Source: Bacteroidota bacterium
GTDB lineage: Bacteria > Bacteroidota > Bacteroidia > UKL13-3
NCBI GenBank assembly: GCA_030680835.1
Contig: JAUXUD010000056.1
Coordinates: 1-41,148 of the forward strand
Direction of reading: 5' to 3'
DNA length: 41,148 nucleotides
Position 1 is the stretch's first letter, and each line of letters starts with the position of its first letter. Below, piece by piece: positions 1-41,148 of the stretch. The position numbers and the translations under genes were made by a program. The notes under the pieces are model-generated. The model searched no databases and had not been told where the DNA came from. It was given only the letters and a program-made list of their open reading frames with translations.

Positions 1-356
1 ACCAATCTCACAATACCATATTGCCTAATGGTTGGATCATCCCCGATATCATTCGACTCAAGCCAGGCAATAAGTTGTGCGGGATTATCGCCCGCATTCA
101 TCCGGTTTCGGGCATTTGCCTGATTGGCCGGATCATATGCAGCCTGAGTGTTGATGGCTCCTTTGCCCGGAAATAATTCTCCCAAAAAATCGATGGCATA
201 ACCGGTAAACTGAAACAGGTCAACACAGGAAGCACCGGCACTTCCCACTTCTCCGGTTACCGAATCTACTGCAACAATTGAAAAGGTATCCTGGGCATTG
301 CTTTCATTCTGAAAAAGAAAAAATAATATCAATACACTTATTATTATATTTTTCAT
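1..356 (-). CDS. DUF1028 family secreted protein, C-terminus cut by window edge
   Basis: This is a partial gene read leftwards from an ATG at 356-354 and still open at base 1, giving 118 visible residues. The N-terminus is a signal peptide (MKNIIISVLILFFLF, then a polar stretch ending NAQ). The mature part starts DTFSIVAVDSVTGEVGSAG, which matches the opening of the DUF1028 family, a putative Ntn-hydrolase fold. In that family the Thr/Ser after the signal-like start is followed by a DP-TGE-G turn. Further family-like pieces are GAINTQAAYDP (about residue 68) and DDPTIRQYGIV near the cut. The biochemical role of DUF1028 is not established. Bacteroidota members are often long and carry extra C-terminal modules, which cannot be judged here. 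The downstream neighbour lies outside the window. Confidence 0.75.
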   Translation of the reverse strand, partial: MKNIIISVLILFFLFQNESNAQDTFSIVAVDSVTGEVGSAGASCVDLFQFTGYAIDFLGELFPGKGAINTQAAYDPANQANARNRMNAGDNPAQLIAWLESNDIGDDPTIRQYGIVRL

Positions 357-458
357 GATGTATTAATTTAATTAAACACAATTTGAACTTGTTAACAAAT
401 CTATACATTTCTTTTAATTTATATGATTCGTAGCATTTAGCATCAATCAATTTCATTT

Positions 459-560
459 CTCTGCGCGAATCTGCGTTTCAATTTGCGTGAATCTGTGTGA
501 AATTTGCAAGTATATATGTGAAATTCGAACATCCCATCTCTCGCAGATTTTCGCAGATTT
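459..560. repeat. AATCTGCG-type imperfect direct and inverted repeat
   Basis: The spacer between the DUF1028 gene and the SDR gene is rich in variants of AATCTGCG. On the left, CTGCGCGAAT, CTGCGTTTCA, TTTGCGTGAAT and CTGTGTGAAA follow each other. On the right are two inverted copies of CGCAGATTT at 542-550 and 552-560. The two sides can partly pair. The remainder of 357-615 is plain AT-rich sequence with no supportable gene. It looks like a decayed dispersed intergenic repeat. Whether further copies exist in the genome cannot be seen here. Confidence 0.45.
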
Positions 561-615
561 TTATTTGGCGTAATTGATTTACCCATTATAAACGATATAG
601 ATTTTAAAAATTACA

Positions 616-2061
616 TTACCCTCCTGCAATTTTATTGAGCATATTTCTGAATATAAAGTAATGAAAGGGTAACATGGCGTACCAGTAATTTCGGCCGGCA
701 ATTCCCCTCGGGCGAAAGGTTGCTGTTTGTTTTAAAATAAATCTGCCATGAAAATTTACGATTGAAAACTCGAGCCATGCTTCACCGGGTAATTTCATTT
801 CGGCAAATAACAGCAAACGGTTATTTTTTCTGTCGGCCAGTATAACCCTCCAAAAATCCAATGCATCGCCGGGTTGTAGTTCGTCTTCATTTCTGCGTCC
901 TCTTCCCAATCCAACTCCTCCAAAAATTCGGTCTAAGACACCCCGAATCCGCCAAAGGGCATCGGCATAATACCAGCCGTGTATACCCCCGATTCCGAAA
1001 AAGCGATCCGCTACTTCCTGTACCTTGTCCTGATCGATTTCTTTCCACTTACGGTCGCGGAAACAACCGTTATTGGGTACCTGGATATAATTGTTAATTT
1101 CGAGATGATGCAAGGTACTGGAGGATGCATCTTTCCAAGACGACAATACCATATTTTGCTTAATCATTTGAAACGCCATCCGGATCGCCTCCTGATATGG
1201 AATCAATTCAAGCGGTATCAGTTCGCGAATGGAATTGTCTTTGCAAACCACATCATTTTTTAAACTCTGCATCAACTGCCGCGCAATGGTAAAATTGGTT
1301 GAAGTTACAATGTACAACCAATATGATGCAAATCTGGGTGTAAGAAAAGGTACGGTAAATATATATCTTCTGTATCCCCTCACCTGTGCATATTGCAGCA
1401 TCATTTCTTTGTATGACAATACATCCGGCCCCCCAATTTCAAACGTCCGGTTAAAAACTTTTTCATTCATTACCGAATCGCACAGGTAACGTATTACATT
1501 GCGGATTGCAATGGGCTGGCATTTGGAGTTGATTAAACGAGGGGCAATCATAATGGGCAATTTTTCAACCAGATCGCGTATGATTTCAAAAGATGCACTC
1601 CCCGATCCCACGATAATGCCCGCTTCAAAAATAGTATAGGGAATGCCCGAATCCTGCAAAACCGATTTCACAATTTTTCGTGCATTTAAATGCGCCGACA
1701 AGGCACTTGCATTGCTGATACCTCCCAGATAAATGAGCTGCTTTACTTTGGTAAGCTTTGCAACTTCCACAAAACATTCAGCCGACTTTCGTTCCAGTTC
1801 TTCCAGTGAAATGAAAGTGTCTTTTAACGAGTGTATCAGGTAATAGGCTACATCAAATTGCTTTTCTCCAAAATAATTTTCTACCTGTTCGTGATTTAAA
1901 AAATCGAAATCAATTATTTTAACTTTTTTCAGTATATCCGGATTGGGCTGAAAACGCCTGCTCTCCCGTACAATACAAGTTACATCATGACCGGCTTCAA
2001 CAAGAACAGGCAAGAGGCGCATTCCAATGTACCCATTGGCACCGGTGAGCAATATTTGCAT
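616..2061 (-). CDS. SDR-type NAD(P)-binding oxidoreductase with C-terminal DUF2867
   Basis: The 481-residue protein starts at an ATG with a Rossmann nucleotide-binding loop GANGYIG at residues 7-13, followed by the atypical-SDR pattern seen in NmrA/YbjT-like proteins (VAYYLIHSL about residue 72, LIYLGGIS about 110). The N-terminal 300 residues are the dinucleotide-binding domain. The last 160 residues (from about NGCFRDRKWKEID) match DUF2867, ending in the Trp/Tyr-rich NYWYAMLPFHYFIF. This two-domain form of about 480 residues is the usual length in Bacteroidota. Substrate and reaction are unknown. It stands alone, divergent from the activase gene, and the spacing gives no operon partner. Confidence 0.85.
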   Translation of the reverse strand: MQILLTGANGYIGMRLLPVLVEAGHDVTCIVRESRRFQPNPDILKKVKIIDFDFLNHEQVENYFGEKQFDVAYYLIHSLKDTFISLEELERKSAECFVEVAKLTKVKQLIYLGGISNASALSAHLNARKIVKSVLQDSGIPYTIFEAGIIVGSGSASFEIIRDLVEKLPIMIAPRLINSKCQPIAIRNVIRYLCDSVMNEKVFNRTFEIGGPDVLSYKEMMLQYAQVRGYRRYIFTVPFLTPRFASYWLYIVTSTNFTIARQLMQSLKNDVVCKDNSIRELIPLELIPYQEAIRMAFQMIKQNMVLSSWKDASSSTLHHLEINNYIQVPNNGCFRDRKWKEIDQDKVQEVADRFFGIGGIHGWYYADALWRIRGVLDRIFGGVGLGRGRRNEDELQPGDALDFWRVILADRKNNRLLLFAEMKLPGEAWLEFSIVNFHGRFILKQTATFRPRGIAGRNYWYAMLPFHYFIFRNMLNKIAGG

Positions 2062-2353
2062 AATTAATTTTTATTTGATTAATTTATTTTCCGTTTCAAA
2101 TTTATTAATAATATGGCATCAACAGGATGGCCTAAGATTATACAACTTATTTAGAATAATTATATATAAGGATTTATGGCAGGCTATTGACGGAAATCAA
2201 TAAACTGAGAATTTTATTTATTGAAATTGCAATAGTATACCCTTTGAGTAATTGATATGCGCAAAGGGATTTTGTTATTGGATATTAATTTTGAAAAAGA
2301 AATAACAAAGCAAATTTAATTTTTAAGAATACTGAATTTAATGCTATGAACCT
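2062..2353. other. AT-rich divergent intergenic region with small inverted repeat
   Basis: This spacer separates two divergent genes and must hold both promoters. It contains a 7-bp inverted repeat, CCCTTTG at 2240-2246 and CAAAGGG at 2262-2268, with a 15-base loop. No gene ends here in either direction, so a terminator is not expected. An operator is possible but unproven. No small ORF with family resemblance was seen. Confidence 0.35.
2286..2293 (+). promoter_or_regulatory. Candidate -7 box for the activase gene
   Basis: TAATTTTG fits the Bacteroidota -7 consensus TAnnTTTG and lies about 60 bases upstream of the ATG at 2354. A TTTG occurs at 2271-2274, but the 11-base spacing is shorter than the usual 17-23, so the upstream box is unconvincing. 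The match may be chance in AT-rich DNA. Confidence 0.25.
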
Positions 2354-5300
2354 ATGAAACAAAATACAAACACGCGCCATTTAGGTATCTGCATCGGAGC
2401 TTCATCGGTATCCATGGTAGAACTGGAAAAAACAAACGAACTTTTAAAGGTTCTCTCTTACAAAACCCAGGCCCACCACGGCAATCCCAAACAAATTGTT
2501 GAAGAAATATTCAGCGGCAATACCCCAGATAAAATTGTGGTTACCGGACGCAAATTCAGAAACCTGTTAAATATCACTTCTATTCCTGAACCCGAAGCCG
2601 TTGAACTGGCGGCTGATTACCTGCAACTCGATACAGATATTATCATCAGTGCAGGAGGTGAAAATTTTATCATCTATCTGCTGGATAAAAACCGGAAAAT
2701 ATCAAAGTGCATGACTGGAAATAAATGTGCTTCGGGTACCGGCGAATTTTTTCTTCAGCAAATCAAACGCATGAACCTCTCTGTTGAAGAAGCCATATCA
2801 TTGAGCGGAGGTGGTGATGCATACAATATCTCCGGCAGGTGCTCGGTATTTTGCAAATCAGATTGTACCCATGCACTCAATAAAGGCATCCCCAAACAGG
2901 ATGTAATTGCCGGCCTGTGCCGCATGATGGCCAATAAAATTATTGAGCTGACCTCCCATATATCCTGCAACCGGGCTGTAATTATTGGCGGTGTGGCGCG
3001 GAACCATAAAATATTAAATACCCTGCATGAACATTTTAATGAACTTATCGTTCCGGATGAAGCTGCCTTTTTTGAAGCACTCGGTGCAGCCATTCATTCT
3101 GCCAAAAATGATCTGCCTTCTGTTGATATTCAATCTTTATTCAGAAAAGAACATGTATCATTTACCTTCCATCAGGATTTAAAAAAATTCGTTGATTTTG
3201 TCGACTTTAAGGAATTTCAAAAAGGTACGGTTGCCGAAAATGATATTTGCATTTTAGGTCTCGATGTGGGTTCAACCACTACCAAGGCAATCATGATGCG
3301 GGTAGCTGACAATGCAGTACTTGCCTCCGAATATCTGCGTACCAATGGAGATCCGATTCAGGCATCCATCGAATGCTATCAAAGTTTAAAAGAAAAACTG
3401 GCTATTAAAGTAAAAATAATAGGCTTAGGGGTTACCGGTTCAGGCAGGCATATATCCGGACTTCATGCCAATACAAAAGGGATTGTGAATGAAATACTGG
3501 CACATGCAAATGCCACAATTTATTTTGATAAAGATGTAGATACCATTTTTGAAATTGGGGGTCAGGATGCCAAATATACCTATATCACCGCCGGAGTACC
3601 TTCTGATTATGCAATGAATGAAGCCTGCTCTGCAGGTACCGGCTCTTTTTTGGAAGAAGCTGCAAAAGAATCCCTTAATATCGATTATAAATTAATCGGA
3701 GATATTGCTTTAAAGGCTAGCAATCCACCCAACTTTAACGACCAGTGTTCGGCATTTATCAGCAGCGATGTAAAAAATGCATTGCATGAAGGTTTGAATA
3801 AAGAAGATATTGTAGCCGGACTGGTTTATTCGATTTGTTTGAATTTTACAAACCGGGTAAAGGGCAACCGGCCTGTTGGAAATAAAGTATTTATGCAGGG
3901 TGGTGTTTGTTATAATAAGGCTGTTCCCATAGCCATGGCCGCCTTAACCGGCAAGCATATTATTGTTCCGCCTGAACCGGGATTGATGGGTGCATTTGGC
4001 GTTGCCCTGGAGATAAAAGAACGACTGGCCCTGAATCTTTTTGAAGAACAGCATTTTGATTTGGATGAACTCATAAATAGAAAAGTTGAATACGGCAAAT
4101 CGTTTATTTGCGCCGGACAACCCGAAGGTTGCGACCGTAAATGCAATGTGAACCTGATTTTGATTGAAGGAAAGAAAATTCCCTTTGGCGGAGCCTGCAA
4201 CAAATATTATGATTACCGTAAAACCAAATCAAAAGAAACTATAAACAGCAATCTGGTTAAGGTAAGACAGGACCTTGTATTCGAAAAATATATACCCGAA
4301 TATGAGATTCCAGAAAATGCTCCAGTTATTGCAATACCCAAATCTTTTCTGGTAAATACCTTGTATCCGCTTTATTATAATTTCTTTTCAAAATTAGGTT
4401 TCAAAGTTATTTTAGGAGAAGATGCCATAAAAGAAGGAATCGATAAACAACAGGCTGCCTTTTGCTATCCGGTTGAACTGGCTCATGGATTTTTTCAGGG
4501 GTTGATTGATTTGAAACCGGATTATATTTTTCTGCCACATATCACAGAAATATATGATCCGCTGGAAAAAAATTATAATAAAACCTGTGTACTGTTACAG
4601 TCAGAAGCATTTTATCTGAGATCCACTTTTAAGGAATTAATTGGCGATATAAAAATACTTACCCCGGAACTTAATTTCTCACAGGGGTATGCAAGTGGTA
4701 AAGAAAGTTTTATTGAGTTGGCAACAAGTTTGGGCATTAACAAGGCAGATGCTGGTACAGCTTTTCAATTTGCGTTGAGCCAGCTCATGAATATGCTGGC
4801 AGAGTTTTCAGCATTTGGAAAACTGGCAATTAAAGAGCTCGAAAAAGACCCGAATCAAATTGCGATTGTGCTTTTTGGAAGATCATATAATGCATTTGCC
4901 AAAGAAGCAAACCTTGGCATTCCGCAAAAATTTTCATCACGCAATCTTACATTGATTCCACATGATTTTATTCCAAGCACCCACCTCGAAAGTTATGAAA
5001 ATATGTATTGGGGTTCTGGCAATCAAATTTTGCGTTCAGCAAGATATGTAAAAAATCATGCACAGCTTTTTGGAACCTATATCACCAATTTCAGTTGCGG
5101 ACCCGATTCCATGATGATTCCTTATTTCAGGAAAATAATGGGAAACAAACCTTCTCTAACACTCGAACTCGACAGTCACTCGGCCGATGCAGGCTTAAAT
5201 ACGCGCATTGAAGCTGCCATAGATATTATTAACAGGTACCGGGAGCTTACAAAAAAAGGGATGCTTAATGAAAACATCACCCCCTTTAAACAGGTAGAAG

Positions 5301-6703
5301 TACATGGCGATATTATTATAGATTCGAACGGCAAAAAACACAATATCCGCGACCAGAATGTAAAAGTTTTAATTCCGAGTATGGGAAGATTTGCAACCGA
5401 AGCTTTTGCAGCTGCCTTCCGTTTTTCAGGAATCAATTCTGAACCCTTGCCTGTTTATACATTTGAAACCTTAAAAACCGGAAGAGGACTTACCACCTCA
5501 AAAGAATGTATTCCTTTAACCCTTTGTGCAGGTGCTATGGTAAATCATCAAAATGCAAATCCCAAAGAAGATGAGATTACTTTGATGTTTATGTCGACTG
5601 GCTGTGGCCCTTGCCGGCAGGGACAATACACGGTTTATTTAAAAGACATTATTGCCAATAAGAATCTGAAAAATCATGGAATATTTACCTTAACCGATGA
5701 AGATTCATACAGTGGACTGGGAACAGATTTTGTCATCCGCGGATTTACGGCACTTACCATAGCCGATGTATATCAAAACGTATACAACGCAGTAGCCGCC
5801 CTGGCAGTTGACCGCGAAAAAGCACTTGAGCGGGTTGATAAAGAATGGGAGAAGATTGTTGAGATTATAGAAAAAGGTGCCGCTTCTGAAGTTTATAATC
5901 AGCTCGAAAAAACGGCACGCGAGCTAAGTAGTATTGAAAAAATATGCAGTCTTGAAAATGCAGTTAAAGTTGCATTGGTAGGTGAAATTTTTGTACGCAA
6001 TGAAGATTTTTCAAGACGAGAGTTGGTTCAAAAATTATTGGAGCAGCATATTGTAATTAAAACAGCTCCTATCGGCGAATATTTGTTTTATGCAAACTAC
6101 CAGATCAAAAGATTGTATAAAGACCAGTTGCCTACCCTCAACTCAAAACTGCGTTTTAAACTGAGAGAAATTATACAGCGAAAAGTAGAACTGAAAATAA
6201 AAGCCACATTGGCTAAATCGGGTTTTTATGAAAGTGAACCCCTGGATATAGAAAACATCGTAAACCATTCAAAAGCGCTGTTACCGCTGGCTGTGGAAGG
6301 AGAAGCCATACTTACCATTGGCAGTGCACTGGCCGATATTGTACATCATGCTTCAGGCATTGTTTCACTGGGACCATTTGGTTGCATGCCTTCACGCCTG
6401 GCCGAATCGATTTTAAATGTTAACATGAATGTTGCCGGAAAAGAAAAAGCCCAGGGCAAACCCTTAAAAATGAATCATTCCGAAATCGTGAATCTGCCTT
6501 TCCTTTCGGTAGAAACCGATGGCAATTTGTTTCCGCAAATCATCCAGTCGAAACTCGAAATATTTATTTTGCAAACCACCCGGCTTCACAAAGCATTACA
6601 AAAAAGTTCGGAAGAAAAACAAAAACGCTATTCCTATTTCTTCCTGAAAAAATTAAAAGAACAGTTCCGCCAAATGGGTTATGCGTTTATTGATGAATCG
6701 TAA
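2354..6703 (+). CDS. 2-hydroxyacyl-CoA dehydratase activator-like protein (two BcrAD/BadFG domains + DUF2229 + HgdB-like tail)
   Basis: This 1449-residue protein resembles the long acyl-CoA dehydratase activases of anaerobes. It has two ASKHA-fold ATPase domains in tandem, residues about 8-255 and 298-565. These are followed by a DUF2229 region (about 650-870) and a C-terminal half related to the dehydratase subunits, with a Cys-rich GCGPCRQG near 1083. The second ATPase domain has complete motifs: DVGSTTTK at 304-311, GVTGSGR near 359, and EIGGQDAKY from 400. The first is degenerate, with GASSVSMVE in place of the phosphate loop and SAGGENF in place of IGGQDAK. Both halves keep the two cysteines that ligate the inter-subunit [4Fe-4S] cluster in HgdC-type activators (C125 and C163; C425 and C465), so a single chain could form the whole cluster site. 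The real substrate is unknown, and no separate dehydratase gene is adjacent. Confidence 0.85.
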   Translation: MKQNTNTRHLGICIGASSVSMVELEKTNELLKVLSYKTQAHHGNPKQIVEEIFSGNTPDKIVVTGRKFRNLLNITSIPEPEAVELAADYLQLDTDIIISAGGENFIIYLLDKNRKISKCMTGNKCASGTGEFFLQQIKRMNLSVEEAISLSGGGDAYNISGRCSVFCKSDCTHALNKGIPKQDVIAGLCRMMANKIIELTSHISCNRAVIIGGVARNHKILNTLHEHFNELIVPDEAAFFEALGAAIHSAKNDLPSVDIQSLFRKEHVSFTFHQDLKKFVDFVDFKEFQKGTVAENDICILGLDVGSTTTKAIMMRVADNAVLASEYLRTNGDPIQASIECYQSLKEKLAIKVKIIGLGVTGSGRHISGLHANTKGIVNEILAHANATIYFDKDVDTIFEIGGQDAKYTYITAGVPSDYAMNEACSAGTGSFLEEAAKESLNIDYKLIGDIALKASNPPNFNDQCSAFISSDVKNALHEGLNKEDIVAGLVYSICLNFTNRVKGNRPVGNKVFMQGGVCYNKAVPIAMAALTGKHIIVPPEPGLMGAFGVALEIKERLALNLFEEQHFDLDELINRKVEYGKSFICAGQPEGCDRKCNVNLILIEGKKIPFGGACNKYYDYRKTKSKETINSNLVKVRQDLVFEKYIPEYEIPENAPVIAIPKSFLVNTLYPLYYNFFSKLGFKVILGEDAIKEGIDKQQAAFCYPVELAHGFFQGLIDLKPDYIFLPHITEIYDPLEKNYNKTCVLLQSEAFYLRSTFKELIGDIKILTPELNFSQGYASGKESFIELATSLGINKADAGTAFQFALSQLMNMLAEFSAFGKLAIKELEKDPNQIAIVLFGRSYNAFAKEANLGIPQKFSSRNLTLIPHDFIPSTHLESYENMYWGSGNQILRSARYVKNHAQLFGTYITNFSCGPDSMMIPYFRKIMGNKPSLTLELDSHSADAGLNTRIEAAIDIINRYRELTKKGMLNENITPFKQVEVHGDIIIDSNGKKHNIRDQNVKVLIPSMGRFATEAFAAAFRFSGINSEPLPVYTFETLKTGRGLTTSKECIPLTLCAGAMVNHQNANPKEDEITLMFMSTGCGPCRQGQYTVYLKDIIANKNLKNHGIFTLTDEDSYSGLGTDFVIRGFTALTIADVYQNVYNAVAALAVDREKALERVDKEWEKIVEIIEKGAASEVYNQLEKTARELSSIEKICSLENAVKVALVGEIFVRNEDFSRRELVQKLLEQHIVIKTAPIGEYLFYANYQIKRLYKDQLPTLNSKLRFKLREIIQRKVELKIKATLAKSGFYESEPLDIENIVNHSKALLPLAVEGEAILTIGSALADIVHHASGIVSLGPFGCMPSRLAESILNVNMNVAGKEKAQGKPLKMNHSEIVNLPFLSVETDGNLFPQIIQSKLEIFILQTTRLHKALQKSSEEKQKRYSYFFLKKLKEQFRQMGYAFIDES

Positions 6704-6712
6704 ACTGACTTT

Positions 6713-6880
6713 TTAAATTCTGCCGCTCTTTCGTAACCAAACGAGCGCAAATACAATAAACAGAATAAAAAAAAGATAGGCTTTGCCTTTTACGAAATCT
6801 TCGAAAAATGCAATCCAAAAACCTACTATTAAGGAGGCGATTGATAATATTAACCAGTTACGTAAAATCCACTTATCCAT
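6713..6880 (-). CDS. Small two-helix membrane protein, 55 aa
   Basis: This short gene begins at an ATG whose last-read base is shared with the lptC stop (TAATG, one-base overlap at 6880), so it is probably translationally coupled. The product starts MDKWILRNWLILSIASLIVG, has two hydrophobic helices (about residues 8-25 and 34-50) separated by the acidic/basic turn FEDFVKGK, and ends WLRKSGRI. No family is recognised. The coupled position at the end of an envelope operon and the clean membrane topology support a real gene. Its stop lies only nine bases from the convergent activase stop, so there is no room for a terminator between them. Confidence 0.6.
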   Translation of the reverse strand: MDKWILRNWLILSIASLIVGFWIAFFEDFVKGKAYLFFILFIVFALVWLRKSGRI

Positions 6881-7428
6881 TATTGGGTCAGACTGATAAT
6901 GCCGGTAATATTTAAAACTTTAAAACGAGTGAAATCTGTATTTGCCTCCAGGCCGGTTCCAATAATAATCTTATCGGGAGAATTAATTCTCACAAATTTA
7001 TTTGAATAAATCCGGTCGGTCCGTTCTTCCCAAATCAGTTCTTCGGTACGTAGTGTATCTCCTTTGTTGTTCACAACATTCACATCCTTGCGTGCTGTAA
7101 TAATCAGTAAACGTTCATCGCGAATGGCATACTTACTTTTTAAATAACTGTTGATACGTCCGTCGGTATTGTAAAAATAAGCGGTTATCCCTTGTTTCAT
7201 TTCCGTTTGCATTTGCGTTTCACTGCTGTAACGTTCAAGTATGGGCGCAAACACACGGGCTTTTAAATACCCACTGTCCGAATAGTTGATACTGATATTA
7301 ATTCCACGTTCAACAGGCAAGGGTTTGGAATCAACAGCAATCTTTATTTTGTCTACTGTATTGGAACTGCATGCAAGTTGCAGCAACAAGATAGCACCTG
7401 ATAACAGCCTGTAAATTTTATTAATCAT
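6880..7428 (-). CDS. lptC: LPS export ABC transporter periplasmic protein LptC
   Basis: LptC bridges the inner-membrane LptBFG transporter to the periplasmic LptA conduit for lipopolysaccharide export. From the chosen ATG at 7428 the product is 182 residues. It opens with MINKIYRLLSGAILLLQLAC, a membrane-targeting segment with a possible lipid-attachment Cys20. The rest is the beta-rich LptC fold, including the family signature around WEERTDRIYSNKFVRI followed by IIGTGLEANTDFTRF. An upstream TTG at 7473 would add 15 residues ahead of the signal segment and is less likely. The ATG overlaps the end of the barrel-protein gene by eight bases, indicating coupling. The other lpt genes are not in the window. 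Confidence 0.85.
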   Translation of the reverse strand: MINKIYRLLSGAILLLQLACSSNTVDKIKIAVDSKPLPVERGINISINYSDSGYLKARVFAPILERYSSETQMQTEMKQGITAYFYNTDGRINSYLKSKYAIRDERLLIITARKDVNVVNNKGDTLRTEELIWEERTDRIYSNKFVRINSPDKIIIGTGLEANTDFTRFKVLNITGIISLTQ

Positions 7429-8734
7429 AACGATGGCGGTAAAACCATTTGTCAGCAAAACTAATACCAACAATTACCCTGAAATAATTTTCCTGTATGA
7501 GTCCATTATCTGTGGTACCTCTTTCCATATATTCAAAGCCCAGGTTTAATTTCGATCTGCTTTTTGCAAGCGGAATTCCAAATCCTGCTGTTACAGCCCA
7601 AACATTTACACCGGTTCCGTTAACCGAAAGATTGCTTTGCTCATACCTGAAACCTGCCCTGTATTCTACTCTTTTCAATAAATTTTTTGCATTTCTGAAA
7701 TCAGGAGTAAAACATCCCCCAACACCAAAACCGAAACTGTTTCGTAACGAATCGCTGGCACCAAAACTTCTGTAATTGCTCCAGTTGGTTCCTTTTATAT
7801 CAGCAGCAATCTGCCATTTTTCAACTTGCCCGAAACCAATACCTGCCTTCCAGCTCATCGGTGCATTTACGGTTCCTGTTATATTTGAATTATTAAAAAC
7901 GGTGTCTTTAATACCGCTTGTTGAACCAATGGGTAAACTTCTTAATATATAACTTTGTTCAACGCTCAGATTGCTTGCAGGGGTGAGTGTTGCACCCAGT
8001 ACCCACTCATAATCCTTTGCCTTAGCTCCCTGGCCTATAGTTAATGTATCGTGTACCTGTATTCCCAAATCATAGGTCCAACCATGAATATAATTTATTT
8101 TATCCTCGTTGGTATTAAACATAAAATATTGCGATGGAATCAACCTTTGTGTGGTGTTTTTTGTTTGTCCGAAAATATAATTCGCATTTACCCCCAGTGA
8201 AATATTCCTGTGCACTTTGAGCCCGTAGCCCATGTAAAATTGTGACAAACCGCCTCTGCCTTTCATATAATCCTGGTAATGAATATAAGCAGGAGAATCG
8301 TTGGGAAATGAATCGGCTGTCCAGATATTATACCCCACACCCGAAAAAGGAGAGATACCGAATGATATGCCCTGCTTGCCTTTGTTGCCAATTGGCACTG
8401 CAAAATTTAAATAGGCGATCCAGGCTGTATTTACATCATTGCTTTGGGCTGAACCCTTAAAATGACCCTGACTATAAGTGGCACCTGCTTCAATATTGGT
8501 AATCAACAATCCGCTGTATGAAGCAGGATTTAACATATTGATATTGTAAATCCCCCTTCTGCCCTGCGTTACCTGTCCCATGGTATAGTTGGCAGTATTT
8601 CCGGCAAAAACAATATCACCTATTCCAATAATTGAGTAGGGCGATTTGGTAATATTTTGCGAATAAAGCCCCGTGAAAGTATTCAACCCGATAATTAATC
8701 CCAGTATTATTAGCCCTTTGGCTTTATTTAACAT
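7421..8734 (-). CDS. Outer-membrane beta-barrel protein (FadL/PorV-like)
   Basis: The product is 437 residues from the ATG at 8734. A TTG two codons upstream (8740) is also possible. A signal peptide, MLNKAKGLIILGLIIGLNTF, leads to a cleavage site near LYSQ. The mature protein begins with SPYSIIGIGDIVFAGN, then alternating aromatic/Gly beta-strands to a C-terminal aromatic strand (FRVIVGISFADKWF), as in the FadL-type barrels of Bacteroidota. Motifs such as NMLNPASYS near residue 70 are typical of the Bacteroidota protein found between coaX and lptC. Its cargo is unknown. It overlaps the coaX 3' end by 11 bases and the lptC start by eight, so it sits inside one transcript. A role in envelope biogenesis is inferred only from this context. 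Confidence 0.75.
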   Translation of the reverse strand: MLNKAKGLIILGLIIGLNTFTGLYSQNITKSPYSIIGIGDIVFAGNTANYTMGQVTQGRRGIYNINMLNPASYSGLLITNIEAGATYSQGHFKGSAQSNDVNTAWIAYLNFAVPIGNKGKQGISFGISPFSGVGYNIWTADSFPNDSPAYIHYQDYMKGRGGLSQFYMGYGLKVHRNISLGVNANYIFGQTKNTTQRLIPSQYFMFNTNEDKINYIHGWTYDLGIQVHDTLTIGQGAKAKDYEWVLGATLTPASNLSVEQSYILRSLPIGSTSGIKDTVFNNSNITGTVNAPMSWKAGIGFGQVEKWQIAADIKGTNWSNYRSFGASDSLRNSFGFGVGGCFTPDFRNAKNLLKRVEYRAGFRYEQSNLSVNGTGVNVWAVTAGFGIPLAKSRSKLNLGFEYMERGTTDNGLIQENYFRVIVGISFADKWFYRHRYD

Positions 8735-9449
8735 GCTCAATAAGTATTTTATTTAATCCGTAAAGTAATAAGTGTTCGTGTACAAATATGCTCTTTTTAA
8801 TGGGTTTTGCCAATATTGATGCATCACCCCCTGTTAAAAGTACTTTTAAATTTTTAAATTCCTTTTCATAATGGCTTATAAAATATTGAATTTCACCCAG
8901 CAAGCCATAAAAAGCCCCGCTTAACAAACAATGTTCTGTATCACTTCCCATAATTTCGTCGGGGACATTCCATACCGGTAAAGGGAGCTTACCGGTAAAA
9001 TGATTCATGGCTTGTAAGCGCATTTGCAATCCGGGGCTAATGTTGCCTCCGAGGTATTCTCCTTTATCTGTCAGTAAATCATAGGTAATGCAAGTTCCTG
9101 CATCAATAATCAGGCAGTTTCTGGCTTCATAAAAATGGCTGGCTCCGGCTACCAGTGCTTTTCGGTCTGAACCCAATGTATCTTTGCTTTTATAGTTGTT
9201 TATAAAAGGCAAGTGGGTATCTTTATCTAAAAACAAGATTTGTATTTCAGTCTTCAATTGGTTCAGCACTTTAGGGGTATGCAACGAAACATTGCTAAGT
9301 AAAATTTTAGAAATACCATATTCAATAACGATATCTATAATTTTATCCTCTTGCTCCCACGGTATCTCATCATACTGAAGCAATTTGTTTTCAAAAAAAA
9401 CACCCGTTTTCATACGGGTGTTCCCAATATCAATTACCAATGATTTCAT
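8724..9449 (-). CDS. coaX: Type III pantothenate kinase
   Basis: CoaX phosphorylates pantothenate in the first committed step of coenzyme A synthesis. The 241-residue protein has all the family motifs: the phosphate-binding DIGNTRMK beginning at D7, GSDRKALVAGA at 93-103 (pantothenate site), DAGTC at 116-120, and GGNISPG at 134-140. The length is normal for the family. The start ATG overlaps the birA stop in an ATGA, and its own end overlaps the barrel-protein gene, so expression is probably coupled in both directions. The adjacency of birA and coaX places two cofactor-handling enzymes at the head of this operon. Confidence 0.95.
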   Translation of the reverse strand: MKSLVIDIGNTRMKTGVFFENKLLQYDEIPWEQEDKIIDIVIEYGISKILLSNVSLHTPKVLNQLKTEIQILFLDKDTHLPFINNYKSKDTLGSDRKALVAGASHFYEARNCLIIDAGTCITYDLLTDKGEYLGGNISPGLQMRLQAMNHFTGKLPLPVWNVPDEIMGSDTEHCLLSGAFYGLLGEIQYFISHYEKEFKNLKVLLTGGDASILAKPIKKSIFVHEHLLLYGLNKILIEHVK

Positions 9450-10201
9450 TTCAGCGACAAAAATACAATTTCTTTATTTGCAAAACTTTGTACTTCATCA
9501 TTAATTAATAAATGCAGTCGGCCTTGTTTGTCCAAACCCAGTATTTGGGCTTCAATCTTTTCATCATTTAAAATAAAATGGGCGATTTCGCCTCTGCCAT
9601 ATAAAAACTTATGGTATAAGCTCCATAACGATGGCCATTGTTTCTGCCTGAGCAGCGTATAATAATCTCCGAGTTTTTCACAAACTATTTTTCTCACCTC
9701 GTTTACATCAAACTGCTTTCCGGCCAGCAGCGAAAGAGAGGACGCTTTTTTTGTTTCAAAAATACTTTGGTTAACATTCAAACCGATTCCGGCAATGGTG
9801 TGTTTTATTTTATTACCCTGTAACACATTTTCGAGCAAAATTCCTCCAACTTTTTTGTGGGCGGCATAAATATCATTCGGCCATTTTATATATGTTGCTT
9901 TTTTGAGCAATTGTTCAACCGCTTCCCTAAGGGCCAAACAAATACATACATTTAACCACAATTGTTCATCCGCATGTAAAAAATCGGGTAATAATAAAAC
10001 ACTCATTAGCAGGTTTTTACCAGATTCAGATTCCCAACTGGCCCCTTGCTGACCTCTGCCTGTCGCTTGAAAATTCGTATAAACAACCGCTCCTTCGGGT
10101 AATGTCTCGTGCGAATACAATAATTTCAGTGAATCATTGGTTGAAGCCGTTTCCTCAAAAAAAACAGTATGACTTCCAATAAGAGTTTGATTAGGTACCA
10201 A
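9446..10201 (-). CDS. birA: Biotin--[acetyl-CoA-carboxylase] ligase, no DNA-binding domain
   Basis: This enzyme activates biotin with ATP and attaches it to the carrier lysine of biotin-dependent carboxylases. The 251-residue protein shows the biotin/ATP loop GRGQQGASW at 48-56, KWPNDIY at 106-112 and KVGGILLE at 117-124. A small C-terminal domain follows. It lacks the N-terminal helix-turn-helix of the Escherichia coli protein, so it should be a ligase only and not a repressor. The start is taken as TTG at 10201: the upstream frame closes at a TAA four codons earlier, and no in-frame ATG precedes the conserved FFEETASTN segment. A promoter candidate lies about 20 bases upstream. Confidence 0.92.
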   Translation of the reverse strand: MVPNQTLIGSHTVFFEETASTNDSLKLLYSHETLPEGAVVYTNFQATGRGQQGASWESESGKNLLMSVLLLPDFLHADEQLWLNVCICLALREAVEQLLKKATYIKWPNDIYAAHKKVGGILLENVLQGNKIKHTIAGIGLNVNQSIFETKKASSLSLLAGKQFDVNEVRKIVCEKLGDYYTLLRQKQWPSLWSLYHKFLYGRGEIAHFILNDEKIEAQILGLDKQGRLHLLINDEVQSFANKEIVFLSLK

Positions 10202-10250
10202 GAAATGTGCTTAATTTGCATCAAATTTACTCCTTTTTCTAAATGGCAAA
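10186..10250. promoter_or_regulatory. Candidate divergent promoters for birA and rsfS
   Basis: On the minus strand, TAAATTTG (plus-strand 10222-10229) matches the Bacteroidota TAnnTTTG box exactly, with TTTG 17 bases upstream (10247-10250). This would drive birA. On the plus strand, TTAATTTG at 10211-10218 is one mismatch from consensus, with TTTG at 10186-10189, 21 bases upstream, and would drive rsfS. The two boxes face each other as a near-palindrome, and each upstream element lies inside the other gene's 5' end. The spacing is plausible, but AT-rich DNA makes chance matches common. Confidence 0.4.
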
Positions 10251-10743
10251 ATCACCGGCAAAAAAAATTGCAAAAAAAACAGCTCCCAAAAAAGCAGTTG
10301 CAAAAAAAACAGTGGCTAAAAAAGTCGCTGTCAAAAAAATTCCTGCTAAAAAAATAGCAGTCAAAAAAGCAAAAGAAATTAAAGTTATGGATGCGGGCGA
10401 ATTGCTCGCACTCACTGTTGCGCAAGGCATGTACGAGCGTAAGGCTGAAAATATCCGGATTCTTGACATGCGAAATATTGCCGGCGCATCGGCAGATTTT
10501 TTTGTAATTTCACATGCTTCAAATGATAAACAAGTGGAAGCAATTGCCAAAAGTGCAGAGGAAGAAGTTAAGAAAAAATTAAGAGAAAACCCGCTCCACA
10601 GGGAGGGTTTTGAGAACCTGGAATGGATATTATTAGACTATTTTAATGTGGTTGCACATATTTTTCTGGAAGAAAAACGAGATTTTTACGGAATTGAACA
10701 ACTTTGGGGGGATGCAAAAGAGATTGTCTTCAAAGGAAAATAA
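10243..10743 (+). CDS. rsfS: Ribosome silencing factor RsfS with lysine-repeat N-terminal extension
   Basis: RsfS binds ribosomal protein uL14 on the large subunit and blocks subunit joining when nutrients run low. Residues about 50-166 form the usual domain: ENIRILDMRNIAGASADFFV (69-88), then HASNDKQVEAIA and, near the end, WILLDYFNVVAHIF. Ahead of it is an extension with 19 lysines in the first 47 residues, built from KK pairs at a five-residue period (11-12, 16-17 and so on to 41-42) separated by Ala/Val/Thr/Pro. This resembles histone H1/HC1-type tails. The start ATG at 10243 is the only good one ahead of the tail. A shorter start at Met49 would remove it entirely. Divergent from birA, as often seen in Bacteroidota. 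Confidence 0.9.
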   Translation: MAKSPAKKIAKKTAPKKAVAKKTVAKKVAVKKIPAKKIAVKKAKEIKVMDAGELLALTVAQGMYERKAENIRILDMRNIAGASADFFVISHASNDKQVEAIAKSAEEEVKKKLRENPLHREGFENLEWILLDYFNVVAHIFLEEKRDFYGIEQLWGDAKEIVFKGK

Positions 10744-10805
10744 ACTTGAGGAAGCGTATTCCGAAAAAAAAATTATTTTAGCCCTTTAAATACAAAAGTA
10801 ATTTA

Positions 10806-12482
10806 ATGAAAAAACATGTACTCACGGTTTCATTGCTTGTTCTGTTTTTCAATGTATTTGCACAGGAACCTGAAAAAAAAACAGACAAAGGTGAATTCTC
10901 CGGAAATTTTCAAACCAATGTGCAATTTTATGTAAAAGACAGCAGCATTGGGGCAACCACTACCCAATATCAAAAAGAACTATCGAGCACCGATGCCTGG
11001 CTTTTATTAAACTACAAATACAGTGGTTATATTTTTACGGCCCGTTTCGATTTGTTTAACAATTCACCTTTATGGAACCCGCAGGAAGCTTATACTAAAA
11101 GCGGCATTGGAATCTGGACCATCAGCAAAGACATTGAAAAGCTCAATGTAACTGCAGGTTATTTTTATGATCAGTTTGCAAGCGGAATGGTTTTCAGGGC
11201 ATATGAAGACCGGAATATTGGACTGGATTTTGGAATACAGGGTGTGCGCCTACGCTGGCAACCTACAAATAATACTATTGTAAAAGTATTTACCGGTATG
11301 CAAAAATACCGCTTTGATTTGAGGCCCGTTGTTTTAAAAGGATTTAATGCTGAGCAACATTATGATATAGCCGATAATTTTAGTGTAGAGCCCGGTGCCA
11401 GCCTGGTAAACCGTACCATTGATAATAATACCATGAACATTATGGCTTCCACAATTAATAACTACGATTTGGAAGATCGGTTTTACCCAAAGTATAATGT
11501 TTTTGTTTATAATGTTTATAATACCTTAAGATATAAAAATTTTGCATGGTATATTGAATATGCAGCCAAAACAGAAGAGGCCATTATCAATCCCATTAAT
11601 AACCAAATGGAGTTGCATCCCGGCAATGTAATGTTAACGAGTATGTCGTATTCAACCAAAGGTCTGGGTTTAAATGTGCAATACCGGCACATCAATAAAT
11701 TTTCATTCCGGACTTCCCCCATTGAAAACCAGAACCTGGGTATGATTGCCTATATGCCCAGCATCACCCGGCAAAATGTTTACCGCTTACTGGCTCGTTA
11801 CAATGCATTTACCCAGGAGTTTGGCGAAAACGGATTGCAACTTGAGTTTAGCTGGAAACCCAAGTTTTTAAAGAAATACCAGACACAGTTTAACTTCAAC
11901 ACATCACTGGCTACAGGCATTGGCAGCTTTAAAGGAAAAACTGTTAACCCCCTGAATACCGATAAAGATACTGCCCGCTATTTCCGGGAATTTTATTTTG
12001 AAGTACAGCATCGGTTCAACAAAAAGTTTAAATTATTATTGGGCTTACAAAATATTAATTATAACCAGCAGTTGTTCGAAGCAAAACCAGATGTGCCTTA
12101 TGTGATTGCCAATACCGTTTTTGGCGAAGCTACCTACAAATTATCTACCAGAAAATCGCTTCGTGTTGAAGCCCAATATTTAAAAACAAAGCAGGATTTG
12201 GGTAGTTTTGCCAATGGATTACTGGAATACAATTTTGCACCGCTTTCCATAAGTGTGGGAGATATGGTAAATGTGAATCCAGGATTCAGAAACCAGCCTG
12301 CTGCAGGTGAATCGTTTAAACTGGTTCATTACTGGAATATTTTTTGTGCCTATTCGCATAACAATACGCGTTTTACTGCAGGCTATATTCGTCAGGTAGA
12401 AGGTGTAAATTGTACTGGTGGGGTATGCAGGGTTGAACCTGCATTTAGTGGAATGAGATTAACATTATCAACTAATTTTTAA
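10806..12482 (+). CDS. DUF6029-like outer-membrane beta-barrel protein
   Basis: This 558-residue protein has a clear signal peptide (MKKHVLTVSLLVLFFNVFAQ). Its mature part is long and rich in aromatic beta-strands, ending in a barrel-like strand (MRLTLSTNF). The early segments FSGNFQTNVQFYVKDSSIGA and the later AGYFYDQFASGMVFRAYEDR match what is known of the DUF6029 family, whose members are about this length and confined to Bacteroidota. The function of the family is not established. The next gene starts four bases after the stop, and that Omp28-like lipoprotein is a usual partner of DUF6029 proteins, which points to a shared surface role. Confidence 0.75.
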   Translation: MKKHVLTVSLLVLFFNVFAQEPEKKTDKGEFSGNFQTNVQFYVKDSSIGATTTQYQKELSSTDAWLLLNYKYSGYIFTARFDLFNNSPLWNPQEAYTKSGIGIWTISKDIEKLNVTAGYFYDQFASGMVFRAYEDRNIGLDFGIQGVRLRWQPTNNTIVKVFTGMQKYRFDLRPVVLKGFNAEQHYDIADNFSVEPGASLVNRTIDNNTMNIMASTINNYDLEDRFYPKYNVFVYNVYNTLRYKNFAWYIEYAAKTEEAIINPINNQMELHPGNVMLTSMSYSTKGLGLNVQYRHINKFSFRTSPIENQNLGMIAYMPSITRQNVYRLLARYNAFTQEFGENGLQLEFSWKPKFLKKYQTQFNFNTSLATGIGSFKGKTVNPLNTDKDTARYFREFYFEVQHRFNKKFKLLLGLQNINYNQQLFEAKPDVPYVIANTVFGEATYKLSTRKSLRVEAQYLKTKQDLGSFANGLLEYNFAPLSISVGDMVNVNPGFRNQPAAGESFKLVHYWNIFCAYSHNNTRFTAGYIRQVEGVNCTGGVCRVEPAFSGMRLTLSTNF

Positions 12483-12486
12483 AATT

Positions 12487-13383
12487 ATGAAACCGATTCA
12501 TTCATTATTTTTTGCTGTTTGTTTATCCCTGTTTATTTTATCATGTAAAGAAACGCCTCCTTACATTAATATGGTTCCTTCACATGTGGCAACAGATACC
12601 AATTATCTTTCGCTTCCTGCACCTTCTCCAGAGCAAAAAAACGCAGTCATCGAAGAGTTTACCGGCGTTCGTTGTCCAAATTGCCCGGCCGCACAAAAAG
12701 AAGCAGCGGCAATAGCTACCAATAATCCAAACCGCGTTCATATAATTACCATACATCCCTTTGATAAAGTGAATCCGTTAACTACACCTTTTTCCTCCAG
12801 CGATCCACACCCGAGTAAATACGACTTTAGAACCCTTGCAGGGGCCAAAATCTTTGAGTTGGTTGGACCAACAAATTCATTACCAATAGGTAGTGTAAAC
12901 AGAATACTCTTCCCGGGTGAAACCAGCCGGAATATTGATTATCAAAAGTGGGCTGCCCATGTAAATTCTCAATTAAGCATTCCTACGCCGCTTAACATTG
13001 CTTTAAAAGCAAAAAATACAAACGATTCCATTACCATAGATGTAACATTAAAATATACCGATTTTGTTGCAGATAGTGCACAGTATTTAACTCTGGTAAT
13101 TATTGAAAGCGGAATGATAGATCCTCAGGAAAGCACCAATACGGGTGGACAGAAAATAATTGTGGAAGACTATGAACACAAACATGTATTAAGAGCTATT
13201 GTAACCGATTACTATGGTGATTTATTGAAAGCAAAACTGGAACCCGGCAGAGTTTTTTTTAAACGATATACTTACAAGCGTGATACATCCTGGGTTAAAA
13301 CAAATCTGGATATTGTTGCCATGGTTCATTTAAATACCACCAAACAGAATGTAATTCATTCAAAAGAAGCACATGTTGAATAG
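12487..13383 (+). CDS. Omp28-related lipoprotein with thioredoxin-like CxxC
   Basis: The 298-residue product begins with a lipoprotein signal (MKPIHSLFFAVCLSLFILSC, lipid-attachment Cys20). It then has the Omp28-family core starting at AVIEEFTGVRCPNCPAAQKE, with a thioredoxin-type CPNC at 63-66. The following helix, HIITIHPFDK strand and the SLPIGSVNR turn (residues about 134-142) with its likely cis-Pro fit a thioredoxin fold. A C-terminal beta domain (about 170-298) follows. Omp28 proteins are surface lipoproteins; a redox role is inferred only from the CxxC. It lies four bases after the DUF6029 gene and overlaps the next gene by 11 bases. Confidence 0.8.
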   Translation: MKPIHSLFFAVCLSLFILSCKETPPYINMVPSHVATDTNYLSLPAPSPEQKNAVIEEFTGVRCPNCPAAQKEAAAIATNNPNRVHIITIHPFDKVNPLTTPFSSSDPHPSKYDFRTLAGAKIFELVGPTNSLPIGSVNRILFPGETSRNIDYQKWAAHVNSQLSIPTPLNIALKAKNTNDSITIDVTLKYTDFVADSAQYLTLVIIESGMIDPQESTNTGGQKIIVEDYEHKHVLRAIVTDYYGDLLKAKLEPGRVFFKRYTYKRDTSWVKTNLDIVAMVHLNTTKQNVIHSKEAHVE

Positions 13384-14026
13384 GTTTAGCTGTTTGTTTT
13401 TTGCCGGTTTGTTTTTTTATGCATGCAAAAATGAAACCGATAACAAATACCGTCAAAGCATTGCTGCCAGCCGCATGCAAATAAATGCTACTTTTTTTGA
13501 TCCCACACAAACCCCGCTCGACAGCATCACATTTTCACATTTTAAGGGCATCAAATTTTTTCCCATCAACGCGGCTTATAAAGTTAAAGCAAAGCTTGAA
13601 CCGATTAAGGATACAACAATTTTTGAATTGCTGCATTCGCATAATGCAAGCAAGCCTTACCGCAATTATGCACTGGCAACATTTGAACTAAACGGAAAAA
13701 CTTTTTCACTCAGAGTTCTGGAAGCCGCAATACATAAAGCAGGTTATGAAAATTATTTACTCATCCCCTTTATGGATGAAACCAATTCGGAAGAAACATA
13801 CGGTGGTGGAAGATATATAGATATAGAAAAACCCATATCCGGCGAATCGGATAAGCAACAGATTGAAATAGACTTTAACCTGGCCTATAATCCTTACTGT
13901 GCATATAACAACAGCTATACTTGTCCCATACCTCCAAAGGAAAATAACTTAGCAACCCGGATTGAAGCAGGAATGAAATACGATGCCCTGGAATTTGAAG
14001 AAATCCATCTCTCAGGCAAACACTAA
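13373..14026 (+). CDS. DUF1684 domain lipoprotein
   Basis: The 217-residue protein has a lipoprotein signal ending FFYAC (Cys18) and the DUF1684 core: LLIPFMDETNSEETYGGGRY (about 134-153), then LAYNPYCAYNNSYTCPIPP (about 174-192), with its paired cysteines. The function of DUF1684 is unknown. Its ATG lies inside the preceding Omp28-like gene, so the two are probably translationally coupled. The TAA stop overlaps the stop of the convergent barrel gene by three bases, leaving no terminator between them. Confidence 0.85.
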   Translation: MLNRFSCLFFAGLFFYACKNETDNKYRQSIAASRMQINATFFDPTQTPLDSITFSHFKGIKFFPINAAYKVKAKLEPIKDTTIFELLHSHNASKPYRNYALATFELNGKTFSLRVLEAAIHKAGYENYLLIPFMDETNSEETYGGGRYIDIEKPISGESDKQQIEIDFNLAYNPYCAYNNSYTCPIPPKENNLATRIEAGMKYDALEFEEIHLSGKH

Positions 14027-15105
14027 CGATATAAACTATACGTTAAACGCGCGTCAATAAAATACGCTTTTTGCATACTTGCATTCAGGTTCAAACCTAC
14101 TCTGATTTCCTTATTTAATTTATAACTGATTCCCCAGCGATGGTATGCACGAAAAAATTCGGGGTTATCTTTAAACACCCAATATCCCAGTTGCTGACTA
14201 AAAATGCAACGGTTAAATAAAAACTCATGCCCTATCATTATTCCGGCCATTATACTGCTTAAATCCCGATCCCAATATTTGTTTTCCAGATAATACTTAT
14301 TGCTATAATCTTCCAAAGCCTCTGCAGCAAAAGTCCATCCATGAATTTTACCCAACCTGTAAGTAACTTGAGCACCCATACCATAAACCCAAAACCGCAT
14401 ATTCTTTCGCACAGATAATGATTTGTTTGATCCAAATAGTATAAAATCAAAACGCCATCTTTCGGGGTAAAAAAATAATTTTCCAATGGGTTTCTCATTC
14501 TTTAAAAATGTATAATTCAAACCCATACCCACATTGGGGAAATTTACACCCAGGTTCGGATTTTTTACGTTGCCGTTTGAAAAATGACTATACGTTGCCG
14601 ATGCAAAAACATTTATTTTTTTCCCTGCTTTAATATAGGCCATCAAACCCAATCCCAGGTAACCGTTAATATGTGTACTGTACACAATATTGTCTGAATC
14701 CACCGTATTGGCATTAAATGGATTTGTGGCATAACCCAGTCCCCCCGCAGCACGCAATCTTAGCGAAAACCGGGGTTTGTCAATCAGAAAGGGTTCGATA
14801 AAATAGGAAGCGTTTAATGTATTTCCAAGTAATGAGTTATTAAAATGCATGAACTGTAAACTAAATCCACTGTTGAATTTTCTGTTTGCATATCCATATG
14901 CTGTTTCATCCAAACGCACCCGGTTCAAATCAATTTGTATTCCGTTTGCTCTGGTGCCTTTCATGTATGAAATGGCCTTATCGTGAATAAATAAAAATGC
15001 CTGAATGTTTTGAACACCGAATGACCATTCCAGTTTTTTCAGTTCCTGTGCAAAAATGGAATGGGATATAAGCCAAACACAAAACAGAAATCCAAACTTT
15101 CTCAT
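14023..15105 (-). CDS. PagL-like acyloxyacyl hydrolase / outer-membrane barrel
   Basis: The 360-residue product has a signal peptide (MRKFGFLFCVWLISHSIFAQ) followed by aromatic beta-strands. Residues 172-192 contain YSHFSNGNVKNPNLGVN, which matches the PagL (lipid A 3-O-deacylase) active-site strand, with candidate catalytic His174 and Ser176. The catalytic Glu was not assigned. It is about twice the length of proteobacterial PagL, so the second half (from about 205) is an added barrel section or a longer barrel, as is common for Bacteroidota proteins annotated acyloxyacyl hydrolase. If active it would remove an acyl chain from lipid A. It follows the permease gene directly, one base after the permease start region's end, on the same strand. 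Confidence 0.7.
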   Translation of the reverse strand: MRKFGFLFCVWLISHSIFAQELKKLEWSFGVQNIQAFLFIHDKAISYMKGTRANGIQIDLNRVRLDETAYGYANRKFNSGFSLQFMHFNNSLLGNTLNASYFIEPFLIDKPRFSLRLRAAGGLGYATNPFNANTVDSDNIVYSTHINGYLGLGLMAYIKAGKKINVFASATYSHFSNGNVKNPNLGVNFPNVGMGLNYTFLKNEKPIGKLFFYPERWRFDFILFGSNKSLSVRKNMRFWVYGMGAQVTYRLGKIHGWTFAAEALEDYSNKYYLENKYWDRDLSSIMAGIMIGHEFLFNRCIFSQQLGYWVFKDNPEFFRAYHRWGISYKLNKEIRVGLNLNASMQKAYFIDARLTYSLYR

Positions 15106-16461
15106 TTACTTTTGATTCCTTTGGATCAGCCAGTAAACCGGAACTCCTGCCAAAACAATAGCAAGACCCGGATAACTGTAATTGGGTTTATATATTAACA
15201 AACTCACACATATAATACTTGCCATAATAATATAAACAGCAGGAACAATCGGATATGCAAATACTTTATAAGGCCGAACCAAATCGGGTTGCTTTTTTCT
15301 TAACACAAAAACAGCGGCAACTGTTAAAATATAAAACAGCAAAACAGCAAAAACCACATAGTCGAGTAAATCTCCGTATGAACCGCTTAATGTTAACAAG
15401 CTCGCCCACACTGCCTGCATCACAAGTGCTTTTTGAGGTGAATGATTTTTGTTTAATACTGCAGCCTGCTTTAAAAAATATCCATCTTTGGCCATCGCAT
15501 AATATACACGCGCCCCGCTTAATGTAAGTCCGTTAATGCAACCAAAAGTAGATACCATTATAAGCAAAGCCATTAATACCGAACCAACCTGACCAAAAAC
15601 GGTTAACATTAATAAGGTTCCAACTCTATCTGATTCGGCATGTTGAATTCCTTCAAACGATATTGCATTTACATAAACCAGGTTGCTTAGTAAATACAAT
15701 AAGGTAACCGCGCCCGTACCCAGCAATAAAGAGTAGGGCAAGGTTCTTTCGGGCTTGTCAATTTCGCTTGCGGTAAAAGTAATATTGTTCCAGGCATCAC
15801 TCGAAAACAGCGAACCTACCATAGCTGCAGCAAATATTCCTATTCCCAATTCACCGATATTTAATTTGGCTGCATCAAATTTCCAATGTATGGTTGGAGA
15901 TTGCCACACAAAATAAAAACCGGCGGCTATCACAAATAGCAATGCTGCAATTTTACTCAGCGTAAAAATATTTTGTATAAAGGCCCCTTGTTTAACTTCC
16001 CTGAAATTACTAAAAGTTAAAAGCCAAATCACTGCAATAGCCAATAACTGAACCGTACTTATATGAAACGAACCGATGCTGAACAATGCATTTTTTTCTG
16101 AAATTACCGGCAGCAACACCCCCGTAAATTTAGCAAAGGCCACTCCCACTGCTGCAATGGTTCCTGTTTGAATCACTGCAAAAAGAGTCCAGCCATATAA
16201 AAATCCAAACAATTTTCCATACGCTTCTTTCAGGTAAATATACTGACCACCAGCTTTGGGCATGGCCGCTCCCAGCTCGGCATAACTCAGTGCCGCAAAA
16301 AAAGTCATTATGCCCGTAAGCAGCCAGGCCAGCAATAAATTCTCCACACTCAAAAGGTCCCGGCTCATTCCGGCCGATACAATAAATATTCCTGAACCAA
16401 TCATGCTGCCGATAACGAGCATGGTACTGTCCAACAGGTTTAACTTTTTTTGTGACTTCAA
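15106..16461 (-). CDS. APC-family amino acid permease
   Basis: This is a 451-residue inner-membrane transporter with about 12 hydrophobic segments. The N-terminal motif MLVIGSMIGSGIFIVSAG (about 14-31) is the broken first helix that binds the substrate amino group in the APC superfamily, and AMPKAGGQYIYLKEAYG (about 65-81) is the typical TM2-TM3 loop. The substrate cannot be assigned. The start is taken as TTG at 16461, because the frame upstream meets a stop and the next ATG (residue 14) would remove the conserved lead-in to helix 1. It ends immediately before the PagL-like gene's ATG and lies 28 bases downstream of gmhB. Confidence 0.88.
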   Translation of the reverse strand: MKSQKKLNLLDSTMLVIGSMIGSGIFIVSAGMSRDLLSVENLLLAWLLTGIMTFFAALSYAELGAAMPKAGGQYIYLKEAYGKLFGFLYGWTLFAVIQTGTIAAVGVAFAKFTGVLLPVISEKNALFSIGSFHISTVQLLAIAVIWLLTFSNFREVKQGAFIQNIFTLSKIAALLFVIAAGFYFVWQSPTIHWKFDAAKLNIGELGIGIFAAAMVGSLFSSDAWNNITFTASEIDKPERTLPYSLLLGTGAVTLLYLLSNLVYVNAISFEGIQHAESDRVGTLLMLTVFGQVGSVLMALLIMVSTFGCINGLTLSGARVYYAMAKDGYFLKQAAVLNKNHSPQKALVMQAVWASLLTLSGSYGDLLDYVVFAVLLFYILTVAAVFVLRKKQPDLVRPYKVFAYPIVPAVYIIMASIICVSLLIYKPNYSYPGLAIVLAGVPVYWLIQRNQK

Positions 16462-16489
16462 ATTTTGTTTATATTAATAAGCAATGATA

Positions 16490-16993
16490 CTATTTTTTTT
16501 GTAGTGTCGAGCAAAGTAGAGACACCCATGACGTCCAGTCTTCGTTGGGTTCAATAAAAACACCTTTAACACCTGCTGCTTCCCCGCATTCGATATCTCT
16601 TATTTTATCGCCAATAAAAAAAGATTGAGCCGGGTCTATATTGTATTTACTCAGTGCTTTTTCAACCAATAATGAGCCCGGTTTACGGCACAAACAATTT
16701 CCCAAAATGGGGTGATGCGGACAAAAATAGATGTCGGTCAATATCACCCCGTTTTTTAACAATTCGCCTCTCAGATAATTATGCATCTTATTTAATTCAT
16801 CAAGGGTATACAATTTTTTTGCAATGCCTCCCTGATTGGTAATTACAATTAATAAATATCCATGCTGTTGTAATATTTTGAGGCCTTCAAAAACATGTGG
16901 TAAAATAAAAAAATCTTCATAACATGTAATATAATCACCCAGTTCCTTGTTTAATACCCCATCTCTGTCTAAAAATATTGCTTTATTTTTCAT
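16490..16993 (-). CDS. gmhB: D-glycero-manno-heptose-1,7-bisphosphate 7-phosphatase (GmhB-type HAD-IIIA)
   Basis: From the ATG at 16993 the product is 167 residues starting MKNKAIFLDRDGVLN, the HAD nucleophile motif (Asp9, Asp11). ITNQGG (51-56) is motif II, and FIGDKIRDIECG (126-137) carries the Mg-binding aspartates. A zinc loop, CPHHPILGNCLCRKP, has Cys91, His93, Cys100 and Cys102, as in GmhB. The enzyme removes the C7 phosphate during ADP-heptose synthesis for LPS core. An alternative ATG at 17026 would add 11 residues ahead of the normal family start. Related HisB-N phosphatases share the fold, so the substrate is inferred. Confidence 0.85.
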   Translation of the reverse strand: MKNKAIFLDRDGVLNKELGDYITCYEDFFILPHVFEGLKILQQHGYLLIVITNQGGIAKKLYTLDELNKMHNYLRGELLKNGVILTDIYFCPHHPILGNCLCRKPGSLLVEKALSKYNIDPAQSFFIGDKIRDIECGEAAGVKGVFIEPNEDWTSWVSLLCSTLQKK

Positions 16994-17068
16994 AAATTGT
17001 GCCGCTAAGTAAGTATATATTCGCATAAAATCGAAAATTTCAAGTTCAAAACCTATTATTGAAACATC

Positions 17069-17809
17069 TTGTCAAAAAAAATTGTCATCATACCAACCTA
17101 TAATGAATACGAAAATATAGAGGAAATCATTCGCGCTGTATTCTCTTTGTATCAGGCGTTTGATATATTGGTGGTGGACGACAATTCACCCGATGGAACG
17201 GCAAATATTGTTAAACAATTACAGGAACATGAATTTGCTTTGAACCTGCACCTGCTTGAACGAACCCTTAAGAACGGACTGGGAACTGCCTATATTGAAG
17301 GCTTTAAGTGGTGTTTAAATAAAGGGTATGAGTACATTTTTGAAATGGATGCCGACTTTTCCCACAATCCAAACGACCTGCCGAAACTTTTTGAAGCGCT
17401 GGCCGAAGGCGCTGATGTGGCCATCGGTTCACGCTATAAAACAGGTGTAAATGTGGTAAACTGGCCCATGAGCCGGGTAATGATGAGTTATTTTGCATCG
17501 GCATATGTACGTTTTATTACCGGCATGAAAATTCATGATACCACGGCAGGTTTTATCGGATATCAGCATCGGGTACTGGAACATATTCAGCTTGATGAAA
17601 TAAAATTCAGAGGGTATGCTTTTCAGATTGAAATGAAATTTACCGCCTGGAAACACGGATTTAAAATTGAAGAAGTGCCCATTATTTTTACCGACCGCAC
17701 CAAAGGAGAGTCAAAAATTACCAAAGGCATTATTGAAGAAGCCGTTATCGGGGTAATCAGTATGAAACTGAAAAGCTTTTTCCGCAAATACCCGGTGTGG
17801 AGCAGGTGA
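17069..17809 (+). CDS. Polyprenol (dolichol)-phosphate mannosyltransferase-like GT2
   Basis: The 246-residue GT2 enzyme transfers a sugar, usually mannose from GDP-mannose, to a polyprenyl phosphate carrier. PTYNE (9-13), VVDDNSPDGT (35-44), the metal-binding DAD at 94-96, and GYAFQIEMKF (about 181-190) with the FTDRTKGESK loop are all characteristic. There is no C-terminal membrane domain, so this is the short, soluble or peripheral form. The start is TTG at 17069, with an in-frame TGA three codons upstream. The stop is inside a repeat element (GTGATCG). It is divergent from gmhB, another sugar-phosphate gene, and may serve surface glycan or glycoprotein synthesis. Confidence 0.88.
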   Translation: MSKKIVIIPTYNEYENIEEIIRAVFSLYQAFDILVVDDNSPDGTANIVKQLQEHEFALNLHLLERTLKNGLGTAYIEGFKWCLNKGYEYIFEMDADFSHNPNDLPKLFEALAEGADVAIGSRYKTGVNVVNWPMSRVMMSYFASAYVRFITGMKIHDTTAGFIGYQHRVLEHIQLDEIKFRGYAFQIEMKFTAWKHGFKIEEVPIIFTDRTKGESKITKGIIEEAVIGVISMKLKSFFRKYPVWSR

Positions 17810-17930
17810 TCGGTGATCGGTAATCGGTAATCGGTATTTGTTAAAATTGAAAATGGGCGAATGCAATTCGCCCCTACGGTATACGTCCGATAAATTAATT
17901 TACCGATTACCGGCTGCTCACCGATTACCT
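17806..17930. repeat. Palindromic intergenic repeat element with nested hairpin
   Basis: Four tandem 7-base units GTRATCG run from 17806 to 17833 and end in GTA. Their inverse recurs at 17901-17912 (TACCGATTACCG pairs perfectly with 17825-17836) and again, less perfectly, at 17919-17930. Between them is GGGCGAATGCAATTCGCCC at 17855-17873, an 8-bp stem with a 3-base loop. The whole can fold as a long hairpin with an inner hairpin. The element begins inside the last codons of the glycosyltransferase gene. It resembles REP/MITE-like repeats. The rest of 17931-18013 is pyrimidine-rich with no gene. Confidence 0.6.
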
Positions 17931-18013
17931 TCTTCCTCACCTACCCTCTTCCATTCCCACCCTCCTACCCTCTTGTTTTTGTATATTCCCGCCAACCCCT
18001 TATCTTCGCCGGC

Positions 18014-18691
18014 ATGAGTTTTCCAATAATTGCTCCTTCAATGCTTTCTGCCGATTTTGCCAACCTGGGCAGGGATGTAGAAATGATAAACCAAAGTGAG
18101 GCCGACTGGTTTCACCTGGATGTGATGGATGGCGTTTTTGTGCCCAATATTTCATTTGGGTTTCCTGTTATAAAAGCCATTCAAAAGCTGGCTACCAAGC
18201 CCTTCGATGTACATTTAATGATTGTGCAACCAGAGCGTTATATCGATGCGTTCAAAGCGGTTGGAACCGATATTCTTTCGGTTCATTATGAAGCCTGTAC
18301 CCATTTACACCGTACCATTTTTGCCATTAAGGAAGCAGGCATGAAAGCGGGCGTTGCCCTGAACCCACACACACCTGTTCACTTGTTAAAACCTATTATT
18401 GCCGATATTGACCTGGTATGTATGATGAGTGTAAATCCGGGTTTTGGCGGTCAGAAATTTATTGAACATACCTATCAGAAATGCGCTGAGTTAAAAGATA
18501 TGATTTTGAAGGCAAATGCGAATTGTCTGATAGAAATTGATGGCGGGGTAAATGATTTAACGGCTCCACTATTGCTAAACGCTGGCGCAAATGTATTGGT
18601 TGCCGGCAATTATGTTTTTGGTTCAGCCGACCCCACAAAAACAATAAGCTTGCTAAAACATCTTTTCTCAAATACTACAAAATTATCTTAA
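18014..18691 (+). CDS. rpe: Ribulose-phosphate 3-epimerase
   Basis: Rpe interconverts ribulose 5-phosphate and xylulose 5-phosphate in the pentose phosphate pathway. The 225-residue TIM barrel has all family signatures: APSMLSADFANLG (7-19), HLDVMDG (34-40), VHLM (66-69), MSVNPGFGGQ (138-147) and EIDGGV (174-179). Metal-binding residues are His34, Asp36, His67 and Asp176. The length is normal. The TonB-dependent receptor gene follows after 14 bases, so the two may share a transcript, although no functional link is evident. Confidence 0.96.
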   Translation: MSFPIIAPSMLSADFANLGRDVEMINQSEADWFHLDVMDGVFVPNISFGFPVIKAIQKLATKPFDVHLMIVQPERYIDAFKAVGTDILSVHYEACTHLHRTIFAIKEAGMKAGVALNPHTPVHLLKPIIADIDLVCMMSVNPGFGGQKFIEHTYQKCAELKDMILKANANCLIEIDGGVNDLTAPLLLNAGANVLVAGNYVFGSADPTKTISLLKHLFSNTTKLS

Positions 18692-18705
18692 TCGTTACTG
18701 TTGCG

Positions 18706-21234
18706 TTGGATTTAAAATTACACCCGTCTCTGAATTTTGCGCATAAACCCTTTTTTAAACTGGGTGTTCTTATCTTGTTTTTAGGGTTCAGCCCAATATT
18801 TTTATTTGCTCAAAAAAACGCATCCATTTACGGCACAGTAACCGATTCTGCAGGCCAACCGATTGATGGCGTGAATATTCAGATTGTTAAAAAACAAATC
18901 AGCGGTCTTACAAATGAAAACGGATATTATTCATTAAGCGTTCCTCCCGATACTCCTTTTCAAATTGTTTTTTCGTATGTGGGTGGCTTACCCCGCATCA
19001 TAAACATACGGGCCTTACGACCCGGCGAAAAATATAAATCCGATATCCGTATGGCATTCGGCATTGAGCTGGGTACATTTATTCTACGCGAAGAACGAAA
19101 CCGTGACAAACAATTTTTTGCCATCAACCCACGTCTTGCCAATGTGATTCCAACCTTTGGGAGCTTCGAACAAATTCTTAAAACCTTACCCGGCTTAACC
19201 TCAAACAATGAACTTAGTTCGCAATACAATGTGCGGGGAGGGAATTATGATGAGAATTTAATTTATGTGAATGATATCGAAATATACCGTCCGTTTTTAC
19301 CCCGCAGCGGGCAGCAGGAAGGATTGAGTTTTATACATACCGAATTGGTTCAAAATATAAAGTTTAGTGCAGGCGGTTTTGAAGCGCGCTACGGAGATAA
19401 ATTAAGCAGTGTACTGGATATCCAATATAAGAGTCCGAAAAATTTTGCAGCATCGGCCAATATAGGTTTGCTGGGCGTTCAAAGTCATGTTGAAGGGGCT
19501 GCCAATAATTTAAGATTTACCTATTTACTCGGAGCCCGCTACTGGAGCAATAAATATGTTTTGGGAACCCTTGATGTTAAAGGAGATTATCAGCCGAGTT
19601 TTTATGATGTACAAACCTTGCTTACGTATCATCTAACAGATAATATCAGCGTTAGTTTTTTAGGATCTTATGCGCAGAATAAATATAATTTTATTCCCCA
19701 GGACCGCGAAACATCTTTTGGTACGGTAAACAGGGCATACCAGTTAAAAATTTATTTTGAAGGTGCCGATCTCATGCAGTACCAAACCGGTACAGGAGCT
19801 GCAACCATAAGCTTTAAACCCAATTACCGTACCGAATTAAAACTGATTGGTTCGAGTTTTTACTCCAACGAAAATGAAATTTTTACGGTTGAAGGTGCCT
19901 ATCGTTTAAGTGATATTGAAACCGATTTGGGTTCAGATAATTTTGCACAAGCACGTAACCTGAGAGGTGTTGGTTATTTTATAAATAATGCGCGAAACAG
20001 TATCGTTGCCAATGTAAATAATATAGGCCACAGAGGTTATCACAGCAGCGGAAAAAATAATTTGCAATGGGGTGCTTTTTTACAAACAGAAAGTATTCAT
20101 GATAAATTGCATGAATGGTATTATGATGATTCAGCAGGATTTTCACGCCCCCCTATTGACAGCAATGGCAACTTTGTTTTAAACTCATACCTGCATACCG
20201 GCTTAAATTTAAATACCTTTCGGGTGAATGGATATATACAAAATTCGCAAACACTGAACAAAGATTATAACGTAAAATTAACCTATGGCATCCGAAGTAA
20301 TTATTGGAACTATAACCAGCAAAATGTATTCAGTCCGAGGGTGCAATTTGCCTTTGAACCCAACAGAAAATACAACCGGAGAATATACGATGATACCGCC
20401 TTTGTAAAGAAAAAACCAAGAAGAGACTGGTTGATAAAAGCGGCTACCGGTTTCTATTATCAGCCCCCATTTTACAGAGAGTTAAGAGATTTTGATGGGG
20501 TTTTGAACCCAAATATAAAAGCACAGCGGGCCATCCATTATGTAGTGTCAAGTGATGTAAATTTTACAGCCTGGAAGCGACCCTTTAAATATGTAACCGA
20601 GATTTATTACAAACAGTTAGACAATTTAATTCCATATGAAATTGACAATGTACGTATCCGTTATTTTGCCAATAACAACAGCAAGGGTTATGCAACGGGA
20701 ATTGATATGCGCGTTAACGGAGAATTTGTAAAAGGGGTAGAAAGCTGGGCCAGCATCAGTGTGCTGAAAACCCAGGAAATGATTACTGATGTAAAAGACA
20801 TCAATGGAAATGCAATCACCCCGCATTATATACCACGTCCTACAGACCAGCGTGTAACTTTTGCCATCTTCTTCCAGGATTATTTACCCAGAAATCCAAA
20901 GGTGCGCATGAGTTTAAATTTAATTTACGGCAGCGGTTTTCCGTTTGGAGTGCCCGACCGGAACCGTTATAATGATATCAACAGCATTCCTGCATACCGC
21001 CGTGTCGACTTAGGCATCAGCCGCGTATTAATTTCAGAAGAAACCAAAGAGCGTGATAATTTCTGGAAGAAAAACATCAAAAGCGCCTGGATCGGATTTG
21101 AAGTATTCAACCTGTTAGGTGTAAACAATACCATCAGTTATATCTGGATTCAGGACGTAGAAGGCAATCGTTATGCCGTGCCGAATTACCTTACCAACAG
21201 GAGGGTAAATTTAAAGCTGATGATGCGGTTTTAG
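18706..21234 (+). CDS. TonB-dependent receptor with carboxypeptidase-regulatory-like N-terminal domain
   Basis: This is an 842-residue outer-membrane receptor. A signal segment ends near LFAQ (residue 36). It is followed by a beta-sandwich CarboxypepD_reg-like domain (about 40-118, ASIYGTVTDSAGQPIDGVNI), then the TonB plug (about 140-250, including YNVRGGNYDENLIYVND) and a barrel ending in LKLMMRF, a proper C-terminal aromatic residue. The chosen start is TTG at 18706, because no in-frame ATG precedes the signal peptide. There is no SusD partner next to it and the protein is shorter than SusC-type receptors, so a glycan substrate should not be assumed. The convergent RCC1 gene ends 25 bases after its stop. 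Confidence 0.88.
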   Translation: MDLKLHPSLNFAHKPFFKLGVLILFLGFSPIFLFAQKNASIYGTVTDSAGQPIDGVNIQIVKKQISGLTNENGYYSLSVPPDTPFQIVFSYVGGLPRIINIRALRPGEKYKSDIRMAFGIELGTFILREERNRDKQFFAINPRLANVIPTFGSFEQILKTLPGLTSNNELSSQYNVRGGNYDENLIYVNDIEIYRPFLPRSGQQEGLSFIHTELVQNIKFSAGGFEARYGDKLSSVLDIQYKSPKNFAASANIGLLGVQSHVEGAANNLRFTYLLGARYWSNKYVLGTLDVKGDYQPSFYDVQTLLTYHLTDNISVSFLGSYAQNKYNFIPQDRETSFGTVNRAYQLKIYFEGADLMQYQTGTGAATISFKPNYRTELKLIGSSFYSNENEIFTVEGAYRLSDIETDLGSDNFAQARNLRGVGYFINNARNSIVANVNNIGHRGYHSSGKNNLQWGAFLQTESIHDKLHEWYYDDSAGFSRPPIDSNGNFVLNSYLHTGLNLNTFRVNGYIQNSQTLNKDYNVKLTYGIRSNYWNYNQQNVFSPRVQFAFEPNRKYNRRIYDDTAFVKKKPRRDWLIKAATGFYYQPPFYRELRDFDGVLNPNIKAQRAIHYVVSSDVNFTAWKRPFKYVTEIYYKQLDNLIPYEIDNVRIRYFANNNSKGYATGIDMRVNGEFVKGVESWASISVLKTQEMITDVKDINGNAITPHYIPRPTDQRVTFAIFFQDYLPRNPKVRMSLNLIYGSGFPFGVPDRNRYNDINSIPAYRRVDLGISRVLISEETKERDNFWKKNIKSAWIGFEVFNLLGVNNTISYIWIQDVEGNRYAVPNYLTNRRVNLKLMMRF

Positions 21235-21259
21235 GGCATACCATTTCTCGTGATTTCAA

Positions 21260-24200
21260 CTACTGAACAACAATTTTTCTTGTATATGTTTTCCCTTCGT
21301 TATAAATTTTCAGAATGTAAAATCCTTTGGCTAATTCCTCGACGTTAATTTCTACTTGTTTGTTTTCGGATTGTAATTCCTTTATAAACTTACCGGATAG
21401 ATCATAAACTTTTATTGTTTTATCGCCGCTCATTTTATTGAAATCAATTGTAAATAAACCTGAATTGGGATTCGGGTAAATTATTATTTCTTCAATATGA
21501 GTTAACTCAACAAATGAGCTTGCTTTTTTGCCCATTCCACAATTTTGACTACAACTTCCCAAATGATCTCCTGAATGAGTGGATAAATGATTCGGTACAA
21601 CGTTTACACTAATATCCAGTGTTTGTGTATTTGAAGGATTGCCCGAAGGTACATGGCACAGATAAACCTTTTGGCTATTACCACTGCCACCTGACCGGAT
21701 ATCTAGTACACAAATAGTTACAATGCACGTATTCTGGCAACCATTTACATTAGTTGTGGTGCAAATTATATTGTAACTACCTTCTGTTAATGGTGTGAAA
21801 ATCCTGGTTGCACCATTGCCTGACAGATAGGAACCACTCCAGGAATATGTAAATGGAGCATCACCATTGCTTGTAGCAGTTAATGTTACACTTTGTGATC
21901 CATAACCAAGGTAGATCTTATTTACATCGCCACCGGTATAAATAGTGTTGGCAGGTGTAACTGAAATCGAACAGGATGGCAAAGGATTTACACTTGTAGT
22001 TATTGTAACTGATGTGTTTGAGCATCCATTCTCATCTGTAACTCTAACCGAATAATTACCGGATGTGTTTGCAACAAGAGTTGATGCGGTAGTATTATTG
22101 CTCCATAAATAGGATGTACCAGAACTGGCCGTTAAGGTAACGGAACCACCCTGGCAAAAAGTTGTTGGTCCGCCTGGAGTGATGTTTGCAACCGGCAATG
22201 CATTAACAGTAACTAAAACGGCAGCGCGGGTTGCGCTTGCAGCACAAGTAGAATCTTGTACATAATAAGTGGTATTTGATGTTAAGGAAGGTGTGATATA
22301 ACTTGTTCCTCCTCCTAAATAAGTGCCTGCTGTTGCTGCGCTATACCAGCCTAAAGTACCTGTTCCTGTTGCCGATAAACTTGCTGTATTGTTATAACAT
22401 ATAGCGACATTTGTTCCTGTTGGGGCTGGTGGCATAAAACAATTTGGATTTGTATTACATACAAAACTGTGTCTGTTTTGAGTAGTGCCATCTCCCAAAT
22501 GTCCAAAAGAATTTCCACCTGTGGCGCAAAACAGGCTCCTGTCTGCTTTCAAGCCAAGGCTGTGATAACCACCTGCTGTAATGCTTACCCACGTATTCGT
22601 GCCTATTTGCACAGGGCTGGTTTTTTGTACCCAGGTTCCATCGCCTAATTGTCCACTGCCATTTAATCCCCATGCCCAGAGGGTTCCGTCTGATTTCAAG
22701 CCAAGGGAGTGATACCCACCTGCTGAAATGTTTATCCATTTATTATCTGTTCCTATCTGCAAAGGGCTGGTTTTTTGTATGATGGTTCCATCGCCTAATT
22801 GCCCATAATTATTAAGTCCCCATGCCCAGAGGGTTCCGTCTGATTTCAAGCCAAGGGTATGTCCATCTGGGTTAGGCCCACCTCCTGAAATGCTTACCCA
22901 TTTAGTATCCGTTCCTATCTGCACTGGGCTGGTTTTATTTGTTATGGTTCCATCGCCTAATTGCCCAAAATTATTTAGTCCCCATGCCCAGAGGGTTCCG
23001 TCTGATTTCAAGCCAAGGGAGTGATACCCGCTTGCTGTAATGCTTACCCATTTAGTATCCGTTCCTATCTGCACAGGGCTGTGTCGGTTTGTGATAGTTC
23101 CATCACCTAATTGTCCAAGGGCATTGTTTCCCCATGCCCAAAGCGTTCCGTCTGATTTTAAGCCAATGCTGTGAACAACACCTGCTGTAATGCTTACCCA
23201 TTTATTATCTGTTCCTATCCGCACTGGGCTATGTCGGTCTATGGCAGTTCCATCGCCTAATGTCCCATGACGATTATATCCCCATGCCCATAAGGTACCG
23301 TCTGATTTCAAGCCAAGGGATTGAGTCCCACCTGCTGTAATGCTTACCCATTTGTTATCCGTTCCTATCTGCACAGGACTGAGTCGGTTTATGGTGGTTC
23401 CATCTCCTATTTGTCCATAGAATAAATTAAATCCCCATGCCCATAAGGTACCGTCTGATTTTAAGCCAAGGCTGTGAGTCCCACCTGCTTTAACGCTTAC
23501 CCAAACGCTGAGTGTAATGCTGGTTTGCACAGGGCTGTTTCGGTCGGTGTTGGTTCCATCGCCTACTTCACCAAATGAATTTTCTCCCCAGGACCAAAGC
23601 GTACCATCTGATTTCAAGCCGATTGAATGTTGACTTCCTCCTGAGACACTTACCCATTTATTATCAGTACCTATCTGAACCGGGCTGCTCCTGTGAGTGT
23701 TGGTTCCGTCGCCGATTGAACCTCTTGAATTTCGACCCCAAGCCCAAAGTGTTCCATCTGATTTCAGACCAAGGGAATGAGCACCTCCACCTGAAAAACC
23801 AACCCAGGTATTATTCGATCCTATTTGAACTGGCGTAGTTCTGTTTATCGTAGTTCCATCTCCAATCTGTCCATGGTCATTAAAACCCCATGCCCAAAGG
23901 GTACCGTCTACTTTCAGTCCTATCACATGTTCACTTCCTGATATAACGTTTACCCATTTATTATCCGTTCCGGTTTGTACCGGGCTATTTCTTTGAGTAG
24001 TGGTACCATCACCTAATTCACCTATATTGTTATTTCCCCAAGCCCAGAGGGTGCCGTCTGATTTTAAAGCATGACTATGAGAATAACCTGCAGAAATAAC
24101 TGTCCACTTATTGTCAGTTCCAATTTGTATAGGACTGTATCTGAATGTTGTTGTTCCATCTCCTATTGACCCGTCTCTGTTCCATCCCCAGGCCCATAAG

Positions 24201-24673
24201 GTACCATTTGATTTCAACCCAAGACCATGATATGCTCCAGTGGCAATACTTATCCAGTTATTATCTGATCCAATTTGAGCAGGAGTGCTCCGGTCAGTAG
24301 TAGTTCCATCACCTAATTGTCCAAAAATATTCTGACCCCAGGCCCAAAGTGTTCCATCTGCTTTCAGACCAAGTGTAAAATATGCACCCGTAGAAATGGA
24401 TATCCATTTTGTATCTGTTCCAATTTGGACAGGACTATTCCTATGCGTGTTGGTACCATCGCCTAATTGCCCTGAAAAATTGGTTCCCCAGGCCCAAAGG
24501 CTACCTCCTCTAATTTCAAAGGTTTGTTGTGCGGCATGACCTGATGCAATTCTTTGGTAGTTTGCCCGGTAAGCAACAGATTTTTTGGTATTCGCCCGGT
24601 TTGTTTGGGCTAAGGTATTTACTGATAACAGTAATGTTATGGAAATTAAAATTGATATAGTTTTCATATTCAT
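21260..24673 (-). CDS. Secreted RCC1-repeat protein with Ig-like modules and T9SS sorting domain
   Basis: The 1137-residue protein begins with a signal peptide (about 1-22). Residues about 55-745 hold fourteen RCC1-type repeats of about 50 residues with the pattern LKSDGTLWAWG, then GQLGDGT, SPVQIGTD, KWVSI and HSLG. The last is degenerate. Fourteen equals two seven-blade propellers. Two Ig/PKD-like modules follow (about 760-990), then a 40-residue Cys/His module at 1002-1041 (CHVPSGNP, later HSGDHLGSC). A type IX secretion C-terminal domain runs from about 1062, with YPNPNSGLFTI and the final KGFYILKI and RKIVVQ. It is predicted to be exported across the outer membrane and anchored or released. 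The ligand is unknown. Start codons 24673 and 24667 are both ATG. Confidence 0.9.
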   Translation of the reverse strand: MNMKTISILISITLLLSVNTLAQTNRANTKKSVAYRANYQRIASGHAAQQTFEIRGGSLWAWGTNFSGQLGDGTNTHRNSPVQIGTDTKWISISTGAYFTLGLKADGTLWAWGQNIFGQLGDGTTTDRSTPAQIGSDNNWISIATGAYHGLGLKSNGTLWAWGWNRDGSIGDGTTTFRYSPIQIGTDNKWTVISAGYSHSHALKSDGTLWAWGNNNIGELGDGTTTQRNSPVQTGTDNKWVNVISGSEHVIGLKVDGTLWAWGFNDHGQIGDGTTINRTTPVQIGSNNTWVGFSGGGAHSLGLKSDGTLWAWGRNSRGSIGDGTNTHRSSPVQIGTDNKWVSVSGGSQHSIGLKSDGTLWSWGENSFGEVGDGTNTDRNSPVQTSITLSVWVSVKAGGTHSLGLKSDGTLWAWGFNLFYGQIGDGTTINRLSPVQIGTDNKWVSITAGGTQSLGLKSDGTLWAWGYNRHGTLGDGTAIDRHSPVRIGTDNKWVSITAGVVHSIGLKSDGTLWAWGNNALGQLGDGTITNRHSPVQIGTDTKWVSITASGYHSLGLKSDGTLWAWGLNNFGQLGDGTITNKTSPVQIGTDTKWVSISGGGPNPDGHTLGLKSDGTLWAWGLNNYGQLGDGTIIQKTSPLQIGTDNKWINISAGGYHSLGLKSDGTLWAWGLNGSGQLGDGTWVQKTSPVQIGTNTWVSITAGGYHSLGLKADRSLFCATGGNSFGHLGDGTTQNRHSFVCNTNPNCFMPPAPTGTNVAICYNNTASLSATGTGTLGWYSAATAGTYLGGGTSYITPSLTSNTTYYVQDSTCAASATRAAVLVTVNALPVANITPGGPTTFCQGGSVTLTASSGTSYLWSNNTTASTLVANTSGNYSVRVTDENGCSNTSVTITTSVNPLPSCSISVTPANTIYTGGDVNKIYLGYGSQSVTLTATSNGDAPFTYSWSGSYLSGNGATRIFTPLTEGSYNIICTTTNVNGCQNTCIVTICVLDIRSGGSGNSQKVYLCHVPSGNPSNTQTLDISVNVVPNHLSTHSGDHLGSCSQNCGMGKKASSFVELTHIEEIIIYPNPNSGLFTIDFNKMSGDKTIKVYDLSGKFIKELQSENKQVEINVEELAKGFYILKIYNEGKTYTRKIVVQ
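22470..24530 (-). repeat. Tandem ~150-bp repeats encoding RCC1 blades
   Basis: The RCC1 region repeats at DNA level with a unit of about 150 bases. On the plus strand the string CCCCATGCCCA, followed by a GTTCCGTCTGAT or GTACCGTCTGAT type segment, recurs unit after unit. Units towards the 3' end of the gene (roughly 22600-23450) are the most alike, while those near the 5' end are more diverged, consistent with recent local expansion by unequal crossover. Confidence 0.75.
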
Positions 24674-24835
24674 TTAATTTAACCGTATTACAAGATTAAA
24701 AAGAATAATATGACTTTTATCATATTTTATCTTGTTTGATGTTATTTAGTTTTAAAGCACATATTATTATGGTTAATGTCTAATAATCAGTTATTTTTAA
24801 GTTAATTTCCCTCCTTATCTGGCTCATTACACCTG
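24674..24835. other. Intergenic spacer upstream of the RCC1 gene
   Basis: This very AT-rich 162-base spacer lies between the stand-alone receiver gene's stop and the RCC1 gene's ATG, both on the minus strand. It should contain the RCC1 gene promoter. The best minus-strand candidate is TAATCTTG, one mismatch from TAnnTTTG, without a convincing upstream box. No gene or strong hairpin was seen. Confidence 0.3.
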
Positions 24836-25309
24836 TTAACCCTCCACCTTTTTTATCAATTCCGTCACCTTATGCTCTAGCTCTTCATTGCGCTCCTTTA
24901 ACTCCTGAATATATGCTCTCAATTCATTTCGCTTTTCAAAGGCACTGATGGCTTCATCAATGATTGCTTTTAACTCGTTTTTATCCCAGGGTTTTGATAC
25001 ATATTTATAAACGTAACCGCTGTTGATGGCCTCTATAATTGCCTGCATATCGCTGAAGCCGGTGAGGATCATGCGGATGTTTTCGGGCACTTCGGGGATG
25101 CCTTTTAAAAACTGGATGCCGGTCATTTCGGGCATACGCTGATCGGTGATGATTACCGCAATTTCGTTTTCCTTCAGTACTTCAATTCCTTCGGAAGCGG
25201 AGTTGGCTGTAAAAATATGATAGTACTTTTTGAAAGCCGATTTAAATACCACCAGATTGTCTGCCTCATCATCCACATACAGGATATTGTATTTATCATT
25301 TGTTTTCAT
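24836..25309 (-). CDS. Stand-alone response regulator receiver with C-terminal coiled coil
   Basis: The 157-residue protein is a single receiver domain (about 7-122) and has no DNA-binding or enzymatic output. The phosphorylation machinery is intact: acidic pair Asp13/Asp14, phospho-acceptor Asp56 in ITDQRMP, Thr83 in LTGFSD and Lys106 in SKPW. Residues about 118-157 form a charged amphipathic helix (RNELRAYIQELKERNEELE) likely to be a coiled coil. Its receiver is close in sequence to the N-terminal receivers of the kinases upstream. It is the last gene of the array on this strand, separated from it by 187 bases with a strong inverted repeat. It could accept phosphate from those kinases, or pair with them through the coiled coil; this is inference. 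Confidence 0.9.
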   Translation of the reverse strand: MKTNDKYNILYVDDEADNLVVFKSAFKKYYHIFTANSASEGIEVLKENEIAVIITDQRMPEMTGIQFLKGIPEVPENIRMILTGFSDMQAIIEAINSGYVYKYVSKPWDKNELKAIIDEAISAFEKRNELRAYIQELKERNEELEHKVTELIKKVEG

Positions 25310-25387
25310 AATAGATTATTATTTTTAGTTTAAAGCCTGCTAATATTCGTTTAGATTACTTAATTAATATAAAACTCTCCTTCGTTT

Positions 25388-25438
25388 CTTTGTTTCTTTG
25401 TAGCAATCAGCATGTATTGAGGCTACAAAGAAACAAAG
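25388..25438. repeat. Perfect 17-bp inverted repeat between kinase array and receiver gene
   Basis: CTTTGTTTCTTTGTAGC at 25388-25404 is perfectly complementary to 25422-25438, with a 17-base loop. Outside the perfect stem the arms stay partly complementary (CCTT at 25379 against AAGG at 25444). On the transcribed strand the stem is followed only by TTTT, so a classic intrinsic terminator is doubtful. It could attenuate or process the long transcript before the receiver gene, or it could be a dispersed repeat. The rest of the 187-base spacer is AT-rich with no gene. Confidence 0.6.
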
Positions 25439-25496
25439 GAACTAAGGAAATTATTTCAATTTGGCAATGATTGACAAAATGAACCATTAACGATGA

Positions 25497-28031
25497 CTAT
25501 TTTCTTATCGGTAAGGAAATAATAAATTCTGTTCCTTTTCCCAATTCACTTTTTACTTCTATAGTTCCTTTGTGTTTTTCAATGATTCCGTAGGAAATGG
25601 ATAAACCCAATCCGGTTCCTTTACCTACCGCTTTTGTGGTAAAAAAGGGTTCAAATATTTTTGAACGTACTGTTTCATTCATTCCCGAACCATTGTCGGC
25701 AATGGATATGATTGCCTTCGACCCCTCTTCACTTGTTTTAATTGTAATTTCTCCCTTATCCGTTATGGCATCTGTAGCATTAAAAATAATATTCATAAAC
25801 ACCTGGTTTAACTGTCCGGGAAAACACATAAGCGGAGACAGTTTGCCATAATCCTTTATTACTTTTATCCGGTCTTTAATCCGGTTGTTTAAAATCACCA
25901 GGGTATTATCGATTCCTTCTTCCACATTGGCTATCTTCATATCATCTTCATCCAGACGTGTAAAATTTCGTAGGCCTTTTACAATTTCTGTTGTGCGGCT
26001 GGCGCCGCTTTTAATGCTTCCTATTAAATCCTCCATCTCGGGTAAAAGCACTTCTATGTTTAGCTCCCTGATGCTTTTATCTATCGCTGCCAATCGTGCT
26101 TCTGCATCTTTGATATTTTCCGATTGCTTGATCTGCATCAGTGCATTTTTTATTTCATCATAGTTATCATTTAAAGATTCAACTCCGGCAGAAATAAAAT
26201 TAACCGGATTGTTAATCTCATGTGCTACGCCTGCTGTTAATACCCCCAGCGATGCCATTTTTTCCGATTCTACCAGTTTGCTCTGTGCCGATTTTAACTG
26301 CTCAAATGCATCGGTCATTTTGCTGTAGGAACCTGCATTTTGTATGGCTGTGGTAATATATGAGGCAAGTGAACGTAAAATATCCAAATGGTATTGATTG
26401 TATGCATATTTACGAAAGCTCTGCACAGTAAGCACACCGGTGGGTTCATTATTAATGAGCAAAGGCATATATATCAGTGAAACCGGAACTTCAGGTTTGG
26501 TGCCATCTTCAAGCGAACTGTCATCGAGAATTACTTTCACATCACCCGTAATATATCGCTTGAATTCCTTCTCTACATCATTGATAAAAATTTCTTTTTT
26601 ATGCTCGATGCACCATACCGGAAACTGATTTTTATCTTCCATGGTTCGGGTATAAGGCTGATAGCGTTTTCCCTTTTCAATGGCAAGGCGGTAATCAATT
26701 ATTTTTTCTTCAGAATCGTAGATGCCGATTCCGAAAATGCTTGCATCCATCAAGCGGTTTACATTTTCATAAACCGTGTTTAATATCTTGTCGAGGTTTA
26801 ATGTAGATGTGATCTCCTGTCCGATTACGGTAAGCAATTTTAACTTACTGAAAGTTTCTTCCAGTTCATCTTTTTGGAGGCGGAGTTCCTCTGTTCGCTT
26901 TTCAACCTGCTGTTCCAGTTCCGTGTTCTTCTGCTCTATTTCAGTTTTGTGTTTTTCAATTAAATGATAGGCTTCCGAATTTTCAAGTGCGGTTGCCACA
27001 AAAATGGCTATATTCCTGAGTGCACTCAAATGATAGGATGTATAGGCATTTTTGTCATACGATTGTACGGTAATCAAACCAATCATTCGATCCTTTATCA
27101 TCAGGGGCATATAAATAAACGACAAGGGGTCGGAGGCCTGTGAGGAATCTTCAAGCATTCCCACTTCATCTTTATCTTTAAATTGGGAAATGTATTTTGA
27201 ATATTCCCTGTACACATCATTGATAAAAATTTCTTTTCGGTTTTCAACACACCAAACCGGAAACTGGTTTTTATCTTCCATACTTCTGCTGTATGGCTGA
27301 TAGCGTTTACCCTTTTCAATCGCTAACCGGTAATCAATCGTTTCCTTTTCGGCATTATAGGTACCAATCCCAAATACAGTAGCATCCATTAACTGGTTTA
27401 CATTTTCATAAACGGTATTTAAAATGGTTTCAATATCCAGGGTGGATGTTATTTCCTGTCCTATTTCACTCAGCAACTGCACATTTTTATAAGCCTCTTT
27501 TACCTGCTCATTCAATTGCAGTACCTCCCCCTTAAGTTTTATGTTTTCCGGTTTTTCATTGCTTTCATCCGTTGCTGCTGCTGCCTCGCCCGTACCTATT
27601 TTCCCATTATTTTCCGGTAAATGATTTTGTACATGTCCGTTCGCGCGCTTCAAAAACAATGACTGATATGCTTCATCTATGGTAAGTTTTAACTCTTCTT
27701 TTTGCCAGGGCTTTTTAATATATTTATGAATTTTACCAATATTTAATGCATCAATAACCGCTTCAATATCGCTGTATCCGGTCATGATGATGCGCACATT
27801 ATCGGGCTTGTCGGGAACAATTTTTAAAAACTCTACTCCGCTGAGTTCAGGCATGCGCTGATCTGAAATAATCACATCAACCGGATTGTCTTTTAAAAGT
27901 TGAAGTGCTTCAAAGCCTGAAATCGCAGTTATTACATCATAATACCTTCGGAATGATGATTTAAAAACCAACAGATTGTTATCTTCATCATCTACATAAA
28001 GTACTTTGGGTTTATTGTCTGAATTTTCCAT
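25497..28031 (-). CDS. Array kinase 1: REC-GAF-GAF-HisKA-HATPase, 844 aa
   Basis: Domain order is receiver (about 8-125, Asp57 in ISDQRMP, Thr84, Lys107), a linker helix, GAF1 (about 195-375), coiled coil ([19 protein letters not shown]), GAF2 (about 420-580), a HisKA dimerisation domain with His604 in [10 protein letters not shown], and a HATPase with N-box [16 protein letters not shown]1 DNGSGM and G2 GKGTGLGL. It has no membrane helix. The start is the ATG at 28031 ([10 protein letters not shown]), because the receivers of its paralogs start the same way. The frame runs on to a TTG at 28094 but that part overlaps the upstream gene. The gap to the upstream paralog is 10 bases. The variable GAF1 segment resembles GAF2 of array kinase 3, and its GAF2 segment resembles GAF2 of kinase 4. 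Confidence 0.92.
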
Positions 28032-28041
28032 TTTTACTGAT

Positions 28042-30558
28042 TTAAATTTGAACCGGTAAGGAAATTGTAAACACCGTACCCTTACCCATTTCACTTTTCA
28101 CTTCAATGGTACCTTTATGGTTTTCAATAATTCCATAAGAGATGGATAAGCCCAAACCCGTTCCTTTACCCACGGCTTTGGTTGTAAAAAAGGGTTCAAA
28201 AATATGCGCCCTTACATGCTCCGGCATCCCTGAACCCGAATCGCTAAAAGAAATATAAACAGTCTGTTCTTTCTGCCAGGTTTTAATATTTATTTCACCG
28301 GTTCCATCAATGGCATCCGCAGCATTTGAAAGAATATTCAGAAAAACCTGATTCAATTGTCCCGGATAACACATAATCTCAGGAATGTTTGCGTACGATT
28401 TATGCACTTCTATCCTGCCCTTTATCTTGTTGTTTAAAATAACCAGTGTGCTGTCAATGCCGGCTTCCAGACTCGCTTTTTTCATATCGCTTTCATCAAG
28501 TCGTGAAAAGTTTCGCAATCCTTTTACAATTTCTGATGTTCGCATGGCTCCGTTTTGAATGGTGCTGATTAGTATATCCATTTCTACCAGCAGGCTTTTT
28601 AAATCAATCTGCTTTTGAGTAGTGTTGATCCCCTCCCATAATTCAGCCGGAGGCGTATTTGGTTTTGGACTTTCAATCTGTTCAAGTAGTTTTTTCAGGT
28701 CTTCATAATTGTCCTTCAGCGATTCAATGCCTCCGGAAATAAAGTTTACAGGGTTATTTATTTCATGCGCCACACCTGCTGTTAACACCCCCAGAGATGC
28801 CATTTTTTCGGCTTCCACCAGTTTGCTCTGGGCTGCTTTTAACTGCTCAAAGGCTTCGGTCATTTTGCTGTAGGAATGCGCGTTTTGAATGGCTGTGGTA
28901 ATATATGATGCCAGTGATCTTAAAATATCCAGATGATACTGGTTATAGGCAAATTTTCGGAAACCCTGCACGGTAATTACACCAATGGGATTATTATTAA
29001 AGAGTAAGGGAATATAAATTAATGAAAGCGGAACCAATGATTGTGAGCCATCTTCCAGAGTACTTACCCGCTGATCAAAATCTTTGATATACTTTGAAAA
29101 TTCTACACTCACATCATTGATGAAAATTTCTTTTTTATTTTCAATACACCAAACCGGTAATTGGTTTTTGTCTTCCATAGTTCTGCTGTAGGGTTGAAAC
29201 CGTTTGCCATTCTCAATGGCCAGCTGGTAGTTAATGGTACTTTCTTCCGGCGAATAAATGCCGATTCCAAAAATACTCGCGTCCATGAGCTGGTTCACAT
29301 TTTCATAAACAGTATTTAAAATTTTATCCAGATTTAAGGTTGAGGTAATATCCTGTCCAATTTCAGTGAGCAGTTTCAGCTTTCTGAAAGTTCCTTCCAG
29401 TTCATCCTTTTGCAAACGCAGTTCCTGGGTACGCTTCTCAACCTTATCTTCAAGCTCAACATTCTTTTGTTCAATTTCTGTTTTTTGTTTTTCGATCAGA
29501 TGAAAAGCTTTATAATTTTCAAGCGCAGTTGCCACAAATATGGCAATGTTTCTTAATGCGCTTAAATGATACGGCGTGAATGCATTTTTATTGAATGACT
29601 GCACCGAAATCAACCCGATGACCCGGTCTTTAATCATCAAAGGCATATATATATACGATTCAGCAATCTCTGAATACGTGCCATCTTCCAGGGTACTTGA
29701 GATCTCATTAAAATCTTTGATGTATTTGGAATATTCAATACCCACATTGTTGATGAAAACCTCTTCCTTATTTTCTATACACCATACCGGAAACTGGTTT
29801 TTATCTTCCATGGTCCGGCTGTATGGCTGATAGCGTTTCCCTTTTTCTATGGCCAGTCTGTAATCAATCGTTTCCATTTCGGTATTATAGGTGCCAATTC
29901 CAAAAACACTTGCATCCATTAATTGGTTTACATTTTCATAAACCGTATTTAAAATGGTTTCAATATCTAAAGTAGAAGTAATTTCCTGCCCGATTTCACT
30001 CAGCAATTGTACATTTTGATACGCTTCATTTACCTGTTCTTTCAATCTCACATTTTCTTCTTTCAGAAATCGTATTTCTGCACTTTCATCCGATGATTGA
30101 AACGCAATATTTCCTGATTTCACAGCGTGCGGTATATTTTCTGAATGATGCACCTGCTCTTCCTTTTCACTTCTTTTTAAATACAGGCTCTGACAGGCTT
30201 CATCAATGATGCGTTTCAAATCTTCTTTTTGCCAGGGCTTCTTGATATACTTGTCAATTTTCCCTAAATTCAATGCATCAATTACAGCTTCTATATCACT
30301 GTACCCGGTCATAATCATGCGAACATTTTCAGGAGCATCCGGAATTTTTCTCAAAAACTCAACGCCACTCAAAACGGGCATCCGCTGATCGGATATCACC
30401 ACATCAACCTGGTTTTCTTCCAGTAACTGTAGAGCCTCTGCACCCGATAAGGCAGTGAGTACATCATAGTAGCGGCGAAATGCTGATTTGAAAACAAAGA
30501 GATTGTTTTCTTCATCATCAACATAAAGTACTCTGGGTGTATTATTTACTGTTTGCAT
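28042..30558 (-). CDS. Array kinase 2: REC-GAF-GAF-HisKA-HATPase, 838 aa
   Basis: A complete paralog with receiver Asp57 (VVISDQRMP), the KKPW lysine, two GAF domains, HisKA His598 and an intact HATPase ([14 protein letters not shown]). Its linker between receiver and GAF1 is its own ([14 protein letters not shown], then [16 protein letters not shown]), while the GAF and kinase parts are very close to those of the neighbours. The loop between the HisKA helices ([16 protein letters not shown]) groups it with kinases 5 and 6. The GAF2 variable segment ([18 protein letters not shown]) is close to that of kinase 5 GAF2. The start ATG is three bases after the stop of kinase 3, so translation is probably coupled. 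Confidence 0.92.
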
Positions 30559-30561
30559 GTT

Positions 30562-33057
30562 TTAAACATTTTTAAGGGGTAAGGTTATAATAAATTCTGT
30601 TCCTTTTCCAACTTCACTTGTTACTTCAAATGTGCCTTTGTGTTTTTCTATAATTCCGTAGGAAATAGAAAGACCCAAACCGGTTCCTTTACCCACATCT
30701 TTGGTGGTAAAAAAAGGTTCAAATATTTTTGACCTAACCGACTCAGGCATTCCGCTTCCGTTATCACGAATGGAAACTTTTATTGCCTTATTCTCTTCCC
30801 ATGTTTTCACTCTTATTTCTCCTTTATTGGCAATCGCATCGGCGGCATTGTAAAGCACATTCATAAATACCTGGTTTAACTGACCCGGAAAACACATGAG
30901 CTCAGGTGTGTTCCCATATTCTTTCACAACGTTTACTTTATTTTTGAAACGGTTATTCAAAATAATGATGGTATTGTCAAGACCCTCTTCCAGTTTTGCC
31001 CTTTTCATATCTGTTTCATCCAGGCGCGAGAAGTTTCGTAATCCCTTAACAATTTCTGTGGTGCGCTTGGCTCCGTTTCGTATGCTTATAAACAAATCGT
31101 TTACTTCCGGCAGCAGTTTATCCAGCGCCAATTCCTTGCGTTGTTTTTCAATCTGATCCCATAATTCTTTCGATTGTTTTTGATGATATGTCAGCAAGTC
31201 TTTTAACAGGAGTTCGATATCATCATAATTTTCCTTAAGCGATTGAATGCCCCCTGAAATAAAATTCACCGGATTGTTAATTTCATGCGCAACGCCTGCT
31301 GTTAATACACCCAGCGAAGCCATCTTTTCCGATTCCACGAGTTTACTTTGAGCCGATTTGAGTTGTTCAAATGCTTCGGTCATTTTGCTGTATGAATTTG
31401 CATTCTGGATGGCGGTTGTAATGTATGATGCCAATGATCTTAAAATATCCAGATGATATTGATTGTAGGCATGCTTTCTAAAACTCTGAACGGTTAAAAT
31501 GCCGATAGGATTGTTGTTAAAAAGCAACGGAATATATATGAAGGATAAAGGGTCTGCAGCCTGTGTGGCGTCTTCAAGCATTCCCACATCATCCTTGTCT
31601 TTAAACTGACTGATATAACGTGAATATTCCTTATACACATCATTAATAAATATTTCCTTTTTCTTTTCGATGCACCAAACCGGAAATTGATTTTTATCTT
31701 CCATACTCCGGGTATAAGGCTGATAGCGTTTCCCGTTTTCAATGGCCAGGCGGTAATCAATGGCATTTTCATCAGGCCGGTAAATTCCAATTCCAAAAAC
31801 ACTGGCATCCATCAAACTGTTTACATTTTCATAGATGGTATTTAATATGGTATCCAGATGCAGGGTAGAGGTTATTTCCTTTCCGATTTCTGTGAGCAGT
31901 TTTAATTTACCAAAAGTGTCTTCCAGTTCATCTTTCTGCAACCTGAGTTCTTCGGTTCGTTGTTCAACCTTTTGTTCCAGTTCAATATTCTTCTGTTCAA
32001 TTTCCGTTTTTTGTTCTTCTATGAGTGTATAAGCTTTTGCATTTTCCAATGCTGTGGCAACGAATATTCCAATGTTTCTCAGTGCATTGAGATGAAACTG
32101 GGTATATGCATTTTTGTTGAATGACTGCACGGTGGTAAGTCCGATAATTCTTCCTTTAATCAATAAGGGCATATAAATAAAAGATACCGGATCGGCGAAC
32201 TTGGTACCATCTTCCAGCATCGCTATCTCATCCTTGTCTTTATACTGGTTGATATAACGTGAATATTCTTCATACACATCATTGATAAATATTTCCTTTT
32301 TGTTTTCAATGCACCAAACCGGAAACTGATTTTTATCTTCCATGGTTCTGCTATATGGCTTATACCTGAGTCCTTTTTCGATGGCCAACTGATAGTCAAT
32401 CGTATTGTCAACCGAATTATAAATACCAATTCCAAACACGGTGGCATCCATTAAACGGTTTACATTTTCATATACGGTATTGAGGATGGCATCCAGGTTC
32501 AGGGTTGAAGTTACCTCCTGCCCGATTTCACTTAATAGCTGCACATTTTCATAGGCTTCATTTACCTGTTTTTGCAGGTTCTCTACATCCGGTTTTTCAT
32601 TTTTAGTTTTACCTTCAGCCTTTTTTTTCTGGATGTTTTTTATGGCTCCTGCTTCCTGCTGAACGAGTAATTTTCTGATTTGCAAATTCTCAATGGCATC
32701 ATCAATAATTTTCAGCAATTCCTCTTTCTCCCAGGGTTTGCTGATGTATTTGTATACCTTACCTGAATTCAATGCATCCACAACGGCTTCAATATCGCTG
32801 AAGCCTGTCAGTATCATGCGTACATTTTCACCTTTATCCGGGAGCGCACTTAAGAATTCTACCCCGCTGATTTCGGGCATGCGTTGATCCGAAATAATCA
32901 CATCAAAGAGATTGTCCTTCATCAGTTCTTTTGCCTCTTTTGCCGAAATGGATGTGGACACATCATAATACCTGCGAAAAGAGGAACGGAACACGAGTAA
33001 ATTTTCCTCTTCATCATCTACATAAAGTACTTTGGGTTTATTACTTGAAACTTCCAT
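30562..33057 (-). CDS. Array kinase 3: REC-GAF-GAF-HisKA-HATPase, 831 aa
   Basis: The shortest complete member. The receiver has Asp57 and ends in YISKPW, like kinase 4 and the stand-alone receiver, rather than the YIKKPW of kinases 1, 2, 5 and 6. The linker is lysine-rich ([17 protein letters not shown]). HisKA His591 and HATPase motifs ([19 protein letters not shown]) are intact. Both GAF domains carry the same type of variable segment ([17 protein letters not shown] in GAF1, [17 protein letters not shown] in GAF2), the clearest sign that the two GAFs of one gene can be copies of each other. The kinase 2 gene follows after three bases. Confidence 0.92.
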
Positions 33058-33067
33058 ATTTTGTTAA

Positions 33068-35614
33068 TTACATCTGGGTGGGTAATATTATTATGAATTC
33101 GGTGCCTTTTCCGGGCTCGCTGCTAACATGTATCGTACCTTTATGTTTTTCAATAATTCCATACGAAATAGACAATCCCAAACCAGTGCCTTTGCCAACA
33201 GCTTTAGTAGTAAAGAAGGGTTCAAATATATGTGCCCTGACATCATCCGGCATACCGCTTCCATTATCTCTGATGGTGATAAATACCTTTTCATTTTCTA
33301 CACGGGTCTGAACCGTAATTTCACCTTCATTTTCAATGGCATCACAGGCATTACTCAGTATATTCATAAATACCTGATTTAACTGTCCCGGATAACATTC
33401 TATTTCAGGAATCTTACCATATTCTTTTATTAATTCAATCCGGTTTTTAAATTTATTATTTAAAATAACCAGTGTATTGTTTAAGCCCTCCTCCAGATTG
33501 GCTTTTTTCATATCATTCTCATCCAGGCGTGAAAAGTTTCGCAAACCTTTAACAATTTCAGAAGTCCGGTTGGCTCCGTTCTTTACACTCTGAAATAAAT
33601 CCTTCATTTCAGAAAGGATTCTGTCCAAATCAATTTCCGTTTTTATTTTTTCAATTTTTTCCCATTGTGCTTTTGCTTCTTCAATATTTTCAACATTTTT
33701 AATTTCCTTTAGCAGATTCTCAATATCTGTATAGTTATCTTCCAGGGATTCAATTCCACCCGAAATAAAGGTTACCGGATTATTAATTTCATGTGCCACA
33801 CCTGCTGTTAATACCCCCAATGAAGCCATCTTTTCTGATTCAACCAGTTTGCTTTGTGCTGATTTAAGTTGCTCAAATGCTTCCGTCATTTTACTGTATG
33901 AACCTGCATTTTGAATGGCCGTTGTTATATAAGAGGCCAGGGACCTTAAGATATCCAGATGATACTGGTTATATGCATGCTTGCGGAAACTTTGTACGGT
34001 AAGTACACCCGTTGGTTTATTATTAAAAAGCAATGGAATATATATCAATGAAAGTGGTGCTTCTGCTTTAGACCCATCCTCTAAAGTTTCAGAACCCAAA
34101 ATAACTTTAACATTTTCTTTAAGATAATTCTGCGCATCTTTTTTTACATCATTAATAAAAACTTCCTTTTTGTTCTCAATACACCAAACCGGAAACTGGT
34201 TTTTATCTTCCATGCTTCTTGTATATGGTTGATACCGCTTTCCTTTTTCAATCGCAAGGCGATATTCTATAAGCTCTTTATCTGAATTATATATTCCAAT
34301 TCCAAATACACTGGCATCCATAAGATTATTAACATTTTCATAAACTGTATTTAATATGGTATCCAAATGAAGTGTTGAAGTAATTTCCTGTCCAATTTCT
34401 GTGAGCAATTTTAGCTTACTAAAGGTATCTTCCAGTTCATCTTTTTGCTGGCGGAGTTCCTCGGTACGCTGCTGCACTTTTTGTTCCAGTTCTACATTTT
34501 TTTGTTCTATTTCCGTTTTATGCTCTTCAATTAATTTATAGGCTTTTGCATTCTCAAGGGCAGTAGCAACATAAATTGCAATGTTTCTTAAATTGTTCAA
34601 GTGATAGTTAGAATAAGCACTTTTATTAAATGATTGAACCGTTATCAATCCAATTACATTTTCTTTAACCAAAAGGGGCATGTAAATAATGGAATACGGA
34701 ATATCCGATTTCGAACCGTCTTCCATTGTGGCATGTTCAGCATTAATCTTAACGGTTTCCTTTATATAAATTTGTGATTCCTTTTCTACATCGTTAATAA
34801 AAATCTCTTTCTTATTTTCAACACACCAAACCGGAAATTGATTTTTATCTTCCATACTCCGGCTATATGGCTTAAATCGTTTCCCCTTTTCAATGGCCAG
34901 ATGATAATCTATTGTTTGACCTTCTGCATTATACGTTCCAATACCAAATACACTTGCATCCATTAAATGATTAACATTCTCATAAACGGTATTTAAAATA
35001 TCATCCAGATTCAGGGTTGATGTAATTTCCTGTCCGATCTCACTTAACAACTGCACGTTTTTATAAGCATCATCAACTTGTTTCTGAAGTGCAATATTCT
35101 CTGCTTCTTTTTGTTTTAATTGCTCAATAATTTCTTTATCACTGATGTTTTGATAAGAAATATTTTCAACCCGGCTGCGCTCCTGTTCTTTTGTTGGGGA
35201 TTTATGATTCAACATTTCCAGTCTGCCCTGTTTTTCCTTATAATTTATAAGCGCATCATCAATAATTTGCTGCAACTCATCTTTCTTCCAGGGCTTTGAA
35301 ATATACTTGTCAATCCTGCCATTATTCAATGCCTTTATTACAATATCCACATCGCTGTAACCGGTTAAAATCATTCTTAAACTCCGCGTTTCATCGGGCA
35401 GATTATTCAGAAATTCCACACCATTCACTTTGGGCATTCTTTGATCCGAGATGATTACATCAAACTCCCGGTCTCTTAAAATGTCCATTGCCGTATAGGC
35501 AGAATTGGCCGTTTCAACATCATAAAATCTTCGCATCGATGAGGAAAAAACAAGTAAATTATCCTCTTCGTCATCTACATAAAGTACCTTTGGTTTTGCG
35601 CTTGCTATTTGCAT
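33068..35614 (-). CDS. Array kinase 4: REC-GAF-GAF-HisKA-HATPase, 848 aa
   Basis: The longest member, and the one whose receiver differs most (FSSSMRRFYDVETANSA, against [10 protein letters not shown] in others), but with Asp57 kept. The extra length is in the receiver-GAF1 linker (HKSPTKEQERSRVENISYQN, then a helix). HisKA His608 is followed by NNPVTFISGG, where all other members have NNPVNFIS. The GAF1 variable segment is unique (KESQIYIKETVKINAEHATM). The GAF2 segment (ENVKVILGSETLEDGS) resembles that of kinase 1 GAF2. The HATPase is complete ([14 protein letters not shown]). The stop lies 10 bases upstream of the kinase 3 ATG. Confidence 0.92.
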   Translation of the reverse strand: MQIASAKPKVLYVDDEEDNLLVFSSSMRRFYDVETANSAYTAMDILRDREFDVIISDQRMPKVNGVEFLNNLPDETRSLRMILTGYSDVDIVIKALNNGRIDKYISKPWKKDELQQIIDDALINYKEKQGRLEMLNHKSPTKEQERSRVENISYQNISDKEIIEQLKQKEAENIALQKQVDDAYKNVQLLSEIGQEITSTLNLDDILNTVYENVNHLMDASVFGIGTYNAEGQTIDYHLAIEKGKRFKPYSRSMEDKNQFPVWCVENKKEIFINDVEKESQIYIKETVKINAEHATMEDGSKSDIPYSIIYMPLLVKENVIGLITVQSFNKSAYSNYHLNNLRNIAIYVATALENAKAYKLIEEHKTEIEQKNVELEQKVQQRTEELRQQKDELEDTFSKLKLLTEIGQEITSTLHLDTILNTVYENVNNLMDASVFGIGIYNSDKELIEYRLAIEKGKRYQPYTRSMEDKNQFPVWCIENKKEVFINDVKKDAQNYLKENVKVILGSETLEDGSKAEAPLSLIYIPLLFNNKPTGVLTVQSFRKHAYNQYHLDILRSLASYITTAIQNAGSYSKMTEAFEQLKSAQSKLVESEKMASLGVLTAGVAHEINNPVTFISGGIESLEDNYTDIENLLKEIKNVENIEEAKAQWEKIEKIKTEIDLDRILSEMKDLFQSVKNGANRTSEIVKGLRNFSRLDENDMKKANLEEGLNNTLVILNNKFKNRIELIKEYGKIPEIECYPGQLNQVFMNILSNACDAIENEGEITVQTRVENEKVFITIRDNGSGMPDDVRAHIFEPFFTTKAVGKGTGLGLSISYGIIEKHKGTIHVSSEPGKGTEFIIILPTQM

Positions 35615-35617
35615 GAT

Positions 35618-38140
35618 CTAATAACTTTTAATCGGTAATATGATTATAAATTCAGTGCCTTTACCGGGTTCACTTTTTACTTCTATGGATCCCTTGTGCT
35701 TTTTAATAATTCCATACGAAATGGATAAGCCCAATCCGGTACCTTTACCCACCTGTTTTGTGGTGAAGAAGGGTTCAAAAATATGCGCGCTAATATTTTC
35801 CGGCATTCCTGAACCTGTGTCCCTGAAGGAAATATACACTGCATTTTCATGTTGCCAGGTCTTGATATGAATTTCACCTTTTGCTTCAATCGCATCGGCA
35901 GCATTGGATAAAATATTCAAAAAAACCTGATTCAACTGTCCGGGATAACACATAATCTGAGGAATTCCTTCATACGCTTTCATTACCTTGATCCGGCTCT
36001 TGATTTTATTATTCAGAATTACCAGGGTGCTGTCAATTCCTTCTTCGATGCTTGCCTTCTTCATTTCGTCTTCATCGAGTCTCGAAAAGTTACGCAGGCC
36101 TTTTACAATTTCCGAGGTTCTCAATGCACCATTTTCTATGGTATTGATCAATATTTCCATTTCGGGTAACAAACTTTTTAAATCAATTTCCTTTTTAAAT
36201 ATATCAATGCCCTTCCATGTTTCTTCTATTGATTTTCCGGGCTCAGGGTTTTCTATCATTTCCAGAAGCTTTTTCAGTTCCGCATAATTATCTTTCAACG
36301 ACTCAATGCCTCCCGAAATAAAGTTTACCGGATTATTGATTTCATGCGCTACGCCGGCTGTTAATACCCCCAGAGAAGCCATTTTTTCTGACTCTACCAA
36401 TTTACTTTGTGCCGATTTTAATTGCTCAAAAGCTTCTGTCATTTTGCTGTACGAATTTGCATTGAGAATGGCAGTAGTAATATAAGATGCCAGTGACCTT
36501 AAAATGTCGAGATGGTATTGATTATAGGCAAACTTGCGAAAACCCTGAACCGTTATTACCCCGATTGTTTTGTTATTAAAAAGTAATGGAATATAAATCA
36601 ATGAAAGCGGAACCAGCGACTGGGTGCCGTCTTCGAGGGTACTTACAATTTCCTCAAAACTTTTTATATATCTGCCGTATTCCTTATACACATCATTTAT
36701 AAAAATTTCCTTCTTGTTCTCAATACACCATACCGGAAACTGGTTCTTGTCTTCCATGGAACGGGTATACGGCTGATATCTTTTGCCGTTCTCAATAGCC
36801 AGTTTATAATTAATGGTATTTTCTTCGGGCGAATAAATTCCGATTCCAAAAACACTTGCATCCATAATGCGGTTTACATTTTCATAAACGGTGTTCAGTA
36901 TTTTATCAAGATTTAAAGTGGAGGTAATCTCTTGTCCAATTTCAGTGAGAAGTTTCAGTTTACTAAATGTTTCTTCCAGTTCATCTTTTTGCAAACGCAA
37001 TTCCTGGGTTCGCTTTTCAACCTTGTCTTCCAGGTCTGAATTCTTTTGTTCAATTTCGGCTTTTTGTTTCTCGATTAAATGATATGCCTTTGCGTTTTCA
37101 ATTGCCGTTGCCACATAGATGGCTATGTTTCTGAAACTGTTTAAATGGTAATGACTATACGCATTTTTGATAAATGACTGAACGGTAATAAGTCCTATTA
37201 CCTTGTCTTTAATCAGAAGCGGCATGTATATAAACGACAGGGGAACTTCTGAAGTACTGCCATCCTCAAGCTCTACAATTTTGTGTTCATATTTACTGAT
37301 ATATTTGCTGTATTCTTCAAGTATGTCATTGATAAAAACTTCTTTTTTATTTTCGATACACCATACCGGAAACTGATTTTTATCTTCCATCGTACGGCTG
37401 TATGGCTGGTACCTTTTTCCTTTCTCTATGGCCAGCTGATAATCTATGGTAGAATTCTCGGCATTATAAACACCGATTCCGAATACACTGGCATCCATCA
37501 GTTGGTTCACATTCTCATATACGGTATTTAATATGGTATCCAAATCCAGCGTGGAAGTGATCTCCTGTCCGATCTCGCTGAGCAGCTGTACATTTTTATA
37601 GGCTTCATTCACCTGTTCATTCAGGCGAAGTACCTCTTCTTTGAGTTTTACAATTTCAATTTTTTCATCCGTCTTTGGCTTTGCAGCAGTCAAATCGTTG
37701 CCCTGATTGCTTATATTGTTTTGCAATGGAATCGAATGATCCTGCTTTTCATTTCTTTTCAGGCAAAGCTTTTGGTAAGCCTCGTCAATGGTGAGTTTCA
37801 GCTCTTCCTTGAGCCAGGGTTTTTTGATATATTTATAAATTTTCTCAATATTAAATGCTTCAATTACGGTTTCAACATCACTGTATCCGGTCAAAATCAT
37901 TCTGATATTATCCGGTTCATCCGGAATGTTTTTTAAAAATTCAACCCCGCTTACATCCGGCATGCGCTGATCGGAGATAACCACATCTACCGGATTGTCC
38001 TTTAATAATTGAAAAGCATCATGTGCCGATATGGCCGTGAGCACATCGAAATATCTGCGGAATGCAGACTTGAAAACAAAAAGATTATTCTCTTCATCAT
38101 CCACATATAATACTCTGGGTTTGCCGTTTATTGCTTGCAT
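35618..38140 (-). CDS. Array kinase 5: REC-GAF-GAF-HisKA-HATPase, 840 aa
   Basis: The receiver has Asp57 ([13 protein letters not shown]) and YIKKPW. HisKA His599 and the HATPase ([19 protein letters not shown]) are intact. The GAF1 variable segment (SKYISKYEHKIVELEDGS) matches GAF2 of kinase 6, the adjacent upstream gene. Its GAF2 segment (GRYIKSFEEIVSTLEDGT) matches GAF2 of kinase 2. The GAF2-preceding helix ([20 protein letters not shown]) is the same as in kinase 1. The next gene starts three bases after its stop. It is separated from kinase 6 by the only longer gap in the array (65 bases). Confidence 0.92.
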   Translation of the reverse strand: MQAINGKPRVLYVDDEENNLFVFKSAFRRYFDVLTAISAHDAFQLLKDNPVDVVISDQRMPDVSGVEFLKNIPDEPDNIRMILTGYSDVETVIEAFNIEKIYKYIKKPWLKEELKLTIDEAYQKLCLKRNEKQDHSIPLQNNISNQGNDLTAAKPKTDEKIEIVKLKEEVLRLNEQVNEAYKNVQLLSEIGQEITSTLDLDTILNTVYENVNQLMDASVFGIGVYNAENSTIDYQLAIEKGKRYQPYSRTMEDKNQFPVWCIENKKEVFINDILEEYSKYISKYEHKIVELEDGSTSEVPLSFIYMPLLIKDKVIGLITVQSFIKNAYSHYHLNSFRNIAIYVATAIENAKAYHLIEKQKAEIEQKNSDLEDKVEKRTQELRLQKDELEETFSKLKLLTEIGQEITSTLNLDKILNTVYENVNRIMDASVFGIGIYSPEENTINYKLAIENGKRYQPYTRSMEDKNQFPVWCIENKKEIFINDVYKEYGRYIKSFEEIVSTLEDGTQSLVPLSLIYIPLLFNNKTIGVITVQGFRKFAYNQYHLDILRSLASYITTAILNANSYSKMTEAFEQLKSAQSKLVESEKMASLGVLTAGVAHEINNPVNFISGGIESLKDNYAELKKLLEMIENPEPGKSIEETWKGIDIFKKEIDLKSLLPEMEILINTIENGALRTSEIVKGLRNFSRLDEDEMKKASIEEGIDSTLVILNNKIKSRIKVMKAYEGIPQIMCYPGQLNQVFLNILSNAADAIEAKGEIHIKTWQHENAVYISFRDTGSGMPENISAHIFEPFFTTKQVGKGTGLGLSISYGIIKKHKGSIEVKSEPGKGTEFIIILPIKSY

Positions 38141-38205
38141 AATTTAAACTTTAACTAATTGAATAAAAATCTCAAATTTTAAATCCCATCCCGATAGCTC
38201 CATTT
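38141..38205. other. Longer intergenic gap inside the kinase array
   Basis: All other gaps between array kinases are 3 or 10 bases; this one is 65. On the minus strand it contains TTAAAATTTG about 30 bases before the kinase 5 ATG, which is near the TAnnTTTG box but not exact. It could hold an internal promoter or mark an independent duplication junction. No hairpin is evident. Confidence 0.25.
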
Positions 38206-40713
38206 TTACTGCATAGGTAATGTGATTATAAATTCAGTGCCTTTACCCACTTCACTTTTAACTTCTATATTTCCCTTATGGTTTTCGATAATTCCGTATG
38301 AAATGGAAAGTCCGAGGCCGGTTCCTTTTCCTACCGCTTTGGTGGTAAAAAAGGGTTCAAAAATATGTGACCTTATTTCCTCAGGCATCCCCGAACCTGT
38401 ATCACTAAAATGAATAATTATTTGATCGTCTTTTTGTAATGTTTTTATTCGAATGATTCCTTCACCATCAATTGCATCTGCCGCATTCGATAATATATTC
38501 ATAAAAACCTGATTCAACTGGCCGGGGTAACAAATAATTTCAGGAATTCCGGAAAACTCTTTCTCGAGGGTTATCTTTCCTTTTATCTTGTTATTTAATA
38601 TAACCAGGGTGCTGTTGATTCCTTCTTCCAGATTTGCTTTTTTCATATCGCTTTCATCAAGCCTTGAAAAATTTCGCAAACCCTTTACAATTTCAGAAGT
38701 CCTCAAAGCCCCGTTTCGGATGGTGTTGATGAGTACTTCCATTTCCGGTAAAAGACTTTTCAATTCGATTTCTTTTCTTACGGAATCAATTATTTCCCAC
38801 AATTCTGCAGGCGTATGTTTTGAATCATGCACTTCGATAAATTCAAGCAGTTTTTTCAGGTCTTCATAATTTTCCCTGAGCGATTCGATACCTCCTGAAA
38901 TAAAATTAACCGGGTTGTTGATCTCATGTGCCACCCCTGCAGTGAGTACCCCCAGTGAGGCCATTTTTTCAGCGTCCACCAATTTGCTCTGAGCCGACTT
39001 TAACTGCTCAAAGGCTTCAGTCATCTTGCTGTATGAACTTGCATTCTGGATCGCCGTTGTAATATATGATGCCAGCGACCTTAATATATCCAGATGGTAT
39101 TGGTTGTATGCAAATTTACGGAAACTCTGTACTGTTAAAATACCAATGGGTTCATTGTTGAATAATAAGGGCATATAAATCATCGAGTGCGGACTGGATG
39201 ATTGGGTTCCATCTTCGAGTACTGCTATTTTGTGTTCATATTTTTTTATATAACGGGCATATTCTTTTTCAACTTCATTGATAAATATTTCGACTTTATT
39301 CTCAATGCACGAAACCGGGAATTGATTTTTATCTTCCATGGAACGGGTATAAGGCTGATACCTTTTACCATTCTCAATAGCCAGTTTATAGTTGATGGTA
39401 TTTTCACCGGAAGAATAAATACCGATCCCGAAAACACTTGCGTCCATCAAACTGTTCACATTTTCGTAAACCGTATTTAAAATGGTATCCAGATTCAGGG
39501 TTGATGTAATTTCCTGTCCGATTTCAGTCAGTAATTTTAGCTTGCTAAACGTACTCTCCAGTTCATCTTTCTGCAAACGCAATTCCAGGGTTCTTTTTTC
39601 AACCTCCTGTTCCAGATCAATATTTTTATGTTCGATTTCTGTTTTTTGTTTTTCGATTAAATGAAAGGCTTTCGAATTTTCAAGCGCGGTCGCAACAAAA
39701 ATGGCAATATTTCTCAGGGCGCTTAAATGGTAAGGCGTATACGCATTTTTTTCATAGGATTGTACCGTAATCAAACCAATAATTCTGTTTTTTACCATCA
39801 TCGGCATATAGATTAATGAGTGCTGAAATTCAGGCATTGAACCATCTTCAAGTCTGGCACTTTCTATATTTAAGTTGGCAAAACTTTTTATGTATTTGCT
39901 GTACTCAATTTCAACATTATTGATAAACACTTCTTTTTTATTCTCAATACACCATACCGGGAATTGGTCTTTATCCTCCATGGTTCTACTATAGGGCTGG
40001 TATCTTTTCCCCTTATCAAAAGCCAGTTTATAATCAATGGATGAATCTTCAATATTATATACCCCAATGCCGAAAACGCTTGCATCCATCAACTGATTCA
40101 CGTTTTCATAAACGGTATTTAAAATCGTTTCCAGATCAAGTGTTGATGTTATTTCCTGTCCGATTTCACTCAGTAACTGCACATTTTTATAGGAGTCATT
40201 TACCTGTTGTTTTAACAGTTCAATTTCTTCATCTTTTGTCCGGATGATTGAATACAAGTCTGCTTCCGCCTGATCCTTTGGTTCAGAGCTAAGGTGTATT
40301 GGCGCTTCGGTTTTTACGGTTTCGTTTCGCCTGCTGCCTAATTTGATGAGGGCTTCATCCAACACCTGTTTGAGCTCATCTTTTACCCAGGGTTTTTTAA
40401 TATACTTTTGAATTTTACCGGTGTTTAATGCTTCAATTACGGTTTCGATATCACTGTATCCGGTCATGATCATGCGAACACTGTCAGGTATATCCGGCAA
40501 CGATGTTAAAAACTCAACACCACTGGTATGCGGCATCCGCTGATCGGATATAATCATATCAACCGGATTATCCCTTAACAATGCAATTCCGTCTTTGGCA
40601 GAAGAAACCGTATAAATATCGTAATGCCTCCTGAACGAAGATTTAAAAACATGCAAATTGTCTTCTTCATCATCTACGTATAAAATTTTGGGTTTGGCGT
40701 CAATGCTCTGCAT
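38206..40713 (-). CDS. Array kinase 6: REC-GAF-GAF-HisKA-HATPase, 835 aa
   Basis: The receiver (Asp57, [13 protein letters not shown]) is followed by an acidic linker (SSEPKDQAEADLYSIIRTKD), GAF1, GAF2, HisKA His596 and HATPase ([14 protein letters not shown]). GAF2 is the odd one among the twelve complete GAF domains: the otherwise constant [11 protein letters not shown] reads FPVSCIENKVE, and the following FINDV reads FINEV. This suggests relaxed or changed ligand binding in that domain. The GAF1 variable segment (KYIKSFANLNIESARLEDG) is longer than in the others. The start ATG lies three bases after the stop of the partial upstream gene. Confidence 0.92.
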   Translation of the reverse strand: MQSIDAKPKILYVDDEEDNLHVFKSSFRRHYDIYTVSSAKDGIALLRDNPVDMIISDQRMPHTSGVEFLTSLPDIPDSVRMIMTGYSDIETVIEALNTGKIQKYIKKPWVKDELKQVLDEALIKLGSRRNETVKTEAPIHLSSEPKDQAEADLYSIIRTKDEEIELLKQQVNDSYKNVQLLSEIGQEITSTLDLETILNTVYENVNQLMDASVFGIGVYNIEDSSIDYKLAFDKGKRYQPYSRTMEDKDQFPVWCIENKKEVFINNVEIEYSKYIKSFANLNIESARLEDGSMPEFQHSLIYMPMMVKNRIIGLITVQSYEKNAYTPYHLSALRNIAIFVATALENSKAFHLIEKQKTEIEHKNIDLEQEVEKRTLELRLQKDELESTFSKLKLLTEIGQEITSTLNLDTILNTVYENVNSLMDASVFGIGIYSSGENTINYKLAIENGKRYQPYTRSMEDKNQFPVSCIENKVEIFINEVEKEYARYIKKYEHKIAVLEDGTQSSSPHSMIYMPLLFNNEPIGILTVQSFRKFAYNQYHLDILRSLASYITTAIQNASSYSKMTEAFEQLKSAQSKLVDAEKMASLGVLTAGVAHEINNPVNFISGGIESLRENYEDLKKLLEFIEVHDSKHTPAELWEIIDSVRKEIELKSLLPEMEVLINTIRNGALRTSEIVKGLRNFSRLDESDMKKANLEEGINSTLVILNNKIKGKITLEKEFSGIPEIICYPGQLNQVFMNILSNAADAIDGEGIIRIKTLQKDDQIIIHFSDTGSGMPEEIRSHIFEPFFTTKAVGKGTGLGLSISYGIIENHKGNIEVKSEVGKGTEFIITLPMQ

Positions 40714-40716
40714 AAT

Positions 40717-41148
40717 TTATGAATAATGTATGGGTAATGAAATGATAAACTCTGTTCCTGTTCCGGGTTCACTTTTTACCGTAATGGTTCCATTGTGGGT
40801 ATTAATAATTCCAAAAGATATCGACATGCCCAATCCGGTTCCTTTCCCGACAGGCTTGGTGGTAAAAAATGGTTCAAAAATATGGGCGCGTACTTCTTCA
40901 GGCATTCCTTTACCGGTATCTCTGAAAGAGATACAAACTGACTGATCCTGCTGCCAGGTTTTAATATATATTTCGCCCTCTCCTTCAATGGCATCTGCGG
41001 CATTTGCCAGTATATTCATAAAAACCTGATTCAACTGTCCCGGATAACATAAAATCTCAGGAAGATTTCCGTAATTCTTTATTATTTCAACCCGGTTCTT
41101 AACCTGATTGCCTAATATGACCAGGGTTGAATCAATCCCTTCTTCCAG
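40717..41148 (-). CDS. Array kinase 7, C-terminal part only (HATPase), cut by window edge
   Basis: The frame is open from the right edge to the TAA-type stop at 40717, giving 143 residues. These cover the last part of a HisKA linker ([20 protein letters not shown]), the N-box ([21 protein letters not shown]), G1 (DTGKGM) and G2 (GKGTGLGMSISFG). The ends of the paralogs align with it over the whole length. It is the most diverged HATPase in the array: GLGM replaces GLGL, INTHNGT replaces IEKHKGT, and DTGKGM replaces D-GSGM. Its receiver and GAF domains, if present, lie outside the window. Confidence 0.88.
   Translation of the reverse strand: MEEGIDSTLVILGNQVKNRVEIIKNYGNLPEILCYPGQLNQVFMNILANAADAIEGEGEIYIKTWQQDQSVCISFRDTGKGMPEEVRAHIFEPFFTTKPVGKGTGLGMSISFGIINTHNGTITVKSEPGTGTEFIISLPIHYS

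Follow-up and report, generated by a model that had tools for sequence, protein, structure and literature searches.

Organization of the kinase array

The window (the whole stretch of DNA that was analysed, 41,148 nucleotides) carries on its minus strand, from 25497 to 41148, six complete kinase genes and one partial kinase gene, with a lone receiver gene beyond them. The features in the window, and those on a second contig (C29, locus L029) that continues it, are as follows.

24836..25309, minus strand: lone receiver (RR), 157 aa; by identity closest to the receivers of the REC-cyclases
25310..25496, minus strand: gap between K1 and RR, 187 bases, with a long inverted repeat and a strong fold (z -5.48)
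25497..28031, minus strand: K1, REC-GAF-GAF-HisKA-HATPase, 844 aa
28042..30558, minus strand: K2, REC-GAF-GAF-HisKA-HATPase, 838 aa
30562..33057, minus strand: K3, REC-GAF-GAF-HisKA-HATPase, 831 aa; in its kinase core most like the lone kinase of genome G342
33068..35614, minus strand: K4, REC-GAF-GAF-HisKA-HATPase, 848 aa
35618..38140, minus strand: K5, REC-GAF-GAF-HisKA-HATPase, 840 aa
38206..40713, minus strand: K6, REC-GAF-GAF-HisKA-HATPase, 835 aa
40717..41148, minus strand: K7, 3' part, the remainder being on contig C29
Contig C29: rest of K7 (12905-15124), K8 (10369-12870) and the REC-cyclase gene (9202-10362)

The end of the window's contig and contig C29 have 141 identical overlapping bases, and C29 completes K7, adds K8 and contributes a gene for a putative REC-class III adenylyl cyclase, which heads the run. 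After this join there are eight complete kinases (K1 to K8), and the gene order is the REC-cyclase, K8 to K1 with gaps of 3-65 bases, the 187-base gap and the lone receiver. The REC-cyclase gene lies outside the window, upstream of K8, with 6 bases between its end and K8; the remaining gaps are 3 bases (K7-K6), 65 (K6-K5), 3 (K5-K4), 10 (K4-K3), 3 (K3-K2), 10 (K2-K1) and 187 (K1-RR). The start of K1 was set at the ATG at 28031 in preference to a longer GTG frame. A sequence-only reading of the window had proposed kinases of shared domain order, mostly 3 or 10 bases apart, in an array that might exceed the window. The array is real: Pfam detected Response_reg, two GAF stretches, HisKA and HATPase_c in 6/6 complete window kinases, the six that the run covered, five of the six gaps from K7 to K1 are of 3 or 10 bases, and extension through C29 gives the eight complete genes.

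The same reading had itself raised the case of an assembly artefact with fewer real copies, to which one might add wrongly joined neighbours. The draft assembly has 104 contigs, a contig end cuts through one kinase, and the join across K7 rests on a single 141-base overlap. Nevertheless, we regard an artefact as very improbable, since any two copies have at most 74.3% nucleotide identity and no exact match longer than 39 bases, values that exclude assembly duplication. Among the matches listed, the 141-base end sequence is fully identical only to C29 and the window itself, and K7 alone is split; the window's contig carries six whole kinases and C29 carries one.

The gene neighbouring the array is an acetyltransferase as judged by eye. 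It is at most 41% identical to its counterparts within the genus, and no empty insertion site was found there. Promoter-like sites numbered 78, against 58.6 (sd 8.0) in shuffled sequences, and terminator-like sites 15, against 13.0 (sd 3.6); these counts carry no weight here, since the pattern may not cover the promoter type of this organism.

Divergence and conserved motifs of the kinases

The kinases had been described as near-identical, which does not hold: K1 to K7 are 64-77% identical to one another in amino acids, and K8 is 53-56% identical to them. Synonymous sites are saturated (pS 0.68-0.80), so the copies are neither nearly identical nor recently duplicated; nonsynonymous change has remained low. 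Together these values indicate that the copies are old and that each has been kept.

All eight kinases have the receiver Asp (D57 in K2, numbered on the translation) together with the H, N, G1, F and G2 boxes, and the earlier claim that receiver Asp57, the kinase His and the ATP-binding boxes are kept thus extends to the full set. With these motifs, and with curated domain cut-offs passed in the 6/6 kinases tested with Pfam, K1 to K8 are predicted to be HisKA histidine kinases. In DHp helix 1, the positions +7, +11, +12, +14 and +15 from the His, which we take to be the specificity positions, are nearly invariant in K1 to K8 and in the kinases of genomes G342 and G345; the same five positions differ in a kinase on another contig (C22) of the array's own genome. 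Receiver helix 1 is alike across the kinases, the REC-cyclase and RR.

The REC-cyclase and its relatives in other genomes

The REC-cyclase matches Guanylate_cyc (PF00211, E 2.4e-60). When aligned to adenylyl cyclase 9, it has both Asp at the C1-domain places, presumably the metal residues, and retains the Lys, Asp, Asn and Arg of the C2 domain, presumably the substrate residues of the adenylyl type. On these residues and the Pfam match, we assign it as a probable class III adenylyl cyclase. The genome also holds six cNMP-binding matches.

Relatives were sought in a class-level sample of 395 genomes drawn from a larger group, with two candidates scored per genome in the domain-order search and four in the cyclase search. 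REC-cyclase loci at E 1e-92 were found five times, counting the array's own genome, with cyclases 48-70% identical to that of the array. A kinase gene lies within one gene of the cyclase in 5/5 of these loci, adjoining it in the own genome, G342 and G345, and with one receiver gene between in G183 and G081; a kinase is also adjacent to the REC-cyclase in an Ignavibacteria locus (L032). The arrangement, a receiver fused to a cyclase with a kinase encoded nearby, is that of a kinase-controlled receiver-cyclase system. Because of this repeated neighbourhood, the output of the kinase array is probably the REC-cyclase. Against this reading, the weaker cyclase relative in G014, of the same genus, has no kinase match within 14 kb.

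Genome G342 encodes the cyclase with one full-length REC-GAF-GAF-kinase, and the domain order is therefore not unique to the array's genome. In a tree of kinase cores, this kinase falls among K1 to K8, next to K3 (support 84), with weak deep nodes (20-55). The array had been called unusual; no second one was found in the 395 class genomes at two candidates per genome, and we found no description of such a tandem array in the open-access literature searched.

The lone receiver

RR is 57-58% identical to the receiver plus coil of the cyclase over about 155 residues, and looks like a copy of that part without its cyclase. No cyclase remnant was found behind RR; no match to a cyclase-domain query anywhere in the window was better than E 0.55. 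The placement of RR in the receiver tree has a support of 34, so identities alone were used. RR may lie outside the array transcript, given the 187-base gap with its strong hairpin. The suggestion of a shared partner for the kinases is supported by the data above, but the lone receiver at 24836, which had been put forward for that role, is a poorer candidate than the REC-cyclase.

The GAF domains and their lid

The GAF structure model is confident, and structure comparison of the model confirmed the GAF fold. Among PDB entries, the GAF profile hit the Leptospira Lcd1 GAF (5W10) most strongly (E 4.9e-9), and this structure also took ranks 1-4 in Foldseek, at 19-20% identity to the array GAF. 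VIA-align 2 placed 3trc (Z 20.9, rmsd 2.3, 161 aligned) and 3ci6 (Z 20.2, rmsd 2.1, 151 aligned) clearly above 5W10 (Z 17.7, rmsd 2.7, 162 aligned). The NKFDE motif, which we take to mark cyclic-nucleotide-binding GAFs of the PDE/CyaB2 type, appeared as a loose pattern in just 2/16 GAFs, so that most of the domains lack this mark of the type.

We report two new observations on these domains. Among K1 to K7, the GAF scaffolds (pN 0.08-0.14) are less changed than the CA (0.19) and REC (0.20) domains, and a lid loop of about 30 residues is hypervariable (0.38-0.39); none of 20000 column shuffles concentrated change within the GAFs to this degree. Moreover, a tract of about 50 residues around the lid, which in the model spans helices 81-88 and 97-103, has a history unlike that of both flanks. 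Examples of the tract are as follows.

29662..29814, minus strand: K2 GAF1, alignment columns 67-120
29029..29181, minus strand: K2 GAF2
27126..27284, minus strand: K1 GAF1, variable part closest to K3 GAF2
31549..31707, minus strand: K3 GAF2
34697..34858, minus strand: K4 GAF1, variable part nearest to that of GAF2 in the same kinase
34055..34216, minus strand: K4 GAF2

For the 14 GAFs of K1 to K7, lid tract and flanks disagreed at AU p 0.0006-0.02, with window controls. These lid tests draw on a single genome, with 14 domains and 28-31 aligned residues, and on a segment chosen by eye beforehand. In amino acids, the nearest neighbour sits in the other GAF position for 9/14 lids and for 0/14 of each flank; neither these neighbours nor the AU tests gave any sign of exchange of the N and C flanks. 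At the nucleotide level, other-position neighbours number 0-4/14 in N-flank windows that reach no further than column 90, and 0/14 in windows from column 111 on. In the lid tree, which carries no support values, the lids of K2, K4 and K7 pair within their gene. Matched lids within a gene as a general rule were not significant (379/5040 pairings for columns 87-122, 433/5040 for the core).

The discordant history appears as expected if lids have been exchanged among the 14 GAFs. Convergence or relaxed constraint could instead have made lids alike by chance or through a common ligand, with no exchange. The segment is short, surface loops of this sort are often variable and may simply be under relaxed constraint, and 9/14 is near the value without positional signal, 7/13 candidates being in the other position. 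Yet the GAF1/GAF2 split in the lid tract is rejected even when third codon positions are analysed by themselves (AU p 0.007), and the rejection extends to the conserved columns 67-97 just ahead of the loop (p 0.005). We therefore hold convergence to be a real but lesser possibility. The lid loop would be expected to cover the ligand pocket, with ligand bound beneath it. The proposal that each kinase senses a different ligand draws partial support from the hypervariable lid and from a tract that seems to have moved among GAF positions; a complete switch of ligand class is disfavored by the nearly constant scaffolds, in which change is lower than in the receiver and catalytic domains.

A proposed many-input cyclase system

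We favor, as rather probable, a cAMP two-component system with many inputs and one output, in which eight kinases serve one cyclase. The eight soluble histidine kinases, presumably co-transcribed, would sense intracellular ligands via paired GAF domains and autophosphorylate. Two kinds of target would then take the phosphate, the N-terminal receivers of the other kinases and the receiver domain of the class III adenylyl cyclase, whose presumed product, cAMP, would reflect the sum of the kinase inputs. RR, a relative of the receiver in the cyclase, could act as a competitor or phosphate sink if it is expressed. The repertoire would diversify in the GAF lid on nearly constant scaffolds, as lid tracts move between the GAF1 and GAF2 positions of the same gene or of different genes. 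More tentatively, gene conversion may move lid cassettes among the 14 GAFs of seven kinases in a self-diversifying repertoire of varied or mixed specificities summed by the one cyclase, some GAFs perhaps binding its cAMP as feedback.

Two other accounts compete with this system. The kinases may be insulated hybrids, parallel sensors each acting in cis on its own receiver for autoregulation or a short relay, next to the cyclase by coincidence. Every kinase does keep an intact receiver, receiver divergence about equals that of CA, and the Ignavibacteria kinase beside a REC-cyclase differs from the array kinases at 3/5 of the DHp specificity positions. We nevertheless judge insulation unlikely, as the predicted interface is nearly identical in all eight, which predicts cross-talk, and the kinase-cyclase neighbourhood recurs in other genomes. 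Less likely still is amplification for dosage, the tandem copies supplying more of one kinase and their differences being drift. Unequal crossing-over fits the head-to-tail order, and every copy retains conserved GAF scaffolds and catalytic boxes; such amplification is at odds with copies that are old and individually kept, and with change gathered into one segment of the GAFs.

Two unsolved problems are how a large number of sensors can converge on one two-component output while avoiding harmful cross-talk, and how sensor domains come to recognize new ligands. For the many-input system proposed here, the array offers eight paralogues with a near-constant predicted interface and GAF scaffold, one variable lid and a single enzyme as output, with a product that can readily be measured.

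Comparison with known systems

In myxobacteria, multi-gene two-component foci and lineage-specific kinase duplications have been reported, duplication being a relatively small source of difference while certain families are hugely expanded (PMC4603909). Its passages on these subjects describe no extended tandem series made up of a single kinase family, such as the array. For the cyclase CyaC, the title of a 1999 paper cited in PMC1183210 names activation by autophosphorylation and phosphotransfer.

The likeness of the array GAFs to the cAMP-binding GAF of Leptospira Lcd1 is one of overall profile and fold. The G342, G345, G183, G081 and L032 loci resemble the array in encoding a REC-cyclase with a kinase gene next to it or separated from it by one receiver gene, but each has one kinase where the array has eight. 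The G342 kinase aligns to the array kinases over its whole length, whereas those of G183 and G081 match in the core alone, at about 30%. In CyaC, receivers and kinase lie within one protein. Compared with cyanobacterial CyaC and AphC-CyaC cAMP signalling, the array instead pairs a simple REC-cyclase with eight separate GAF-GAF kinases in one gene run.

Extent of the gene run and the contig join

The genome comprises 4.3 Mb in 104 contigs (99.84% completeness), one of which is the window, and the array occupies its right-hand part as follows.

24836-25309, minus strand: lone receiver gene (RR)
To the contig end, minus strand: six complete kinase genes (K1-K6) and the 3' part of a seventh (K7)

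Pfam domains for a receiver (REC), two GAF stretches, HisKA and HATPase_c were found in each of K1-K6 (6/6). Over its final 141 bases the window is identical to the end of a second contig, C29, and the other listed matches to this end are 70-75% identical. Because the longest exact stretch common to any two kinases is 39 bases, the overlap is not a repeat inside the array, and the join is very likely correct. The reading frame runs on into C29, through the rest of K7, then an eighth kinase (K8) and a 386-residue receiver-cyclase (REC-cyclase). The gene run is thus real and larger than first reported: the sequence-only reading had supposed that the array might continue past the right edge, and the rightward extension and count that it proposed gave eight kinases. 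The order of transcription is REC-cyclase, K8, K7, K6, K5, K4, K3, K2, K1, RR, with successive gaps of 6, 34, 3, 65, 3, 10, 3, 10 and 187 bases.

The kinases had also been described as near-identical, which their divergence does not bear out. Amino-acid identity is 64-77% within K1-K7 and 53-56% against K8, all pairs fall at 60.5-74.3% nucleotide identity, and the mean synonymous difference is saturated in all domains of K1-K7 (0.68-0.80 per site). The phosphoacceptor and ATP-binding motifs, previously reported as intact in six, are kept in all eight kinases. Since synonymous sites are saturated and the motifs are kept throughout, the copies are old and individually maintained.

RR is 57-58% identical to the receiver and coil of the genome's own REC-cyclase over about 155 residues, 59-65% identical to the receiver domains of four compared REC-cyclases, and 48-58% identical to the nine receivers of the array kinases and of the kinase of G342, a genome from another family; its placement in the receiver tree has a support of 34, which is weak. 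A search for a cyclase remnant beside RR found none. The 187-base gap between K1 and RR (25310-25496) has a fold z of -5.48, matched by 0 of 200 shuffles, and contains a long inverted repeat with 17-base exact arms around CTTTGTTTCTTTGTAGC. The arm occurs in 4 of 117 loci compared, each spanning this same spot, and the repeat could be either a terminator or some palindromic element. Just downstream of RR, 21260-24673 encodes a protein of 1137 residues that combines RCC1 repeats with an Ig-like domain and a sorting tail for secretion (Por_Secre_tail).

Distribution and origin of the array

No full-length kinase match at 1e-60 was found among 60 relatives outside the genome itself, and in the order sample (64 genomes, equal to the family count, own included) only the own genome matched at E 1e-95 or better. 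In the class sample, 6 of 395 genomes matched at 1e-95, own included: G342 carries a full-length copy (60%), and the remaining four matches cover part of the protein only. G342 holds no second copy: at 1e-40 it gives just two further matches, both partial, and one of these is its cyclase's receiver. In its family, 0/15 other genomes matched. The phylum sample (395 genomes) yielded three matches, own included, the other two partial. A scan of the genome contig collection returned 12 loci, the closest being an Ignavibacteria locus (L032) with a TPR-GAF-kinase, its TPR recognized by eye, followed by a REC-cyclase. The proposed search for similar arrays therefore recovered a single full-length copy, in G342, but no second array in the relatives, the order, class and phylum samples or the contig scan, these sets being samples with few candidates per genome scored in the large draws.

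GAFs of this type also form consecutive multi-GAF runs in other Bacteroidota loci, where the matched stretch lacks the kinase core.

L037, 9647-13009: multi-GAF run
L036, L038, L039, L086, L087: further multi-GAF runs

Elsewhere in the own genome, contig C22 (L030 8628-11921) carries the gene of a kinase whose core is related and, next after it, that of a receiver-kinase. Among 18 same-genus genomes, 9 contain a single core match each comparable to this kinase (sequence match only).

In the kinase-core tree the G342 kinase stands beside K3 (support 84), and its first GAF (GAF1) pairs with K8 GAF1 (support 100). Either the array would predate the split from the G342 lineage, or genes would have crossed lineages and recombined. 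That 63 family members lack the array and that its synonymous divergence is saturated suggests an origin of all or much of it in a lineage outside the sample, or else its loss in other lineages. GC content (37.4% in the array vs 39.2% in window 1-24673) gives no clear sign of foreign origin.

Variation and discordant history of the GAF domains

Among K1-K7, nonsynonymous difference (pN) is 0.08-0.14 in the GAF scaffolds, compared to 0.19 in the ATP-binding domain and 0.20 in REC. Only the coil before the His-bearing helices (DHp) changes less (0.05), and the inter-GAF coil is comparable (0.12). In the loop that follows GAF helix 4, the lid expected over the ligand pocket, pN reaches 0.38-0.39, the highest value except for the REC-GAF linker (0.55). 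Non-modal residues amount to 0.39 in alignment columns 93-123 vs 0.11 elsewhere, and 0 of 20000 column shuffles reached the best variable window.

This hypervariable loop of ~30 residues lies inside a tract of ~50 residues with a discordant history. In amino acids, 14/14 GAFs find their closest relative within their own GAF position for the N and C flanks, whereas for the lid 9/14 find it in the other position; as about half would be expected without positional signal, the tree test is weightier than the neighbour count. Nucleotide windows place the nearest relative in the other position for 0-4/14 before column 71, 10-12/14 over columns 71-120, 6/14 in window 101-130 and 0/14 from 111 on. Forcing a GAF1/GAF2 split on the lid is 36.8 log units worse in nucleotides (AU p 0.0025) and 28.5 in amino acids (p 0.021), whereas in the N and C parts a forced tree fits as well as a free one. 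With ungapped columns the lid p values are 0.0006 in nucleotides and 0.0037 in amino acids. Three of eleven 31-column windows reject the split (67-97, p 0.005; 73-103, p 0.0009; 93-123, p 0.0025) and eight do not; the lid was picked by eye beforehand, so that p values are somewhat optimistic, although the smallest holds after a factor of 11. The tract, approximately columns 67-120, begins in conserved sequence and extends into the variable loop. Codon positions 1+2 (p 0.006) and 3 alone (p 0.007) both reject the split, and because silent positions bear the same signal, DNA exchange is favoured over convergence alone.

An AlphaFold2 model of K2 GAF1 (mean pLDDT 88.0, pTM 0.84) places the tract at about residues 74-124, between strands 71-74 and 126-134, with helices 81-88 and 97-103 inside it.

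Predicted partner specificity

At five positions of DHp helix 1, which we take to be partner-specificity positions, K1-K8 read N(T)-G/A-G-E(Q,G)-S. The G342 kinase and that of another genome, G345, fit this pattern, while it differs in the C22, G407 and Ignavibacteria kinases; the last shows that the pattern is not required beside a REC-cyclase. Receiver helix 1 is alike across the kinases, REC-cyclase and RR, and given these near-constant DHp positions we predict cross-phosphorylation inside the array. In L031 (5607-8971), a kinase gene adjoins a receiver fused to a further domain, which from its translation presumably resembles thioredoxin reductase.

REC-cyclase as probable output and comparison with known systems

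REC-cyclase consists of Response_reg and Guanylate_cyc domains. Aligned to adenylyl cyclase 9, it has both metal aspartates at C1-domain places and Lys, Asp, Asn and Arg at C2-domain places, residues to which we assign presumed metal and substrate roles; the set appears as it should in a homodimeric adenylyl cyclase. A search that scored four candidates per genome recovered full-length relatives (E 1e-92 or better) in 5/395 class genomes, own included. A kinase lies near REC-cyclase at all five loci: in the array itself for the own genome, 30 bases away in G342, five bases away (a GAF-kinase) in G345, and one gene away in G183 and G081, which both have a kinase of a different type, a lone receiver and REC-cyclase in that order. 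The Ignavibacteria locus is a sixth case, with 389 bases between the genes and a cNMP-binding protein gene next after REC-cyclase. As a counter-case, a weaker match (40%) in G014, of the same genus, has a cyclase but no kinase match in the 14 kb covered. The own genome has six cNMP-binding matches and 16 matches to REC-cyclase, seven with a cyclase domain, two of whose frames hold an internal stop. Upstream of REC-cyclase, beyond one oppositely oriented gene, lies a TPR-histidine kinase-receiver hybrid (L029 5631-7829).

The cAMP-bound GAF of Lcd1 is the best PDB sequence match to the array GAF (E 4.9e-9) and takes Foldseek ranks 1-4; however, two other GAFs clearly outscore it (VIA-align 2). 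The Lcd1 ligand pocket is held closed by helices 3 and 5 together with strands 2 and 3 (PMC11800159), and helix 81-88 of the model may be the counterpart of its helix 3. A loose NKFDE pattern is absent from 14/16 array GAFs, and cAMP as their ligand is a guess. For a kinase-controlled cyclase, the literature offers AphC and CyaC of Anabaena as a precedent, qualified there by "purportedly" (PMC4284465). A mechanism of putative ligand sensing, phosphotransfer and co-transcription is plausible, and judged from its genes the whole run, whose kinases carry a hypervariable GAF lid with a discordant history, is a putative two-component cAMP module of a known kind, unusual in its eightfold kinase repertoire.
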